From a bacterium (GTDB taxonomy: Bacteria > Pseudomonadota > Alphaproteobacteria > Rhodobacterales > Rhodobacteraceae), in assembly GCA_016124195.1 (NCBI GenBank), contig WGOE01000012.1, positions 1-64,000 of the forward strand: a stretch of 64,000 nt of DNA, read 5' to 3'. Below are positions 1 through 64,000 of the stretch, piece by piece. A model generated the notes under the pieces. It did not search any database, had not been told where the DNA came from, and worked only from the letters and a program-made list of their open reading frames with translations. Numbering within the stretch: the first letter of the stretch is position 1; the number at the start of each line of letters is the position of its first letter. The translations under genes were made by a program, and so were the position numbers.

Positions 1-61
1 CCCCATGCGCCTGAAACACATTCTTCGCCAGGTCGAGCCCGACCGTGGTAATCTCCGACAT
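1..61 (-). mobile_element. IS110-family transposase, N-terminal fragment (cut by window edge)
   Basis: An ATG at 61 on the minus strand opens a frame reading MSEITTVGLDLAKN and about six further residues before the window ends. This N-terminus, with the first Asp of the DEDD-type catalytic site in VGLDLAKN, is typical of IS110-family transposases. Only about 20 residues are visible, so intactness cannot be judged. The element end should lie between 62 and about 220, ahead of the LysR gene's stop, but I could not define its boundary. Confidence 0.72.
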
Positions 62-220
62 GACCGCTCCCATCTGTGCATCCTCGCAGACCCACCTTGG
101 CACGCCGATGCCGTCGGGGGGTGGTCACATCATCAGAGCCGTGGAAATCAACCGGCATGCCTCCGGGCGAGAGGCCCAGATGCGCCTGCCAAGCATAAAT
201 CTTGGGCCGGGGTCATCCCG

Positions 221-1180
221 TCAGATTTTTCCGGCATTGGCTTGAGGACCCGCCGTGCTCTGGTCTTGGCCCCGTTCCGCAGCAGGTCGTCGGTACGCGC
301 CGCCTATGAAGTCGACCATGGCCTGGAAGGCGGCGCTGGGGTGGCGGCGGCTGGGATAGTAGAGCGCGAGGCCGCCATGGACGGGGATGACGTCGCGAAG
401 GTGGCCGACCAGCCGACCTTCGGCTCGGTCCGCCTCGGTCCACCAGTCGGGCAGCTGGGCGACCCCCGCGCCGCTCAAAGCCGCCTGCAGCATCAGCCCG
501 GCATGGTCCAGGATCAGCTTGCCGGGCACGTCCAGCCGCAAGAGCTTGCCCCCCTCGAGGAACTCCCAAGGCGAGAGGTCGCCGCCGGGCAGGCGTGCGC
601 GGATGCAGGTATGCGTCATCAGGTCTCGTGGCGTCCGGGGCGGAGGCATCCGCGCCCAATAGTCCGGTGTGCCGACGACCGAGGAGGTCTGGTCCGGCTC
701 CAGGCGCAGGGCGATCATGTCGCGGGGCACGCCGCCCATCGTGCGGATGCCCGCGTCGAAGCCCTCGGCCACGATGTCGATCAGGCGGTCCTCGGTCACC
801 AGGTCCAGCTCTATCTCGGGGAAGGCGGCGCAGAACGGCAGGAAGAGGCTCGGCATCAGCCGTAGCGCCGCGCCGACCGAGCTGTTGATCCGCAGCCACC
901 CCCGGGGGGAGGCGCGCGTTTCGTCCAGGGTCTCGAACGCGTGGGACAGGGCGGCGAGGGCGGGTTCGATCTCGGCCAGGAAGCGCTCTCCGGCTGCCGT
1001 TGCGGCGACGCTCCGCGTGGTGCGGTTGAAGAGCCGGACGTCCAGCTTGGCCTCGCTGGCCGCGATGCGCTGGCTGAGGACGGTGGGCGAGACGCCCAGG
1101 TCCCGCGCCGCCGCGCGGAAGTTCCGACGCCGCGCTAGGGCGATGATGCTGTCCAGTTCTTCGAGGCTCGGGCCACGCAT
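221..1180 (-). CDS. LysR-family transcriptional regulator
   Basis: A 319-residue protein, the usual LysR length. Residues about 4-62 form the winged helix-turn-helix (FRAAARDLGVSPTVLSQRI, then a LFNRTTRS wing), followed by a LysR substrate-binding domain. The start at 1180 (MRGPSLEELDSII) places the helix-turn-helix at the normal distance from the N-terminus; the frame stays open upstream to 1288, but that extension is cysteine-rich and unlike the family. It is divergent from the aldehyde dehydrogenase at 1275, the standard arrangement for a LysR activator of a neighbouring catabolic gene. The effector is unknown. Its 3' end lies about 160 bases from an IS110-type transposase start. Confidence 0.9.
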   Translation of the reverse strand: MRGPSLEELDSIIALARRRNFRAAARDLGVSPTVLSQRIAASEAKLDVRLFNRTTRSVAATAAGERFLAEIEPALAALSHAFETLDETRASPRGWLRINSSVGAALRLMPSLFLPFCAAFPEIELDLVTEDRLIDIVAEGFDAGIRTMGGVPRDMIALRLEPDQTSSVVGTPDYWARMPPPRTPRDLMTHTCIRARLPGGDLSPWEFLEGGKLLRLDVPGKLILDHAGLMLQAALSGAGVAQLPDWWTEADRAEGRLVGHLRDVIPVHGGLALYYPSRRHPSAAFQAMVDFIGGAYRRPAAERGQDQSTAGPQANAGKI

Positions 1181-1274
1181 TATCCAAATTCCTGCATGAA
1201 CAGAACCAGATTTATAGTTATTATCCTGGACAGTGTCTTCCCCTATCTCGCATCCCAGCATCATGGAGACGCAA
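1181..1274. promoter_or_regulatory. Divergent LysR/aldehyde dehydrogenase control region
   Basis: This 94-base gap between the divergent regulator and dehydrogenase contains an AT-rich stretch at about 1207-1227 (ATTTATAGTTATTAT) in otherwise GC-rich DNA. It is the obvious place for overlapping promoters and a LysR box, but no clear T-N11-A palindrome could be fixed. The GGAGA at 1265-1269 serves the ATG at 1275. Confidence 0.45.
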
Positions 1275-2693
1275 ATGCACCAGATCACCCAAATCTACGT
1301 CGACGGCCAGTTCGTGACCCCGCAGGGAGAGGCGCTGTTCGACCTGCATGACCCCACCACGGCCACGGTCATCGGCAAGGTTCGCCTCGGCGACGAACGG
1401 GACGTCGCGGCTGCCGTCGCTGCCGCCAAGAGGGCCTTCCCGGCTTGGTCGCGGACCTCGAAAGAGACCCGGATCGCTCTGTTGCAGCGCATGCACGAGG
1501 CCGTCCTTGCGCATCGGGCCGAACTGATCGAGGCCATCGTAGCGGAATATGGCGCGCCCCAGTCCCGGGCGTCGTTCATGGCTGACCACGCGGCCTTCAG
1601 CTTCCTCGATGCCGCTCGCGCATTGAAGGCCTTCCCTCTCGAGCAGGCCATCGGCAATGCGCAGGTCATCCAGACGCCGATCGGCGTCGTGGCGCTGATC
1701 ACGCCGTGGAACAACAACGCCGGGCTCATTTCGAACAAGCTGGCCTATGCTCTTGCCGCCGGCTGCACCGCCGTCATCAAGCCGAGTGAAATGAGCGCCC
1801 TGCAGACCAGCGTCCTGCTGAAGGCCATGCACGCCGCCGGGGCACCCGCCGGGGTCTGGAATGTGGTCAACGGGCGGGGCGATGTCGTGGGCTCGGCCCT
1901 GACACACCATCCGGACGTCGCCAAGATCTCGTTCACCGGATCGACAGTGGTCGGCAAGTCGATCCTGCGCGAGGCCTCCGCCACGCTCAAGCGCGTCACG
2001 CTGGAACTGGGGGGCAAGTCCCCGACCCTGATCCTAGAGGATGCCGACTTCGCCGAGGCCATTCCCAAGGCGCTGATGTTCGGGCTGGCCAACAACGGCC
2101 AGGCCTGCATCAACGGCACGCGGATCCTCGTGCCGCGCAGCCGCCGGGACGAGGCGCTGAGTCTTATCAAGGCCGGTGTCGAGGCCTTGCGGTCGGGAGA
2201 TCCGCGCGACCCTACGACGGCCATCGGGCCCCTGGTCAGCCAGGCGCAATACGACCGGGTACAGCGCTATATCCGGCTGGGGATTGAGGAGGGCGCGGCG
2301 CTCTTGACCGGCGGCGAGGGGCATCCCGAGGGTCAGGCCGGCTATACGGTGCGCCCGACGGTCTTTGCGGATGTGACCAACGACATGACCATTGCGCGGG
2401 ACGAGATCTTCGGGCCGGTCCTGGCCGTCCTGACCTACGAGGACGAAGAGGACGCCATCCGGATCGCCAACGACACGCCCTATGGGTTGCATGCCTATGT
2501 CTTCTCGGCCAGCACCGAGCGGGCGGCGGCCGTCGCCAACCGTCTTGAGGCCGGGCGGGTTTCGATCAACGGCGCCTTCCACCATCCGGACGTGCCGTTC
2601 GGCGGGTTCAAGCAATCGGGCATCGGGCGGGAATATGGCGTCTTCGGCCTGCAGGCTTACCTGGAGCCCAAGGCCCTGATGGGGGCCGCGTGA
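1275..2693 (+). CDS. NAD(P)-dependent aldehyde dehydrogenase
   Basis: Oxidises an aldehyde to its acid with NAD(P)+. The 472 residues match the family length. Visible motifs are the cofactor loop TPWNNNAG and KPSE, the general base Glu at about 244 in LELGGKSP, and the nucleophilic Cys at about 278 in NNGQACING. Glu and Cys are 34 residues apart, as is usual. The start at 1275 is chosen because GGAGA lies five bases upstream; ATG codons at 1233 and 1263 are possible but less well placed. It is divergent from a LysR regulator and its stop overlaps the next gene. The substrate cannot be told from sequence; semialdehydes and aromatic aldehydes are common for this group. Confidence 0.92.
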   Translation: MHQITQIYVDGQFVTPQGEALFDLHDPTTATVIGKVRLGDERDVAAAVAAAKRAFPAWSRTSKETRIALLQRMHEAVLAHRAELIEAIVAEYGAPQSRASFMADHAAFSFLDAARALKAFPLEQAIGNAQVIQTPIGVVALITPWNNNAGLISNKLAYALAAGCTAVIKPSEMSALQTSVLLKAMHAAGAPAGVWNVVNGRGDVVGSALTHHPDVAKISFTGSTVVGKSILREASATLKRVTLELGGKSPTLILEDADFAEAIPKALMFGLANNGQACINGTRILVPRSRRDEALSLIKAGVEALRSGDPRDPTTAIGPLVSQAQYDRVQRYIRLGIEEGAALLTGGEGHPEGQAGYTVRPTVFADVTNDMTIARDEIFGPVLAVLTYEDEEDAIRIANDTPYGLHAYVFSASTERAAAVANRLEAGRVSINGAFHHPDVPFGGFKQSGIGREYGVFGLQAYLEPKALMGAA

Positions 2694-3256
2694 TGGCAAG
2701 ACGGGGGGCCGCCACCTGTGCCGACATGCGCGTCGAACCGGAGGCGCGGCGGCTGATCGACTTGGCGGGCGGCTCCGGGCCGCAGGCGGTGCCGGCCGAA
2801 CTGGCCCTCTACTTCGTCTTCGGTGAGGTCGAGGCGCGCAAGAGGCTTGGCCGAAGGGACGGCAGCCCGGTCACCTTGGGCGGGCTGATCGCCCTGCGCC
2901 AATGGCCCGAGGTCTGCCACCATGTCGCGATCGGGCTCGCCAACGGCCTCAGCCGGCGCGAGATCGAGGAGGCCAGAGTGCCGACTGCCCCTTATGCCGG
3001 GTTTCTGGCAGCCCGGGCGGCGGCAAAGGTCCTTGCCGACCAAGCCGGGGAGGAAGGGCCGGGGTGTCAGGTTCCCCAGCCCCTCGGGTCATGCCCGGTA
3101 GCGCTCCGCCACCCGCGCATTGGACAGATGCGGCAGCATGGCGGCGCGGGCATGATCCGAGGCCAGCCAGTCCGCCTCGGTGTGCAGCGCGGAGGGGTGG
3201 CGAACTCTCCGCGGCCCGTCGCGAAGGCTACCTGGGTATCGGGGTGCGCGGCGTAG
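2690..3256 (+). CDS. Carboxymuconolactone decarboxylase-like protein with abnormal C-terminus
   Basis: Residues about 50-115 carry the carboxymuconolactone-decarboxylase pattern (ALRQWPEVCHHVAIGLANGL, then SRREIEE and APYAGFLAARAA). The start is GTG at 2690 or ATG at 2693; both overlap the dehydrogenase stop, so the two genes are probably co-transcribed. Normal family members end soon after the YAGF segment. Here the frame continues about 65 residues beyond residue 124 into low-complexity Arg/Gly-rich sequence unlike the family. That tail overlaps, on the opposite strand, a decayed recombinase. The natural 3' end may therefore have been lost by an insertion or deletion. The decarboxylase or peroxidase-like role is inferred from the fold only. 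Confidence 0.6.
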   Translation: MMARRGAATCADMRVEPEARRLIDLAGGSGPQAVPAELALYFVFGEVEARKRLGRRDGSPVTLGGLIALRQWPEVCHHVAIGLANGLSRREIEEARVPTAPYAGFLAARAAAKVLADQAGEEGPGCQVPQPLGSCPVALRHPRIGQMRQHGGAGMIRGQPVRLGVQRGGVANSPRPVAKATWVSGCAA

Positions 3257-3430
3257 CCCATGGGCCCTTCGCCATCCAACCAGAGCACCTTCTTCTTGGG
3301 GCCGCGATCTTGTCGCGTATGCTCTGGGCCATGACTTCGCGTTCGAACCGCGCGAAGGAGACCCAGCTTTCGCTGTGGGGGGCGCTCTTCCGCGCTTCAT
3401 CGCTTGCGATAGGGCCCCGATGGTCCGGTC
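3228..3430 (-). pseudogene. Frameshifted serine-recombinase (resolvase/invertase) remnant
   Basis: On the minus strand one frame reads SFARFEREVMAQSIRDKIAAP and stops making sense. The next frame continues KKKVLWLDGEGPMGYAAHP. Joined, they match the recombinase linker seen in serine recombinases (FEREV, then IRDKIAA-KKKG-W-GG-PPLGY). The two halves are in different frames, so the gene is broken. A possible N-terminal scrap lies upstream to about 3560 but is too degraded to align by eye. No intact recombinase, att site or cargo is visible, so this looks like an old scar between the dehydrogenase pair and the MFS gene. Confidence 0.6.
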
Positions 3431-3590
3431 GGCGCCGGCGCTTTTGATGTGGAGGCCCTGCGGTATGCCACCGAGCGCTTCGCCCCGGTTTGCGGGGCTG
3501 CGATCCTGGCCCGCTTTGCCGAAGTCGGGGGTGGCAAGCGGCCTGACCGGCCGGAATTGACCTTGACCCGGCACTTTTGTGCCATCTAGA

Positions 3591-3613
3591 TGTCATAACG
3601 AGTCTGTCATAAC
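3591..3613 (+). promoter_or_regulatory. Direct repeat TGTCATAAC, candidate operator upstream of the MFS gene
   Basis: TGTCATAAC occurs at 3591-3599 and again at 3605-3613, a 14-base period, just upstream of the transporter start at 3636. TTGACC hexamers at about 3557 and 3563 could act as -35 elements. The repeat could bind a regulator of the plus-strand catabolic run; this is inference from position only. Confidence 0.35.
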
Positions 3614-3635
3614 AGATTCTGAGGTAGCCGATGAC

Positions 3636-4826
3636 ATGACTAACGCGTGGCTCAGGTCCGATTGCGATGAGTGTTTCGTGGCGCGCCACGCGACCGCGCA
3701 GTTGCTGCTTTGGTCTGGCTTTTACTATCTTTTTCCAGCTCTGCTGACGCAGATCGTCACAGCGACCGGTTGGTCGGATTTGCGGCTTTCGGCTGCGCTG
3801 ACGATGGGTTGCCTCGTCTGGGCCGGGCTTTCGCCGCTGGCCGGCGCCTTGATTGATCGCGGGGCAGGGCGGCCGGCGACCCTCGGCGCGGGTCTGCTGG
3901 GCGGCGCCCTCTTGTTGATCCTGGCCGCAACGCGCATCGAAGATGTTGCGCTGGTGGTTCTTGTGCTTCTCGGCCTGCCGATGGCGATGACCCTCTATGA
4001 CCCGTGTTTCGCGCTCATTCTGCGGCAATTCGGTGCCGGGCCGCGCGCCTCGGCCGGGATCACGATGGTAACTCTTGTGGCCGGATTTGCGACGCTCTTG
4101 ACCTTTGCCGGGGTAGGCGGCCTTGTGCGTCTGGGACTGGGATGGCGCAGCATCGTCGTGACCTTCGCGGTGGCCGTGTTTGCGGCCGTGGCGATGGTGC
4201 CGGCGGACGTGGTGCGGCCAGCATCCCGGCCGCGCCCGCGACCGGCAGAGGGCGGCAAGACGCAGTTGGGACAGGTGTCTGTTTTGGGTCTGGCCTTCGG
4301 CCTTGTCATCTTTGCGCATACGGTCCTGCTGTTTCAGGTTCCGACATTGCTGGCGCGGACCTGGCTGTCCGGGTCTGCCCTTTATCTGCCGATGGTGCTC
4401 GGGCCATCGCAGGTCGCCGGACGCTTGGTGTGGCGTCAGTTTCAGCACCGGGTTCCGCAGGATGTCGCAGCGCTTTGGCTGTTCGCAGGGCTGCTTGTTC
4501 CGCCGCTGCTGATGCACGCGGCGGGCGGCCGACCCGCATTGATCCTGCTGGCATTGATCCTTCAGGGGGCGGGATATGGCATCCAGACGATCCTGCGACC
4601 GGGACTGGTCGTGGCATGGTTTGCGGGCGCGACGGGCCGGCGACTGGGTCTGGTGGCCATGATCGGCCTCGTCCTGATGGCGCTTGGCCCGGTTTCGGGC
4701 AGTGCTGCGGCGCTTTGGGGCGGCTTTGATGCGGTCATGGCGCTGGCCGGCCTTGCCGTTGGACTGGCGCTTGTGTGCCTTCTCGTGGCGCACCGCGCAG
4801 CGCGGATGGCAGGAGGGCTCGCATGA
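3636..4826 (+). CDS. Major facilitator superfamily transporter
   Basis: A 396-residue polytopic membrane protein with about 12 hydrophobic segments (for example LWSGFYYLFPALL, LVVLVLLGLPMAM, LIGLVLMALGPVSG) and an MFS-like loop with acidic/basic residues after helix 2 (AGALIDRGAGRP). The ATG at 3636 is preceded by GAGG at 3621-3624, favouring it over an in-frame upstream start at 3579. The stop overlaps the next start as ATGA, so transport is translationally coupled to the thiolase/DUF35/ligase block. A role as importer or exporter of that pathway's acid or ketone is plausible, but the substrate is unknown. Confidence 0.85.
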   Translation: MTNAWLRSDCDECFVARHATAQLLLWSGFYYLFPALLTQIVTATGWSDLRLSAALTMGCLVWAGLSPLAGALIDRGAGRPATLGAGLLGGALLLILAATRIEDVALVVLVLLGLPMAMTLYDPCFALILRQFGAGPRASAGITMVTLVAGFATLLTFAGVGGLVRLGLGWRSIVVTFAVAVFAAVAMVPADVVRPASRPRPRPAEGGKTQLGQVSVLGLAFGLVIFAHTVLLFQVPTLLARTWLSGSALYLPMVLGPSQVAGRLVWRQFQHRVPQDVAALWLFAGLLVPPLLMHAAGGRPALILLALILQGAGYGIQTILRPGLVVAWFAGATGRRLGLVAMIGLVLMALGPVSGSAAALWGGFDAVMALAGLAVGLALVCLLVAHRAARMAGGLA

Positions 4827-5983
4827 CCGTCCTTCTGGCCGGCGGGGCGATGACGCCTTTCAATCGTCGCAAGGACGGCAGTTCGTTGCGCGACTGGTGC
4901 CGGACCGCCTTTGCGCGGGCGCTGTCCGACGCAGCGCTGGAGCCGCAGGATATCGACACGGTCGTCTTCGCCTCCGAAAGCGACTTCTTCACGCTGCAGC
5001 TCAACCCCGCCGCCGTCATAACCGACGCGCTGGCGCTGACCGGAGTGCGGACCTTGAGGGTCGAAGGCGGCGGCGCTTCAGGCCATCTGGCGGTGCAGAC
5101 CGGCGCGGCGCTGGTTCTGTCAGGGCTTGCACGCCGGGTTGCGGTGATCGGTGCGGAGGCCTCGGCCGCGCATCTGGATGCGGGCAAAGTCGGCAAGCTC
5201 TATAGCCTTTCCTTCGATGCCTGGACGGACGGGCTTACGGGCGTCGGCGCGACCTCGATCTACGCGCTTTCGGTGCTGGATTTCATGGGGCGCACCGGTG
5301 CCACCACCGACGATCTGGCGGGGATAGCGGCGCGCAACCGGCAGAACGCGCGCCATAACCCGAATGCGCATCTGCCGCTGGACATCACCGCTGCGGATGT
5401 CGCGGCGTCGCCGGTCGTCTCGTCTCCTTATCGGCGTCTCGACTGCTCTCCGTTGAGCGACGGTGCGGCCTGCGTCATCCTTGCCCGGCCTGAAGACCTG
5501 CCCCGATCCGGCGTTGGGCGTGTCAGGATCGCCGGAATGGGCGCTGCGAGCGACAGGGTCAGGCTTGGTGACAGGCCGGCGCCCGGCCAGTTTCCCGCCA
5601 AGACGAAAGCGGCACTTCAGGCCTATCAGGCGGCCGGGATCGGGCCCGAGAAGATCGAGCTTGCCGAGGTCTATGACAGCTACTCTGGCGCGCAACTCCA
5701 GGGGCTTCAGGCGCTGGGTCTGGCCGAGGATGTGGTCGCCAGCGAGCGCGCGGGCCGGTTCACGGGCGAAGGCGGACTTCCGGTGAACCTGTCGGGCGGG
5801 CTGCTGGGGCAGGGCGCACCCGTGGGGGCGACGGGGGTCGCGCAGATTCTGGTAGCGGCCCAACAGATCGAGGCGACCTTTCCGGGCCTTCGCCCCGCCT
5901 CGCCACCGCGACGCGCGCTGGTCGATACCCACGGCGGGATCGCGACAACCTGCGCCGTCATGATCCTGGAGAGTCTTGCGTGA
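4823..5983 (+). CDS. Thiolase-fold protein lacking the usual catalytic Cys
   Basis: A 386-residue thiolase-superfamily protein of the SCP2-thiolase/acetyl-CoA-acetyltransferase-like type that pairs with DUF35 proteins. At residues 80-87 it reads VEGGGASG where active thiolases have a Cys before the A/S-G. Near the C-terminus it reads GGLLGQGAPVGATG, so the GHP His is also replaced, while GGIATTCAVMIL keeps the last motif. Loss of nucleophile and His argues against ordinary Claisen chemistry; aldolase-like or acyl-binding roles are known for such DUF35-paired proteins. It overlaps the MFS gene (ATGA) and the DUF35 gene (GTGA), so the three are co-translated. Confidence 0.85.
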   Translation: MTVLLAGGAMTPFNRRKDGSSLRDWCRTAFARALSDAALEPQDIDTVVFASESDFFTLQLNPAAVITDALALTGVRTLRVEGGGASGHLAVQTGAALVLSGLARRVAVIGAEASAAHLDAGKVGKLYSLSFDAWTDGLTGVGATSIYALSVLDFMGRTGATTDDLAGIAARNRQNARHNPNAHLPLDITAADVAASPVVSSPYRRLDCSPLSDGAACVILARPEDLPRSGVGRVRIAGMGAASDRVRLGDRPAPGQFPAKTKAALQAYQAAGIGPEKIELAEVYDSYSGAQLQGLQALGLAEDVVASERAGRFTGEGGLPVNLSGGLLGQGAPVGATGVAQILVAAQQIEATFPGLRPASPPRRALVDTHGGIATTCAVMILESLA

Positions 5984-6366
5984 ACTTTCACCTTTCGCTC
6001 GACTATAGGGTGCCGACCGGATGCCTCGAGCCGTTTTTCGAGGGGTTGCGGAATGGCGTCGCTCTGGCAGAGCGCTGCGAGGCCTGCGGTCGCGTGCAAT
6101 TTCCGCCCGGCGGCGTTTGCGGTACTTGCGGAGGGGCGTCGCTGGGCTGGGTCACCCTGGCGGGAACCGGTACGGTGATCTTGCGGACCGACACGCCCGA
6201 CCGAACCTTCGCCCTGGTCCGGTTCGACGGCGCGGCAAATGCAGCACTCGTCGAGATCGCCAACCCGGCGGTGCAAACCGGCCCTGGCATGCTGATGCCA
6301 CCGCCCGAAGGCCCGCCGCGCCTGTTCTTTGCCCTGACAGATCCTGCGGAGACACCTCATGCTTGA
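5980..6366 (+). CDS. Zn-ribbon/OB-fold acyl-CoA-associated protein (DUF35 type)
   Basis: 128 residues. An N-terminal rubredoxin-like zinc ribbon has two CxxC pairs, CEACG at about residue 33 and CGTCGG at about residue 47. A short OB-fold follows (WVTLAGTGTVI, then TFALVRFDGAANAALVEI). This family forms complexes with thiolase-like subunits and supplies an acyl-CoA-binding channel. The GTG start overlaps the thiolase-like stop, and the C-terminus overlaps the ligase start at 6359, so partnership with the preceding gene is strongly implied. Confidence 0.88.
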   Translation: MNFHLSLDYRVPTGCLEPFFEGLRNGVALAERCEACGRVQFPPGGVCGTCGGASLGWVTLAGTGTVILRTDTPDRTFALVRFDGAANAALVEIANPAVQTGPGMLMPPPEGPPRLFFALTDPAETPHA

Positions 6367-8014
6367 AGAATGGTCCAAAACTGACCTGGCCCGCATCGGG
6401 CTGATGCGGACGACGACCGGGCTCGAGATCGTCATCCCCCCGGATGCCAACATCTACCACATGACCGTCGGCGCCCAGATCGCGGCGGGTCGTGGTGGCG
6501 CCCCTGCGATGCGGTTCGAACATGCAGATGGACATGTCGAGGTCTGGACCTTCGCAGAGATCGATGCCGCAGCCACCTCGCTCGCGGCACGCCTGCGCAA
6601 CCTCGGTGTGCGGTTCGGCGATCCGGTCGGCGTGCATACCGGCCTGCGACCCGAGACCGGCATCGCGCATATGGCGATCTGCAAGCTCGGCGCGGTGGCG
6701 GTCACGCTGTCGCAGCTTTACGGCCCGGACGCGCTGGCCCATGCGCTCAACCACTGCGCCGCGCGCGTCCTTCTGACGACCGAGACCGGGTGGGCGCCGC
6801 TGCGGCCGACCGCACCGGCCGCCTTCCCGCATCTGCAAACGGTTCTTGTCGCCGGATCGACAGGCGCCGAGGACGACCTGCGCGGGGTCATGGCTGCGCC
6901 GCCACCCGCCGATTTCAGGGCAGAGTTTGGCGCGACCGAGGATGTGGCGCTGCTGATGTATACCTCTGGCTCGACCGGCATGCCCAAGGGCATCCGTCAC
7001 GGTCATCGCGTGCTGGCCGCCTATCGCCCCTCGATCAACCTGTTTTTCAACCTGTCGCTGGACAACGCCGACGCGGTGTTCTGGTCGCCATCCGATTGGG
7101 CGTGGGTCGGCGGTCTGCTCGACATGCTGTTTCCGGCGTGGCTTGCCGGCCGGCCGGTGGTGACGTCCGAAGCGCGATTTTCCGCGGAATGGGCGTTTGA
7201 TTTCATGGCGCGCCACCTTGTCACCCACAGCTTTCTGGCCCCGACGGCAATCAAGCGGCTGGCACAGACCCCGAACCCGCGCGAAGAGCACGACCTTGCC
7301 CTGCGTGTCATCTGTACCGGGGGCGAAGCTCTGCCGGCCGATACTCTGACCTGGGCCGAGACGCGCCTTGGCGTGGTCTGCAACGAATTCTACGGCATGA
7401 CCGAGGTCAACCACCTGATCGGGAACTGCGCAGCCCTCTATCCGCGCAAGCCCGGCAGCATGGGGGTGGCCTATCCCGGCCATCAGGTCAGGCTCGTCGA
7501 TGCCGAGGGGCAAGAAGTGCCGCGCGGCGAGGCGGGCGAGATCGTGACGCCCGCAACCGCACCGACCCGCTATCTGGGCTATCTTGATGCGCCGGAAAAA
7601 GAGGCTGACTTGCGCCTCGGCCCCTGGATGCGGACCCATGATCTCGCGACGCAAGATGCGGACGGGTATTTCTGGTACAAGGGCCGTTCGGACGACCTGA
7701 TCAAGTCTTCCGGCTTTCGCATCGGGCCGACCGAGATCGAGGAATGCCTGATCGCACATCCCGCCGTCGCCGAAGCCGCCGTGATCGGCAAGCCCGATGC
7801 CGACAGGGGCGCGATCGTGAAGGCCTTCGTGCGCCTTGCCGCGGGTCATCAGGCCTCGGAGGCCCTTTCCATCGCCCTGACCGACCATGTGCGCAGCCGG
7901 CTCGCCCCCTACAAGGCGCCGCGCGAGATCGCCTATGTCGCGGAATTCGAGATGACATCCTCCGGCAAGATCAACCGAAAGGTGCTGCGTCAGCGCGAGG
8001 AGGCGGCGAAATAA
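6359..8014 (+). CDS. AMP-forming acyl-CoA synthetase (acetyl/medium-chain type)
   Basis: 551 residues of the adenylate-forming family; it activates a carboxylic acid to acyl-AMP and then acyl-CoA. Visible motifs are the P-loop LLMYTSGSTGMPKG at about residues 200-213, NEFYGMTEVN in the middle, DGYFWYKGRSDDLIKSSGFRIGP with the hinge, and a C-terminal SGKINRK containing the catalytic Lys. It starts inside the DUF35 gene. As the last gene of the MFS-thiolase-DUF35-ligase block it probably makes the CoA thioester used by the thiolase-like complex. The chain specificity cannot be read by eye. Confidence 0.9.
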   Translation: MLEEWSKTDLARIGLMRTTTGLEIVIPPDANIYHMTVGAQIAAGRGGAPAMRFEHADGHVEVWTFAEIDAAATSLAARLRNLGVRFGDPVGVHTGLRPETGIAHMAICKLGAVAVTLSQLYGPDALAHALNHCAARVLLTTETGWAPLRPTAPAAFPHLQTVLVAGSTGAEDDLRGVMAAPPPADFRAEFGATEDVALLMYTSGSTGMPKGIRHGHRVLAAYRPSINLFFNLSLDNADAVFWSPSDWAWVGGLLDMLFPAWLAGRPVVTSEARFSAEWAFDFMARHLVTHSFLAPTAIKRLAQTPNPREEHDLALRVICTGGEALPADTLTWAETRLGVVCNEFYGMTEVNHLIGNCAALYPRKPGSMGVAYPGHQVRLVDAEGQEVPRGEAGEIVTPATAPTRYLGYLDAPEKEADLRLGPWMRTHDLATQDADGYFWYKGRSDDLIKSSGFRIGPTEIEECLIAHPAVAEAAVIGKPDADRGAIVKAFVRLAAGHQASEALSIALTDHVRSRLAPYKAPREIAYVAEFEMTSSGKINRKVLRQREEAAK

Positions 8015-8015
8015 T

Positions 8016-8068
8016 TTGACAGTACCAATCTGTATATACTAATCCTTGCGAACGATGGGGTGAAGTGG
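8016..8068 (+). promoter_or_regulatory. Promoter/operator region before the sugar-pathway genes
   Basis: TTGACA at 8016-8021 is a consensus -35. A TATACT-like element (8035-8040) and TAATCC follow, although TATACT is only 13 bases away, so the exact -10 is uncertain. The perfect 8-base palindrome GTATATAC (8032-8039) resembles GntR-family operator cores and could be a site for the GntR/UTRA protein encoded at 11492. This is the first clear gap in the run and probably starts a second transcript. Confidence 0.5.
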
Positions 8069-8914
8069 ATGAAATTTGGAATTCATGCCGGCCTCTGGAT
8101 GGCTCAATGGACCGAGGATCCTTCGCCCCTTTTCGCGCGGGCGGCTGAAATCGGCTTTGACGGGGTGGAGGTTTCGCTGCTTGGCATCGACCTTGCCGCG
8201 GCCCCCAGGCTTCGCAAGGCAGCGGCCGAAGCCGGCGTGGCACTGACCTGCTCCACCGGTCTTGGCGCAGCGCAAGACCCCACGTCCGAGGATGCCGACA
8301 TCAGGGCCGCGAGCCGCGCCGCCTTGCACCGCGCGATCGAGGTGACGGCGGCGCTTGGCGCGGGGTCGCTCGCCGGGGTTGTCGCTGCACCCTGGGGCGT
8401 GTTCGACCCCGCCCGCAAGGCCGAGCGCGCGGCGCGGTCGGCCGAGACCCTGGGGCAGATGCAGCCGGTCCTCGTTCGAGAGGGCGTCACTTTGGGGATA
8501 GAGGCCCTCAACCGCTTCGAGACCGACCTGACCTGCACCGCGGCCGAGGCGGCGGGCATTGCGCGGGCCTCGGGTGCGGCGAATGTCGGCGTGCTGCTCG
8601 ACACGTTCCACATGAACATCGAGGAAAAGGATCCTCCCGCCGCGATCCGCGCGACAGGCGCCAAGCTGGTGCATTACCATGTGTCGGACTGCGACCGCGG
8701 CGTGCCCGGTCACGCGCGTTACGATTTTGCCGCCGATGCGCGGGCGCTGCGCGAGATCGGCTATCAGGGCTGGATCGTGGCCGAGATGTTCGTGCGGCCC
8801 GGTTTTCCGTCGAGCCGCGACCTGAACATCTGGCGCGCGATCGAACCCGATCCCGACCGGGCGGCCACCGAGGCGCTGGCCCATATGCGGAGGGTCTTTG
8901 CCCATGACGGCTGA
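8069..8914 (+). CDS. Sugar-phosphate isomerase/epimerase family protein (TIM barrel)
   Basis: 281 residues of the xylose-isomerase-like TIM-barrel family (IolE/hexulose-6-P epimerase type). Family features include IGFDGVEVSLLG after strand 2, the strand VTLGIEALNRFETD with a metal-binding Glu, VGVLLDTFHMNIEEKD with Asp and His ligands, and VHYHVSDCDRG with a further His. An in-frame GTG at 8060 exists, but the ATG at 8069 gives the typical MKFGIHAGLW start. It is followed by dhaL with an 11-base overlap, so it is likely an isomerase or epimerase feeding the kinase and aldolase. It could equally be a dehydratase-like member. Confidence 0.85.
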   Translation: MKFGIHAGLWMAQWTEDPSPLFARAAEIGFDGVEVSLLGIDLAAAPRLRKAAAEAGVALTCSTGLGAAQDPTSEDADIRAASRAALHRAIEVTAALGAGSLAGVVAAPWGVFDPARKAERAARSAETLGQMQPVLVREGVTLGIEALNRFETDLTCTAAEAAGIARASGAANVGVLLDTFHMNIEEKDPPAAIRATGAKLVHYHVSDCDRGVPGHARYDFAADARALREIGYQGWIVAEMFVRPGFPSSRDLNIWRAIEPDPDRAATEALAHMRRVFAHDG

Positions 8915-9449
8915 AAGCTACTTTCGCGCGCTTCTTGCCCGGGCGCAGGACCGGATGCAGGAATTGAACAGCCTCGACGCTGCCCTTGGCGACGGGGACC
9001 ACGGCACGACCCTGGTCCGCGGCCTGACGGGTGCGGTTGCTGCCGGCCCGGGTCTGCGGGCGAAACGCTTCATGCGGACGTCGGGCGGTGCCTCGGGCAC
9101 GCTCTTCGGTCTTGTCCTGCACGAGATCGAAGGGCATCTAGATCACGGCGCGGGCCTTGGCGCGGGGCTCGAGCGGGCTCTGACACGGATCTGCGAGTTG
9201 GGAGAGGTCCGGCCCGGCGACAAGACCATGGTCGATGCCCTGGCGCCGGCGGTCGCAGTGCTGACCGGGGGCGGATCGCTACGTGCGGCCGTCACGGCGG
9301 CTGCCGCCGGGCGGGACGCCACCCGCCTTCTGCCCGCACGGCGCGGTCGTGCGCAATATGTCGAGGGCGGCGGCGTCGGGCATCTCGATCCCGGCGCGGT
9401 GTCGCTGGTCATGCTGATCGAGACTTTGGACGCACAGGTGCCAGAGTGA
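8904..9449 (+). CDS. dhaL: Dihydroxyacetone kinase-type subunit DhaL (nucleotide-binding)
   Basis: 181 residues. The Mg-nucleotide motif LDAALGDGDHG, the SGGASGTLFG loop, PGDKTMVDAL and the C-terminal RGRAQYVEGGGVGHLDPGA are all diagnostic of DhaL. DhaL binds ADP/ATP and phosphorylates the ketose held covalently by DhaK. The ATG at 8904 is preferred over an upstream TTG. It overlaps the isomerase upstream and DhaK downstream (GTGA). No PTS component (DhaM, EI, HPr) is present, so direct ATP use is more likely than PEP-dependent phosphorylation. The real substrate may be a longer ketose than dihydroxyacetone. Confidence 0.9.
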   Translation: MTAESYFRALLARAQDRMQELNSLDAALGDGDHGTTLVRGLTGAVAAGPGLRAKRFMRTSGGASGTLFGLVLHEIEGHLDHGAGLGAGLERALTRICELGEVRPGDKTMVDALAPAVAVLTGGGSLRAAVTAAAAGRDATRLLPARRGRAQYVEGGGVGHLDPGAVSLVMLIETLDAQVPE

Positions 9450-10474
9450 AGAAACTGTTCAACAGCGCCGGGACCATGGTCGATGACATGATCGACGGCT
9501 TCGTCACAGCCTTTCCGCAGGTCCGTCGCGGTGTGCTGGATCCAAGGATCGTCGTGCGTCGGCGTCATCGCAAGAACCCTGACGAGAAGGTAACATTGCT
9601 TATCGGCAACGGCTCCGGCCACGAGCCCATAGCGATGGGGTTTGTCGGACAGGGCATTCTGGATGCCAATGTCGTGGGCGACGTCTTCGCCGCCCCCTCG
9701 GCCGATCTGATCCTGGACGGCATCCGTGAGGTGACGGGCAAGGCCGGCTCGATCCTGTTGATTTCGCGCCACTCGGGCGACGTGATCAACGGCCGCGCGG
9801 CCGCGATGCTGGCGGCGGAGGATGGCCTGAGGGTCGCGCCGCTTCTCATGTATGACGACATTTCCTCGGCGCCGCGCGACCGGCGGTCGGATCGCCGGGG
9901 CGCGCCGGGCACCATGTTCATCTACAAGATCCTTGGCGCGGCGGCCGAAGAGCGCCAGCCCCTTGCTGAACTCGTCACGCTGGGCGCGGCGGTGCGCGAG
10001 CGCACGGTGACCCTTGCCGCCGCGATAAACCCGGGCATTTCGCCGCTGACCGGCGCGCCGATGTTTTCCTTGCCCGAGGGCGAGATCTACCTGGGGATGG
10101 GGGTCCACGGCGAGCCGGGCATCGGGCGGATGAAGGCGGGGCCGGTGCGGGATTTGGTCGAGACGATGGTCGCGCATTTGCTGGACGACCGGCCCATCGC
10201 GGCCGGCAAGCGCGTGGCGGTGATCGTCAACGGCATGGGCGGCACGACCATGATGGAACTGCTGACCGTCTGGTCCGAAGTCGAGCGGGCCCTGACCGCC
10301 CGGGGTCTGCGCCCCGTCGCCCCGATGATCGGCAGCTACGTGACGACGCAGGAGACGGCCGGTTTCTCGATCTCGTTGCTCGAGCCGGACACGGAAATGC
10401 TGCGACTGTGGTGCGCCCCGTCCGAAACCCCGGCCTTCCCGCGGATCGAGGTGATGCCGGAGGACCGGGCATGA
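9446..10474 (+). CDS. dhaK: Dihydroxyacetone kinase-type subunit DhaK (ketose-binding)
   Basis: 342 residues. It carries GNGSGHEP (residues about 52-59), the domain signature GILDANVVGDVFAAPSA, and MGVHGEPGIGR with the His at about residue 221. In DhaK this His forms a hemiaminal bond to the ketose carbonyl, and the position is close to that of the E. coli enzyme. The GTG start overlaps dhaL. DhaK/DhaL homologues act on dihydroxyacetone and also on tetruloses and other ketoses. An upstream isomerase and a downstream LacD-type aldolase suggest a ketose phosphate that is then cleaved. The segment SSAPRDRRSDRRGAPGT matches the usual arginine-rich loop. Confidence 0.9.
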   Translation: MKKLFNSAGTMVDDMIDGFVTAFPQVRRGVLDPRIVVRRRHRKNPDEKVTLLIGNGSGHEPIAMGFVGQGILDANVVGDVFAAPSADLILDGIREVTGKAGSILLISRHSGDVINGRAAAMLAAEDGLRVAPLLMYDDISSAPRDRRSDRRGAPGTMFIYKILGAAAEERQPLAELVTLGAAVRERTVTLAAAINPGISPLTGAPMFSLPEGEIYLGMGVHGEPGIGRMKAGPVRDLVETMVAHLLDDRPIAAGKRVAVIVNGMGGTTMMELLTVWSEVERALTARGLRPVAPMIGSYVTTQETAGFSISLLEPDTEMLRLWCAPSETPAFPRIEVMPEDRA

Positions 10475-11394
10475 CGGCGGGCCGGTCACTCGCCCGGTGC
10501 AAGCCGATCCACGGGATCGCCGTCGATCAGGGCAGCGGGCTTGGCGCCTTGTTGCGCGCGGCCCGTGGCGCTGCTGCAGATGCGCAAGACCTCTTCACCT
10601 TCAAGCGGATCGTGGCGGCAACGCTGAGCCGCCGCGCCACGACGCTGTTGGTCGATTCCCACTTTGGCCGGGCGCTGCTGCCCGCGATCCAGCCGCCCTG
10701 CCGGCCGATGCTGGCCTATGAGGCGGATGTCTACCGGATCACGAACGAGGATCGCATCACCGTTCTGCCGGAAAATCTGATGGTTTCCGACTATCCCGCT
10801 CTGGGGGTCGAGACGCTGAAGTTTTTTCTGTACTACGCCCCGAACGATCCGGCCGAGGTCAATGGCAGAAAGCAGGACCTTGTGCGACAGATCGGGCGGG
10901 AGTGCCGAGAGGCGGGGGTGACCTTTCTGTTCGAGCCGATCATTTATGACCGCGCGATCCCCGATGGCGCTTCGGCCGCCTTCGCGCGCGCCAAACCTGG
11001 TCTGGTGGAGCGGGCGACCCGCACCTTTGCCGACCCGGTCTTTGGCATCGACATCCTGAAGGTCGAACTTCCGGTCAACCTCGACCATGTCGCGGGGATC
11101 GGCCGGCCGACCCTGACGCAGGCCGAGGCCGAGGCCGCCTTCATCCATGCCGCCGCGGCGGCCGGCAATGTGCCGCTGCTTTATCTGAGCGCGGGCGTCA
11201 GCTTTGCCCGGTTTGAAGAGGGCCTGCGCATGGCCCGCCGCGCCGGCGTTGATCCCGCCGGTTTCATGTGCGGGCGCGCGATCTGGAGCGATGCGGTGGG
11301 CATTTTCGGCGCAGACGGTCCCGCGGCAGCGGAACGCTGGATGGAAGACGAAGGGCTGCGGCGCCTTGATCGGCTGGCGGAGGCCTTGGCATGA
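10471..11394 (+). CDS. LacD-type class I aldolase (tagatose-1,6-bisphosphate aldolase family)
   Basis: 307 residues, slightly shorter than LacD. Family landmarks are AVDQGSGL near the N-terminus, VTFLFEPIIYD, FGIDILKVELPVN with the likely Schiff-base Lys at about residue 197, LLYLSAGVSFARFEEGL and GFMCGRAIW. LacD relatives cleave ketose-1-phosphates or bisphosphates, and one relative, YihT, cleaves sulfofructose-1-phosphate. All yield DHAP plus an aldehyde. The start at 10471 overlaps the dhaK stop by four bases. Placement directly after a ketose kinase strongly suggests it cleaves that kinase's product; the aldehyde product is unknown. Confidence 0.85.
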   Translation: MTAGRSLARCKPIHGIAVDQGSGLGALLRAARGAAADAQDLFTFKRIVAATLSRRATTLLVDSHFGRALLPAIQPPCRPMLAYEADVYRITNEDRITVLPENLMVSDYPALGVETLKFFLYYAPNDPAEVNGRKQDLVRQIGRECREAGVTFLFEPIIYDRAIPDGASAAFARAKPGLVERATRTFADPVFGIDILKVELPVNLDHVAGIGRPTLTQAEAEAAFIHAAAAAGNVPLLYLSAGVSFARFEEGLRMARRAGVDPAGFMCGRAIWSDAVGIFGADGPAAAERWMEDEGLRRLDRLAEALA

Positions 11395-11495
11395 GCGCGC
11401 GGCCTCACCTGGCGGCGACGCGGACTTTGTGGAGAAATCAGCCCGGTTATGATCTGCCTTTACCTCTCGATAGCATCAGGAAGACAGCGACGTGA
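11391..11495 (+). CDS. Possible 34-residue coupling ORF
   Basis: A tiny frame begins MSARPHLAATRTLW at an ATGA overlap with the aldolase stop and ends at a TGA that overlaps the GTG start of the GntR gene. It bridges an otherwise 97-base gap, so it could couple translation of the regulator to the aldolase. The peptide resembles nothing I recognise, and chance cannot be excluded. Confidence 0.25.
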   Translation: MSARPHLAATRTLWRNQPGYDLPLPLDSIRKTAT

Positions 11496-12229
11496 ACAAG
11501 CCCATGATTCCCAAATACATGACCGTCCACGATGAATTGCTCGGGCGGTTGAAGTCGAACCAGTATTCGGTCGGCACCCGGCTGCCTTCGGAAGAGACGC
11601 TGGCCGACATGTTCGGCGTCAGCCGTGTGACCATCCGCAAGTCGCTGGAAATGCTGGTCGATGCGGGCTACCTCGTCTCACGGCAGGGCAGCGGCTATCA
11701 CGTCAACAGCCTCTCGCCGCCCGAGGTCACCTGCCTTGAATCCTTCACGGATGCCGTGCTGCGCAAGGGCAGGGTTCCCGGCGCGAAACTGATCGGGATC
11801 GACGCGCCCTTCAGCCCGCTGCCCCCCGATGTGGCCGAAGTGTTCGATGCCCCGGTCGCGCGGATCCGCAGGCTTCGCACCGTGGATGGCAGACCCGTTA
11901 TGCTGGTGACCACCTGGGTGCCCACCGCGCTGGTGCCGGGCCTTGCCCCCGACGCCTTTCCCGATAGCGGACCCGGGCAATCGATCCTGCGGATCCTGAC
12001 CGACCGTTTCAAGGTGGAATGGTCGCGCGCCTGCGAGATCGTGACGCCCTGTGCCGCGCCCGAGGATGTGGCGGACCTTCTGAACGTGGCGCCGCACACA
12101 CCGATCCTGTCACAGGCCTGCACCGCCTTTGACGCGCAGCAGCGCCCGGTTTTCCATGATCAGGTCTTTCGGGCCACGCCGATCACCTACACTTTGGCCG
12201 GTTCGGTCCGCAAGGCCAACCCCCTTTGA
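11492..12229 (+). CDS. GntR-family regulator with UTRA domain
   Basis: 245 residues (HutC/FarR type). The N-terminal winged helix-turn-helix is about residues 8-75 (YSVGTRLPSEETLADMFGVSRVTIRK, then GYLVSRQGSGYHV). A C-terminal UTRA ligand domain follows, which usually binds a sugar phosphate or small acid. The GTG start has AGGAAG at 11478-11483; an in-frame ATG at 11504 is a weaker alternative. Lying inside the operon between the aldolase and the isomerase, it is the likely local repressor. A palindrome at 13696 and the GTATATAC at 8032 are candidate operators. Confidence 0.9.
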   Translation: MNKPMIPKYMTVHDELLGRLKSNQYSVGTRLPSEETLADMFGVSRVTIRKSLEMLVDAGYLVSRQGSGYHVNSLSPPEVTCLESFTDAVLRKGRVPGAKLIGIDAPFSPLPPDVAEVFDAPVARIRRLRTVDGRPVMLVTTWVPTALVPGLAPDAFPDSGPGQSILRILTDRFKVEWSRACEIVTPCAAPEDVADLLNVAPHTPILSQACTAFDAQQRPVFHDQVFRATPITYTLAGSVRKANPL

Positions 12230-12241
12230 ACGGAGGAACGC

Positions 12242-13666
12242 ATGTCCCTGACTGTTGGTGTGATACGCGGATCGCTTCCCAGCTATTTTCCGGCGCGGTA
12301 CGGGGTCTTCGAAGCCTGCCTCGAGGCGGTCGCTGACTTGGCGGAGCCATCCGGCATTCGCGTTGTGACAGCGCCGGGCGTGCCGATGAACGGGGCCGAG
12401 GCTCATGCGGCAGTCGCGTATTGCAAGGCTGAAGGGGCCGGTTTCATCCTTCTGGTTCATGGCGGTTTCACCATGGGCGACGTTGCGCGCGCCATCGCGC
12501 TTGGCGGACTGCCGATGGGGGTCTGGGCCACGCCGGAGCCGATCCACGAAAACGATATCCAGCTGAACAACTTTGTCTCGCTGAACATGAGCATGTCGAT
12601 CGCGCGCGGTGTCCGCGACCTGGTTGAACAGCCGGTGCAGTGGTATTTCGGCGCGCCGCGCGACCCGGCCCTGCGCGCGCGCCTCGCGCGGAGCCTTCGT
12701 GCGCTGTCGGCGCGGCAGGCGCTGCGGGGGGCGCGGATCGGCGTGGTCGGCGGGCTTGCCCCCACATTCTATAACATGGCCGTCTCGGGCGATGACCTCG
12801 CGCGGAAGCTGGGTGTCGAGCAGGTGCATGTGGACATGCACCGGATGACCGCGCGCATGGCCGCGGCCGGGGCGGAGGCGGTGAACCGGGAAGTGGCGGC
12901 CATGGCGCAAAGGGGCGTCGTGCGCGGTATTTCCGACGGTCAAATGGCGCAGACCGCCCGTGCGGCGCTGGCGCTGCGCGAGATTGCGGCGGCCGAAGGC
13001 TTCGATGGGCTTGCGGTGTCGGACTGGCCGGCGCTGCAGGAAGACCCCGGGATGCACCCCGGCGCCGCCTTCAGCTGGCTGGAGGAGGTTGACAACCTGG
13101 CCATCGCGTCCGAAGGCGACGTGCTGGGTACGGTGACGCAGATCGTCACCCGGTCTCTGACCGGGCGTGTCGGCTGTCTGCTCGACATGACCTCGCCGCA
13201 GTTTGACGCCGACCGCATCCTGATGTGGCACGGCGGCGGCGGGCCTCTCTACATGGCAAGGGACGGCAAGATCGCCTGGATCAACCACCCGATGATCGGC
13301 AGGGGGTCTCCGGATGGCCCCGCCTTCGGTGCCATCGCGGATTTCGAATTCGCCGACGGACCGCATACCGTGCTGCGCGTCGCACGCAGCGGCACGGCCG
13401 CCTTCGCGGTCGAGGCACGGGTCGCCGCCGGTGGAGAGACCGGATTTACCGGCTGTCGTGGCTGGGTCACAGGCTTCACCGACCAGGGTCGGAGCCACAG
13501 TGCCGCCGATATCGTGACCACGGTGATGGAGCACGGTCTGGAGCATCACTTCGTTCTGGCCCCGGGAAGCTGGGCAAGCGATTTTCTGGAATTCGCCAGC
13601 TGGAGCGGGCTTCGTTCCCTTCCCGTCGTGCCGGCGCATGACGGTTTGCCCCTGCGGCGGGGCTGA
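12242..13666 (+). CDS. L-fucose/L-arabinose isomerase-like protein
   Basis: 474 residues. The N-terminal part resembles FucI/AraA-like Rossmann regions (GFILLVHGGFTMGDVARA, then RIGVVGGLAPTFYNM). The C-terminal part has a likely metal site: LAIASEGDVLG with Glu/Asp, CLLDMTSPQFD and ILMWHGGGGP with His. These enzymes interconvert aldose and ketose using Mn2+. GGAGG lies six bases upstream of the ATG. It is followed by a promoter and ABC transporter genes. With the kinase and aldolase upstream it fits the ketose-forming step of the same pathway, although the substrate and activity are inference. Confidence 0.75.
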   Translation: MSLTVGVIRGSLPSYFPARYGVFEACLEAVADLAEPSGIRVVTAPGVPMNGAEAHAAVAYCKAEGAGFILLVHGGFTMGDVARAIALGGLPMGVWATPEPIHENDIQLNNFVSLNMSMSIARGVRDLVEQPVQWYFGAPRDPALRARLARSLRALSARQALRGARIGVVGGLAPTFYNMAVSGDDLARKLGVEQVHVDMHRMTARMAAAGAEAVNREVAAMAQRGVVRGISDGQMAQTARAALALREIAAAEGFDGLAVSDWPALQEDPGMHPGAAFSWLEEVDNLAIASEGDVLGTVTQIVTRSLTGRVGCLLDMTSPQFDADRILMWHGGGGPLYMARDGKIAWINHPMIGRGSPDGPAFGAIADFEFADGPHTVLRVARSGTAAFAVEARVAAGGETGFTGCRGWVTGFTDQGRSHSAADIVTTVMEHGLEHHFVLAPGSWASDFLEFASWSGLRSLPVVPAHDGLPLRRG

Positions 13667-13671
13667 ATCTG

Positions 13672-13751
13672 TTGACAAGAGAATTGGCCCATGTGAATTT
13701 GTAATAACAAATTGAGGTGTACAAAAATTTCATGGGGGAGGGGGAAAAGGT
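13672..13751 (+). promoter_or_regulatory. Promoter with 18-bp palindromic operator for the ABC transporter genes
   Basis: A consensus TTGACA sits at 13672-13677. Seventeen bases on, the putative -10 (13695-13700) is overlapped by the perfect inverted repeat AATTTGT-AATA-ACAAATT at 13696-13713. A regulator bound there would block RNA polymerase. The nearby GntR/UTRA gene is the natural candidate. GGAGG at about 13737-13741 serves the GTG start of the ATPase gene. Confidence 0.7.
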
Positions 13752-14801
13752 GTGACGCAGGTCGAGCTGAGTGCCGTCAGAAAGCAGTTCGGCGGATACG
13801 TGGCGATCGACGAGATCGATCTCGACGTCGCGTCAGGCGAACTGGTTGCCTTGCTCGGCCCCTCGGGCTGCGGCAAGACCACCACCCTGCGCATGATCGC
13901 GGGACTGGAACGGCCGACCGCGGGAGAGATCCGGTTCGACGGCAAGGATGTGTCGGAGGTGCCCGTCCAGGACAGAAACGTGGGCATGGTATTTCAGCGT
14001 TATGCGCTGTTTCCGCACATGACGGTTGAACGCAATGTGGCGTTCGGGCTCAGCGTGCGCGGATTGCCCAAGGCGGAAATCGAGGCACGTCTGGACGAGA
14101 TGCTCGAAGTCGTCCAGTTGCAGGCGTTCAGAACCCGGTTTCCGGCGCAGCTTTCCGGCGGACAGATGCAGCGCGTGGCGATTGCGCGCACACTGATCAC
14201 CAAGCCCTCGGTATTGATGATGGACGAGCCGCTCGCCAACCTCGACACCGCGCTGCGCGGCGAGATGCGGCGCTTCATCCGTGCGCTGCAGCAGCGCTTC
14301 GGCATCACCACGATCTTTGTGACCCATGATCAGGTCGAGGCGATGGAATTGGCGGACCGCGTCGCCGTGATCTTCAACGGCCGCCTCGCGCAATACGACA
14401 CGCCAGAGCGGATCTATCGCAGGCCCGCCTCGCTGGAAGTCGCCCATTTCATGGGGGCGGCGAATATCTTCCCGGGACGGCTCGTTGCGCGCGACCGCAT
14501 CGAGACGGACTTGGGTCTGCTGGAGTGTACGCCTCTTGCGGGCATGGATGTCGGCGCGACAGTGCATGCCATGCTGCGGGGTGAAGCGCTTGAGATGACG
14601 ACCGAACCGCCGCCCGCCGGTCGGCAGGCCATCCGCGGAAAGATCGCATCGCGCGATTTCTTCGGGGCCAGCGTGACCTATGGCGTCAGATGCGGTTCTC
14701 AACAGGTGACCGTCACCGAGAATGCCCGCCGGATGGTCGATGTCGGCGCGGAGGTCTGGCTCGACATAGCGCCTGAGCATGTCTGGCTCATCCGCACATG
14801 A
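13752..14801 (+). CDS. ABC transporter ATP-binding protein (Pot/Ynj type)
   Basis: 349 residues. Walker A GPSGCGKTT at about residues 38-46, Q-loop MVFQRYALFP, signature LSGGQMQRVAIAR, Walker B VLMMDEPLANLD, then the H-loop FVTHDQVEAM. A C-terminal TOBE-like domain follows from about residue 240. It powers import with the binding protein and two permeases encoded next. It starts at GTG 13752, preceded by a G-rich Shine-Dalgarno. ATPase-first order is typical of polyamine/iron/phosphonate-type importers and differs from the sugar importers elsewhere in the window. Confidence 0.93.
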   Translation: MTQVELSAVRKQFGGYVAIDEIDLDVASGELVALLGPSGCGKTTTLRMIAGLERPTAGEIRFDGKDVSEVPVQDRNVGMVFQRYALFPHMTVERNVAFGLSVRGLPKAEIEARLDEMLEVVQLQAFRTRFPAQLSGGQMQRVAIARTLITKPSVLMMDEPLANLDTALRGEMRRFIRALQQRFGITTIFVTHDQVEAMELADRVAVIFNGRLAQYDTPERIYRRPASLEVAHFMGAANIFPGRLVARDRIETDLGLLECTPLAGMDVGATVHAMLRGEALEMTTEPPPAGRQAIRGKIASRDFFGASVTYGVRCGSQQVTVTENARRMVDVGAEVWLDIAPEHVWLIRT

Positions 14802-14854
14802 ATTCTGAACAACACCAAGAAGAAACTGCCAACAACTGACATGGAGGAGCAAAA

Positions 14855-16201
14855 ATGAAACTCGGAATTTCCCTGTTCGGGGTGCTGGCCATGTGCACGG
14901 CACAAGCCGCATGGGCCGACGTGCCTGCCAGCGCAGCCCTGCGGGACGGCTTCATCGCCGGCAAGCTGGACTGGTCGGCCGTCGAAGCCCGCGCCAAGGA
15001 AGAAGGCAAGGTCAACCTGTATTACTGGGGCGGGGATGACACGCTGAACGTCTGGATGGACAGCGTGGTGGCCCCAGCCATGGCCGCGCAGGGCATCAAG
15101 CTCAACCCCGTCCGGGTGACCGCCACCAAGGACGCGGTCGATCTGGTTCTGGCCGAAAAGAACTCGGGCAAGGGGGTCGGCGAGGGGAGCGTCGATCTGA
15201 TCTGGGTCAATGGCGACAATTTCGCCACCCTCAAGCAGCAGGGCGCGCTTTATGGCGGTTTCGCCCAGCGGCTTCCCAACGCCAAGAACCTTGAATGGGA
15301 TCCCAGCGATCAGCGTGCCCTGCTGAACCTGCGCGATTTCGGCGTCGAGACGAACGGAACGGAAATGCCGTGGTCGGGCGAAGAGTACAATTGCTCGGTG
15401 AATTCCAAGCGGGTGGCGGATGCCGACATTCCGCACGACTTCGATGCACTCAAGGCCTATCTCGAAAAGCACCCGGGCAAGTTCACCTATGTCAAGCCGC
15501 CGCATTACATCGGCAACACCTTCGTCGAGGAAGCGATCTACGCGCATAACCCCGACGGCACCGGGGCCGCGCCCTTCCAGCAGTCGCTGAGCGAGATCAA
15601 GCCCGAGGAACTCGCCCGCCTGATCGCACCCGGTCTTGAATACCTCAAGTCGCTGGAGCCATTACTCTTGAACGGCGCCAGCGGAAGCCCGAATTACCCC
15701 GAGGACAACAAGGCCATCGACGGGCTGTTCCTGAACGGCGAGATCGACTTCAACTGCAAATTCGGGCTTTACGGCGTGGCGAAGGGGCTGTCGACCGGCA
15801 CCTATCCCGAGGGCGCCAAGCAGTTCGTGTTTCCCAAGAACACGATGATCAAGAACAAGAACTACCTCGTGATCCCGTCCAATGCGCCTGACGGCGCCGC
15901 AGCGATGGTTCTTGCGAACTGGATGTCTTCCGTCGAATCGCAAGCCTCCAAACTCAAGGAGGTCGGCATGCCCTCCGGGATCGACAGCTGGAAGCTGAAC
16001 AAGACGGACGCCGACCTTATCGCCTCGTCCTCGCCGGGGCTCGTCGGGGTCACCCAGGATGAAATGGACGCCAATGCCGCACCCGACACCAATGCGACGC
16101 TGGTGAACGTGATCAAGGCCACGTGGCTGGAATACATCGAACGCCACAACCCCGCGCCCATCGCGCAGATCGTGGCCGAGGCCTACAAGACTGCGAAGTA
16201 G
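14855..16201 (+). CDS. YnjB-like extracellular solute-binding protein
   Basis: 448 residues with a clear signal peptide ending AAWA before DVPAS at about residue 22. The mature part contains LYYWGGDDTLNVWMDSVVAP and GSVDLIWVNGDNFATLK, a pattern I recognise from E. coli YnjB, the binding protein of the poorly characterised YnjBCD importer. GGAGGA seven bases upstream supports the start. It lies between its ATPase and permeases. The ligand is unknown for the family; here the neighbouring sugar enzymes and nucleoside hydrolase suggest a sugar-containing compound. Confidence 0.88.
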   Translation: MKLGISLFGVLAMCTAQAAWADVPASAALRDGFIAGKLDWSAVEARAKEEGKVNLYYWGGDDTLNVWMDSVVAPAMAAQGIKLNPVRVTATKDAVDLVLAEKNSGKGVGEGSVDLIWVNGDNFATLKQQGALYGGFAQRLPNAKNLEWDPSDQRALLNLRDFGVETNGTEMPWSGEEYNCSVNSKRVADADIPHDFDALKAYLEKHPGKFTYVKPPHYIGNTFVEEAIYAHNPDGTGAAPFQQSLSEIKPEELARLIAPGLEYLKSLEPLLLNGASGSPNYPEDNKAIDGLFLNGEIDFNCKFGLYGVAKGLSTGTYPEGAKQFVFPKNTMIKNKNYLVIPSNAPDGAAAMVLANWMSSVESQASKLKEVGMPSGIDSWKLNKTDADLIASSSPGLVGVTQDEMDANAAPDTNATLVNVIKATWLEYIERHNPAPIAQIVAEAYKTAK

Positions 16202-16215
16202 GCCAAGAAAAAGCC

Positions 16216-16242
16216 GGGATACCCCGCTAGTCGGGGTGTCCC
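16216..16242 (+). terminator. Hairpin after the YnjB-like binding-protein gene
   Basis: An 11-base stem (GGGATACCCCG / CGGGGTGTCCC, one G-T wobble) with loop CTAGT lies 15 bases after the binding-protein stop and before the permease gene. A TTTTT follows at 16253. It probably acts as a partial terminator or 3' mRNA stabiliser that gives more binding protein than permease. Confidence 0.7.
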
Positions 16243-16269
16243 TGCCCGTGTCTTTTTCCAGGACAGTCC

Positions 16270-17184
16270 ATGACGCCGGCCACCAAGACCCACCCCCTGA
16301 CCCGCCGTGAAAGGCGCGCGCGGATCCTGCTATTCGCACAGTTCGTCCCGATCTTCGCGGTTCTGGTGATCCTGTTCGGCGGAGCGCTCGTGATGGCCGT
16401 CCTGCAATCGCTGGGTTTTGCCCCGTGGTTCGGCGTCAACACCTTCCCGACGCTGGATTATTTTGCCGCACTCTGGGGCTCCGCCACCTTCTGGACCTCG
16501 CTGGGGCTGACACTTTACTACGCCACCGTCTCGACGTTTCTGGCGCTGGTCCTTGGCACGCTGCTGGCACTTGCGCTGGTCAAGACCTTTCGGGGCAAGA
16601 CGTTCTACAAGTATCTTTACAAGCTGCCCTTGATGATCCCTTACACGGTGGGAATTGCGCTGGCGGTCATCATGCTGGGCAATGGCGGGATGCTGTCACG
16701 GCTGGCCGCGTTTTTCGGCGTGATCGACGACCCGGGACAGTTCCTCCAGATCCTCAAGACGCATTACGGCTGGGGCATCATCGCGGTCTATATCTGGAAG
16801 CAGACGCCCTTCATCACGCTTGCGGTCTATGCCGTCCTGCTGGGGATTGGCCGCGAGACCGAGGAGGCCGCCGCGATTCTGGGCGCCGGGCGGCGGACAA
16901 TCTTCTTTCGGGTCACCCTGCCGCAGATCCTGCCCGGCATCGTCTCGTCCACGCTGATCTGTTTTGCCTTCAACATCGGTGCCTTCGAGGCGCCATTCAT
17001 CCTGGGCGGCGGCTTTCCCGACACGCTGCCGGTGGTGGCGTGGCGCTATTTCAACGACTCGGACTATACGCTTCAACTGCGCGGCATGGCGACCGTGGTC
17101 TCGATCGGCATCGTGTCGGGGGTGATCCTTTTCGCCTATCTAGCGGTCTATCGCACCTTCGAGCGTCGCATGGGGCGCAACTGA
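16270..17184 (+). CDS. ABC transporter permease 1
   Basis: 304 residues, about six membrane helices. The cytoplasmic EAA loop is visible at about residues 198-217 (EEAAAILGAGRRTIFFRVTL). The N-terminus is charged (THPLTRRERRARI) before the first helix LLFAQFVPIFAVLVILFGG. It forms the channel with the next permease, which starts one base after this stop. The type matches Pot/YnjC-like inner-membrane subunits. Confidence 0.9.
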   Translation: MTPATKTHPLTRRERRARILLFAQFVPIFAVLVILFGGALVMAVLQSLGFAPWFGVNTFPTLDYFAALWGSATFWTSLGLTLYYATVSTFLALVLGTLLALALVKTFRGKTFYKYLYKLPLMIPYTVGIALAVIMLGNGGMLSRLAAFFGVIDDPGQFLQILKTHYGWGIIAVYIWKQTPFITLAVYAVLLGIGRETEEAAAILGAGRRTIFFRVTLPQILPGIVSSTLICFAFNIGAFEAPFILGGGFPDTLPVVAWRYFNDSDYTLQLRGMATVVSIGIVSGVILFAYLAVYRTFERRMGRN

Positions 17185-17185
17185 A

Positions 17186-18046
17186 ATGGCGCGCAGGGAG
17201 GATATCGCGCTGACCTCGCGGCTTTCGCCGTTTCAGAGGATCTATCTCTTGCTGATCGCCGGCTTCATCGTCGGCCCCTTCCTGCCGCTCATCATCCAGA
17301 GCCTGGCCTTCCGCTGGGCATGGCCCGACCTCATGCCGGGCACCTGGTGGATGCAGCAGCGCGGGAAATCCGCGATCCCTCTGGCCTGGGACTATGTCCT
17401 GTCGCCCTATAGCCATATCTGGGAAGCGGCGATCAACACCGTCGCCATCGGCACCACGGTGACAGCGATCTGCCTCGTGATCTGCCTGCCCGCCGCGCGG
17501 GTTCTGGCACGCGAGCGGTTCCGCGGCAAAGGCGCCTTCGAGTTCTTTCTGTCCCTGCCGCTGATCGTGCCAGAGGCCGCAATCGGGATGGCGCTTCTGA
17601 TGATCTTCATCCGGCTTGGTCTGGCCGGCAGCTTTTTCGGCATCGTGATCGCACATCTGATCCCCACCATTCCCTACATGGTGCGGATGCTGACTGCCGT
17701 TTATCAGGGGCTTGGCAAGGATTTCGAGGAACAGGCCATGATCCTGGGCGCCCGGCCCATGCAGATCCTGTTCCGGGTCACTTTGCCCATGCTGTTGCCC
17801 GGCGTCGTTGCGGGTGCGCTGTTCACCTTTCTTGTCTCGACCAACATCTTCCTGCTCACCTTCTTTCTGGGGCAGGGCAAGATCATCACGCTGCCGACGC
17901 TGCTGTTTGCCAAGATATCCGGCGGCACGCTTGATGCCTCGGCGGCCGGGATCACGCTGGTCGTCACGCTGCCCGGTATCGTTCTGCTTCTCATCACCGA
18001 ACGGTTCATCAAGGAAGAGGCCTTTGGCAAGGGCTTCGGCAACTGA
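17186..18046 (+). CDS. ABC transporter permease 2
   Basis: 286 residues with about six helices. The EAA-type loop is FEEQAMILGARPMQILFRVTLPM at about residues 178-200, the site that docks onto the ATPase. The ATG at 17186 is one base after the previous stop, so the two permeases are translationally coupled. The final segment GIVLLLITERFIKEEAFGKGFGN is a normal permease tail. It is followed 15 bases on by the nucleoside hydrolase gene. Confidence 0.9.
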   Translation: MARREDIALTSRLSPFQRIYLLLIAGFIVGPFLPLIIQSLAFRWAWPDLMPGTWWMQQRGKSAIPLAWDYVLSPYSHIWEAAINTVAIGTTVTAICLVICLPAARVLARERFRGKGAFEFFLSLPLIVPEAAIGMALLMIFIRLGLAGSFFGIVIAHLIPTIPYMVRMLTAVYQGLGKDFEEQAMILGARPMQILFRVTLPMLLPGVVAGALFTFLVSTNIFLLTFFLGQGKIITLPTLLFAKISGGTLDASAAGITLVVTLPGIVLLLITERFIKEEAFGKGFGN

Positions 18047-18060
18047 AGGGGGTATTCCCA

Positions 18061-19170
18061 ATGACCACATCTGCCGCTCTGCTGGCCCGGTTTCCGAAAC
18101 TCGACCCCGATATGGTTCGCGCGCGCCTTGACTGGCCGGGTCCCTTGCCCCGGGTCATCATCGACACCGATACCGCCAACGAGATCGACGACCAATATGC
18201 CCTCGCCTGGTCGCTGCTGTCGCCCGAGCGCATGGTCCTGGAAGGTGTCACGGCAGAGCCGTTCTCCTTTGCCCATCACCGGGACGGCCTGATCCGGTCT
18301 GTCGAGATCCTCAAGAGCGGCCGTCCTGCCAGCGCGCTGGAAGAGAAATTCATGGGCGGGCTGGGCGGCTGGGCGGCGCGGCTGGTCGCGCAGGGCCGCA
18401 ATGCCGAGGAGGTGCGCTTCGTCGGCCCGCAGGAGGGCGAGCAGCTTTCCCATGACGAGATCCTGCGTATCTTTGACCTCTGCGGCGTTCCAAGCGCCGG
18501 CAAGGTCTTTCACGGTGCCCCGGGGTATCTTGCAGCGCCCGACACCCCGATCGACAGCCCGGCCGCCCGCTTCATCGTCGAGCGGGCCCGGGCCGGCGAA
18601 GGGCCGCTCTATATTCTGGCCATGGGGGCGGTGACCAATATCGCCTCGGCGCTGCTGATGGCGCCCGACATCATCGAAAAGATCGTGGTTGTCTGGACCT
18701 CGGCCTTTCCGTCCTATGCGCCGTTCTGCAACCGTCCGTCGCTGAACCTGGTGCAGGATCTGCCAGCCTCGCGGCTTCTGTTCGACTGTGGCGTGCCGCA
18801 TGTCTATCTGCCCGGCTATCACGTGGGCGCCCAACTGAAGATCTCGCTGCCCGAGATGGAGCAGTTCGTGAAGCCTCACGGTCGGATCGGCGCCTATCTT
18901 CACCACCTTTACACCTGCAATCCCCTGCACGCGATGTTCGCCATCACCGGGGCCGCGACCAAGACCTGGGTGATCTGGGATATCATAAACGTGGCCTGGC
19001 TGTTCGATGCGACCTATGTGCCGACCTTCCTGACGACCTCGCCGCAACTCGATGCCGATCTTTACTGGCAGCACCCGCCGCACCGGCATCCGATGCGCGA
19101 GGCCTATGACGTGAACCGCGATGCGATCTTCGAGGATCTCTATCGGACACTCGCCCGCGCTCCGGAATAA
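18061..19170 (+). CDS. Inosine/uridine-preferring-type nucleoside hydrolase
   Basis: 369 residues. The diagnostic Ca2+-binding motif DTDTANEIDDQYAL begins at about residue 35. MGAVTNIASALLMAPDII is the second family signature, followed by VVVWTSAF. Such enzymes cleave an N-glycosidic bond to release free pentose and base. There is no signal peptide, so it is cytoplasmic and acts on imported substrate. It ends a cluster with an importer, isomerase, ketose kinase and aldolase, and may deliver the sugar they degrade. At 369 residues it is longer than the usual 310-320, so its specificity may be unusual. Confidence 0.87.
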   Translation: MTTSAALLARFPKLDPDMVRARLDWPGPLPRVIIDTDTANEIDDQYALAWSLLSPERMVLEGVTAEPFSFAHHRDGLIRSVEILKSGRPASALEEKFMGGLGGWAARLVAQGRNAEEVRFVGPQEGEQLSHDEILRIFDLCGVPSAGKVFHGAPGYLAAPDTPIDSPAARFIVERARAGEGPLYILAMGAVTNIASALLMAPDIIEKIVVVWTSAFPSYAPFCNRPSLNLVQDLPASRLLFDCGVPHVYLPGYHVGAQLKISLPEMEQFVKPHGRIGAYLHHLYTCNPLHAMFAITGAATKTWVIWDIINVAWLFDATYVPTFLTTSPQLDADLYWQHPPHRHPMREAYDVNRDAIFEDLYRTLARAPE

Positions 19171-19827
19171 GAGGGAAGGCCCGCGCCGTTGGCGTCCAAC
19201 AGGTCAGGGTCCCGAGTGGGCCCGAAAGGACCCTCCCGATGACCTTTGCAGACAGGATGCAAAAGTACGGCGCCGGTTCTATCGTCGGCAAGATGCCGCG
19301 CGACCTGTTGCCTGCCGTTGAACATCGGCGTCAACCTGTCGGAATTGCCTGCAGACACGACCTGGCCAGCGGTTTCGAGATTATCGTACCGGCGGCCTTC
19401 AGGGACCATCTGCGCAACGAAATCTGGAGAAATGGCTCGACCTGCAGTCAGCCGTGTCCCGCTTACACGGTATCCGTCCAAGGCCGACCATGTCCCAGGA
19501 CGAGGAACAGGACATGTCCTCACGCAAGCCTGACAGATATTGTCACCCCGTTGGGCTAGATAGGATGGTGCGTCCTGTCGAGCCGATTCCCGAGTGATTT
19601 GCATAACCAGTTCCTTGGTCCGGCAGGGCGCACCAGACCCTTGGGGGAACGGCATTGCGCGGTCGGCGCCCTGGGCGGGCTCAGGGCATCGGCAAGCGCG
19701 TTGCGGGCCGCGCCACCGCCGATTTTCGCGCCGATTTTCGCGGCGCGGCGCTTTGGGTGCAGGGGGCCTGGCGGGCTCTGGTTGACCGCCGGGGTCGAGA
19801 CTCTGGCCACTCCGGACCTGTTTGCGG
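19171..19827. other. 657-base gap without a supported gene
   Basis: This lies between the nucleoside hydrolase and the end of the convergent arsJ gene. Several frames are open but none shows a recognised motif or good start. A GGGTCC...GGACCC inverted repeat (19207-19212 and 19228-19233) could form a hairpin after the hydrolase operon. A minus-strand frame between about 19200 and 19600 (for example GTRLTAGRAISPDFVAQMV) looks protein-like and may be a remnant of an unrecognised gene. Confidence 0.4.
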
Positions 19828-21087
19828 TCAGGCAGACCCAAGCCGCCGGGCGGTGAGCCAGCTTGCCAGAGCCATGGTTCCGGCGGTGGCCAGGCATGCG
19901 GGCAGACCGCCGAACTGGTAGCTTACCCCCGACAGCAGCGTGCCGATCAGGCGACCGGCGGCATTGGCCATGTAGTAGAAGCCCACATCCCGCGTGATCC
20001 GTTCCGCGGCTCCAAAGGCGAGGATCAGGTAGGAATGGACTGACGAGTTGACAGCGAAGACAAAGCCGAACAGAAGCAGCCCGGCGATCATGGTGGCCGT
20101 CAGCCAAGGCACGGGACCGCCGGCCAGCGCCGCAGCGGCGGCCAGCGCAAAGGGAATGGGCACAAGAAGGCCGACCCAAAGGATCGCCTTGGCGGTCGTC
20201 GCCGCCTCTGACTGGCCCTTGTCGCCCAGGATATGCGGGGCGAAGGCCTGCACCGCACCGTAGCCGATGATCCAGATCGCCATGAAGCCGCCGACCAGAA
20301 AGAACGCGGCCCGATGTCCCTCTGGCGTGTCGCCCGCGAAGACGCCCTCGAAATAGATTGGGATGCCGACCGCGAACCAGGCGTCACGCGCGCCGAACAG
20401 GAACATCCGCGACAGGCTGAGGCGGTTGACCCGTACGTCCCGCGATCGCCAGCCGCCAAAGGACTCTTCCGGTTTCATCCGCCCGGGCAGACCGGCCGGC
20501 ATGAATACCAGGACCGCGGCGAGGATCACGGCCAGAACCGAGGCCATCGCCCAGAGGGCCCCCGCGAAGCCAAGCAGGCCAAGAACAGCCGCGCCCAGAA
20601 AGAAGCCCGCGCCCTTGACCGCGTTCTTCGATCCCGTCAGCGCCGCCACCCAGCGGAAAAGACCGCCGCCGCCCTGGGGCGCCAGCAGTTTGACGGCAGA
20701 TTTCGACGACATCTTGGCAAGGTCCTTGGCGACGCCAGAGACGCCCTGAACCGCCATCACGAAGGCGACCGAGACCGTGACGCTCCATCCCGGGTCAAGC
20801 TGTGCAAGCGCCACGAGCGATGCGACCTGAAGCGCCAGTCCGCCGTAGAGGGTGGAGGCAAGCCCGAAGCGCGCCGCCAGCCAGCCGGCGACGAGGTTGG
20901 TCACGATGCCCGCCACTTCGTAAAGCAGGAACAGCCCGGCGATCTGGATCGGACTGAAGCCGAGCTGGTCGAAATGCAGCAGCACCAGCATCCGCAGCGC
21001 ACCATCTGTCAGCATGAAGGCCCAGTAGGCTGCCGTGACGGCGGCATAGGCATGCAGCGGGTTGAAGGGGCCGGAAGTCTTGATCAC
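19828..21087 (-). CDS. arsJ: Organoarsenical efflux MFS permease ArsJ
   Basis: 419 residues with about 12 hydrophobic helices. The N-terminus ([28 protein letters not shown]) and [23 protein letters not shown] are characteristic of ArsJ-type permeases. ArsJ exports 1-arseno-3-phosphoglycerate, which the adjacent GAPDH makes from glyceraldehyde-3-phosphate and arsenate. The GTG start at 21087 overlaps the GAPDH stop as GTGA, so the two products are made together. It is the last gene of the ars operon. Confidence 0.9.
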
Positions 21088-22091
21088 ATCGACCCCGCGA
21101 CCATGCGGACGATGTCGGCGAGGCGGCAGGAATAGCCCCATTCGTTGTCATACCACGCGTAGACCTTCACCTGCGTGCCGTTGACCACCATCGTCGAGGG
21201 GGCGTCGACGATCGCGGATCGCGGATCGTTGGTGAAGTCGGACGAGACGAGCGGCCGCGTCTCGTAGCCGAGTATCCCCCCAAGCGGACCTTCCGCCGCG
21301 ACCTTGAAGAGCGCATTCACCTCTTCGACGGTCGTCGACCGCTCGACCTCGAACACGCAGTCGGTCAGCGAGGCGTTCAGAAGCGGCACGCGCACGGCAT
21401 GGCCGTTCAGCCGGCCCTTGAGCTCCGGGTAGATCAAGGTGATGGCGGTGGCCGAGCCCGTGGTCGTGGGGATCAGGTTCATCAGCGCCGATCGGGCGCG
21501 GCGCATGTCTTTCGCCGGGCGGTCAACGATGGTCTGGGTGTTGGTCGCATCATGGATCGTCGTGATCGACCCATGGCGGATGCGCAGGCTTTCGTGGATC
21601 ACTTTCACGACCGGGGCTAGGCAGTTTGTGGTACAGGACGCCGCGGTCACGAGGGTCTGGCTGCCGTCGTAGAGGTGGTGGTTCACCCCGTAGACAAGGT
21701 TCAGCGCGCCGTTGCCTTTCACGGGCGCGCTGACCACCACCTTCTTCACCCCGGCCGCGTAATAGGGCGCGACCTTTGCGCCGGTCTTGAAGATGCCGGT
21801 ACAGTCGATCACCAGATCGACACCGAGCTCGGCAAGCGGCAGCGCCTCGATCGTCTTTTCATGGGTAAGGCGGATGCCATGGCCACCAAGCACGAGCCCG
21901 CCTTCGGCGGCCCGGACGGGCGTGCGCCAGCGGCCGTGGACCGAGTCGAACTCCATCAGAAGGGCATGCTGTCCGGGATCGCCGACGGGATCATTCAGAA
22001 GAACAATCTCGCCGCCCGCGCCCCTGTCTTTGAGGTCGCGCAGCACGAGCTTGCCTATGCGACCAAGGCCGTTGAGTGCAATACGGGGCAT
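21084..22091 (-). CDS. gapdh: Glyceraldehyde-3-phosphate dehydrogenase of the arsenic operon
   Basis: 335 residues, full GAPDH length. It has the NAD-binding start [16 protein letters not shown], the active site [12 protein letters not shown] with the catalytic Cys, HDATNTQ, and the C-terminal [16 protein letters not shown]. The cofactor loop ending LLNDP and these motifs are normal, so it should be active. In ars operons this enzyme uses arsenate in place of phosphate to form 1-arseno-3-phosphoglycerate for ArsJ. It starts four bases after the ArsR-ArsC stop and overlaps arsJ. Confidence 0.92.
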
Positions 22092-22095
22092 GGGC

Positions 22096-22944
22096 TCAGC
22101 CTGTCCTGGCAGTGCGGGAATCCTTGCCGATCTCATCGACACGCGATTGCAGCGCCATCCGGTCGAGCGAGGCGAACGGCAATCCGACAAGGCTTGTGAT
22201 CCGGCGGCGCAGCGCGGCGTAGGTTCGGGCAAAGGCAAGCGCCTTTTCCGCGGCGGCCCCGGCGGCCTTGGCCGGGTCGGGCAGACCCCAATGGCTGGTG
22301 ATCGGCTGGCCCGGCCAGGGCGGGCATTCCTCGGCCGCGGCGGTGTCGCACACGGTGAAGACGCAATCCATGACCGGGGCGCCCGGCGCCTGGAATTCGC
22401 GGACGTGTTTGGACCGCAGACCTGAGGTGCCGTGGCCGTTGCTATTGAGGATTTCCAGCGCGAAAGGGTGGATGTCTGTGCCGGGGCGCGTTCCGGCCGA
22501 AAACGCCTGGAACTTGCCCTTGCCCAGGTCGCGCAGCAACGCCTCGGCAAGGATCGAACGCGCCGAATTGCCAGAGCAGATGAAGAGCACGTTGAAGTCG
22601 GTCACTTGCATGGCAGGGACATCCCTGGATGCGGTCAGGATCGGGGCGATCAGATCGGGCCGGGCTCGGCCGACATCGAGAGCAAGGTAGCCGATCAGCC
22701 CTTCGGCCGCGTCGAGATCAACTGCGTAGTAAAGGCACCGCCCCTGCCGTTCGACACCCACAAGGCCAGAGGCCGTCAGGTCAGCGAGGTGATGCGACAG
22801 GGTGTTCTGCTTCAGTCCCAGCGCCTCGGCGATCTCGGTCGGGCGCGCGCCCTGTGGGGCGAAACGCATCAGAAGGCGAAAGACGGCCAAGCGGCCGGGA
22901 TGGCCGAGGGTGGCAAAGGCATGGGTGGCGCGACTTTGTTCCAT
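22096..22944 (-). CDS. ArsR repressor fused to LMW-phosphatase-type arsenate reductase
   Basis: 282 residues with two domains. Residues about 1-95 form an ArsR winged helix ([14 protein letters not shown], then [21 protein letters not shown]). Residues about 115-255 form a low-molecular-weight-phosphatase arsenate-reductase domain with CSGNSARS, the catalytic Cys being near residue 123, and [16 protein letters not shown] and HWGLPDP. No ArsR-type ELCVCD metal site is present in the DNA-binding helix, so As(III) sensing may use other cysteines. The ATG at 22944 starts directly at the ArsR domain; longer upstream starts look non-native. It heads the operon and probably represses it. Confidence 0.88.
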
Positions 22945-23727
22945 AATTCCCGAATAAACGAAGCAGGTTCGCGCATCCAATGAAGGTTTCATGACACTGG
23001 ATCGCCGCTGATGTTGTGACCGCCCCACCAGCGGCATCGATCTGCCAACCCGGGCCCGCGCGAAGGCGGCGCCGCCGGGACCGCAGAGCGGGCCCCTCGG
23101 CGTCTGTCGCATCGGATGGCCTTGCCGCGCGACTGTCGACGGGGATGCGCCGGCGTGCCCCTTCGTCTTTCCCTGCCTCTCGGGACCTGTCCGCAGCATG
23201 GCCCCGAGGAACGCTCAGCCGTTCTTCAGCGGACCGGCCACCCGCCAGGGCCGCAGAGCTGGCGTCGTAGCTGACCCGCCCCACAGTCATGACGAACCTC
23301 AAGCGGCGGCCCTTGCCGTCCATGACCGCAAGGAAACCTTTCTGCCCTCGACCTTCGACCAGATCACGCTGATCGCGGGGCAGGGCAGCGCGCTGACCTT
23401 CGTGCGGACTGAAGCGCATTTCTGGCCCCTCTGGCGGCAGGTCTATCTCGATTTCGACACCCGGCGCGAGGTGGTCAACGGGGTCCCGCGGATCGGGAAG
23501 GACGGGGTCGCGGTGGCCGAGGAGCCTTTGCAGTATTTCGCGGTGCTCTATCCCGGGGGCGCGATCAACGGCGACGCTGATCGAGGTGCGCCCGTAGAGG
23601 CGGCTGATGAGGTGGACCAGCAGCTGCCCGCCGCCGCCGCGAATTCAGGGCGGCCGGTTAGGGTCAGGACCCGGAGGAGCGTCAAGATGGGACCGCACTA
23701 AGGCGAACGGTCAGGCCGTCGACAGCG
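22945..23727. other. 783-base gap: ars promoter side and an unrecognised coding-like stretch
   Basis: The first 60 bases upstream of the ArsR-ArsC start include an AT-richer segment (CCGAATAAACGAAG) suitable for the ars promoter and operator. On the plus strand, about 23320-23600 reads as protein-like (for example ALTFVRTEAHFWPLWRQ and EPLQYFAVLYPGG), but it has no credible start, degenerates at the end and matches nothing I recognise. It may be a gene fragment. Confidence 0.35.
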
Positions 23728-24816
<1,089 letters not shown>

Positions 24817-24826
24817 TGTTCAGCCC

Positions 24827-25651
24827 TCACTTGCCGGAACCGGCGGTCAGGCCGCCGACGATTTGTTTCTGGAAGATCGCGGTCAGCACCAGGATCGGGA
24901 CGATGGCGATCACGGTCGCGGTCGAGATGGTCTCCCACGGGAAGGCATATTCGCCGGGGTAGAGCGAGATGCCGACCGGCGCCGTCCGCATCGCGTTCTG
25001 CGTCATCAGAACCAGCGCCAGCGGAAACTCGTTCCACGAGAAGATGAAGACGATAAGCCCGGTCGCGACGAAACCGGGCCAACTGAGCGGAATGACGATG
25101 GTCAGGAAGATTCGCATCAGCCCCATGCCATCCATCCGGGCCGCCTCTTCGATCTCGGCGGGCAGGGTAGAAAAGTAGCTGGCCAGCATCCAGACGGTGA
25201 AGGGCAGGAACAGCCCGGTGTGCGCGATGATCAGCCCGGTGTAGGTGTTCAGCAGGCCGAGGTTCAGGAAGTTCTGAAACAGCGAGGGCAGCAGGGAAAC
25301 CGGCGGGAACATCGACACCGCAAGGATGACGACCATCAGGAGTGCCGCCCGGCGCATGTTCAGCCGCGCCAGGGCGTAGCCTGCCAGCCCGCCGATGCTC
25401 AACGTCAGGGCGGTGCAGCCGACGCCGACGATGAAGCTGTTGAGAACGTAAAGCAGCAGTTCCGGCGAGTCGGTGATGATCTTGATGTAGTTGGCCAGGG
25501 TGATGGGCGTCGGCCAGTATTGCGGCGGCCAGGCGTAGATGCCGGCGGTCGTCTTCAGCGAGGTCAGGATCAGCCAGACGATGGGCAGGAACGAGATGAC
25601 GACCGAAAGCACCACCAGTGCATAAAGGCCGATGCGGGGACGTGTCTTCAT
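24827..25651 (-). CDS. Sugar ABC transporter permease (MalG type)
   Basis: 274 residues with six predicted helices. The EAA loop is IEEAARMDGMGLMRIFLTIVIPLSWPG at about residues 163-190. VFIFSWNEFPLALVL near the C-terminus is a MalG-type feature. Its start lies four bases from the stop of the partner permease. It imports the ligand of the neighbouring binding protein, presumably the sulfated substrate of the divergent sulfatase. Confidence 0.92.
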   Translation of the reverse strand: MKTRPRIGLYALVVLSVVISFLPIVWLILTSLKTTAGIYAWPPQYWPTPITLANYIKIITDSPELLLYVLNSFIVGVGCTALTLSIGGLAGYALARLNMRRAALLMVVILAVSMFPPVSLLPSLFQNFLNLGLLNTYTGLIIAHTGLFLPFTVWMLASYFSTLPAEIEEAARMDGMGLMRIFLTIVIPLSWPGFVATGLIVFIFSWNEFPLALVLMTQNAMRTAPVGISLYPGEYAFPWETISTATVIAIVPILVLTAIFQKQIVGGLTAGSGK

Positions 25652-25655
25652 CGCC

Positions 25656-26549
25656 TCAGTCCTTGTTCCGCAGGGTAAAGATGTACAGCAGCGACATGGC
25701 GAAGATCACGAGGAACTGTGCTACGACGATGGCCGCGCCGTAGTTGAACTCGATGAAGTCGAAGATCACCTTGTAGGCATAAAGCGACAGGCTTTCCGTC
25801 GCCGTCACCGGCCCGCCGTCGGTCAGGTTGAAGGGCAGTTCGAATGTCCGCAGCGCATCCATCGACCGCACGATCAGCGCCACGAGGATCGGCCCGCGCA
25901 AGAGGGGCAGCGTGATCTGGCGGAACTCCTGCCATTTGGTCATGCCGTCCATCCGTCCGGCCTCATAAAGCTCTTTCGGGATGGATTGCAGACCGGCGAG
26001 GATGATCAGCGCCATGAAGGACGAGGTCTTCCAGACCGACACGACCACCATCGACAGCATCGCCAGGGTTGCGTCACCCAGCCAGTCGATCGGACGATGC
26101 GCCAGCCCGGTTTGCAGCGCCACGGCGTTGAAAAGGCCGTAATCGGTGTTGTACATCCACCGCCACATCAGCGTGTTCAGCGCGGTCGGCAGCGCCCAGG
26201 GAAACAGCACGGCCAGCCGGGCAAGGCCCTTGCCGCGAAAATGCTCGTTCATCAGCAGGGCAAGGGCCACGCCGAAAATCAGTTCCAGCGGGATCGACAG
26301 GCCGGTGAAGGTCAGCGTCACCCCCAGCGCATTCCAGAAGCGCTGATCGGCCATCAGTTCGGCGTAATGCTTGAGCCCGACGAAATGCCAGGGCTCGGAC
26401 CCGTCGATGCTGGAATCGCCGAAGCTCAGCAGGATCGACTGCAGGATCGGGTAGACCAGGATGAGCGTGATCACCAGAAGGGTCGGGGTGACGAAGCCAA
26501 AGGCAACGGCCTGCCGGCGCTGGTCAAGGCGGGAAGATAGGACGGTCAT
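25656..26549 (-). CDS. Sugar ABC transporter permease (MalF/UgpA type)
   Basis: 297 residues with about six helices. The EAA-like loop reads IPKELYEAGRMDGMTKWQEFRQITLPLLRG at about residues 190-220, and LRTFELPFNLTDGGPVTATESLSLYAYKVIF is a typical periplasmic/late loop of this family. It is the second gene after the binding protein, separated by a hairpin-containing spacer. It pairs with the MalG-type permease immediately downstream. Confidence 0.92.
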   Translation of the reverse strand: MTVLSSRLDQRRQAVAFGFVTPTLLVITLILVYPILQSILLSFGDSSIDGSEPWHFVGLKHYAELMADQRFWNALGVTLTFTGLSIPLELIFGVALALLMNEHFRGKGLARLAVLFPWALPTALNTLMWRWMYNTDYGLFNAVALQTGLAHRPIDWLGDATLAMLSMVVVSVWKTSSFMALIILAGLQSIPKELYEAGRMDGMTKWQEFRQITLPLLRGPILVALIVRSMDALRTFELPFNLTDGGPVTATESLSLYAYKVIFDFIEFNYGAAIVVAQFLVIFAMSLLYIFTLRNKD

Positions 26550-26574
26550 GTCAGGCCTGCCGGTTAGGGGTCGG

Positions 26575-26599
26575 CCCGGCGACGACCAGCGCCGCCGGG
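26575..26599 (-). terminator. Hairpin after the sugar-binding-protein gene
   Basis: A perfect 7-base stem (CCCGGCG / CGCCGGG) with an 11-base loop sits 14-38 bases after the binding-protein stop and before the first permease gene. It is probably a partial terminator or mRNA-stabilising structure that favours binding-protein expression. Confidence 0.55.
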
Positions 26600-26612
26600 G
26601 ATGGGCTGGCCT

Positions 26613-27866
26613 TTACTGGGCCAGAACGGCTTCGATCTGCGACTGGGCGTCGTTCAGGGCCTGTTCGACCGTCTTCTGCTTGTGCAGCGCGTTGGTGATC
26701 TCGATCTGCATGATCTCGGACACCTTGGGGTAGTTGCTGCCCGCCTCGGCCGAGGGTCGGACGACGCCGAAGTCGAAGTCGGCCCCGAACTTGGCCAGCA
26801 CCTCGGCCTTGGCCATGGTGGGGTCCTTGTAGACCGCCGGGATGGTCGGCGCGCGGTTGTCCTCGACCGCGGCGGCCAGTTGCTGGTCATAAGCCGTGAA
26901 GAAGTCCAGGAACTTGGCCGCGGCCTCCTTGTGCTGCGAGTTGGGATTGATCCCGAGGAACCAGCCCCCCATCGTCGTGCTCTTGGCATCCGGGTGGCCG
27001 TCGAAATAGGGCACCCGGGTGAAGTCGAACTTGCCGGCGACCGGGCTGTCCGGGGCGGCGAGCGGGGCGTAGACGAAGTCCTGCACCATCAGGAAGGCGG
27101 CGCGACCCTGCTGGAACAGCGTGCGCGCATCATCCGGCTTCATGCTCAGGATCGATTCCGGAGCGACGCCCTTGTCCAGCATGTCGACCATGAACTGCGT
27201 GGCCTTGACGTTGGCCGGCTGGTTCACGGCCAGCTTGCCGTTGGCATCGAACATGCCGCCGCCATTGCCGTTCGCGAAGGCCAGCCAGTTCATGTAGAGG
27301 CCCTCGATCTTGGCCCACATCGAGACGAAGCCGTAGAATTGCGGGTTCTTCTCGCCGTCGGCGATCACCTTGGAATCGGCCACGACCTCCTCCCAGGTCT
27401 TCGGCACCGCGAGACCGTACTTCTGCAGGAGGTCCGAGCGATAGAAGAAGTGGATGCCGTCGGCGTAAAGCGGCAGGGCATAGACCTTGCCGTCGACCGT
27501 CGCGGCGGAAACCAGCGACGGGTTGAAGGCTGCGATGGCGGTGTCGGGGAGAAGCCCGTTCAGCGGCTGCAGCCAGCCGCGCTTGGCGAATTCGCCGGCC
27601 CAGATGACATCGACCGCGTAGACGTCGGGCGTCGGGCTCTTGGCGGTCAGGCTGGTGACATAAAGCTTGCGCGTTTCGCCGGGGACGTCCGAAACCTTGT
27701 TCCACTCGATCTTGATGTCCGGGTTTGCCTTGGCGAACCGCTCGAGGTTGCGTTCCACCGCCGGACCGTAGCCGCGCGCGCCGATGGACAGGACGAGGTC
27801 TTCGGCAAAGGCGGGAACGGCGAAGAGGACAGCCGCCGTGGCCAGTGCGAGCGATTTGAGTTTCAT
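26613..27866 (-). CDS. Sugar ABC transporter solute-binding protein
   Basis: 417 residues. The signal peptide MKLKSLALATAAVLFAVPAFA is cleaved before EDLVLS. The mature protein has family-1 SBP features: LERFAKANPDIKIEWNKVSD, then DVYAVDVIWAGEFAKRGWLQPL and the late QGRAAFLMVQDFV. GGAGGA upstream supports the start. It follows the IclR gene by 21 bases and precedes the permeases. Given the divergent sulfatase, the ligand may be a sulfated sugar or similar ester, which is inference. Confidence 0.92.
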   Translation of the reverse strand: MKLKSLALATAAVLFAVPAFAEDLVLSIGARGYGPAVERNLERFAKANPDIKIEWNKVSDVPGETRKLYVTSLTAKSPTPDVYAVDVIWAGEFAKRGWLQPLNGLLPDTAIAAFNPSLVSAATVDGKVYALPLYADGIHFFYRSDLLQKYGLAVPKTWEEVVADSKVIADGEKNPQFYGFVSMWAKIEGLYMNWLAFANGNGGGMFDANGKLAVNQPANVKATQFMVDMLDKGVAPESILSMKPDDARTLFQQGRAAFLMVQDFVYAPLAAPDSPVAGKFDFTRVPYFDGHPDAKSTTMGGWFLGINPNSQHKEAAAKFLDFFTAYDQQLAAAVEDNRAPTIPAVYKDPTMAKAEVLAKFGADFDFGVVRPSAEAGSNYPKVSEIMQIEITNALHKQKTVEQALNDAQSQIEAVLAQ

Positions 27867-27887
27867 GTTTTCCTCCCGGTTGAAGTG

Positions 27888-28682
27888 TCAGATGGCGATG
27901 TGTCGTTCGGGTTCTGTCGCCCGGTTTGCTGAGTGTTCGATGCGATGCTTCTGCTCCTCCAGAAGCGCGCGGATCCGGGCGATATGGGCCGCCTCGTCAC
28001 GGACCGGCGTCGCCGCCTCGGCGACCGTCAGAAGGCAGGCCAGGGCGCCCCTGGAATCGTGGATCGCCATGCAGAAGCGGCGGACCCCCTTGGAGTTCCC
28101 CATCATGTCGAACTGCATGCCCTGCGGATCGACAGCTGCGATCATCGCGCGGGCGCCGGCCGGGTCCAGCGGCCGCCGGTCGACGCCGGTGGTGTAAAAG
28201 GCCTGCATGTCCCATGCGCGATCCAGCCCCGCCTCGGACAGATGCGCCAGCGCCAGTCGCGAGAGCGAATCGAGTTCGTAAGCCGTGCGGGTGAAACCGG
28301 GAAACGCGCGCAGCCGGATCGCCTGGTCCGGGTGCTGTTCGACGATGTGCCACAGGATGTTCTGCCCGCTCAGCACCACGACTTCAGCGGCCGAGGTGAG
28401 TTGGTCGGACAGTTCCGCACAGGACAGCGCGAGCTGCTCGGGATCCAGTTCCAGATTGTTCAGCCGCCGTTCGAACACGAAGTTCGCAAGCAGTTTGCGC
28501 CGCGCCGTGCGGTGCATGAGGCCGAGGTCCTGCAATTCGGTGAGGAGCCGATAGCCCGTGGAAAGGGGAAGGCCGGAACGCTCGATGATCTCCTGCGCGG
28601 TCATGCCGCCCTCAGCATCGCCAGCGCCCGAGATCCGCATGGCCTCGAGCATCGCGATCACTCTTTTTACCGATCCTGACAT
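27888..28682 (-). CDS. IclR-family transcriptional regulator
   Basis: 264 residues. The N-terminal winged helix is about residues 1-75 (VKRVIAMLEAM, then TAQEIIERSGLPLSTGYRLLTELQDLGL). A C-terminal IclR effector domain follows (QNILWHIVEQHPDQAIRLRAFPG to PQGMQFDMMGNSKGVRRFCMAI). It is the first gene of the ABC operon and divergent from the sulfatase, so it most likely controls both directions from the 88-base gap. A GTCAAC-N6-GTTGAC repeat in that gap is the best operator candidate. Confidence 0.92.
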   Translation of the reverse strand: MSGSVKRVIAMLEAMRISGAGDAEGGMTAQEIIERSGLPLSTGYRLLTELQDLGLMHRTARRKLLANFVFERRLNNLELDPEQLALSCAELSDQLTSAAEVVVLSGQNILWHIVEQHPDQAIRLRAFPGFTRTAYELDSLSRLALAHLSEAGLDRAWDMQAFYTTGVDRRPLDPAGARAMIAAVDPQGMQFDMMGNSKGVRRFCMAIHDSRGALACLLTVAEAATPVRDEAAHIARIRALLEEQKHRIEHSANRATEPERHIAI

Positions 28683-28729
28683 TTCTATTTCCCATATGTG
28701 AATTTATGATTACCATATTTAGGAAAATG

Positions 28730-28747
28730 GTCAACGTCGTTGTTGAC
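28730..28747. promoter_or_regulatory. Inverted repeat GTCAAC-N6-GTTGAC, candidate IclR operator
   Basis: A perfect 6-base inverted repeat with a 6-base spacer lies in the IclR/sulfatase intergenic region. The flanking TGG...CCA is also weakly symmetric. It is 24 bases upstream of the sulfatase start and would cover its promoter. AT-rich DNA at 28683-28725 probably holds the IclR promoter. Confidence 0.55.
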
Positions 28748-28770
28748 GGACCAAAGGACGGAGCCCCGCT

Positions 28771-30315
28771 TTGAGACCAAACATTCTGTTCATCATGTCG
28801 GATGACCATGCTTCGAAGGCGATCTCGGCCTATGGGCATGGGCTGAACCACACGCCCAACCTCGACCGGATCGCGACCGGGGGGATGCGGCTCGATCATT
28901 GCTATGTGACCAACTCGATCTGCACGCCCAGCCGGGCCTCGATCCTGACCGGGACCTACAACCACGTGAACGGCGTCACCACGCTCGACACCCATATCGA
29001 CAACCGCTGGCCCAATGTTGCCAAGCACTTGCGCCGTTCGGGCTATCAGACGGCGATGATCGGGAAATGGCATCTTGGCGAGGGCAAGCCGCATGAACCC
29101 ACGGGGTTCGACTTCTGGTCGGTGGTGCCGGGGCAGGGCGTCTATTTCGACCCGGTGTTCATCGAGATGGGCCAGGAGAAGGTCGAGCCGGGCTATGCCA
29201 CGGACGTGATCACGGACAAGAGCCTCGACTGGCTGAAGAACCGCGATCCGGACCGGCCCTTCTTCCTCATGTGCCATCACAAGGCGCCCCATCGCCCCTT
29301 CGAGCCGCACCCGCGCGACCGCAACATGTTCGACGGTCAGGACATCAAGGTTCCCGAGACCTACAACGACACCTATGCGAACCGTGCGCGCGCGGCTGCG
29401 GCCGCCCGGATGCGCGTCCGGATGGACCTGACCTACAACGATCTGGGCCTGGTCCAGCCCGAGGGCGGGTCCGAGGTCGGCGAGTTGAGTGTGCCCTACT
29501 GGACCACCCGCCGCGTGCCCCATCCCCAGGACCCGCGCGGGCTGGTGCTGATCGACCGGCACACCGGCCAGAACTTCACCTTCCAGACCGAAGAGGAACT
29601 CGCGCTCTTCAAGTACCAGCGCTACCTGAAACGCTATCTCGCCACGATCAACGCCATCGACGAGAACGTGGGCCGGATGCTCGACTGGCTTGACGTCCAG
29701 GGCCTCGCCGACAACACGATCGTCATCTACACCTCGGACCAGGGCTTTTTCCTTGGCGAACATGGCTGGTTCGACAAGCGGTTCATGTACGAGGAATCGT
29801 TGAAGATGCCCTTCCTTATCCGCTATCCCAAGGCGATCCGGCCCGGGACGATCTGCACCGACATCGCCACCAACGTCGATTTCGCGCCGACCTTCCTCGA
29901 CTATGCCGGTCTGCCGGTTCCCACCTACATGCAGGGCCGCTCGATGCGGCCGATCCTCGAGGCGCGCACGCCCGATGACTGGACCGACGCGGCCTATCAC
30001 CGCTACTGGATGCACAAGGACGAGCATCACAATGCCTGGGCGCACTACGGATTACGCACCCATCGCTACAAGCTGATCTACTGGTACAACTCCGATCTTG
30101 GCCAACCCGGCGCGCACGGGCCGGACGAGCCGCCCGAATGGGAGCTTTTCGACTGCGACGAGGACCCGCTGGAACTCTGCAACGTCGCCGACGACCCGGA
30201 CTACTTCGCGGTCTTCGCCGACATGCTGGGCCGTCTGGATGCGCGCATGGCCGAAATCGGTGACGTGCCGGAACACGACAGCCCGGCCGCGCTCGCAGCG
30301 CGCAGGTCGGCTTGA
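28771..30315 (+). CDS. Formylglycine-dependent sulfatase (cytoplasmic)
   Basis: 514 residues of the type I sulfatase family. It begins RPNILFIMSDDHASK with the metal-binding Asp pair. CTPSR at residues 51-55 is the CxPSR formylglycine signature, Cys51 being converted to formylglycine. GKWHLGEGKP, KAPHRPF and YTSDQGFFLGEHGWFDKR complete the active site. The TTG start is supported by AGGACGGAG just upstream and by the family N-terminus. No signal peptide is seen, so it should act in the cytoplasm on imported sulfate esters. It resembles the iduronate-2-sulfatase/sulfoglucosamine class more than choline sulfatase, but the exact substrate is unknown. The activating enzyme is encoded next. Confidence 0.93.
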   Translation: MRPNILFIMSDDHASKAISAYGHGLNHTPNLDRIATGGMRLDHCYVTNSICTPSRASILTGTYNHVNGVTTLDTHIDNRWPNVAKHLRRSGYQTAMIGKWHLGEGKPHEPTGFDFWSVVPGQGVYFDPVFIEMGQEKVEPGYATDVITDKSLDWLKNRDPDRPFFLMCHHKAPHRPFEPHPRDRNMFDGQDIKVPETYNDTYANRARAAAAARMRVRMDLTYNDLGLVQPEGGSEVGELSVPYWTTRRVPHPQDPRGLVLIDRHTGQNFTFQTEEELALFKYQRYLKRYLATINAIDENVGRMLDWLDVQGLADNTIVIYTSDQGFFLGEHGWFDKRFMYEESLKMPFLIRYPKAIRPGTICTDIATNVDFAPTFLDYAGLPVPTYMQGRSMRPILEARTPDDWTDAAYHRYWMHKDEHHNAWAHYGLRTHRYKLIYWYNSDLGQPGAHGPDEPPEWELFDCDEDPLELCNVADDPDYFAVFADMLGRLDARMAEIGDVPEHDSPAALAARRSA

Positions 30316-30501
30316 CGGGGCAGGGCGCCCGGGCCGGCGAAGGCCGGTCCCCGCTGCGCTGCCTTGCGGGGCGGGATCGGCCTTGACCGGGCATTCCAGC
30401 AGCAGGACGACCCGGCGGATATCTTGGGTGCGGGGCGTTGATTGCACCGGGAACCTTTGCCATTTTCGGCGGGATGACGCGCGCCATGGAGCGAGAACGA
30501 T

Positions 30502-31467
30502 ATGGATGCCGAGCACGGATGTTGCGGACCTTCGGCCAGGAAGGCGCCCGCCGACCTTCACCTCGCGGCGGCCTTGGCCGTCGAACCCGCTGCGGAGGCT
30601 GTCAGGGAAGGCATCCGGCGCGAGCTGGTCGCCATTCCGGGGGGCTTTTTCGAGATGGGCGCGCGTCGGTCGACCTTTCCAGGCGACCTCGACAGCCCGC
30701 GGCGCAAGGTGCGCGTCGCGCCCTTCCTGATCGCGCCCACCACAGTCACCAATGAACAGTTCGCCCGCTTCGTCCAGGCCTCGGGCTACCTTACGGTTGC
30801 CGAGCGGGAAGGGTGGAGCTATGTCTTTCACCTCTTGTTGCGGGCGCCTCGGGATTGGCCGCAAAGCCCGCCGGGCCTTCCGTGGTGGCGCAGGGTCGAC
30901 GGCGCATTCTGGGGTGCGCCGGAAGGGTCCGGCAGCGACTGGCAAGACCGGCCGGACCATCCCGCCGTCCACATTTCCTGGTACGATGCTCTGGCCTACT
31001 GCGCCTGGGCCGGTCTGCGCCTGCCGCGCGAGGCCGAATGGGAACGCGCGGCACGCGGTGGTCACGCGCGGCGCAAGTTCCCCTGGGGCGACACGCTCAC
31101 GATCAACGGCCGCCACATGATGAACACGTGGCAGGGCATCTTTCCCTCCACAAACACGGCAGAGGACGGCCACCTCGGGACCGCGCCCGTCCGATCCTTC
31201 GAGCCGAACGACTACGGTCTGTGGAACATGACGGGAAATGTCTGGGAATGGGTTGCCGATGCGTTCGGACCGCTGCCTGCCGCCGGCCGGCCGCTGGAGC
31301 CTGTTTCATTCGGCCCGACGCACGGAGTTCCCAGAGTGCAGCGCGGGGGGTCCTTCCTGTGCCATGCCAGCTATTGCGACCGCTATCATGTCCACTCGCG
31401 GAACCGGAATGACCCCGACGGCACGACCAGCAACACGGGGTTCCGGGTCGCCTGCGACGCGGGCTGA
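30502..31467 (+). CDS. Formylglycine-generating enzyme (sulfatase-modifying factor)
   Basis: 321 residues of the SUMF1/FGE-sulfatase family. Diagnostic parts are LVAIPGGFFEMGA, HISWYDALAYCAWAGLRLPREAEWERAARGG, LWNMTGNVWEWV and RGGSFLCHASYCDRYHVHSR. The last contains Cys287 and Cys292, the copper-binding pair that oxidises the sulfatase Cys. The start MDAEHGCCGPS at 30502 has GGAG upstream and a Cys-rich N-terminus common in bacterial members. It lies 186 bases after the sulfatase and is its obvious dedicated activator; the reaction needs oxygen. Confidence 0.93.
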   Translation: MDAEHGCCGPSARKAPADLHLAAALAVEPAAEAVREGIRRELVAIPGGFFEMGARRSTFPGDLDSPRRKVRVAPFLIAPTTVTNEQFARFVQASGYLTVAEREGWSYVFHLLLRAPRDWPQSPPGLPWWRRVDGAFWGAPEGSGSDWQDRPDHPAVHISWYDALAYCAWAGLRLPREAEWERAARGGHARRKFPWGDTLTINGRHMMNTWQGIFPSTNTAEDGHLGTAPVRSFEPNDYGLWNMTGNVWEWVADAFGPLPAAGRPLEPVSFGPTHGVPRVQRGGSFLCHASYCDRYHVHSRNRNDPDGTTSNTGFRVACDAG

Positions 31468-31760
31468 GGCCGGTCAGGCGCCGCGGGCTTGCTGACGACC
31501 GGCCGTGAGCGAGCCGGGGTTCACGCAAGTGTCAACCTCTGTCAACGTTCATGTGATCGGGTGCGGGCCTGTTCCGCGGCCGTTTGGGCGACCCATGGGT
31601 GGCCGTCGGTCGCCGTTGACACAGGCGCAGCCAGCCGCAGGCTCTGGTCTCAGCCGGTTGGGAGTCGGGCTTGCAGCAAGGCTATCTGCGCAGCCTCTTT
31701 GGTCAAGTTCTAGGGCTGCGCAATACCAACCAATCATTGCGCGAATTCCGGTTCTTAAAA

Positions 31761-33080
31761 TCACTGAACCAGTCTGAAATACTCGGCGCTAAAATTCTCT
31801 TCCATGCCGCTGTTGCAGTTTCCCATGTTCATGTTGCTCGTGCCGGTGATCTGGCCGCCCGATATGAACGACGCGCCTTGTATGCCGTTCGCATTTGCCG
31901 AGAATGTAATATCCTTCTCCGCAACGATCTGCCCCCCATAGACACTCAACGCAGCCGGAAACGACACGCCACCCAAAGTCAGCAACTGCGCCCCACCTCC
32001 GGTTGCGCAATTGTCATTCTTGCCGATCTGGATACCCGACGTGCCGGTGAAAGATTTTGAATCGGTGGACGTGGTCGCAATGACGGCATCCTGCATCACG
32101 CTGCCGTTGCCGAACTTGACGTTGCAATTCGTGACGATGGCGACCTTCGAAAGGATGACCGAATTCGAAATCGTCAGAGTGCCATTGCCGGTCGAGCAGT
32201 CCGCTGTGTAGATGTGACCTTCGGACAAATCTGATTGCGCCAGCGCCTTTTTTGTCGACAGGGCAACCGGCGTTGCCGAGGTTACATAGGTGGGCAGGTA
32301 GTCCACATTGCTCGCGCCCAGCGCCGCGATTATCTTCGGAAGCAGGGGGAGTATGCGAATGTTGTAAGAGCTTGCCGAAAGCGCGTCCTGAAGGCCGATA
32401 TTGGTTGTATATCCCGACGCGGGCAACACAAGCTTCGACAGATCCGGCATTGAAACAGAAGTTCCGGCCTCGAAATAATTGTTGCTCGACAGGGACACAT
32501 AATTCTGTGAGTGAATGCAGAAATCGTTGAAATAGCTGTCGTTGCTGGAGATGTTGACCACGTCTTCGGCGACGAAACCCTCAGTCAGGCATGCGGGATT
32601 ATACGTCGTGTAGATCGCTTGCGTGGCCAGATCCCATGAATCCGTACCCACCAGTTTCAACAGGAATGTTGGAATGGAGTTTCCGTAGCTCGAAGTCTGG
32701 TGTGCCGTCACGCGCAAGGCCTGCCTTGAATTTGGGTCAACGGTAAAGCTTCGCGTGGCCGGATCCCAGCTTCCAAACTCGACATCCGCGCTATTTATGA
32801 GGTCTCCAAACTTGCTCGCGGGCATGTTCGCCTCGTCAATTGCAAGCGCCATTTGAGTCGCTACGGCTGGCGTGTTGAATTCGCGTTGTACAAGAGCCGT
32901 ATGCGCCACGGAATCCACATTCACCTGCTGCCTCGCCTTTGATTGAACGAGATTGCCATAATCAACGGCAAGACCCGTCAGCATAAGGCCGGCCACAAAA
33001 ATATACAGCCCGAATGCCGTCATCGAACCGCACTGATCGTGCGCAAAATTTCCGAGCCGCGATAGCGAGTTCCGCATCAT
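31761..33080 (-). CDS. TadG-like pilus-assembly/surface protein
   Basis: 439 residues. The N-terminal segment has GSMTAFGLYIFVAGLMLTGLAVDYGNLVQSKARQQ, the TadE/TadG-type membrane anchor followed by the conserved DYGN. The rest is a Ser/Thr/Asn-rich, likely periplasmic or surface domain with few cysteines (for example AIYTTYNPACLTEGF, NNYFEAGTSVS). The start at 33080 overlaps the TadE-like stop as ATGA. Base composition is visibly lower in GC than its neighbours. No other tad genes (ATPase, secretin, flp pilin) are in the window, so the function is uncertain. Confidence 0.7.
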   Translation of the reverse strand: MMRNSLSRLGNFAHDQCGSMTAFGLYIFVAGLMLTGLAVDYGNLVQSKARQQVNVDSVAHTALVQREFNTPAVATQMALAIDEANMPASKFGDLINSADVEFGSWDPATRSFTVDPNSRQALRVTAHQTSSYGNSIPTFLLKLVGTDSWDLATQAIYTTYNPACLTEGFVAEDVVNISSNDSYFNDFCIHSQNYVSLSSNNYFEAGTSVSMPDLSKLVLPASGYTTNIGLQDALSASSYNIRILPLLPKIIAALGASNVDYLPTYVTSATPVALSTKKALAQSDLSEGHIYTADCSTGNGTLTISNSVILSKVAIVTNCNVKFGNGSVMQDAVIATTSTDSKSFTGTSGIQIGKNDNCATGGGAQLLTLGGVSFPAALSVYGGQIVAEKDITFSANANGIQGASFISGGQITGTSNMNMGNCNSGMEENFSAEYFRLVQ

Positions 33081-33496
33081 GACAAGTTCTCGTCCGTGAA
33101 TTCCGAACCAACGACGACGTTGAGTCCGGAGAATATCGGTGACAGGCCGGGCGCGATCAGATCGCTGATCGGCATCGAGACATAGCTCTGGAACACGCCG
33201 TTCGTCAGCGTTGTCGACACTACAGCGTTCGATGAAATCCCCTTGACGCGCGATTGTATGATGGCCATCGCAGAGTTGACATCCGCTATCTGGCCGGTTG
33301 AAAGCTGTCTGTTGGTATCGGCAATGATCCGCGACACGGTGGACCGATCTGTGAAGACCAGCGACGTTTCGACAAGAATCGTCAGGATGAAAATGAAGGC
33401 CGGCAACCACAGTACGGTTTCGATGGTTGCAGACCCGGCTTCATCCGAAGCGCGGTTCAGTCTGTGAAGCCAGCAGAGCTTTGATTTGAAGGTCAC
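33077..33496 (-). CDS. TadE-like pseudopilin protein
   Basis: 139 residues. The N-terminal GSATIETVLWLPAFIFILTILVETSLVF matches the prepilin-like TadE motif, with processing expected after Gly and a Glu at +5. The remaining 85 residues are short and unremarkable. It precedes and overlaps the TadG-like gene. Its composition, like that of its partner, is lower in GC. The pair may have been acquired, or may work with tad genes elsewhere. Confidence 0.75.
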   Translation of the reverse strand: MTFKSKLCWLHRLNRASDEAGSATIETVLWLPAFIFILTILVETSLVFTDRSTVSRIIADTNRQLSTGQIADVNSAMAIIQSRVKGISSNAVVSTTLTNGVFQSYVSMPISDLIAPGLSPIFSGLNVVVGSEFTDENLS

Positions 33497-34037
33497 GACG
33501 CTGCCTTGGGTTCAAGAGAAGTTGCACCCTTACACCGTTTACCGCACCACATCTGCAACAAGAGTGCGAAAAGATTGCGGTGGAAATTGGGCCGTTTGTG
33601 GGCGCAACGGGTTCTGTCGCACAAATCGGCAGAGGGTTGGAAGCCCGCTTTCCGTGGGCAAACCCATGGCACGGCCTTTGTGACGGGTGCGCTCGGCTGC
33701 TTTCCTTCGTATTTCGGCGCTACACGTCGGGCCTGAGCGTTTCCAACCTTATCCCACATTCATGACGACCCTCGTTAAAGGTGTGCGGAGATGGCCTTTG
33801 GCGATCGAGGCAGATTTGCGGCAAAGTAGGTTGAAGATCACGAGCGATCAAATGGGTTCCGGGCTGGTCTTGAAGGATCGCAAAGGAGCGTGCCCGGTCA
33901 CTGCCGCAGGTACGTGTCGTCGACGGCGCGCTGCGATGGGGGTTCCCCTGGCGATATCGGAGTGACCGATGCCCGGTCCCCGACATCGGGCATCGAAAGG
34001 TTGGGTTGGTGCCTTCAGCTTCTGTCGGCAGTACGGA
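33497..34037. other. 541-base gap without a supported gene
   Basis: The gap lies between the TadE-like start and the end of the minus-strand TPR regulator. It must carry the promoter for the TadE/TadG pair (minus strand). Short open frames of 60-90 residues exist on both strands but show no motif or convincing Shine-Dalgarno. I see no tRNA or strong hairpin. Confidence 0.4.
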
Positions 34038-35564
34038 TCAAAATCCGTACCGGGTCAGGCTTGCCTCGACCCTCTGGCGCATCGCCAGATTGCGGATCGG
34101 AAAGGCCTGAGAAAAATCCCTCGCCACGGCATCCGGTCGTTTGAGGCGGGCGGCTTCGGCCCAGCGCCGCGCCTGCACCGCCTCTTCCGCCAGATCAAGC
34201 GCCGCGACGGCGATCATGGCGATCAAGTGATGCGCCCCGGGGGCGGAAGCGGCCTTCACCGCCCAGTGCGCAGCTGTTGCAAAATCGCCGGTCTGGATGA
34301 AGTTCTGCGCCCGCACCCCGTACATTCCATATAGCAACGGGTCGATCGGGCTCAGCTCCAGCGCCGACTGCACGGCTTGTTCGCTGGCCGAAACCTCGCC
34401 CAAGAGCATTGCTGTGAAACCCGAGGCGTAAAAGCCTTGCGCGTAATTCGGGTTGATCTCGGTCGCCCGCGACAGCCAGTGCCGCGCGGTCTCGGCATCA
34501 TCGGTCAGCCAATGGGCGCGGCCCATGGTGAAGTTCACGAAAGGGTCCAGCGGGTCCTGGTCCAGCCCCCGTTCGGCATGGCGGCGCGCGGCAAGGGCGG
34601 CGGCGCGGATATCGGGCGTGATGCGCAGGAACGCGTCGATGAAGTTGGTGAAGGACAGTCCCGCCTGCGCCCGGGCGAAACCGGGGTCCAGTTCTGCCGC
34701 GCGCTCGAAGTGGCGTCGGGCGATGGCATTGTCGATGGCGGTGAAGCGGTAGAGATGGCGCAGGCCAAGGTGGAAATTCGACCAGGCATCGAAGGCGGCA
34801 GAGCCCGTCACTTCGGCCCGGCGCGCCTCGTTTTCCGGCACATGCAGGTCCAGGGCGGCGATGATCCGGGCGGTGATCTCTGCCCTCATCTCGGCAAGGG
34901 CATCGACAGGCCTTGCGATCCGGTCTGCCCAGATCACCACGGCATTCTGGCAATAGGTCAGCTCCACCGTCACGGCAACGCCGCCCGACACCGCCTCCAG
35001 AACGCCGGTCAGCACATAGCGGACGTCAAGCGAACTGGCGACAAGGTCAAAGTCAGGGACCTCCTGCCGGAACCGGAACGAGGAGCCGCGGGCCGTAACG
35101 GCCATCCAGCGCAGGCGCGACAGGGCCATGATGATTTCATGCGGGATGGCCTCGGCCAGAATGCCAAGCCCGTCATCCCCGCCCAGAATACGCAGCGGCA
35201 GAACCGCGATCGAAGGGCGGCCGAGGGGCTGCAATGTGGAACGGGCAGGGCTGCGATCCTCGGTCACGGAGGCGACGAAGCGGAAGCCAAGGCCGTGCAG
35301 CGTGCGGATCATCCTTTGCTGGCCGCCATCATCGCCCAATGCCGCCCGCGCCGCCTTGATGCGGCTGGCGATGCTGGCATCCGAGACAGCGGCCCCCGGC
35401 CAGACCGCCTCGGCCAGTTCATCCTTGGACACCATCCGGTCGCGATGTCGGATCAGATGCAGGATTGCGGCAAAAACCTGCGGCTCTGCCCGCACGGGAA
35501 GCCCGTCACGGGTCAATTCATGCCGCTCCGGGTCGATCCGGTAGGTGCCGAACGTCCACGCCAT
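34038..35564 (-). CDS. Winged-helix regulator with TolB-like and TPR domains
   Basis: 508 residues. Residues about 1-95 form an OmpR/CadC-type winged helix (ERHELTRDGLPVRAEPQVFAAILHL, then VSDASIASRIKAARAALGDDG). About 115-230 resembles the TolB-like domain found in adenylate-cyclase/regulator proteins (IAVLPLRILGGDDGLGILAEAI). About 260-480 contains TPR-like repeats (AIARRHFERAAELDPGFA, ARHWLSRATEINPNYAQGFYA). There is no response-regulator receiver domain or transmembrane helix, so it is cytoplasmic. ATG 35564 is preferred over 35591 because the winged helix begins there. It is divergent from a cysteine-synthase-like gene, its likely target. Confidence 0.85.
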   Translation of the reverse strand: MAWTFGTYRIDPERHELTRDGLPVRAEPQVFAAILHLIRHRDRMVSKDELAEAVWPGAAVSDASIASRIKAARAALGDDGGQQRMIRTLHGLGFRFVASVTEDRSPARSTLQPLGRPSIAVLPLRILGGDDGLGILAEAIPHEIIMALSRLRWMAVTARGSSFRFRQEVPDFDLVASSLDVRYVLTGVLEAVSGGVAVTVELTYCQNAVVIWADRIARPVDALAEMRAEITARIIAALDLHVPENEARRAEVTGSAAFDAWSNFHLGLRHLYRFTAIDNAIARRHFERAAELDPGFARAQAGLSFTNFIDAFLRITPDIRAAALAARRHAERGLDQDPLDPFVNFTMGRAHWLTDDAETARHWLSRATEINPNYAQGFYASGFTAMLLGEVSASEQAVQSALELSPIDPLLYGMYGVRAQNFIQTGDFATAAHWAVKAASAPGAHHLIAMIAVAALDLAEEAVQARRWAEAARLKRPDAVARDFSQAFPIRNLAMRQRVEASLTRYGF

Positions 35565-35680
35565 GGCGAAAGGATACACCAGATTTGGCATTTCTTCACG
35601 AAATCTTCAGACGCTGATCAAGCATGTCAGGACGAACCGGGGTAGGCTTTCATCAGCGGCTTCACAGCGGAGGGACCGAC

Positions 35681-36760
35681 ATGGACATGGCCACGATCAG
35701 AACGACGGCAGGGCGCGGGCGGCTTTACGACAGCGTGCTGGACACGGTGGGCGATACGCCGGTGATCCGGGTGAACAACCTCGGCCCCGCCGGGGTCAGG
35801 CTTTATGTGAAGGCGGAATTCTTCAACCCCGCCGATTCGGTCAAGGACCGGCTGGCGCTGAACATCATCGAGGCAGCAGAACGGGACGGCTCGCTGAGAC
35901 CCGGACAGACGGTGGTCGAGGCGACCAGCGGCAACACCGGCATCGGGCTTGCCATGGTCTGCGCGCAGAAGGGCTATCCGCTGGTCGTCACCATGGCCGA
36001 CAGCTTTTCGGTGGAGCGCCGCAAGCTGATGCGGATGCTGGGGGCACGGGTGATCCTCACCCCTCGGGCCCAGAAGGGCACGGGGATGTATATGAAGGCG
36101 GCAGAACTGGCCGCGAAACATGGCTGGTTCCTGGCCCGGCAATTCGAGACATCCGCCAATGCCGATATCCACGAGGCCACCACGGCACGGGAGATCATCG
36201 CGGATTTTGCCGGGGACCGGCTGGATTACGTGGTGACGGGCTATGGCACCGGCGGCACGGTGGCGGGCCTGTCGCGCGTGTTGCGGCGCGAACGGCCCGA
36301 GACGAAGATCATCCTGTCAGAGCCGGCCAATGCCGGCCTGCTGGCCAGCGGCATCCCGCAGGACCGTGGGCCGGACGGCGCCCCCGCCAAATCCCACCCC
36401 GCCTTCGAGCCGCATCCGATCCAGGGCTGGACGCCGGATTTCATCCCGAACGTGTTGCAGGAGGCGGTCGACCACCACGGCTATGACCAGCTGGTGCCGG
36501 TGTCCGGGGCTGCGGGCCTTGACGGGGCGCGCAAACTGGCCCGGCGCGAGGGGATCATGACCGGCATCTCGGGCGGGGCGACCTTTGCCGTGGCGATGGG
36601 CCTTGCAGAGACGGCGGCGCCCGGAACCGTCATCCTGGCGATGCTGCCCGACACCGCCGAACGCTATCTGACCACGCCGCTGTTCGAAGCCATCCCCGAA
36701 GCGATGGACGAGGCGGAGATGGAGATCTCGCGCTCTACCCCCGGCTATCAGATCGGCTGA
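35681..36760 (+). CDS. Cysteine-synthase-like PLP enzyme (fold type II)
   Basis: 359 residues. NPADSVKDRLA holds the PLP Lys at about residue 55, EATSGNTGIGLAMV binds substrate, YGTGGTVAGLSRVLR and ISGGATFAVAMGLA bind cofactor phosphate. This is a beta-replacement enzyme of the CysK/CBS-core type, about 40 residues longer than CysK. GGAGGG precedes the ATG at 35681. It sits 11 bases before a PLP decarboxylase and divergent from a dedicated regulator, so it may make a special amino acid (for example cysteate or diaminopropionate) instead of housekeeping cysteine. That role is inference; plain cysteine synthase is the alternative. Confidence 0.85.
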   Translation: MDMATIRTTAGRGRLYDSVLDTVGDTPVIRVNNLGPAGVRLYVKAEFFNPADSVKDRLALNIIEAAERDGSLRPGQTVVEATSGNTGIGLAMVCAQKGYPLVVTMADSFSVERRKLMRMLGARVILTPRAQKGTGMYMKAAELAAKHGWFLARQFETSANADIHEATTAREIIADFAGDRLDYVVTGYGTGGTVAGLSRVLRRERPETKIILSEPANAGLLASGIPQDRGPDGAPAKSHPAFEPHPIQGWTPDFIPNVLQEAVDHHGYDQLVPVSGAAGLDGARKLARREGIMTGISGGATFAVAMGLAETAAPGTVILAMLPDTAERYLTTPLFEAIPEAMDEAEMEISRSTPGYQIG

Positions 36761-36771
36761 GGAGCAAGATC

Positions 36772-38256
36772 GTGAATGATCAGGACCTTGGCGGCCCGTC
36801 CGGCTCGCTCGACCCCGAAGATTGGAGCGCGTTCCGCCGGGTGGCCCATGCTGCGGTGGATGACGCCATCGCCCGCATCGTCAACCTGCGCGACGGCCCG
36901 GTCTGGCAGCCCATGCCGGACCCCGCCCGCGTCCGCTTCCACCGCCCGCTTCCGATGACGCCAGAGCCTTTGGCCGAGATTTATGCCGAGGTGAAGGAGG
37001 GCGTCCTGCCCTATGCCATGGGCAATGTGCATCCGCGCTTTTTCAGCTGGTACATGGGGGCGGGCGACCTGACCGGCGCTTTGGCCGATTTTCTGGCGGC
37101 GGTGGATGGATCGAACCTTGGCGGCGGCGATACTGCCGCGGCGGCGGTGGACCGGCAGGTGACGGATTGGGTCCGCCAGATGATGGGCTTTCCGGCCGAG
37201 GCGAGTGCCGCGCTCGTCTCGGGCGGGTCAATGGCGAATATCATCGGCCTGACCGCCGCCCGAAATGCGATGGCCGGGGTTGACCTGCGCCATCACGGGC
37301 TGGAGGCGATGCCGCGGCCCTTGGCATTCTACGCCTCCGATCAGGTGCACAGTTGCCACAAGAAGGCGATGAATCTGCTGGGCCTTGGCCTGAACGCGCT
37401 GCGCCGGGTGCCCTCGGATGCGGCATATCGCATGGATCTGACGGAGCTTGAGGCGATGATCCGCGCCGATCTGGCCCGCGGCATCCGCCCCGCCTGCGTG
37501 ATCGCCACCGCGGGCACCACCAACACCGGGTCAATCGACGATCTGGCCGGTTTGGCCGATCTGTGCCGCAGCCACGGCATCTGGCTGCATGTCGATGGCT
37601 GCATCGGCGCGCTGCTGGCCATAGCCCCGCAGAATGCTCATCTGGTCAAGGGCATGGAGCGGGCTCACTCGCTGGCGCTGGACCTGCACAAATGGCTGCA
37701 CGCGCCGTTCGACGCGGGCTGCGTGGTGATCCGCGATCGGACGCTCCACCGCGAGACCTTTGCCGAAGAGGCCGAATATCTGGAACAGGCCGAACGCGGT
37801 CTGGCCGCGACCGAGTTCCTGCACCACTATACGCTGGAAACCACCCGCAGCTTCCGTGCGTTGAAGCTGTGGATGATGCTGAAGCAGCACGGCGTCCTGC
37901 GGTTCGGACAGCTGATCGACCGCAACATCGCGCAGGCCCGCTATCTGGGCAAGCGCGTGGCCGCCAACCCAAGGCTGGAGTTGTTGGCCCCTGTCGCCAC
38001 CAGCATCGTCTGCTTTCGCGTTAACCCGGGCGGCATGGCCGAGAGCGCGCTGGACCGGCTGAACCACGAAATCCTGTTCCGCCTGCAGGAAAGCGGCATC
38101 GCGGCACCGTCCGGCACCACCTTGCACGGCCATTTCTGCCTGCGCGTTGCCTTTTGCAACCACCGCACCCAGCGCGAGGATGTCGATCTCTTGCTTGCGA
38201 CGGTCGAAGAAATCGCCGGCGCAATGGAGGTTGATATGAAAGCCCGCACCGATTGA
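36772..38256 (+). CDS. Group II PLP-dependent amino-acid decarboxylase
   Basis: 494 residues of the glutamate/aromatic-amino-acid decarboxylase family. The motifs are ASDQVHSCHKKAMNLLG (PLP-stacking His), VIATAGTTNTGSIDDL, WLHVDGCIGA (Asp) and LDLHKWLHAPFDAGCV with the Schiff-base Lys at about residue 307. The GTG start has GAGGAGC upstream and lies 11 bases after the synthase stop. Its neighbour suggests it decarboxylates that enzyme's product. Aromatic L-amino acid, 2,4-diaminobutyrate or cysteine-sulfinate/cysteate decarboxylases are all possible by family. Confidence 0.88.
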   Translation: MNDQDLGGPSGSLDPEDWSAFRRVAHAAVDDAIARIVNLRDGPVWQPMPDPARVRFHRPLPMTPEPLAEIYAEVKEGVLPYAMGNVHPRFFSWYMGAGDLTGALADFLAAVDGSNLGGGDTAAAAVDRQVTDWVRQMMGFPAEASAALVSGGSMANIIGLTAARNAMAGVDLRHHGLEAMPRPLAFYASDQVHSCHKKAMNLLGLGLNALRRVPSDAAYRMDLTELEAMIRADLARGIRPACVIATAGTTNTGSIDDLAGLADLCRSHGIWLHVDGCIGALLAIAPQNAHLVKGMERAHSLALDLHKWLHAPFDAGCVVIRDRTLHRETFAEEAEYLEQAERGLAATEFLHHYTLETTRSFRALKLWMMLKQHGVLRFGQLIDRNIAQARYLGKRVAANPRLELLAPVATSIVCFRVNPGGMAESALDRLNHEILFRLQESGIAAPSGTTLHGHFCLRVAFCNHRTQREDVDLLLATVEEIAGAMEVDMKARTD

Positions 38257-38454
38257 GCCATCTGGTGTTGTGCCGAGGCGGGCTGTTTCAGCGGCCAGCT
38301 GCCGGCAAGCCATCGCCCGCGCCTCAAGGAGCAGTGTGCCATCCCGCCACGGCCGGGCAGAGCCGCCAAAGCCATAGCGCACATTGACATGGCCCCCGTC
38401 CGCAACCCCGGCTAATAGTTCGCAGCCCCTTGCCCTCTTGCCCTTCGGTCCGCG

Positions 38455-39636
38455 TCAGGTCACGCGTTCCAGCGCGACGGCCGTCGCCTCGCCGCCGCCG
38501 ATGCACAGCGATGCAACCCCGCGCGTCATCCCGTGGCGTTCCAGTGCGGCGAGCAGTGTCACCATCACCCGCGCGCCCGAGGCACCGATGGGGTGACCCA
38601 GCGCGCAGGCCCCGCCGTGCACGTTGACCTTGTCATGCGGCAGGTCCAGATCGCGCATCGCGGCCATTGTCACCACGGCAAAGGCCTCGTTCACCTCGAA
38701 CAGGTCGACATCCTTCAGGCTCCAGCCGGTCTTGTCGGCCAGCTTGCGCATCGCACCGATCGGGGCGGTGGCGAAGAGGCTCGGCTTGTCCGCATGGGTT
38801 GTGTGGCCCACCAGAACCGCCAGCGGCTTCAGCCCGCGCCGCTCTGCCTCGGACCGGCGCATCATCACCAAAGCGGCCGCCCCGTCCGATATCGAGGAGG
38901 CGTTCGCCGCCGTTACCGTGCCGCCGTCGCGGAAAGCGGGCTTCAGCGTCGGGATCTTGTCAAGCCGCGCCTTGCCCGGCAGTTCGTCCATCGTCACCGA
39001 GGTGGCCGTGCGGCCCGCCGTCACCGTGACCGGCACCAGTTCGGCGGCAAAGGCACCTTGGGCGATGGCCTGCTGCGCACGGGTCAACGAGGCGATGGCA
39101 AAGGCGTCCTGCGCTTGCCGGGTGAACTGATAGGTCTCGGCACAATCTTCGGCGAAGCTGCCCATCGGCCGGCCCTTGTCGTAGGCGTCTTCCAACCCAT
39201 CGAGGAACATGTGGTCCAGCACCCGGCCATGCCCCATCCGGTAGCCGCCCCGTGCCCGGTCCAGAAGATATGGCGCGTTCGTCATGCTTTCCATGCCGCC
39301 CGCCACGATGACATCGGCGCTGCCCACCGCCAGCATGTCATGCGCGAACATCGCGGCCCGCATGCCAGAGCCGCACATCTTGTTCACCGTGGTCGCCCCG
39401 GCCGCCAGCGGCAGCCCCGCGCCAAGTGCGGCCTGCCGGGCGGGTGCCTGACCCTGGCCCGCGGGCAGCACGCAGCCCATGACGATCTCTTGCACGTCTT
39501 CCGGGGCAAGACCCGCGCGGGACACCGCGGCGCGGATGGCTGCGGCGCCCAGTTGCGGCGCCGGGGCATTGGCAAGGTCGCCCTGAAAGCCGCCCATGGG
39601 CGTGCGGGCCATGCCCACGATTACGATCTGGTCCAT
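38455..39636 (-). CDS. Acetyl-CoA acetyltransferase / 3-ketoacyl-CoA thiolase
   Basis: 393 residues, standard thiolase length. NKMCGSGMRAAMFAH holds the nucleophilic Cys at about residue 88, NVHGGACALGHPIGASG holds the His, and CIGGGEATAVAL holds the second Cys. All three catalytic residues are present, unlike the thiolase-like gene at 4823. The ATG at 39636 opens directly at MDQIVIVGMARTPMGG. It is the last gene of a ligase-SDR-thiolase operon and would cleave the beta-ketoacyl-CoA made there, or condense acetyl-CoA. Confidence 0.92.
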   Translation of the reverse strand: MDQIVIVGMARTPMGGFQGDLANAPAPQLGAAAIRAAVSRAGLAPEDVQEIVMGCVLPAGQGQAPARQAALGAGLPLAAGATTVNKMCGSGMRAAMFAHDMLAVGSADVIVAGGMESMTNAPYLLDRARGGYRMGHGRVLDHMFLDGLEDAYDKGRPMGSFAEDCAETYQFTRQAQDAFAIASLTRAQQAIAQGAFAAELVPVTVTAGRTATSVTMDELPGKARLDKIPTLKPAFRDGGTVTAANASSISDGAAALVMMRRSEAERRGLKPLAVLVGHTTHADKPSLFATAPIGAMRKLADKTGWSLKDVDLFEVNEAFAVVTMAAMRDLDLPHDKVNVHGGACALGHPIGASGARVMVTLLAALERHGMTRGVASLCIGGGEATAVALERVT

Positions 39637-39664
39637 CCTGCGTCTCCCCTGAATTCGGCCCCTG

Positions 39665-40432
39665 TCATTTCGGCGCCATGCGCAGAGCGCCGTCAAGCCG
39701 GATCACCTCTCCGTTCAGCATCTGGTTTTCCACGATATGGCGCACCAGTGCGGCATATTCCGCCGGATGGCCCAGCCGCGCCGGGAAAGGGACCGCGGCG
39801 CCCAGGGCGTCTTGCACGTCTTGCGGCAGGCCGGTCACCATCGGTGTGCCGAAAAGACCCGGTGCTATTGCCATGACCCGGATGCCCAGCCGCGCCAGTT
39901 CGCGCGCCACCGGCAGGGTCAGCGCCGCAACGCCCCCTTTGGAGGCCGCATAGGCCGCCTGACCAATCTGCCCATCGAACGCCGCGATCGAGGCGGTGTT
40001 GACGATCACCCCGCGCTCTCCGCCGTCACCGGGGGCGTTCCTGGCGATCGCCTCGGCCGCCAGCCGCAGCATGTTGAAAGTGCCGATCAGGTTGACCGAA
40101 ACGGCGCGGGCGAAACGGTCGAGGTCATGCGGCCCTTCGCGGCCCAGCACCTTTGCCCCTGTCAGGATGCCCGCGCAATTCACCAACGCGTCGAGCCTGC
40201 CGAAGCTGCCCAGTGCCCGGTCCACCGCCGCGCGGCCATCGGCCTCGCGCGTCACATCGGTCTGGACGAACCGCGCCACCGGGCCAAGGTCGGCCAGCAC
40301 CGCCGCTCCGGCCTCGGCGTTCACGTCGGCCAGAACGACCCGGCCGCCAGCCTCTGCCACCATCCGGGCCACCGCCGCTCCAAGGCCAGAGCCCGCGCCG
40401 GTCACCAGAAAAACGCTGTCCTTGACCTTCAT
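39665..40432 (-). CDS. Short-chain dehydrogenase, 3-hydroxyacyl-CoA dehydrogenase type
   Basis: 255 residues. The N-terminal [14 protein letters not shown] binds NAD, LVNCAGI is the NNAG-like motif, and the catalytic Ser and YAASK (Tyr, Lys) are visible. The end [33 protein letters not shown] resembles type II 3-hydroxyacyl-CoA dehydrogenases (HSD17B10-like). It lies between the acyl-CoA ligase and the thiolase, consistent with oxidation of a 3-hydroxyacyl-CoA to the ketoacyl-CoA that the thiolase cleaves. Confidence 0.9.
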
Positions 40433-40441
40433 TTCGCCTCC

Positions 40442-42109
40442 TCAGTTTCGCGCCTGCTTCTGGACTTCCTGACTGCGCAGCATGAACCGCTGGATCTTGC
40501 CGCTGGGCGTCTTTGGCAGGTCGCTCACGAATTCCACGAGACGCGGATAAGAGTGGGCCGAGAGCCGATTGCGCACATGCAGACGCAGCTCTTCGGCCAG
40601 CGCCTCGGATGCCACATGGCCTTTGGCCAGCACCACGAAGGCCTTGACCAGTTCTGTCCGTTCGGGATCGGGCACGCCGATCACGGCGGCCTCGGTCACG
40701 GCAGGGTGTTCGATCAGCGCGCTTTCCACTTCGAACGGGCCGATCCGGTAGCCGGCCGAGGTGATCACGTCATCCGACCGCCCGATGAAGCTGACCGAAC
40801 CGTCCGGGTCGAATTCCACGGTGTCGCCGGTCCGGTAATAGCCGCCTGCGATGGCCGGGGTGTCCTTCTGCCAATAGCCGGTGAACCAGCACAGCGGCGA
40901 GCGCGCCATGTCCACCGCCAGCATGCCGGGCTGGTTGGGGGGCAGTTCCTTGCCCGCATCATCCAGCACCGCGACCCGGAACCCCGGCATGGCGAGCCCG
41001 GCCGAGCCTGCACGCACCGGATGATCCAGGCCATGATGGTTGTTGACCACCATGCCCACTTCGGTCTGTCCGTAGTGGTCATGGATCGGCGCGGCCAGAT
41101 GCTGGGCGAACCAGCGGATCACTTCGGGGTTCAGCGGCTCGCCAGCCGAACTGACAACGCGCAACTGACCCTTGACGGCCGCCGCGGCCTCGGCCCCTGC
41201 CGCGATCAGCAGGCGGTAGGCGGTGGGCGCGCCGGCAAGATTGGTGATGCCCAGACGGCGGATCAGGTCATAGGTGCCCTCCACCGTGAACGGGCTTTCA
41301 CAGAAGGTCGTGGCATGGCCCAGCAGCAGCGGCCCGGTAACGGCGTAATAAAGCCCGTAGGCCCAACCCGGATCTGCAAGGTTCCAGAACTTGTCCTCGG
41401 GGCGCAGATCCACCGCGTCGCGCATGTAGCTGCCAAAGGCCAAAAGAGCGTTCAGGGGCACCGGCACCCCCTTGGGCGCCCCTGTCGTGCCCGAGGTTGA
41501 CATCATCAGGAACAGATCCGTGCCCCTGCGCAGCACCGGCGCAAAGACGGGCGCGGCCGCGGCCAATGCCGCGGCAAGGTCGATATCGCCGGCCGGGGCG
41601 ACCTCGCCCGCGCGCAGGACCGTGGCCACGCGGGGGCAGTTGGGCACGTCATCCAGCTTCAGCCGGTTGGCCATGTCGGCCACGACCAGTCTCGCGCGGC
41701 TGGTCTGCAGGCGCTGCTCGATCGCCTTGGGCCCGAAGGCGGTGAACAGCGGCTGATAGACCGCCCCCGCCCGCCAGGTGCCAAGAATGGTGATCAGCAG
41801 CTCTGGTGTGCGCGGCAAGATCCCGGCCACCACATCGCCCGCGCCGATCCCCTCGGCGGCCAGCATGCCGGCAAAGCGGGCCGAGGCTTCCTGCAACGCG
41901 GCAAAGGTCAGGCTGACGTGGCGACCATCCTTCGCGATCCAGTTGAGGGCGATGCGCCCCGGCGCGACATGGCGGTCGCAACATTCCACACAGGCGTTGA
42001 GGCCTGCGGTCAGGCTGCCCGCCAGCGTCGCCTCGACAGCGGCCAGGCTGAATTCGGAAACCGCCGCGTCATAGGAAACCGGCGCGCGGCCGGCGCGTGT
42101 GTTGGTCAT
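40442..42109 (-). CDS. AMP-forming acyl-CoA synthetase
   Basis: 555 residues. MMSTSGTTGAPKGVPV is the AMP-binding P-loop, YGQTEVGMV the A5 region, DGSVSFIGRSDDVITSAGYRIGP the hinge, and TPSGKIQRFMLR the C-terminal catalytic Lys motif. It activates an acid for the SDR and thiolase encoded 9 bases downstream. It could be a medium-chain or branched acyl-CoA synthetase. No acyl-CoA dehydrogenase or enoyl-CoA hydratase is nearby, so the operon covers only part of a beta-oxidation cycle, or a hydroxy-acid substrate. Confidence 0.9.
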   Translation of the reverse strand: MTNTRAGRAPVSYDAAVSEFSLAAVEATLAGSLTAGLNACVECCDRHVAPGRIALNWIAKDGRHVSLTFAALQEASARFAGMLAAEGIGAGDVVAGILPRTPELLITILGTWRAGAVYQPLFTAFGPKAIEQRLQTSRARLVVADMANRLKLDDVPNCPRVATVLRAGEVAPAGDIDLAAALAAAAPVFAPVLRRGTDLFLMMSTSGTTGAPKGVPVPLNALLAFGSYMRDAVDLRPEDKFWNLADPGWAYGLYYAVTGPLLLGHATTFCESPFTVEGTYDLIRRLGITNLAGAPTAYRLLIAAGAEAAAAVKGQLRVVSSAGEPLNPEVIRWFAQHLAAPIHDHYGQTEVGMVVNNHHGLDHPVRAGSAGLAMPGFRVAVLDDAGKELPPNQPGMLAVDMARSPLCWFTGYWQKDTPAIAGGYYRTGDTVEFDPDGSVSFIGRSDDVITSAGYRIGPFEVESALIEHPAVTEAAVIGVPDPERTELVKAFVVLAKGHVASEALAEELRLHVRNRLSAHSYPRLVEFVSDLPKTPSGKIQRFMLRSQEVQKQARN

Positions 42110-42820
42110 TCGTGACGTCCTCCCCTTTGTCCACCAGAATCCGGTGATGTCCGACCTAGATCAAGACCCCGCCCGGTACGCTTGCCAATGACTCTCGCAG
42201 AGTTTTGCCCATTTTGCACTCGGCGCCGCGGGGTTTGCTGTTTTTGGACCGGCCAGCCGGAAGCCGACGGAAATGGCTGCGGGAAACGAAAAGAGCCGGG
42301 ATAGGCGGATTTTCCGCGCGACGGTGGCAAGTCGCTGCGAGCGAAAAAAAGATCATGGCAAGGCGTCCGCCCCGGAACCATGGCCCGGCGTTCGGGGTGC
42401 AGGTGGCTCTGGCCGCGATCAGAGGCAGGAGAAGCAAGATCGCACCGGTGCAGGACTGTGACCTTCACCCGAACCAGACCTAGCCGTGGCGGGACCAGCT
42501 TGCCTAGGCTGCGGCCTGGGAATGCGGGAAGGCCTCGAAGGCTGACCCTTGATGTAAAGACCCCGCAAGTCAGGATCCGGGCGCGGGTGCTGCCGGGTGA
42601 TTTCTTGACCGGCGCCAGCGGGCCCGGGCGGGTCCGCTGCCAGCCGCGAGACAATGACCGATGCCGGCGCCAAGCCGAGCGTTGACCGCTTGGCTTTCGT
42701 GCCGGGGATCGGCCGGGGCAGCCTCTGTCACGGGCGCTGATCGGTGTCGGCTGCCGATCTGGCGCTGCTGCACCGGATCGACAGGCCGCGCGTGGCGTTC
42801 CCCTTCGCGGGCAGGGAGGT
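42110..42820. other. 711-base gap without a supported gene
   Basis: It runs from the acyl-CoA ligase start (minus strand) to the end of the DUF1223 gene. It should hold the ligase promoter near 42110-42200. Open frames of 60-180 residues occur on both strands but are Arg/Pro-rich, lack motifs and look like chance frames of GC-rich DNA. One short plus-strand piece near 42744 (ADLALLHRIDRPRVAF) is protein-like but has no context. Confidence 0.4.
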
Positions 42821-43534
42821 TCAGGGCATCTTGGCTGCGGCGATGATGCGCCCTCCCAACCCCTCTTGCACCAGAAGGGCGGTCTTCAATGCGGGATCGC
42901 CGGGTGCCGGCAAGGCAAAGGAGGCGGAGCCGGATGTCCAGCCGCCAAGGCTGACCAGCTCTTTCACGATGTTGCGATGCGGCAAGGTCCGGCCGGCGTT
43001 CTCGCCGCCACGGACCGGCACCTCGAGCGTCCGCGGATCATAGCGCACCAGCCAGACGACCGCCTGCGCCCCGGCGCCGGGACCCGCGATCGAGACCGAT
43101 CCATTTCCCCAGGCAATGGTCGGGCCGCCGGTGCCGCGATCACCGGCGCGAATGGCGGCTTCCACCTCGCCGAGGCTGTTGCCGACGATGGCGTCCCCGC
43201 CGTTCACGACCATCTGCGGCGTATAGACGTTGGAGCGCCCGCCCGCCCGTGCGTAGTCCCATTGCCGATCCGTGAAGGCCATGTTCCCGAAAGTGTCTGT
43301 CCACCCGAGGCGATCCCAATAGGTGACCGAAAAGCTGAGCGCCAGAATCTCGGGGCGATCGGCGATCGCGTTGAGGTTGGCGTTTGCCGGCGGGCACGAG
43401 CTGCACCCTTGGCTCTGATACTCCTCGACCACCGTGGGATGGGCTGCATCGGCCGCGAATCCTGCTGCCGGCAGAATGACAAGCCCGGCCCAGAGCCCGC
43501 GTTTCAACCAGCCCGTTTGAAGTCTGTCTAACAT
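42821..43534 (-). CDS. Secreted DUF1223-family protein
   Basis: 237 residues. A signal peptide (MLDRLQTGWLKRGLWAGLVILPAAGFA) is followed by VVEEYQSQGCSSCPPANANLNAIAD, the thioredoxin-like CSSCPP motif of DUF1223, and LSFSVTYWDRLGWTDTFG and YTPQMVVNGGDAIVG. Members are periplasmic thioredoxin-fold proteins of unknown role in alphaproteobacteria. The longer upstream frame lacks any domain, and the signal peptide fixes the start at 43534. It is a single gene with no obvious operon partners. Confidence 0.85.
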   Translation of the reverse strand: MLDRLQTGWLKRGLWAGLVILPAAGFAADAAHPTVVEEYQSQGCSSCPPANANLNAIADRPEILALSFSVTYWDRLGWTDTFGNMAFTDRQWDYARAGGRSNVYTPQMVVNGGDAIVGNSLGEVEAAIRAGDRGTGGPTIAWGNGSVSIAGPGAGAQAVVWLVRYDPRTLEVPVRGGENAGRTLPHRNIVKELVSLGGWTSGSASFALPAPGDPALKTALLVQEGLGGRIIAAAKMP

Positions 43535-44113
43535 TTCTGCCCTTCCCTTGTTGAACGCTGGCGTCAGGCTCTGCGCTGTTCCGATCCCGTCCGGCAAAGG
43601 CCATGTCGTCCCGGGGGGCGCATGTATTTCTGCCGCGGTCGGAAAAAGATCACACGATGGCGTGATGACGGTGATCGGCCTGCGCAGGTCTGGCAGTTCG
43701 TTGCGCAACGCCAAGGGGCAGGGGCTTTGCCTCGGGTCACGCACAATCCGGTCGCGGCGCGGCATCCTGCCATCGCTAACCTTCGCGGCCGGAGTTTTGG
43801 CCTGAAGGCCGCCAAGCCGGACCACATCCCGGGACGGGGGCGGCGCAGCCTTGGTGAAAAGGGGCGACCTGTGGAAATCCGCACCGCTCCGGGGCATCTG
43901 CCCGTAGGAGAGGCCGGGTCGCTGCCCGGCACGGGGCGAAAGCGCGATCAACCCTTTGCGCGCCGTCGGGCCGCCAATGCGGGCCCCACCATCGGCTACG
44001 GCGAAGGACAAAGGTATTTCTTCGGCAAGCCCTCGGGCCTCTGCCCGGCCACCGCCATCCCTGCCCGCTGCGGCCGTTCGGAACGGATGACCGACCCGCG
44101 ACGCTCCCGGTCG
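43535..44113. other. 579-base gap without a supported gene
   Basis: The gap lies between the DUF1223 start and the end of the WYL regulator, both on the minus strand. It should carry the DUF1223 promoter near 43540-43600. A very long plus-strand frame runs through here to the lipoprotein gene, but before 45233 it is antisense to real genes and has no motif. Confidence 0.45.
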
Positions 44114-45109
44114 TCAGGGCAGGGCCGGGAAATCCGCCCGCCGGAAGCCCTCGATCATCTGTCGAAGGCGTTCGGGCGCGATCACCTCGACCCCGTCGCC
44201 CCACTGATACAGGTGCCAGGCCATCTCCAGATGCCCCGCTGCATGAAAGCTGATCGTCAGGGACCCATCGGGCGCCTCGGTCATGTGCTGCCTGGGGTGG
44301 AAGATGAATTCGCGCGCAACCTCTGCCGCCTGGGGCGAGAACCGCCAGATCACCTCGCCGTATTCAGCCTCGGCATGGTAGGACCCAAAAGCCCGGGCCG
44401 TGTGGCTGTTCAGATCGAAGCCGGGGTCGCGGGCAAACGAGGTGGCTTCGAGCCGGGCAGAGGTGATGCGGTCCACGCGGAAATGCTGCATCTTGCCGTC
44501 GCCGCCAACCTCGCGCGCCACCAGATAGCGCCGCGTGCCCAAGAGCAGGCCATGCGGTTCCAGAACGCGTTCGCGATTGGGCTCGCGCCCGCCGGCATAG
44601 GCGACCGTCAGCAGGTGCGGCCCCTTCAGCGCGGCCGCGATGGCGCCGAACAGGGCCGGATCGGTCCGCACCCGCGGCCCCGGGCGCGAGGCGAAACCAT
44701 AGGCTTCCAGCATCGCCTCGGCATCGGCTTCGGCGCGTCGCGCAAGCGAACCGGGCATCGCCGCCAACAGCCTGTCGCGCAGCGATTGCAGAGCGCGGAC
44801 TTCGGGCACGGCACCATCGCGCTCGGCCCGGCGAATGGCGATTTCGATGGCGGACAATTCGCTGTCGCGTATCCCCTGCGACAGCATCAGACGCGCGTCC
44901 GAGGCGCTGATTTTCCAGAACTTGCGTCTTTCCTCGTCGGTCCGGCTGGTGCAGTTCGGAAACGCATCCTCCAGCGCCTTCGTCATGCGCTGCGCCGTGC
45001 GACGGTCAACCGAAAATTCCTGTTCGATGTCAATCAGCGAGACCCCGGAATAGCGCGAGGTCGCCATTTCCGCGAGGCGCAGCAGATCCGAGGCTTTCTG
45101 GAAGGACAT
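44114..45109 (-). CDS. WYL-domain transcriptional regulator
   Basis: 331 residues. An N-terminal winged helix is about residues 1-65 (ASDLLRLAEMATSRYSGVSLIDIEQEFSVDRRTAQRMTKAL). A WYL domain begins at about residue 165 (HLLTVAYAGGREPNRERVLEPHGLLLGTRRYLVARE, the usual WYLVA replaced by RYLVA). A C-terminal extension at about 250-325 follows. WYL proteins sense DNA-damage- or phage-related ligands and small molecules. It is divergent from the lipoprotein gene at 45233; no defence genes are nearby. Confidence 0.88.
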   Translation of the reverse strand: MSFQKASDLLRLAEMATSRYSGVSLIDIEQEFSVDRRTAQRMTKALEDAFPNCTSRTDEERRKFWKISASDARLMLSQGIRDSELSAIEIAIRRAERDGAVPEVRALQSLRDRLLAAMPGSLARRAEADAEAMLEAYGFASRPGPRVRTDPALFGAIAAALKGPHLLTVAYAGGREPNRERVLEPHGLLLGTRRYLVAREVGGDGKMQHFRVDRITSARLEATSFARDPGFDLNSHTARAFGSYHAEAEYGEVIWRFSPQAAEVAREFIFHPRQHMTEAPDGSLTISFHAAGHLEMAWHLYQWGDGVEVIAPERLRQMIEGFRRADFPALP

Positions 45110-45232
45110 GGCAACTCCGTGACAGGATTTGTCGTGATGCTGACACAGGTTGGGGGCGTTGACGAATCCTTATCGCAGCAAGGTGCCGCACCCTGCGGCC
45201 GCGACCTGCATATTTACAAAGTGAGACTGATC

Positions 45233-45655
45233 ATGAAGACCCTGTTTTTGACCATGGCCATGGGCGCCCTCATCCTTGCCTCGGGCTGCGCCAAGGAAAG
45301 TGCCGATATCGCGCCGCAATATGTCTCGCCGTTGCAATACCAGCCCTATTCCTGCCGCCAGATCGCTGCGGAGGCACAGTCAGTGTCGGCCCGGGCCTCG
45401 TCGCTGATGGGGGTGCAGGACAAGAAGGCAAGCAGCGACAAGGTCGCGATGGGGGTCGGTCTGATCCTGTTCTGGCCCTCGTTGTTCTTCCTGCACGGCA
45501 ATTCCGAGACGACAGCCCAGGTGGCCGGCCTGAAGGGGCAAATGGATGCCCTGGAAGAGGCGAGCATCCAGAAGAATTGCGGCATCGTCTTTCAGCACGC
45601 GCCGGTCAAGCCGCCCGGCCCGCAGCCTGCCGCCGCGGCTCCGGCCAGCAAATAG
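45233..45655 (+). CDS. Small lipoprotein of unknown function
   Basis: 140 residues. A lipoprotein signal peptide MKTLFLTMAMGALILASGC ends in the lipobox L-A-S-G-C with the lipidated Cys at residue 19. After it lie PYSCRQIAAEAQSV, a hydrophobic stretch VAMGVGLILFWPSLFFL, a short coiled-coil-like segment and a Pro/Ala-rich tail. The frame is open far upstream, but the lipobox and the ATG at 45233 mark the real start. Similar small 'metal ABC transporter ATP-binding protein'-named lipoproteins are common; the role is unknown. It is divergent from the WYL regulator. Confidence 0.8.
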   Translation: MKTLFLTMAMGALILASGCAKESADIAPQYVSPLQYQPYSCRQIAAEAQSVSARASSLMGVQDKKASSDKVAMGVGLILFWPSLFFLHGNSETTAQVAGLKGQMDALEEASIQKNCGIVFQHAPVKPPGPQPAAAAPASK

Positions 45656-45849
45656 CGGTGCCGGAGGGTCGGCCGATTTGCGCCTTCGTTCTCCATTCCT
45701 GGCTCTGTCGCGGGCGGCAGGGCCGTCACGGCGCTGCCCGCTTACAAGCTTGCCAACGGGTCCTTGTGCCGCGCGGGACGGAGAGGCGTTTGCCAAACAT
45801 GACCGTGAACGCGCCCGGCAATCCGGCGTTGCGGGCTATGCCCTTGGGC

Positions 45850-46686
45850 TCAGGGCGTTTCGGGCAGCAGCAGGTCGGCGCGCAGTCGGTCGTAATCCAG
45901 AGGCAGGCCGGTGAAGATGCGCCAGGCATCGACGCCCTGGCCGATGTAAAGCTCGTAGCCCGAGATGATCTGCAGCCCCTCGGCCGCCGCATCGCCGAGG
46001 AATTGGGTCTCGACCGGGGTATAGACCGCGTCAAAGGCCCAGTCCGCCCCGCGCATCGCAGCGCGGGGCAGGGGGGTGCCGTCATGGCCCACCATGCCGA
46101 CCGGGGTGCAGTTGATCAGGCCTCGGGCGCCTTGGGCCAGGATCACTGCATCGCGGTCCGTCACCACCCTGAGCCCCGGCCTGCCGGCACGCAGGGCGGC
46201 GGCCAGCGCATCGGCCTTGGGCAGGTCGCGCTCGGCGATGCGGATCTCGGGCACGCCCAGGGCGGCAAGGCCGTAAGCCACCGCCTTGCCTACGCCGCCT
46301 GCGCCCATCATTAGGGTCACGCCGGGCGGCATGTCGCCGCGCAGAAGGCGATAGGCGGCGATGAAGCCGGAATAGTCGGTATTGTAGCCATGCGGCCCGC
46401 CCGCGTCGAAAACAACAGTATTTACCGCCCCGATGGCGCGCACCAGAGGGTCGTCAATCACAACTTTGGCGGCGGCGCGCTCTTTGTAGGGATAGGTGAC
46501 GTTGACCCCGCGAAAGCCGCCGGCTGCAACTTCGGCAAAGAGAGCGTCGAACGCCATGCCGGTTTCGGCAGGGACCAGCCGGTCATAGGTGACCGCAACG
46601 CCATTCTGCAGGCCGGCCAGCCGATGCAGCCGCGGCGATTGCGATTTGGCGATATTGTCGCCGATCAGGCCCAGACGAATGGTCAT
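45850..46686 (-). CDS. Shikimate dehydrogenase family protein (AroE-like)
   Basis: 278 residues. The substrate-site Lys is in NVTYPYKERA and the Asp in YNTDYSGF, both catalytic in AroE. The NADP-binding loop is MGAGGVGKAVAYGLA, and the C-terminal SGYELYIGQGVDAWRIFTG matches the family. The ATG at 46686 gives the normal IRLGLIGDNIAKSQSPRLH start. It catalyses 3-dehydroshikimate to shikimate or a quinate-type oxidation. It is not next to other aro genes, so a catabolic (quinate/shikimate) paralogue is as likely as the biosynthetic enzyme. Confidence 0.88.
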   Translation of the reverse strand: MTIRLGLIGDNIAKSQSPRLHRLAGLQNGVAVTYDRLVPAETGMAFDALFAEVAAGGFRGVNVTYPYKERAAAKVVIDDPLVRAIGAVNTVVFDAGGPHGYNTDYSGFIAAYRLLRGDMPPGVTLMMGAGGVGKAVAYGLAALGVPEIRIAERDLPKADALAAALRAGRPGLRVVTDRDAVILAQGARGLINCTPVGMVGHDGTPLPRAAMRGADWAFDAVYTPVETQFLGDAAAEGLQIISGYELYIGQGVDAWRIFTGLPLDYDRLRADLLLPETP

Positions 46687-46980
46687 GCGGCACTCCGTAG
46701 GTTCAGGTCTTGCGGCACGCCGCACAGGCCTGCCCGTTCTGCCGCGCCAGCCTTTGCAAGCGATGAGGTGGTGCTGCGGATGCCCTGCTTACCGGCTTCG
46801 CGCCCGATTTGCACGGTGTGATCGCATCCGACCGGGGCAGGGGGCCGGACGGCGACGCCAAGCGGCCCGAGGCCCGCGCGCTGCGGGCGGGATCCTGGCC
46901 GCCCGAGTTGAAATCTCTTGTCGGATCATGCGAATCCGGCAAGATATGGCGCCACCGTCCTGCCGTATGGATATAAGACC

Positions 46981-47403
46981 ATGACGCTTGTACCGCTTTT
47001 CGACGCCCCGCTTGCGGTCATCCTGCACGCCTTTGCGGCGATGGCCGCATTTGTGCTTGGCGGCGCCCAGCTTGCGCTGCCCAAGGGCACCCTGCCGCAC
47101 CGCGCGATGGGATGGACCTGGGTCACCCTGATGGCGCTGGTCGCCGCTACGTCCTTCCTGATCCACACGATATGCCAGTTCGGCCCGTTCAGCCTGATCC
47201 ATGGGCTGTCGATCCTGACGCTGGTTTCCCTGCCCGTCGCGGTAGGCCATGCCCGCAACCATCGGATTGGCGCGCACCGGCGGGTCATGCTCATGCTTTT
47301 CGCGGGCGCGCTGTTGATCGCGGGCGTCTTCACGCTGTCACCGGGGCGGATCATGCATGACGTGGTGTTCGGCACCGTGACGCATCACGGCTCCTGCGGC
47401 TGA
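46981..47403 (+). CDS. DUF2306-like four-helix membrane protein
   Basis: 140 residues with four hydrophobic segments, beginning APLAVILHAFAAMAAFVLGGAQLAL and containing MGWTWVTLMALVAATSF and the conserved HxxRNHRIGAHRRVMLMLFAGALLIAG. This is the pattern of small DUF2306 inner-membrane proteins of unknown function. The frame is open upstream to 46918, but ATG 46981 begins just before the first helix. It is an isolated gene upstream of tRNA-Thr, which is on the opposite strand. Confidence 0.75.
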   Translation: MTLVPLFDAPLAVILHAFAAMAAFVLGGAQLALPKGTLPHRAMGWTWVTLMALVAATSFLIHTICQFGPFSLIHGLSILTLVSLPVAVGHARNHRIGAHRRVMLMLFAGALLIAGVFTLSPGRIMHDVVFGTVTHHGSCG

Positions 47404-47436
47404 GCCCGGCGCAAGCGCGCAGTGTGGATGCGAAAT

Positions 47437-47512
47437 TGGTGCCCCCAGCAGGACTTGAACCCGCGACCCCCTGATTACAAATCAGGTGCTCTACCAGCTG
47501 AGCTATAAGGGC
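47437..47512 (-). tRNA. tRNA-Thr (anticodon TGT)
   Basis: The minus strand folds into a complete 76-base tRNA. The acceptor stem is GCCCTTA pairing with TGGGGGC (two G-T wobbles), the D arm is GCTCAGCTGGTAGAGC, and the anticodon stem CTGAT/ATCAG surrounds the loop TTTGTAA with anticodon TGT (Thr). The T arm is GCGGGTTCAAGTCCTGC. CCA is encoded at the 3' end. Confidence 0.95.
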
Positions 47513-47975
47513 ATGCCCGCTGATGTAGCAAACCCGATGGCCTGCCGCAAGGGACAGTGGGCCAGCAGGCGATGATCGCCGGACGATTGCGGTCAAGATA
47601 TTGAAATACGGTGATTTTCCTAGAAAGACCCCGCGGCCGCCTTGGTCGGGTCGGCAGGCCGGGCAGCGGTCAGGCCCGCAATCCGACAGGCTGGGGCCGG
47701 GCGGCGGCCATGCGCGGCAAAGCCTCAAGCCCGGCACGGATGGCAAAGATCGCGGGGCAGGTCTGCGCTCTGGCGGCGCGCATGACAGACCTGCGGCACG
47801 AGGCAGATGCGGTCCGGTCCGGGGCCTTGCGTCACGTGGCGCCCTTGCATCACCGGGGCTGCGCCCGCCAAAACGCAGTGGCCCGATCCGCGGCCCTACT
47901 TCGGGGTCATCCGGCCGGGGAAGTGATCCGCACAGCACTGCCGGGCGTAAATGCAATCGACGGCAAGGAGTTAAG
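47513..47975. other. 463-base gap without a supported gene
   Basis: It lies between the divergent tRNA-Thr and the photolyase and must hold both promoters. The photolyase frame is open upstream through this stretch, but no motif or ribosome site supports an earlier start. AAGGAG at 47965-47970 sits five bases before the ATG. Confidence 0.45.
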
Positions 47976-49388
47976 ATGTCTGACGCCCCCCTTATCCTTT
48001 GGTTCCGACGCGATCTGCGCCTCTCGGATCACCCGATGCTGACCGAAGCGCTGGCGCTTGGCCGGCCGGTCATTCCGGTTTTCGTACTGGACCCCGAAAC
48101 CGAAGCGATCGGTGCTGCGGCGCGCTGGCGGCTGGGGCTGAGCCTTGCCGATTTTGCCGCCCGGCTCGAAGCCATGGGCAGCCGGCTGATCCTGCGTCGC
48201 GGCCCGCTGCCCGAGGTGCTTGACCGGCTTCTGACCGAAACCGGGGCGGGGGGAGTCCTCTGGAGCCGCTGCTACGACCCGGCGACCCAGCCGCGCGATG
48301 CCGCGGTAAAGGCGGGGCTGCGGGCGCGCGGCCTCGTGGCGCAGTCGGTGCCGGGGTTTCTCTTGCACGAACCCTGGACGGTCAAGACCGGGCAAGACGG
48401 CTTTTACCGGGTCTATACGCCGTTCTGGAATGCGGTGCGCGACCGGGATATCGCGCGACCCTTGCCCGCCCCACAGCGCCTGCCCGCACCCGCCGCCTGG
48501 CCCGCCTCGGACCGGTTGGCGGACTGGCGCATGGGCGCGGAAATGCGGCGGGGGGCGGCGATCCTGCTGCCCCATGCCCGTGTCGGCGAGGCAGCAGCCC
48601 AGGCCCGCCTTGCCGACTTCATCGCGACGCGCGTGGCGGTCTACAAGTTGCGCCGGGATTTTCTGGCCGAAGAGGCCTGTTCTGGCCTGTCGGAAAACCT
48701 GACTTACGGCGAAATCAGCCCCCGGCAGATCTGGCACGAGGGGATGCGGGCGATGCAGGCCGGTGCGGCGGGGGCGGAACATTTTCTCAAGGAGCTGGTC
48801 TGGCGCGAATTCGCCTGGCACCTTCTGCACCACACGCCGCACATCGCGACCGGCAACTGGCGGCCCGAATGGGACAGCTTCCCCTGGCGTCCCGACAGCG
48901 AAGATGCCGAGGCCTGGCGGCGCGGCATGACGGGCGAGCCCATCGTCGATGCGGCCATGCGGCAGATCTATGTGACGGGTACAATGCACAACCGGGCGCG
49001 GATGATTGTCGCCTCTTATCTGACCAAGCATCTCATGACGCATTGGAAGATCGGGCTGGACTGGTTCGCCGATTGCCTGACCGACTGGGACCCCGCCTCG
49101 AATGCGATGGGCTGGCAATGGGTGGCAGGGTCGGGCCCCGATGCGGCGCCCTATTTCCGGATCTTCAACCCGGCCACCCAGGCCAAGACCTTCGACCCTG
49201 ACGGCCTTTACCAGCGCCGGTACCTCGCCGAACTGAGCCAGAAGCCCGGGAAAACCGCGCTCGACTATTTCGCGGCGGTGCCATTGTCCTGGGGGCTGGC
49301 GCCGGATCAGCGCTATCCCTTGCCGCGGATCCCGTTGCAGGATGGCCGCAACCGTGCCCTCGCGGCATATGCGCAACGAAGTGCTTGA
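47976..49388 (+). CDS. phrB: Deoxyribodipyrimidine photolyase
   Basis: 470 residues, the class I CPD photolyase/cryptochrome length. The N-terminal domain begins LILWFRRDLRLSDHPML. The FAD-binding domain carries GEPIVDAAMRQIYVTGTMHNRARMIVASYLTKHL and DWDPASNAMGWQWVAGSGPDAAPYFRIFNP. These match the FAD-binding and DNA-dimer-binding motifs. It repairs UV dimers with blue light. The ATG at 47976 is fixed by AAGGAG. It is 51 bases upstream of a CFA-synthase-like gene, forming a stress-response group with trgAB. Confidence 0.95.
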   Translation: MSDAPLILWFRRDLRLSDHPMLTEALALGRPVIPVFVLDPETEAIGAAARWRLGLSLADFAARLEAMGSRLILRRGPLPEVLDRLLTETGAGGVLWSRCYDPATQPRDAAVKAGLRARGLVAQSVPGFLLHEPWTVKTGQDGFYRVYTPFWNAVRDRDIARPLPAPQRLPAPAAWPASDRLADWRMGAEMRRGAAILLPHARVGEAAAQARLADFIATRVAVYKLRRDFLAEEACSGLSENLTYGEISPRQIWHEGMRAMQAGAAGAEHFLKELVWREFAWHLLHHTPHIATGNWRPEWDSFPWRPDSEDAEAWRRGMTGEPIVDAAMRQIYVTGTMHNRARMIVASYLTKHLMTHWKIGLDWFADCLTDWDPASNAMGWQWVAGSGPDAAPYFRIFNPATQAKTFDPDGLYQRRYLAELSQKPGKTALDYFAAVPLSWGLAPDQRYPLPRIPLQDGRNRALAAYAQRSA

Positions 49389-49439
49389 GTGTCGCCGGAT
49401 GTTCTGGAAACATGCGGTCGGTAAGTGACTGGGGACGAC

Positions 49440-50651
49440 ATGACATTTCTGACCTCGACCAAGGGCCAGAAGGGCCTGCCGCGTTATTTCGGGCCTGCCT
49501 TTGCCGCCATTTCGCGCATGCAGCGCGGCCGGCTGGACTTTCGTCTTCCCGATGGCCGGGTGTTCCGCGCCGAGGGCAAGCAGCCCGGCACCGCCGCCAT
49601 GATCGAGGTGCACAACCCCGATATCTTTGCCCGCCTGATCCGCGAGGGCGACCTTGGCTTTTGCGAGGCCTATCTGGAGGGCTGGTGGTCCACCCCCGAC
49701 CTTCTGGGTTTCATGGACCTGATCCAGACCGGCAACGAGGCGGTTTATGATGCCTTTCCCGGCATGGGACTGGTGCGCGCCTATGAACGGCTGCGGTTCT
49801 GGCTGCAATCGAACTCGAAAAAGCAGGCCAGAAAGAACATCAGCTATCACTACGACCTGGGCAACGATTTCTACGGGCTGTGGCTGGATGAAAGCATGAC
49901 CTATTCCTCGGCCCTGTTCCGCACCGGACAGGAAAGCCTGGAAAAGGCGCAAGAGCAGAAATATGCCTCGATGGTCGATCTGATGGGGGCAAAGCCCGGC
50001 GACCATGTGCTGGAAATCGGCTGCGGCTGGGGCGGCTTTGCCGAATATGCCGCGGCCAAGCGCGGCCTGAAGGTGACCTGCCTGACGATCAGCGCCGAAC
50101 AGCACCGCTATGCCGTGGACCGCATCGCGCGGGCCGGCCTGTCTGACAAGGTCGAGATCAAGCTGCAGGATTACCGCGACGAGACCGGGGTCTATGACGG
50201 CGTGGCCTCGATCGAGATGTTCGAGGCGGTGGGCGAGAAATACTGGCCGACCTATTTCAACGCGGTCCTGAACCGTCTGCGTCCGGGCAGGAACGCCACA
50301 TTGCAGATCATCACCATCGCCGACCACCGCTTTGAAACCTATCGCAAATCGGTGGATTTCATCCAGAAGTACATCTTTCCGGGCGGCATGCTGCCCTCGC
50401 CCTCGGCCCTGCGGCGCGAGGTGGAACGGGCCGGGCTGAAGGTTCTGGGCTCCATCGAGTTCGGCAAGAGCTACAGCCAGACGCTGCGGCGCTGGCACGA
50501 GGATTTCAACGCGCGCTGGGCGGAGGTCGCCCATCTGGGATTTGACGACCGGTTCCGCCGGATGTGGAATTTCTACCTGACCTCTTGCGCCGGCGCCTTC
50601 GAGGGCGGAAACTGCGATGTGACGCAGATCACCATTGCCCGTCCGGCCTGA
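49440..50651 (+). CDS. Cyclopropane-fatty-acyl-phospholipid synthase-like methyltransferase
   Basis: 403 residues. The SAM site is VLEIGCGWGGFAEYAA at about residues 184-199, and the family-specific SYHYDLGNDFYGLWLDESMTYSSALF precedes it. VASIEMFEAVGEKYWPTYF and the C-terminal SIEFGKSYSQTLRRW are also family features. It is probably membrane-associated and transfers a methylene or methyl group from SAM to unsaturated phospholipid acyl chains. The ATG at 49440 is chosen over 49425. It is followed 18 bases on by trgA. Confidence 0.9.
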   Translation: MTFLTSTKGQKGLPRYFGPAFAAISRMQRGRLDFRLPDGRVFRAEGKQPGTAAMIEVHNPDIFARLIREGDLGFCEAYLEGWWSTPDLLGFMDLIQTGNEAVYDAFPGMGLVRAYERLRFWLQSNSKKQARKNISYHYDLGNDFYGLWLDESMTYSSALFRTGQESLEKAQEQKYASMVDLMGAKPGDHVLEIGCGWGGFAEYAAAKRGLKVTCLTISAEQHRYAVDRIARAGLSDKVEIKLQDYRDETGVYDGVASIEMFEAVGEKYWPTYFNAVLNRLRPGRNATLQIITIADHRFETYRKSVDFIQKYIFPGGMLPSPSALRREVERAGLKVLGSIEFGKSYSQTLRRWHEDFNARWAEVAHLGFDDRFRRMWNFYLTSCAGAFEGGNCDVTQITIARPA

Positions 50652-50669
50652 ACCGGGCGAGGGGAGCAG

Positions 50670-51113
50670 ATGCCGACAGCCACGAAGATCGTCTCCGCCG
50701 TCGCTTTTGCCTTGGTCGGGCTTTGGGCGGCGATTTCCTATATTCCGCAACTGCCCGAAGGCACCTCGGTCGGGCATTTTCCCGAACTGATGACGGCCCT
50801 GGGCTTTGTGCTGGGCTGGCGGTCGGTGGGGCGCTTCACCGGGCGTGGCTATGGCGAATCCCTCGGGCTGGGCCTGCGCGGGTCGTTCCTGTTGGTGTTC
50901 TGGGCGCTGTTGGGATTCGCCAGCTATACCATGCTGATGCGGTCGACCAAGCAGGTCTATCGCGGCGATCCGGGCCGGGCGCTCATGGATGTGCCGCAGA
51001 TCATGCTGCAATATGCCGAGCTTTTGTGGGCACGCGATGTGCTGGTGGCCCTGGTGGTCGGCGGTCTTTTGGGCGGGCTCGTCGCGGAATTCGCGGCGCG
51101 GCGCTGGACCTGA
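50670..51113 (+). CDS. trgA: TrgA-like tellurite-resistance membrane protein
   Basis: 147 residues with about four helices (KIVSAVAFALVGLWAAISYIP, LGFVLGWRSVG, SFLLVFWALLGFASYTML, VLVALVVGGLLGGLVAEF). It resembles TrgA of the Rhodobacter sphaeroides trgAB tellurite locus. The next gene is a TrgB-like NUDIX protein, starting two bases after this stop, which strengthens the assignment. The molecular role of TrgA is unknown; resistance is inferred from the R. sphaeroides work. Confidence 0.75.
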   Translation: MPTATKIVSAVAFALVGLWAAISYIPQLPEGTSVGHFPELMTALGFVLGWRSVGRFTGRGYGESLGLGLRGSFLLVFWALLGFASYTMLMRSTKQVYRGDPGRALMDVPQIMLQYAELLWARDVLVALVVGGLLGGLVAEFAARRWT

Positions 51114-51115
51114 CG

Positions 51116-52180
51116 ATGAAAAGCCGGATCTTCGTCGCCGGTATCGCAGCCGAGGCTGATCTGCTGCAAAGCCTGATCGGGCTGCATGAGGCGGTCTCGG
51201 CCCATGCGGCCGGTCTGGTGCTGGTCACGTCCGCCAAGGGGCCCTGGCCGGTGGCGCAGCTGCAAACCGGCGGGACGGATGGCCTGCTGCTGGAACTGGC
51301 GCCCGAGGTGCAGCGGAGGCTCGATTTCGGTCTGCGCAGCCTGGGTCTGGAACCGCGCCCGCTGCACGAGCTTGCGGCACTGACCTACGTGGGGGCCGGT
51401 GCAGGGCGGATGGAGGCCGCAGCGCCACAGGTTTTGGCAGTCCTCGTTGCCGCCATGGCCGATATTCTGGCGCTGCAGGGCCAGCATCGACCCGAGGCGA
51501 TTGCGGCGCGGCTTTTCCCGGTGCTGGTGCGGGCCTCGTCGCGGGTGCGGGCGTCGGCCAGTCCCCCGGCCACGCTGCGCCACGATGCGGGCACGCACGA
51601 TGTCAAGGTGGCGGCGCGGCGCCAGCCCTATGCCCATTTCTTCGCGGTCGAGGAATATGACGTCTCGTGGCGCCACTTTGACGGCACGGCCTCGGCCACG
51701 GTGACCCGCGCGGCCTTTCTGTCGGGCGATGCGGTCACCGTGCTGCCCTATGACCCCGTGCGCGACCGCGTCCTTGTCGTCGAACAGTTCCGCGCCGGGC
51801 CCTTGGCGCGCGGCGATGGGCAGGCCTGGCAGATCGAGGCCATCGCGGGCCGGATCGACCCTTTCGAATCCCCGCAAGAGGCCGCTCGTCGCGAGGCGGC
51901 GGAAGAGGCCGGCCTCGTGCTGAACGATCTGATCTTCGTCGCGCGCTATTACCCCAGCCCCGGTGCGGTCGGCGAATATCTCTACTCTTATCTGGCCATC
52001 ACCGATCTGCCGGATGGCTGCGCGGGCGTCTTCGGCATGGAAGACGAGGCCGAGGACATCCGCGGCCATCTGATCGGGTTTGACGCGCTGATGGCGCTGG
52101 TGGCCAGCGGCGAGATCGAGAACGCCCCGCTGATCCTGACCGCCCTCTGGCTGCAACGCGAGCGCGCCCGCCTCAGGTAA
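51116..52180 (+). CDS. trgB: TrgB-like NUDIX hydrolase (ADP-ribose pyrophosphatase type)
   Basis: 354 residues. The NUDIX box spans about residues 245-267 (GRIDPFESPQEAARREAAEEAGL, shown here in part as GRIDPFE and REAAEEAGL), with the conserved REAAEEAG Mg-binding core. The N-terminal half (about 1-150) is a gamma-glutamylcyclotransferase-like fold region seen in TrgB. HFFAVEEYDVSWRHFDGT and EQFRAGPLARGD resemble ADP-ribose pyrophosphatases. The start lies two bases after the trgA stop. It ends at a strong hairpin shared with the convergent oxidoreductase. Confidence 0.85.
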   Translation: MKSRIFVAGIAAEADLLQSLIGLHEAVSAHAAGLVLVTSAKGPWPVAQLQTGGTDGLLLELAPEVQRRLDFGLRSLGLEPRPLHELAALTYVGAGAGRMEAAAPQVLAVLVAAMADILALQGQHRPEAIAARLFPVLVRASSRVRASASPPATLRHDAGTHDVKVAARRQPYAHFFAVEEYDVSWRHFDGTASATVTRAAFLSGDAVTVLPYDPVRDRVLVVEQFRAGPLARGDGQAWQIEAIAGRIDPFESPQEAARREAAEEAGLVLNDLIFVARYYPSPGAVGEYLYSYLAITDLPDGCAGVFGMEDEAEDIRGHLIGFDALMALVASGEIENAPLILTALWLQRERARLR

Positions 52181-52204
52181 GATGGGCAGATTGCCCATCC
52201 TACC
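52176..52204. terminator. Bidirectional terminator between trgB and the convergent oxidoreductase
   Basis: GGTAAGATGGGCA and TGCCCATCCTACC form a 13-base stem with one mismatch and a GAT loop. It overlaps the end of trgB and precedes the end of the minus-strand gene, so it can stop both transcripts. There is no long U run. Confidence 0.75.
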
Positions 52205-52213
52205 CATGCCAGA

Positions 52214-53383
52214 TCACAGCGCCAGCTTGACCCAGGCCCCGTTGCGGCGCGAGGAGCGGACGCAGGCATCGACAAAGGCGACGCCCTCGAGCCCCTCTTT
52301 CAAGCCGGGGAAGGTGACGGCGGGGTCGGGCGCCGCGCCCTCGCGCCGGGCGATGATGGCGCGGGCGGCCTCGGCATAGATGTTGGCGAAACCTTCGAGA
52401 TAGCCTTCCGGATGACCCGACGGGATCCGCGTCACGCGCGCTGCCGCCTCGCCTGTGCCGGGGCCACCGCGGGTCAGCCGGTATTTCGGCTGGCCCAGCG
52501 GCGCCACCCACAGATAGTTCGGATTCTCCTGTTCCCATTCAAGGCCGGCCTTGCTGCCGAAAATCCTGAGCCGCAGGCCGTTTTCCTGACCCGAGGCGAC
52601 CTGGCTGCACCACAGGGTGCCGCGCGCGCCCGAGGTATAACGCATCATCACATGGCCATTGTCATCGACGCGCCGGCCCGGGACAAAACTTTGCAGATCG
52701 GCCGCCAGTTCGTCCAGCGTCAGGCCGGTCACGAAATTGGCCAGGTTGAAGGCATGCGTCCCGATATCCCCTGTCGAGCCGCCGGCCCCGGTCCGCGCCG
52801 GATCGGTGCGCCAGTCGGCCTGCTTCTGCCCGGTCAGTTCGACCGGCTCGGCCAGCCAATCCTGAATATATTCCACATTGACCAGCCGGATGTCGCCCAG
52901 AACCCCCTCCGCGATCAACGCGCGCGCCTGCCGGATCATCGGGTAGCCGGTGTAATTGTGCGTCAGCGCGAAAACCACGCCCGATGCCTCGGCGGCCTTG
53001 GCGAGCCGCTTGGCCTCGGGCAGGGTCGCGGTCAGCGGCTTGTCGCAGATCACATGGATGCCGCGCTTGAGGAATTCGACCGCCACCGGCGCGTGCATGT
53101 GGTTGGGCGTCACGATCGCCACCGCCTCGATGCCGTCCTTGCGCCGCGCCTCCTTCTGCGCCATCTCGGCGAAAGAGCCATAGCTGCGCGCCACGCCCAG
53201 ATCGGCCGCAGAGGCGGCGGCGCGTTCCCGATCCGATGAAAACGCGCCTGCGACGAGTTCGTACTGATCGTCAAGACGCGCTGCGATCCGGTGTACGGCG
53301 CCGATGAAGGCGCCGCGCCCGCCCCCTACCATGCCAAGGCGGATGCGCGGCGCGCGTGCGACATGAGCGGCTGTGATAGCCAT
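52214..53383 (-). CDS. Gfo/Idh/MocA-family sugar oxidoreductase
   Basis: 389 residues. The Rossmann start is [18 protein letters not shown], the cofactor-site CDKPLTATL corresponds to the family's EKP motif, and [20 protein letters not shown] carries the substrate-site Asp/His. These enzymes oxidise or reduce a sugar or inositol ring hydroxyl with NAD(P). The ATG at 53383 has AGGAG upstream. It lies between the trgB terminator and the epimerase hairpin, so it may have its own promoter. Its neighbour epimerase and the LacI regulator place it in the same carbohydrate locus. Confidence 0.92.
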
Positions 53384-53522
53384 GAGATTTCTCCTGTTTC
53401 GTCCAGACCTGTCGTTCAACTTCGACCATTCAATCCAGGCCGGCCCGCCTCTGCCATCCCCGGCTCAAGCCCGGGCGCGCCGGTCCGCGTCTTTCATTTG
53501 TTTCCATATATCCCACAGGGGT

Positions 53523-53543
53523 CCGGGGGTGTGAAACCCCCGG
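53523..53543 (-). terminator. Strong hairpin between the epimerase and oxidoreductase genes
   Basis: CCGGGGGT and ACCCCCGG form a perfect 8-base stem with loop GTGAA, just downstream of the epimerase stop (minus strand). It probably ends or attenuates the LacI-epimerase transcript before the oxidoreductase gene. Confidence 0.7.
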
Positions 53544-53548
53544 CCGCC

Positions 53549-54604
53549 TCAGCCGATCCCCAACATCCGGCGATTGGCGTCCCGGTCGGTGCCGGCATCG
53601 GCGAAATCGTCAAAGGCCTTTTCGGTCACGCGGATCAGATGCGCCGCGACAAAGGCCGCCCCCTCGCGTGCGCCGTCCTCGGGATGTTTGAGGCAGCATT
53701 CCCATTCGACCACCGCCCAGCCGGAGAAGTCGTATTGCGTCAGCTTGGAGAAGATGCCACCGAAATCGACCTGCCCGTCGCCGGGGCTGCGGAAGCGGCC
53801 CGCCCGGTTGACCCAAGACTGAAACCCGCCATAGACGCCTTGACGGCCGGTCGGGTTGAACTCGGCATCCTTGACGTGGAACATCTTGATCCTGTCGTGG
53901 TAGATGTCGATATGGTCAAGATAATCAAGGCATTGCAGCACATAGTGGCTGGGATCGTAAAGCATGTTGGCCCGGCTGTGCCCCTTCACGCGGTCTAGGA
54001 ACATCTCGAAGGTCACGCCGTCGTGCAGGTCCTCGCCGGGGTGGATCTCATAGGCCAGATCGACGCCGCAAGCCTCGGCATGGTCCAAGAGCGGCAGCCA
54101 GCGGCGGGCCAGTTCGTCGAAGGCCTCTTCGACCAGGCCTGCCGGACGCTGCGGCCAAGGGTAAAGATAGGGCCAGGCCAGCGCGCCTGAAAAGGTGGCA
54201 TGCGCGTTCAGGCCCAGATGGCGCGAGGCAGTCAGCGCCTTCTTGACCTGATCCACCGCCCATTCTTGCCGTGCCTTGGGATTGCCGCGCACTGCAGGGG
54301 CGGCAAAGCCATCGAACTGCGTGTCATAGGCCGGGTGCACGGCGACCAGCTGGCCCTGCAGATGGGTGGAAAGCTCGGTGATCCGCACGCCGTTGGCTTC
54401 GGCCTGACCCTTGATCTCGTCGCAATAGGTCTTTGAGCTTGCGGCCTTTTCCAGATCGAACAGGCGGCCGTCCCAGCTTGGCACCTGCACGCCGGCATAG
54501 CCGCAGTCGGCCGCCCATTTCGTGATGCCGTCCCAGGTGTTGAACGGGGCCACGTCCCCAGCGAACTGCGCCAGAAACAGCGCGGGTCCCTTGATGGTCT
54601 TCAT
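53549..54604 (-). CDS. TIM-barrel sugar isomerase/epimerase
   Basis: 351 residues of the xylose-isomerase-like TIM-barrel family. CGYAGVQVPSWDGRLFDL, VDLAYEIHPGEDLHDG with a metal Glu, NMLYDPSHYVLQCLDYL with Asp/His, IKMFHVKDAEFNPTG with His, and WAVVEWECCL with the last Glu give the four-ligand metal site. The ATG at 54604 overlaps the LacI stop (ATGA), so the two are co-translated. The same frame is open far upstream, but those residues are Arg-rich antisense to LacI. It may isomerise or epimerise keto-sugars made by the neighbouring oxidoreductases. Confidence 0.9.
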   Translation of the reverse strand: MKTIKGPALFLAQFAGDVAPFNTWDGITKWAADCGYAGVQVPSWDGRLFDLEKAASSKTYCDEIKGQAEANGVRITELSTHLQGQLVAVHPAYDTQFDGFAAPAVRGNPKARQEWAVDQVKKALTASRHLGLNAHATFSGALAWPYLYPWPQRPAGLVEEAFDELARRWLPLLDHAEACGVDLAYEIHPGEDLHDGVTFEMFLDRVKGHSRANMLYDPSHYVLQCLDYLDHIDIYHDRIKMFHVKDAEFNPTGRQGVYGGFQSWVNRAGRFRSPGDGQVDFGGIFSKLTQYDFSGWAVVEWECCLKHPEDGAREGAAFVAAHLIRVTEKAFDDFADAGTDRDANRRMLGIG

Positions 54605-55671
54605 AAGTCGTCTCCTGTCGAAAGGCTGCCTTGCGCGCCATTGTGCAAACCGTCGTCGCCCCCGGTCGGGCGTTCCAGAAACTGCCCCTTCTCCGGGGCC
54701 CGCCGCTCGATCGCGGCCATCAGGGCATGGGCGATGAAATTGCCGGCCTGCCCCACATCTTCCTTGACCACGATGATGCCGCGCCGGAAGCGGTGCAGGA
54801 AGGTGATCGCCTCCTTGGCGGCGAGGTCGAAGTCGCGCACGATGACCAGACCGGCCTGTTCGGCGCCCGCCACCGCGGCCATCGCCGCCGTGGTCGAGCC
54901 GCAGACGATGCCGTCGATCGCCGGTTTGCGGGCCATGCGGGCTGCGACGGCCTCTTGCACGACGGTGGCCCCGGAATCGCTGGTGACCTCCTCGCTGACC
55001 TCGAAGGTCACGCCAGAAAGGGCCGCCTCGTCGATGAAGCCTGCGATCATGTGGCGCGCGTAGGATTGCGCGCGCGGCGGCGGGATCAGCAACAGCCGCT
55101 TGCGCCCGCGCCTGACCAGTTCGCGCACCGCGATCCGGGCGAATTCCTCGTTGTCGAAGTCGTAATAGGGGTGGTTCAGCCCCATGTCGGTGCGCCCATG
55201 CGTGACAAAGGCAAAGCCGTGGTCGGACAGATAGCGCACGCGCGGATCGTCGGGCTGGGTCTGGTTGATCACAACGCCATCGGCCGAACCCGTCTCGACG
55301 ATGTAGCGGATCGGGTCCATCGGGTCCTGATCGGCAAAGAAGGGGGTGACGACCAGATGATAGGCCGAACCGCGCAGCGCCTCGGCGATCGAATACAAAA
55401 GCTTGGAGGTGTGGTTCATTACATCCGCCTCGGTCGAAAGCACCAATGCTATCACATTGGTCTTGCCGGTGCGCAGGCGAACCCCGGCGCGGTTGGGGCG
55501 ATAGCCCAGACGTGCCGCCGTCTCGCGGACCCGTTTCTTGGTGTCCTCGCCGATGTCGGGGGCATCCTTGAGCGCGCGACTCACCGTGGCAATGGCAAGC
55601 CCGGTTTCTGCCGCGATGGTCTTGAGCGTCGGACGCTCCGAATCGGTGGGGGGCAGGGTCAGGCCGGTCAC
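54601..55671 (-). CDS. LacI-family transcriptional regulator
   Basis: 356 residues. The N-terminal HTH is about residues 14-60 (PTLKTIAAETGLAIATVSRAL, then DTKKRVRETAARLGYRPN, the hinge). The periplasmic-binding-protein-like sugar domain begins VIALVLSTEADVMNHTSKLLYSI. It is divergent from the ABC transporter/beta-mannosidase operon and co-translated with the epimerase. The tandem palindromes at 56000-56034 are its probable operators. Confidence 0.93.
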   Translation of the reverse strand: MTGLTLPPTDSERPTLKTIAAETGLAIATVSRALKDAPDIGEDTKKRVRETAARLGYRPNRAGVRLRTGKTNVIALVLSTEADVMNHTSKLLYSIAEALRGSAYHLVVTPFFADQDPMDPIRYIVETGSADGVVINQTQPDDPRVRYLSDHGFAFVTHGRTDMGLNHPYYDFDNEEFARIAVRELVRRGRKRLLLIPPPRAQSYARHMIAGFIDEAALSGVTFEVSEEVTSDSGATVVQEAVAARMARKPAIDGIVCGSTTAAMAAVAGAEQAGLVIVRDFDLAAKEAITFLHRFRRGIIVVKEDVGQAGNFIAHALMAAIERRAPEKGQFLERPTGGDDGLHNGAQGSLSTGDDL

Positions 55672-56053
55672 GCTGCACCTCTGGCGCCACGGCCTGTTTC
55701 CCCGCGAATCAGAGACGCCCGAAAAGCGGTTTCGCAGGCGCAGAAAGCCCGCGCCGCATGTGCCCTGGCACAGTGGCGCACAGCAGAGCTCGCCCCCCGA
55801 TTGCGTCTGCGCGGACAGGGCCTTGCCCCCCGGATCGACCGAGCGGCGGTCCTTGTTGCAGCGCAGAAATCTTCGTGCGGGGTCATGGGGCGTCTACAGT
55901 CCAAAGGGCGAATACCGGGTGATCCGGCAGGATTCTTCCCTCCATTCAGCGCCTGCAAAAAGCACCGAGGCAAGCGAAAAGATTGCTTGATCGAAAAATC
56001 TATAACGTTATAGGATCGGACTATAACGATTTAGAAACTGGGAGGAGACCCTG
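55672..56053. other. Divergent LacI/ABC intergenic region
   Basis: A 382-base gap. The first 300 bases have no supported gene; frames are Arg/Ala-rich and motif-free. The last 60 bases hold the tandem operators and the GGGAGGAG ribosome site of the binding-protein gene. The LacI promoter must lie near 55680-55720. Confidence 0.5.
56000..56034 (+). promoter_or_regulatory. Two tandem LacI-type operators
   Basis: A perfect 14-base palindrome CTATAACGTTATAG lies at 56000-56013. A second copy with two changes (CTATAACGATTTAG) starts exactly 21 bases later at 56021-56034, two helical turns away on the same face. A central CG in an AT palindrome is typical of LacI-family operators. They lie 20 bases before the binding-protein start and would block transcription. 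Confidence 0.8.
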
Positions 56054-57292
56054 ATGAAGATGTTCAAGATGGCCGCCGTGCTCGCCGCTTCGGTGGCGCT
56101 GCCGTCGGTCGCAGGTGCGACTGATCTGGAAGTGACCCACTGGTGGACCTCGGGTGGCGAGGCCGCCGCGGTGGCCGAATTCGCCAAGGCCTTTGATGCG
56201 ACCGGCAACAAGTGGGTCGATGGCGCCATCGCAGGTTCGGGCGACGTGGCCCGTCCGATCATCATCTCGCGCATCATGGGCGGCAACCCGATGGGCGCAA
56301 CCCAGCTGAACCCCGGCAAGGACGCCGACGAGCTGATCAAGGCCGGCCTGATGCAGGACATCACCGACCTGGCCACCAAGGAAGACTGGGCCCATCTGCT
56401 GCGTCCGAAATCGCAGCTCGACAGCTGCACCGTGGACGGCAAGGTCTATTGCGTGCCGGTCAACCTGCATTCGGGCCAGTGGATGTGGACCAACCGCAAG
56501 GTCTTCACCGACCTTGGCATGACCCCGCCCAAGGATTTCAACGAACTGATGGCGGACGCGCCCGCGCTGCAGAAGGCCGGCATCCAGCCCTTGTCGCTGG
56601 CGCAGGGCTGGCCGGTCGGTCTTCTGGTGCAGGACATCACTGTGGCCCTGGCCGGCGTGGACAACTTCGTGAAGGTTTACAAGGACCGTGACATCGGCAT
56701 CGCCTCGGGTCCGGAATTCACCAAGGTCTTCGAAGCCGTGGCCGCAGCGCGTCAATATGCGCCGGCCGACAAGATGGTGCCGCAGTGGAACGAGGCGATC
56801 GGGCTTGTGATCCAGGGCAAGGCTGCCGCCAACATCATGGGCGACTGGGCCGGCGGCGAATTCCAGGTGGCGCATATGGTGGCCGGCAAGGACTATGACT
56901 GCCTGCCGGGTCTGGGGATCACCCCGGTTCTGAACACCGGCGGCGACGTGTTCTATTTCCCCAAGAGCGCCGACCCCAAGATCACCGAAGCCCAACTGGT
57001 GCTGGCCCATACGCTGGTGACCAAGGAGGCGCAGCTGGCCTTCAACCTCAAGAAGGGCTCGCTGCCGATGCGCGCCGACGTCGATCTGTCGGCTGCCAAT
57101 GACTGCATGAAGAAGGGGCTTCAGATCCTCGACCATTCGACCGCTGTCTTCCCGAACGACAGCCAGATGATGGACCGCGACTCGCTCAACCAGATCTCTG
57201 ACCTGATGACCGAGTTCATGGCCAACACCGACATGACCCCGGCGCAGGCCCAGGCCAAGTTCGTCGACATCATCAAGAACGCGCCGAAATAA
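56054..57292 (+). CDS. Sugar ABC transporter solute-binding protein
   Basis: 412 residues. The signal peptide MKMFKMAAVLAASVALPSVAGA is cleaved before TDLEVTHWWTSGGEA, a hallmark of family-1 sugar SBPs. Further features are PVNLHSGQWMWTNRKVF and IMGDWAGGEFQV. GGGAGGAG precedes the ATG. It is the first gene of the LacI-controlled operon with two permeases, an ATPase and a beta-mannosidase, so the ligand is probably a mannoside or a manno-oligosaccharide. Confidence 0.93.
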   Translation: MKMFKMAAVLAASVALPSVAGATDLEVTHWWTSGGEAAAVAEFAKAFDATGNKWVDGAIAGSGDVARPIIISRIMGGNPMGATQLNPGKDADELIKAGLMQDITDLATKEDWAHLLRPKSQLDSCTVDGKVYCVPVNLHSGQWMWTNRKVFTDLGMTPPKDFNELMADAPALQKAGIQPLSLAQGWPVGLLVQDITVALAGVDNFVKVYKDRDIGIASGPEFTKVFEAVAAARQYAPADKMVPQWNEAIGLVIQGKAAANIMGDWAGGEFQVAHMVAGKDYDCLPGLGITPVLNTGGDVFYFPKSADPKITEAQLVLAHTLVTKEAQLAFNLKKGSLPMRADVDLSAANDCMKKGLQILDHSTAVFPNDSQMMDRDSLNQISDLMTEFMANTDMTPAQAQAKFVDIIKNAPK

Positions 57293-57335
57293 GCCGATCT
57301 TGCGCGCAGGATTTGCCGACATCGACTGAAGAAGG

Positions 57336-57367
57336 AGGTCCGGCGGCCTTGAGGGGTGGCCGGACCT
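57336..57367 (+). terminator. Hairpin after the mannoside-binding-protein gene
   Basis: AGGTCCGGC and GCCGGACCT form a perfect 9-base stem with a 14-base loop, followed by TTC. It lies 44 bases after the SBP stop and 35 before the permease start, and probably acts as a partial terminator or 3' stabiliser. Confidence 0.7.
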
Positions 57368-57402
57368 TTCTGTTGAAACCTCCAACAGGATGACGGGACC
57401 CC

Positions 57403-58356
57403 ATGGACAGACCGAACCCCCTTTTTCGCAACCTGTGGTCAAAGATCGCGGCCCTGCCCATGATGCTGATCGTGCTGGTCGTCTTTGTCGGCGGCACGGC
57501 CTGGACGGTCCTGTTCTCTTTCACCAACATCAAGATCGTGCCGATCTTCACGCCGCGCGAATGGGTGAACGGTTTCATAGGCCTTGCCAATTACCAGCGC
57601 CTGTTCAACACCGACCGCTGGATGAACTGCCCCGGGCTGACCCATATCGGCCGCTCGGACTGGGAGCCCACCTGCATGGGTGCCCTGCCCAATGTGGTGA
57701 CCTATGTCATTCTGGCCGTCGTGCTGTCGATGTCGCTGGGGTTTGTCCTGGCGGTTCTGATGGACCAGAAGATCCGGGCCGAGGGGCTGTTCCGCACCAT
57801 CTATCTTTATCCTTTCGCGCTGTCCTTCATCGTGACCGGCCACGTCTGGGCCTGGATCATGTCGCCCGAATACGGCCTGCAGGCCTCGGTCCGGGCGATG
57901 GGCTGGACCTCGTTCGACTTCGGCTGGATCGCGGACCGCCACATGGTGATGTACGCGATTGCGGTGGCGGGGATCTGGCAGGGCACCGGGCTGGTCATGG
58001 CGCTGATGCTGGCGGGCCTGCGCGGCATCGACGAAGACATCTGGAAGGCCGCGAGGGTGGACGGAATCCCCGCCTGGCGCACCTATCTGCAGATCGTGCT
58101 GCCGATGATGAAGCCGGTCCTTGTCACCACCTTCGTTATCGTCTGTTCGGGGGCGGTGCGGATCTATGACCTTGTGGTCGCCCTGACCGACGGCGGGCCC
58201 GGCATCTCGTCCGACGTGCCGACCCGCTATGTCTATACGAATTTCTCGGCCAATCTCGGCCAGTCGCTGTCGGCCTCCACGGTCATGCTGGTGACGATGG
58301 CGGTCCTGCTGATCCCATGGATCCGCATGGAATTCGGCAAGAAATCGCAAGGCTGA
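57403..58356 (+). CDS. Sugar ABC transporter permease (MalF type)
   Basis: 317 residues with six helices. The EAA loop is IDEDIWKAARVDGIPAWRTYLQIVLPMMKP at about residues 207-236, and a long periplasmic loop with Cys (TDRWMNCPGLTHIG, WEPTCMGALP) follows the first helix. It forms the membrane channel with the next permease. The gene lies after the hairpin following the SBP. Confidence 0.92.
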   Translation: MDRPNPLFRNLWSKIAALPMMLIVLVVFVGGTAWTVLFSFTNIKIVPIFTPREWVNGFIGLANYQRLFNTDRWMNCPGLTHIGRSDWEPTCMGALPNVVTYVILAVVLSMSLGFVLAVLMDQKIRAEGLFRTIYLYPFALSFIVTGHVWAWIMSPEYGLQASVRAMGWTSFDFGWIADRHMVMYAIAVAGIWQGTGLVMALMLAGLRGIDEDIWKAARVDGIPAWRTYLQIVLPMMKPVLVTTFVIVCSGAVRIYDLVVALTDGGPGISSDVPTRYVYTNFSANLGQSLSASTVMLVTMAVLLIPWIRMEFGKKSQG

Positions 58357-58366
58357 GGAGCACGAC

Positions 58367-59266
58367 ATGGCAAATTCCCCCCTTCTCGACGGCCCCTCCG
58401 GCGCGCGCCCGCAAAAGTTCATCACCTGGCAGAGGTTTGTGGTCTATGGCTGCCTGATCGGCTGCGCGCTGTTCTTCCTGTTCCCGCTGTACATCATGAT
58501 CATCACCTCGTTGAAGAACATCGACGAGATCCGCGCAGGCAACATCTTCGTGCCAACCATGCATCCGACGCTGGACGCCTGGTTCAAGGCCTGGGATTCC
58601 GCCTGCACCGGGCTTTACTGCGAGGGCATCAAGGTCGGCTTCTGGAATTCGATCAAGATCACCGTCCCTTCGACGATCGTCTCGATCCTGGTGGCCTCGC
58701 TGACCGGCTATTCGCTGGCCAACTGGCCGTTCAAGTTCTCGGAAGGGTTCTTTTCGGTCCTGCTGCTGTCGTCCTTCATCCCCTATATCGTGATGGTCTA
58801 TCCTCTGGTCATCATCACCCGCTACATGGGGATCTTCTCGACGCTGCCGGCTGTGGTTCTGGTCCACACGATCTTTGGCCTGCCGCTCTTGACGCTGCTG
58901 TTCCGCAACTATTTCGCCTCGCTGCCGGGCGAGCTGTTCAAGGCGGCGCGGGTCGATGGGGCGGGCTACTGGCAGATCTTCTTCCTGGTCTTCGCGCCGA
59001 TGTCGATGCCGATCTTCACCGTGGCCGTCATCCTGCAGGTCACGGGCATCTGGAACGACTTCCTCTTCGGCGTGATCTACGCCGGTCCCACCAACTATCC
59101 GATGACGGTGCAGCTCAACAACATCGTCAATTCGGCCACGGGCGGCAAAGCCTATAACGTGGACATGGCGGCGACGATCCTGACGGGTCTGGTGCCTTTG
59201 GCCATCTACTTCATCTCGGGCAAATACTTCGTGCGCGGCATCGCTGCCGGCGCCGTCAAGGGTTGA
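58367..59266 (+). CDS. Sugar ABC transporter permease (MalG type)
   Basis: 299 residues with six helices. The EAA loop is ELFKAARVDGAGYWQIFFLVFAPMSMP at about residues 189-215, and GIWNDFLFGVIYAGPTNYPMTVQLNNIV is a MalG-type C-terminal loop. Ten bases separate it from the first permease. It completes the transmembrane part of the LacI-controlled importer. Confidence 0.92.
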   Translation: MANSPLLDGPSGARPQKFITWQRFVVYGCLIGCALFFLFPLYIMIITSLKNIDEIRAGNIFVPTMHPTLDAWFKAWDSACTGLYCEGIKVGFWNSIKITVPSTIVSILVASLTGYSLANWPFKFSEGFFSVLLLSSFIPYIVMVYPLVIITRYMGIFSTLPAVVLVHTIFGLPLLTLLFRNYFASLPGELFKAARVDGAGYWQIFFLVFAPMSMPIFTVAVILQVTGIWNDFLFGVIYAGPTNYPMTVQLNNIVNSATGGKAYNVDMAATILTGLVPLAIYFISGKYFVRGIAAGAVKG

Positions 59267-59270
59267 TCTC

Positions 59271-60347
59271 ATGCACTCAGTCTCCGTCAAGAACCTCACC
59301 CTGAAATTCGGCGCGGCGGAGGTTCTCAAGAACCTCAACCTCGATGTCTCGGAGGGCGAGTTCATCGTGCTTCTGGGGCCATCGGGCTGCGGCAAATCCA
59401 CCCTGCTGAACTGCCTGGCGGGCCTTCTGGAACTGTCCGAGGGCCAGATCTGGATCAAGGGCAAGAACGTGACCTGGGCCGAACCGTCCGAGCGTGGCAT
59501 CGGCATGGTGTTCCAGTCCTATGCGCTTTATCCGCAGATGACAGTGCGCGGCAACATGTCCTTCGGGCTGAAAATCGCCGGCATGGCCAAGGACGAGATC
59601 GAAAAGCGCGTCCAGCGCGCGTCCGAGATCCTGCAGATCGGGCCCTTGCTGGACCGCAAGCCCGGCGCCCTGTCCGGCGGTCAGCGCCAGCGTGTCGCCA
59701 TCGGCCGCGCTCTGGTGCGCGAAGTCGATGTGTTCCTCTTCGACGAACCCCTCTCGAACCTCGATGCCAAGCTGCGTTCGGAATTGCGTGTGGAATTGAA
59801 GCGCCTGCACAACCGGCTCAAGAACACGATGATCTACGTCACGCACGACCAGATCGAGGCGCTGACGCTCGCCGACCGCATCGCCATCATGCGTGGCGGC
59901 ATAATCCAGCAACTGGACGAACCGCACACGATCTACAACCGGCCGACCAACCTGTTCGTGGCAGGCTTCATCGGCAGCCCCGCGATGAACTTCATCAAGG
60001 GCGCTACTGTGAACGGCGGCAAGACGTTCCAGTTCGGCGATGTGGCGCTGGATCTTGCCGGATACGAGGGCGGGGCGATCCTTGACCGTTCCAAGGTGAT
60101 CCTCGGCCTGCGGCCGGAACATCTGTCCATCGTGGAGCAGGCGATCCCCGGCCAGTCCATCCCAGCCGTCGTCGAGATCGACGAGCCGATGGGCGCGGAT
60201 TCGCTCGTCTGGCTCGAGGTCGAAGGCAAGCAGATGTCGGTCCGCGTGCCCTTCGAACACCGCCCGCAAGCCGGGGCCAAGGTGCATCTGAAGGTCGATA
60301 TCGCCAAGGCCTCGCTTTTCGACGAAACCAACGAGCAGCGGATCTGA
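59271..60347 (+). CDS. Sugar ABC transporter ATP-binding protein (MalK/UgpC type)
   Basis: 358 residues. Walker A GPSGCGKSTL, signature LSGGQRQRVAIGRAL, Walker B VFLFDEPLSNLD and H-loop YVTHDQIEALTLADR, with a TOBE-like C-terminal region from about residue 235. It starts four bases after the permease stop and ends two bases before the beta-mannosidase start, so the five genes are one operon. It is a second MalK-type ATPase in the window, distinct from that at 23728. Confidence 0.94.
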   Translation: MHSVSVKNLTLKFGAAEVLKNLNLDVSEGEFIVLLGPSGCGKSTLLNCLAGLLELSEGQIWIKGKNVTWAEPSERGIGMVFQSYALYPQMTVRGNMSFGLKIAGMAKDEIEKRVQRASEILQIGPLLDRKPGALSGGQRQRVAIGRALVREVDVFLFDEPLSNLDAKLRSELRVELKRLHNRLKNTMIYVTHDQIEALTLADRIAIMRGGIIQQLDEPHTIYNRPTNLFVAGFIGSPAMNFIKGATVNGGKTFQFGDVALDLAGYEGGAILDRSKVILGLRPEHLSIVEQAIPGQSIPAVVEIDEPMGADSLVWLEVEGKQMSVRVPFEHRPQAGAKVHLKVDIAKASLFDETNEQRI

Positions 60348-60349
60348 TC

Positions 60350-62731
60350 ATGCTGAACCTTGCCGGGGACTGGTCGCTTTCCCAGGAAAGCGGCGAAAAC
60401 GCCATCGCCTTTGTCCTTCCGGGCGACGGGATCGACGCCCTGTTCCGGGCCGATGCCATTCCGGACCCCTACTTTGGCCGCAACGAATATGGCCTGCGCT
60501 GGATCTGCGACCGGACCTGGGTCGCGACCCGCAGCTTTCAGACCGACCGCACCGATCTGGTGCTGGTGGCCTCGATGCTGGACACGCTGGTGACGGTGGC
60601 GGTCAATGGGGTGACGGTGCTGACTTCGGACAACATGTTTTTGTCGCACCGGGTGGATCTGTCCCATGTGCTGCGGCTGGGGGCGAACGAGATCACGCTG
60701 ACCTTCGGCAATGTCGTGGCCGAGGCCAGGCGCCGGCAAGAGGCCTATCGTTATTTCCTGCCCTTTTCGGCCAACAACACGCCGATTCCGAACGGCAACC
60801 TGATCCGCAAACCCGCCTGCGATTTCGGCTGGGACTGGAACATCGCGCTGGCCACCTTTGGCGTTCATGGCGATCTGTATCTGGAGCCCGTGGCCGCCAC
60901 CCGTATCGCGCATCTGGTCGTCACGCAAAGCCACACGCAAGGCCGCGCGGTCGTGTCGGTGGCCGCCCATGTCGAGGGTGAAGACGGCGGCGAGGTCAGC
61001 TTTTCCCTCTGCGGCGTTCATGCCAAGGCCATGGTCAAGCGCGGCGTTGCCCGGGCCGATCTTCCGATCGATGCGCCGCAACTCTGGTGGCCGGCGGGGC
61101 AGGGCGCGCAGACCCTGCACGATCTGACCGTCGCCTTGGGCAAACAGACCGAACGCCGCCGCGTCGGGCTGCGGTCGGCCGAACTGATCACCGAAAAGGA
61201 TGCGACCGGGCTTGGCTTCAAGATCCGCATCAACGGGCGCGACATCTTTGCCAAGGGCGCGAACTGGATCCCGCAGGATGCGCTGGCGGGCCGGATCAAC
61301 CGCGAGGACACGCGCGACCTGCTGCAATCTGCCGTGGCGGCCAACATGAACATGATCCGCATCTGGGGCGGCGGGCGGTACGAGCCGTCGTGGTTCTATG
61401 ACCTCTGCGACGAATTGGGCCTGATGGTCTGGCAGGATTTCATGTTCTCCTGCCATATCTATCCGGCCGATGACGCCTTCCTGACCCAGGTCGCCGAAGA
61501 GGTGCGCCAGAACGCCCTGCGCCTGCATCACCACGCCAGCCTGACGCTCTGGTGTGGCGACAATGAACTGATCGGCGCGCTGACCTGGTTCCCCGAAACC
61601 CGCGCCAACCGCGACCAATACCTTGTGGGCTATGACCGGCTGAACCGCACCATTGAACAGGCCCTGAAGGCGGCCGTCCCCGGCGCGGTCTGGTGGCCGT
61701 CGAGCCCTTCGCCCGGCCCGATGGATTTCGGCGACACCTGGCATGATGACAAGAAGGGCGACATGCACTTCTGGTCGGTCTGGCACGAGGGGCGCGATTT
61801 CGACCATTACCGCGATGTCTCGCCCCGGTTCTGTTCCGAGTTCGGCTTTCAGTCCTACCCGTCGATGGAGGTGATCCGCCGTTTTGCCGACCCGGCCGAT
61901 TTCAACATTGCGGCGCCGGTGATGGAAAGCCACCAGAAGAACGGCGGCGGCAATGCGCGGATCGCGGAAACCATGTTCCGCTACTTCCGTTTCCCGGTCG
62001 ATTTCGAGAATTTCGTCTACCTCTCCCAGGTCCAGCAGGGTCTGGCGATCAAGACCGCCGTCACCCATTGGCGCAGCCTGAAGCCGCATTGCATGGGCAC
62101 GCTGATCTGGCAGTTGAACGACACATGGCCGGTCTGCTCCTGGGCGAGCCTTGACCACGGCGGCGGCTGGAAGCTCATGCACCACATGGCCAAGGCCTTC
62201 TACGCGCCGGTCTTTGTCTCGGCGGTTCCGGTGCCGGGCGGCTATGAATTGCGCGCTGTCAATGATCGGGCCGGGCCGATTGATCTGACCGTGACGGCGC
62301 TTGCCGTCACCATGGCGGGCCGGACCCGCGAACTGGCCCGCGCCACCGTGGCGGTGGGCGGAGCCGCCGTCGTGGCGCATCGCATCGCGGCTGACCAGAT
62401 CGGCGCGGACGAGATGCTGGCCTATCTCTGGTCCGAGGGCGATGCGCAACTCGGTGGAGACGTCTTCGCGCCCAAGCCCTACAAGGCCTATGATCTTTTG
62501 CCGCCAAACCTCAGGCATCGGGTGAAGAAAGTCGGCCAAGCCTATGAAATCACGATGTCGGTCGAGGCTCTGGCCCTGTTCGTTTCGGTCGAGGCCGATC
62601 AGCCGGGCCGCTTTTCGGGCAATGCCGTGACGCTTTTCCCCGGCCATCCGGCCACGCTTACCTTCACCCCGGCCGAACCGGGGGCAGAGCCGCGCTTCAC
62701 CCTGCGCGACCTGCATTCCGCCACCTACTGA
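60350..62731 (+). CDS. GH2 beta-mannosidase (cytoplasmic)
   Basis: 793 residues of glycoside hydrolase family 2. An N-terminal jelly-roll (NLAGDWSLSQ, then YGLRWICDRTW), Ig-like domains and a central TIM barrel (FAKGANWIPQDAL, MIRIWGGGRYEPSWFYDLCDELGLMVWQDFMF) are recognisable. The acid/base is Glu406 in WCGDNE (usually WxGNNE) and the nucleophile is Glu497 in SEFGFQSYPS. HCMGTLIWQLNDTWPVCSWAS is the family C-terminal motif. No signal peptide is seen, so it should cleave mannosides imported by the preceding ABC transporter. The substitution of Asn by Asp before the acid is unusual. Confidence 0.93.
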   Translation: MLNLAGDWSLSQESGENAIAFVLPGDGIDALFRADAIPDPYFGRNEYGLRWICDRTWVATRSFQTDRTDLVLVASMLDTLVTVAVNGVTVLTSDNMFLSHRVDLSHVLRLGANEITLTFGNVVAEARRRQEAYRYFLPFSANNTPIPNGNLIRKPACDFGWDWNIALATFGVHGDLYLEPVAATRIAHLVVTQSHTQGRAVVSVAAHVEGEDGGEVSFSLCGVHAKAMVKRGVARADLPIDAPQLWWPAGQGAQTLHDLTVALGKQTERRRVGLRSAELITEKDATGLGFKIRINGRDIFAKGANWIPQDALAGRINREDTRDLLQSAVAANMNMIRIWGGGRYEPSWFYDLCDELGLMVWQDFMFSCHIYPADDAFLTQVAEEVRQNALRLHHHASLTLWCGDNELIGALTWFPETRANRDQYLVGYDRLNRTIEQALKAAVPGAVWWPSSPSPGPMDFGDTWHDDKKGDMHFWSVWHEGRDFDHYRDVSPRFCSEFGFQSYPSMEVIRRFADPADFNIAAPVMESHQKNGGGNARIAETMFRYFRFPVDFENFVYLSQVQQGLAIKTAVTHWRSLKPHCMGTLIWQLNDTWPVCSWASLDHGGGWKLMHHMAKAFYAPVFVSAVPVPGGYELRAVNDRAGPIDLTVTALAVTMAGRTRELARATVAVGGAAVVAHRIAADQIGADEMLAYLWSEGDAQLGGDVFAPKPYKAYDLLPPNLRHRVKKVGQAYEITMSVEALALFVSVEADQPGRFSGNAVTLFPGHPATLTFTPAEPGAEPRFTLRDLHSATY

Positions 62732-62742
62732 AAGGACAGACG

Positions 62743-63492
62743 ATGATCGCGTATCAGCTTTACTCTTCGCGCAAGTTCCCGCCGCTTGAGGCCACGGCAA
62801 AGATGCTTGCCGCGGCGGGCATTCAGGACACCGAAGGCTTCGGCGGGCTCTATGCCGATGCCACCACCCTTGCCGCCACCGCCGCCGCGCTGAAAGGGGC
62901 GGGGCTTGCGATGCGGACCGGCCATTTCGGTCTGGCCCAGGTCGAAGACACGCCCGACTGGGCGCTGGAAGTGGCGCGCACCCTTGGCATCGAGCGGATC
63001 TTCGTGCCCCATATCATGGCCGACCTGCGCCCGACCGATGCGGCCGGCTGGCGTGCCTTTGGCGCAAGGCTGGAAAAGGCCGGCGCGCCTTTCCGTGCGG
63101 CGGGCCTGGGCTTTGGCTGGCACAACCACGACTTCGAATTCAAGGCCTGCGCCGATGGCTCGATCCCGGAGGCCTGCATCCTGGAAGGCGGCCCCTCGCT
63201 CGAGGTTGAACTGGATGTGGCCTGGGTGATCCGCGGCGGCGCCGATCCCATAGCCTGGATCAAGCAATATGGGCACCGCATCACCGCCGCCCATGTCAAG
63301 GACATCGCCGCCAAGGGCGAGAACCTCGCCGAGGATGGCTGGGCCGATGTGGGCTATGGCACGGTGGACTGGAAGACGATCATGGCGGCGTTGAAGGCCG
63401 CCGGCTGCAAGCATTTCGTGATGGAACACGACAACCCCGCGGACGACAAGCGCTTTGCCACGCGGTCCTTCGCCGCCGTTCAGGCTTTGTGA
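62743..63492 (+). CDS. TIM-barrel sugar isomerase/epimerase
   Basis: 249 residues of the xylose-isomerase-like TIM-barrel family. It begins IAYQLYSSRKFPP, with LGFGWHNHDFEFK (His-Asn-His), LEVELDVAWVIRGGADP with Glu/Asp, ITAAHVKDIA (His) and FVMEHDNP (Glu) as likely metal ligands. It lies 11 bases after the mannosidase and 8 before a Gfo/Idh/MocA gene. Related pairs of such TIM-barrel proteins and oxidoreductases occur in keto-sugar and inositol pathways. Confidence 0.88.
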   Translation: MIAYQLYSSRKFPPLEATAKMLAAAGIQDTEGFGGLYADATTLAATAAALKGAGLAMRTGHFGLAQVEDTPDWALEVARTLGIERIFVPHIMADLRPTDAAGWRAFGARLEKAGAPFRAAGLGFGWHNHDFEFKACADGSIPEACILEGGPSLEVELDVAWVIRGGADPIAWIKQYGHRITAAHVKDIAAKGENLAEDGWADVGYGTVDWKTIMAALKAAGCKHFVMEHDNPADDKRFATRSFAAVQAL

Positions 63493-63499
63493 GGCGGAC

Positions 63500-64000
63500 A
63501 TGACAACAACGGGCACAAAACTCGGGATCGGCATCATCGGATGCGGCAATATCTCGACCTCCTATCTGCGGCTCGCCCCCCTGTTCAAGGGGCTGGAGGT
63601 GCGCGCGGTGGCGGATATCAACATGGCGGCGGCCACGGCGCGCGCGGCTGAATTCAACACCAAAGCCCAGTCGGTCGACGACCTTCTGGCCAACAAGGAC
63701 ATCGACATCGTCATCAACCTGACGATCCCGGAGGCGCATTACCCGATCACCAAGCGCATTCTTGAGGCCGGCAAGCATGCCTATTCGGAAAAGCCCCTGG
63801 TCCTGACGCTGGAACAGGGCACCACACTGCGCGACCTTGCGGCCTCCAAGGGGCTGAAGGTCGGCTGCGCGCCGGATACTTTCCTTGGCGGCGCGCATCA
63901 GCAGGCCCGCGCGATCGTGGACGAGGGGCGGATCGGCACCATCACCGCCGCCGCCTGCGCCGTGCAAAGCCACGGGCCGGAGGGTTGGCACCCCAGCCCC
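63500..64000 (+). CDS. Gfo/Idh/MocA-family oxidoreductase (cut by window end)
   Basis: The first 167 residues are present. LGIGIIGCGNISTSYLRL is the Rossmann GxGxxG nucleotide site, VNLTIPEAHYPITKR follows, and SEKPLVLTLEQG contains the family EKP motif with the catalytic-site Lys. The ATG at 63500 lies 8 bases after the isomerase stop. The C-terminal substrate domain is outside the window. It is the second enzyme of this family in the locus. Confidence 0.9.
   Translation, partial: MTTTGTKLGIGIIGCGNISTSYLRLAPLFKGLEVRAVADINMAAATARAAEFNTKAQSVDDLLANKDIDIVINLTIPEAHYPITKRILEAGKHAYSEKPLVLTLEQGTTLRDLAASKGLKVGCAPDTFLGGAHQQARAIVDEGRIGTITAAACAVQSHGPEGWHPSP

Follow-up and report, generated by a model that had tools for sequence, protein, structure and literature searches.

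We analysed a stretch of 64,000 nucleotides (the window) and found a conserved cluster of about 15 genes, which is larger than the original prediction had drawn it. All genes listed in that prediction are present as contiguous plus-strand open reading frames, but the start at 8016 had been placed too far downstream: the unit begins with an MFS gene at about 3636, and the genes for this transporter, a thiolase-like protein, a ChsH2/DUF35 protein and an acyl-CoA synthetase (3636–8014) travel with the sugar genes. Among 53 loci fetched with the isomerase, which are mutually related and not independent samples, 37 held all 14 core genes within at most 21.4 kb and 46 held at least 8 of the 14. That is, the expected co-occurrence in other genomes was found, and we are dealing with one conserved gene set rather than a chance neighbourhood, in which isomerase, kinase and LacD-family aldolase stay together. 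The genes do not scatter independently, with the exception of the LacD aldolase, which was not found in three genomes that hold the other cluster genes (G029, G129 and G130). When G000 was compared with 100 relatives, orthologues of the isomerase (54–55% identity) and of the hydrolase (58%) were confined to the same 3 of the 101 genomes (G000, G004 and G029). The cluster was met in Marinovum, Ruegeria, Roseobacter, Paracoccus, Devosia, Hoeflea, SAR116, Granulosicoccus and others, which we take to be mostly marine. It comes in two architectures, type I and type II, with the MFS, thiolase-like, DUF35 and synthetase genes (the CoA module) on the opposite strand in most type-II loci. We found no description of this gene combination in the open-licence papers searched, which agrees with the suggestion that it is undescribed.

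The MFS, TIM-barrel and ABC units of type-I clusters carry related operator-like palindromes. The importer unit of the window is preceded by ATTTGTAATAACAAAT (13697–13712). In 1.1 Mb of sequence, 14 of the 16 occurrences of TTTGTnnnnACAAA sit 48–55 bp 5' of an ABC ATPase match, and ACAAATTTGT lies 5' of TIM-barrel genes in six of seven occurrences and 5' of an MFS gene in one, counts that apply to palindromes chosen post hoc after inspection of the same regions. The site 5' of the epimerase unit (8028–8043) has two mismatches in the window. The variant TCTGTnnnnACAGA 5' of the MFS gene (3602–3617) is weak, with three mismatches to ATTTGTnnnnACAAAT; among three plasmid relatives, the corresponding sites differ at 0, 1 and 1 positions, and that of the L034 MFS unit at four. 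No shared palindrome was found in the type-II loci. The putative controller of the cluster units would be the GntR/UTRA protein (11492–12229, plus strand; PF00392 and PF07702), which was scored in 41 of the 53 loci.

The gene at 18061–19170 (plus strand) encodes a putative ribohydrolase of the nucleoside-hydrolase fold (PF01156), whose model (pLDDT 89.3) resembles the RihA and IUNH structures. With RihA, RihB and IUNH it shares the fold, the Ca2+-binding aspartates (D35 in 43 of 44 cluster hydrolases, with one X; D44 and D307 in 44/44) and the water-holding asparagine (N229, 44/44). Its first motif, however, is longer (DTDxANEIDDQ) and the ligands of the 5'-OH are replaced. O5' is bound in RihA by Asn158 and Glu164 (PMC2898832); in our alignment these correspond to P221, which is Pro in 43 and Leu in 1 of the 44 cluster hydrolases, and to S227, which is Ser in all 44. 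Many relatives also have hydrolase-like matches elsewhere than in the cluster (any match at all in 54 of 101 genomes); the canonical enzymes are 23–37% identical to the cluster hydrolase over partial matches, and all 26 of the 26 that we examined retain both the Asn and the Glu. The residues in the cluster appear to point to a predicted riboside without 5'-OH, which supports the earlier suggestion that the substrate is an N-glycoside or a modified pentose. Alternatively, given an invariant N224 (44/44), the loss of these ligands could reflect a different binding mode. Ordinary ribonucleosides, whose free ribose would pass through ribulose and xylulose to xylulose 1-phosphate and be cleaved to DHAP and glycolaldehyde, the latter then giving glycolate, would fit the fold and Ca2+ site of nucleoside hydrolase type, and the early steps set out below are compatible with unmodified ribose. 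We nevertheless consider such a substrate very improbable, as both 5'-OH ligands are exchanged throughout the cluster hydrolases and kept in the 26 examined outside it, and as the CoA module would be useless.

Two proteins may act on the released sugar. The TIM-barrel protein (8060–8914, plus strand, with a possible ATG start at 8069; PF01261) had been taken for an isomerase, but looks more like a ketose 3-epimerase, judging by the nearest solved structure (D-psicose 3-epimerase 2hk0, E 1.5e-43) and by conserved residues. Aligned to 2hk0, E148, D181, H207 and E242, presumably the metal site, and E154, H184 and R213, which we take to be ligands of O1–O3, are identical in at least 97% of 48 sequences. 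The nearest solved structures are thus D-psicose/D-tagatose 3-epimerases, whose metal and O1–O3 ligands are kept, whereas the match to the NCBIfam D-psicose 3-epimerase equivalog stays under its cut-off (193.6 versus 300 bits) and the substrate end is expected to differ. If the TIM barrel is the 3-epimerase, the protein at 12242–13666 (plus strand) should therefore be the aldose–ketose isomerase. The label 'FucI-like' holds for it in a wide sense only, since its sole NCBIfam match is the sulfoquinovose isomerase SftI, far under the equivalog cut-off (76.8 versus 700 bits). We found no Pfam match at E 0.001 and, with a 3-row profile, no PDB sequence match at E 0.01.

The kinase consists of a predicted ATP-binding subunit DhaL (8904–9449, plus strand; PF02734) and a ketose-binding subunit DhaK (9446–10474, plus strand; PF02733; nearest solved structure 3ct4). 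GDGDHG of DhaL and GMGVHGEPG of DhaK are conserved; we presume that the DhaK histidine, which is present, binds the ketose, and that GDGDHG likewise has its usual role. Both subunits remain under their NCBIfam equivalog cut-offs (DhaK 293.4 versus 406.25 bits, DhaL 105.6 versus 138.3 bits). DHA and tetruloses are known DhaKL substrates, and a pentulose would be new. The class I aldolase (10471–11394, plus strand; PF01791, DeoC/LacD) passes the LacD subfamily model NF009498 (244.3 bits, cut-off 184) and falls short of the lacD equivalog TIGR01232 (175.3 bits, cut-off 432.2); its nearest solved structure is 5hjl (E 1.4e-50), and it is distantly YihT-like (E about 3e-10). The sulfo-EMP pathway employs a sulfoquinovose isomerase, a sulfofructose kinase of PfkB type and the SFP aldolase YihT. 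It resembles the cluster in having an isomerase, a kinase and a class I aldolase for a sugar substituted at its far end, and the cluster isomerase and aldolase are distantly SftI- and YihT-like; the cluster differs by DhaKL in place of the PfkB kinase, an extra 3-epimerase, the ribohydrolase and a finish by a CoA lyase. To our knowledge, 5-deoxyribose salvage (the DHAP shunt) involves no epimerase, DhaKL or CoA module. It shares a 5-modified ribose, a kinase, an isomerase and an aldol cleavage with the cluster, with phosphorylation, in contrast, named first (PMC6079011). The cluster would be a new version of the isomerase–kinase–aldolase logic.

The CoA module is proposed to extend the predicted chemistry past the aldolase step. 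Its thiolase-fold protein (4823–5983, plus strand; start set by eye, residues numbered from base 4817) lacks the catalytic residues of thiolases: in 42 of 42 aligned sequences the nucleophilic Cys is replaced by Gly and the His of GHP by Ala. The Tyr of a YD[SA]Y motif is kept in all 42. In PMC12329534, a role is given to the Tyr of YD in Ltp2/Sal aldolases, and Gly in place of the nucleophilic Cys is stated for Sal. We propose that the cluster protein is a retro-aldolase-type lyase, which shares the thiolase fold, the Gly, the Tyr motif and a DUF35 partner with Ltp2–ChsH2 and Sal–Shy (same source). It differs in the third motif residue, which is Ser (17/42) or Ala (25/42) and neither the His of Ltp2 nor the Cys of Sal, in an identity of about 24%, with archaeal thiolases closest overall, and in the proposed sugar-derived substrate; the model has low confidence at 330–334, one of the motif stretches. 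The partner is a ChsH2-type zinc-ribbon protein (5980–6366, plus strand; PF12172, E 2e-8; scored in 39/53 loci), followed by the acyl-CoA synthetase (6359–8014, plus strand; 40/53 loci), whose best NCBIfam match is an acetate–CoA ligase below its cut-off (348.5 versus 729 bits). The CoA module might be a separate pathway that merely adjoins the sugar genes, as it apparently has its own transcription unit, lies on the opposite strand in most type-II loci and has weak operator-like sites in the window and L034. Yet its three enzyme genes were scored in 39–41 of the 53 loci, in both architectures, operator-like sites lie 5' of the MFS gene also in L076, L077, L078 and L030, and in L060 an analogous module adjoins a different kinase and aldolase; we consider a separate pathway improbable. 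An aldehyde dehydrogenase at 1275 had been suggested to accept the aldehyde: dehydrogenases 35–43% identical to it were scored in 21 of the 53 loci (none in the other 32) and lie inside the cluster in 2 of 3 annotated plasmids, but the copy in the window stands outside the unit, beside a LysR gene, and none was found inside.

We consider it fairly probable that the cluster imports and breaks down a D-ribofuranoside with a group X in place of the 5'-OH. The recurrence of a PNP-family protein in 19 of the 53 loci (one member scanned) and the analogous CoA module of L060 speak for this reading. Ribokinase, which acts on O5, would therefore be unusable. In the order that we infer, the 5'-modified riboside would be taken up by the ABC importer, composed of an ATPase (13752–14801; PF00005), a binding protein (14855–16201) and two permeases (16270–17184, PF00528; 17186–18046, NCBIfam permease families, under the cut-offs in the rows listed), all on the plus strand. 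The binding protein passes NF008633 (277.8 bits, cut-off 203), which we take to be YnjB, had no PDB match at 1e-5 and is only 30–35% identical to that of type II. The ribohydrolase would release 5-X-5-deoxy-ribose, the SftI/FucI-like isomerase would convert the aldose to a 2-ketose of ribulose configuration (3R,4R), and the 3-epimerase would yield the xylulose configuration (3S,4R), which is that of fructose bisphosphate. DhaKL would phosphorylate O1, and the aldolase would split the 1-phosphate into DHAP and X-CH2-CHO. Conversion of aldose to ketose, phosphorylation and cleavage to DHAP plus an aldehyde, as originally predicted, are retained here. The aldehyde would be oxidized to X-CH2-COO- by an aldehyde dehydrogenase (in the window perhaps that at 1275) and activated to the CoA ester, from which the Ltp2/Sal-like lyase and its DUF35 partner would form acetyl-CoA and X. 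The MFS protein may export what remains of X.

This transporter (3636–4826, plus strand, start picked by eye within the ORF 3579–4826) has a single NCBIfam match at E 0.001, the arsenite-efflux family ArsK (53.3 bits, equivalog cut-off 400). In 16 genomes, type-I cluster MFS proteins reach 52–107 bits against the same cut-off and are the best ArsK match of their genome in 13 and the second in three; they are distant relatives only, which does not imply the ArsK function. We tentatively propose, as one speculative possibility, an arsenosugar or arsenonucleoside as substrate, that is, a beta-D-ribofuranoside whose C5 carries dimethylarsinoyl, (CH3)2As(=O)-, as X. Such compounds are made by marine algae. 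DHAP and dimethylarsinoylacetaldehyde would be formed and the latter converted to dimethylarsinoylacetate and its CoA ester, which when hydrated would resemble a beta-hydroxyacyl-CoA; the Ltp2-like lyase would break the As–C bond to give acetyl-CoA and dimethylarsinate, exported by the ArsK-related MFS protein. We know of no precedent for such As–C cleavage. The hydrolase without 5'-OH ligands, the D-ribo stereochemical logic, the ArsK-like exporter of type I, the absence of an oxygenase among recurrent type I and type II neighbours and the host genera, which we take to be mostly marine, are consistent with this substrate, as is a sulfatase in five loci, since sulfated arsenosugars exist. In urine, the thio form of dimethylarsinoylacetate has been reported as a product of arsenosugar metabolism (PMC5478658). 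Against it, the MFS protein of type II belongs to another family (two tested), and no conserved ars linkage was found with ArsJ, the one arsenic-resistance gene tested: among the fetched loci ArsJ adjoins the cluster in the window only, probably by coincidence, and it occurs in 16 of 29 cluster genomes versus 43 of 101 relatives.

5'-Methylthioadenosine and 5'-deoxyadenosine are common 5'-modified ribosides. With X a thioether or H, the cluster would salvage these or 5-methylthioribose and 5-deoxyribose, giving DHAP and (methylthio)acetaldehyde, then (methylthio)acetate, in a new version of the known 5-deoxyribose salvage. Weak MTA-nucleosidase matches in one scanned member of a PNP-family protein that recurs in 19 of the 53 loci, trimethylamine-monooxygenase-like flavoproteins in L052 and L060 that could form a sulfoxide, and the likeness of the synthetase to acetate–CoA ligase point in this direction, and known 5-deoxyribose salvage likewise comprises phosphorylation, isomerization and aldol cleavage (PMC6079011). 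However, with X as H or SCH3 there would be no role for the lyase and its DUF35 partner, no explanation would be at hand for the MFS gene or the sulfatase, and these compounds are universal in life whereas the cluster sits mostly in genera taken to be marine; we regard this substrate class as unlikely. We regard as equally unlikely that X is a carbon chain with a beta-hydroxyl, in a sugar longer than C5, and is cleaved as a true beta-hydroxyacyl-CoA by an ordinary retro-aldol reaction as in steroid side chains. No recurrent type I or type II neighbour suggests a carbon chain, and we know of no abundant ribofuranoside that carries one of this kind, although the Ltp2/Sal-type enzyme would then face no new chemistry (PMC12329534).

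From the cluster we predict that DhaKL can act as a ketose-1-kinase, that an Ltp2/Sal-like lyase takes part in the breakdown of a sugar and that a subfamily of nucleoside hydrolases serves ribosides lacking a 5'-OH. The residue signature makes this substrate class directly testable, even if it is not an arsenosugar. If the arsenosugar substrate were true, the cluster would provide genes for the conversion of algal arsenosugars to dimethylarsinate, a bacterial route that eats arsenosugar carbon and yields dimethylarsinate, and a new enzyme that cleaves an As–C bond via a CoA ester.

ORF and family searches detected all genes and families named in the original prediction, but the cluster proved larger than predicted: the listed sugar genes are joined on the upstream side by genes for an MFS protein, a thiolase-like protein, a DUF35 protein and an acyl-CoA synthetase, the latter three in both architectures of the cluster (type I and type II). 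Two labels required revision. The supposed TIM-barrel isomerase (8060-8914) is a TIM-barrel protein, but it is closest to a D-psicose 3-epimerase (2hk0, E 1.5e-43); its NCBIfam match (E 5.9e-57, 193.6 bits) falls under the cut-off of 300. Likewise, the 'FucI-like' protein (12242-13666) is present, but it gave no Pfam match and its sole NCBIfam relative is the sulfoquinovose isomerase SftI, with a score far under the cut-off. Sequence searches of the PDB found no solved relatives of this isomerase or of the binding protein (14855-16201).

Among 101 genomes (the window's own, G000, and 100 relatives), orthologues of the isomerase were found in three, and orthologues of the hydrolase (18061-19170) in the same three; 15 other genomes contained only isomerase matches of 23-29% identity. 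One scan of a genome collection with the isomerase yielded 53 loci, which are mutually related, so that their counts do not represent independent events. The expected co-occurrence of the genes elsewhere was borne out, as 37 of the 53 loci carry all 14 core genes. 19 loci are window-like (type I), 27 are type II, defined as any other locus with at least eight core genes, odd ones included, and seven have fewer than eight (L040, L045, L052, L060, L062, L067 and L074, with L040 and L045 being contigs of less than 7 kb). For single genes, the numbers of loci were: MFS 16, thiolase-like 41, DUF35 39 and synthetase 40; TIM 47, DhaL 47, DhaK 48, aldolase 43 and ALDH 21; GntR 41 and isomerase 53 (the query); ATPase 47, binding protein 44, permeases 45 and 46, and hydrolase 44. 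These scores used one identity threshold per gene and required matches to span more than half of the query; the core-gene and type counts applied those identity thresholds without regard to coverage. Missing genes in L043, L047, L055 and L070 are at least partly due to the end of the stretch, L051 and L056 appear to be contigs of the comparison genomes G004 and G029, respectively, and L052 and L059 lie on the same contig.

Three loci are plasmid-borne (L076, L077 and L078; Marinovum algicola DG 898, Paracoccus seriniphilus DSM 14827 and Parasedimentitalea marina). All three share the type-I order of MFS, thiolase-like, DUF35, synthetase, TIM, DhaL, DhaK, aldolase, ALDH, GntR, isomerase, importer and hydrolase, with the ALDH gene inside the cluster in two, and unrelated genes flank the cluster on both sides. 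In type II, the binding protein is only 30-35% identical to that of the window, and most loci carry the hydrolase, regulator and CoA genes on the other strand; in L047 the hydrolase is on the plus strand.

Related palindromes connect the type-I units. Within 1.1 Mb (window plus 53 loci), TTTGTnnnnACAAA occurs 16 times, 14 of these 48-55 bp before the ATPase match, and ACAAATTTGT seven times, six before the TIM and one before the MFS gene; both were picked after palindromes had been seen in the same regions, and the counts thus describe concentration rather than an independent test. The ABC site of the window fits its pattern exactly, whereas the TIM site deviates at two positions. The best site before the MFS gene has no mismatch in L076 and L030, one in L077 and L078, three in the window and four in L034, while 26 of 2,100 random 200-bp windows of L076-L078 contained a site with 0 or 1 mismatches. 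No common palindrome was found in 14 type-II loci, where one L041 site resembles that of type I. A HutC-type operator (GTnTAnAC) was rejected, as it precedes the TIM gene of the window once but none of the 47 TIM genes in the loci. The GntR protein would be the obvious candidate for the regulator of the palindrome-bearing units.

In the RihA inhibitor complex (PMC2898832), Asn158 and Glu164 bond O5', Asp10, Asp15 and Asp241 are among the Ca2+ ligands, and an ordered water is held by Asp10 and Asn166. HMMER alignments to solved hydrolases placed the two 5'-OH ligand positions at P221 and S227 and the water-holding Asn at N229, with the same spacing as N158, E164 and N166; this mapping ran via RihB/YeiK and plant enzymes, E. 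coli RihA itself lying outside the sequence alignments. Among the 44 cluster hydrolases, P221 is present in 43 (Leu in one) and S227, N229 and D307 in all (counting, here and for the 42 thiolase-like proteins, the window and loci with sequence over more than 60% of the query length). The canonical hydrolases of relatives kept N and E in 26 of 26 proteins read. For this control, 30 loci from a longer match list gave 29 proteins, three cluster and 26 canonical hydrolases; the selection pattern demanded the first Asp motif, where agreement is therefore built in, and the 5'-OH positions lay outside it. Bonding of the side chain is described for 19 of 19 nucleoside hydrolase complexes surveyed (PMC12648331), and the Crithidia enzyme is reported to act very poorly on deoxynucleosides lacking the 5'-OH (PMC8910321). 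The predicted structure (pLDDT 89.3) matched nucleoside hydrolases in Foldseek searches of the PDB, which here and for the thiolase-like model confirm folds only; of the 45 hydrolase sequences, 21 entered the structure alignments, and of the 42 thiolase-like ones, 17. From its residues, we read the hydrolase as a putative ribosidase acting on substrates without a 5'-OH, whose replacement group, X, may be held at the invariant N224.

The 3-epimerase keeps the metal site and the O1-O3 ligands. D-Xylulose, reached from D-ribulose, has the 3S,4R configuration; because this is the pattern of fructose bisphosphate, C3 epimerisation would fit a subsequent cleavage to DHAP. DhaK and DhaL keep their signature residues and miss the equivalog cut-offs, which allows for another substrate. 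The aldolase scored over the cut-off of the tagatose-diphosphate aldolase subfamily and was not found in three of seven genomes searched (G029, G129 and G130). An SDR-family gene recurs in 23 loci (for example L061:9229-9990), mostly directly 5' of the type-II isomerase gene; in the Albidovulum-titled L056 and L066 such a gene occupies the place of the aldolase in other clusters.

All 42 sequences of the thiolase-like protein (4823-5983) have Gly in place of the nucleophilic Cys, Ala in place of the catalytic His, and the YD-motif Tyr. Gly for Cys and Tyr as base are described for Sal-type retro-aldolases with a DUF35 partner (PMC12329534). The third motif residue is His or Cys in those enzymes and Ser or Ala in the cluster protein. 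The model (pLDDT 83.1, unsure at residues 330-334, counted from base 4817) matched thiolases first in Foldseek searches of the PDB, with Ltp2-ChsH2 and Sal-Shy also among the matches; what supports the putative aldolase assignment is therefore the residues and not the overall similarity. In L060, a member of the window isomerase's family is accompanied by a PfkB kinase, by a FucA-like aldolase, by an acetoacetate-CoA ligase over cut-off and by a thiolase-like protein with the motif YDCY; the combination of isomerase, kinase, aldolase and CoA-lyase may thus be a repeated logic. The cluster around this isomerase family (55-57%) is a different one in L052, L060 and L062, with a trimethylamine-monooxygenase/ArsO-like flavoprotein and an OYE-type oxidoreductase; thiolase-like genes occur in L060 and L062, and a ribose-type importer in L052 and L062.

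Four features would all fit an arsenosugar as substrate: the ArsK-related MFS protein, the absence of an oxygenase, a PNP-family protein and a sulfatase. Of the ArsK matches in each of 16 genomes, the type-I MFS protein ranked first in 13 and second in three, scoring 52-107 bits where the cut-off is 400; matches under the cut-off also occurred in 4 of 14 control genomes. The genes recurring around types I and II included no oxygenase. The PNP-family protein was detected at 19 loci, one member having been scanned for its family, and a C-x-P-x-R sulfatase at five (L063, L064, L065, L075 and L071). Two results count against an arsenosugar: ArsJ shows no linkage to the cluster, and both type-II MFS proteins that were scanned are similar to lactate/oxalate transporters. 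Directly downstream of the cluster (19828-23199), ArsJ, an ArsJ-associated GAPDH (both over cut-off) and an ArsR-ArsC-like fusion are encoded. We ruled these out as arsenic evidence, since such adjacency was not seen at the 53 loci, where the ArsJ query gave no match above 60 bits, and since genomes with the cluster do not clearly carry ArsJ more often: it was over cut-off in 16 of 29 cluster genomes (G000 and those of 28 of the 53 loci) versus 43 of 101 comparison genomes, which include G000, G004 and G029. We regard an arsenosugar as a doubtful candidate; the substrate may also be a sulfur or deoxy riboside, or X a carbon chain. Titles and abstract beginnings of the arsenosugar papers listed contained no description of a gene cluster for arsenosugar breakdown.

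The PNP/UDP-phosphorylase-family protein is encoded within the cluster or close to it, at L058:5182-5949 and at 18 further loci. By eye, that of L058 has Gln at the expected DeoD phosphate-binding Arg, and with this exchange it may be a hydrolase. The sulfatase has no obvious signal peptide by eye; its gene adjoins the thiolase-like gene in three SAR116-titled loci and L063, and the hydrolase gene in L071. L063 is titled Flavobacteriales, yet is nearly identical to L064. Elsewhere in the window, a low-GC minus-strand stretch (31761-33496; 0.55 for 32001-34000) contains two TadE/TadG-like ORFs by eye.

To judge from their record titles, many of the loci appear to come from marine or algal habitats. 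Overall, the conserved cluster probably encodes a pathway for a 5'-modified D-ribofuranoside, of which our literature searches found no description. The proposed pathway would be a variation on the isomerase-kinase-aldolase logic.
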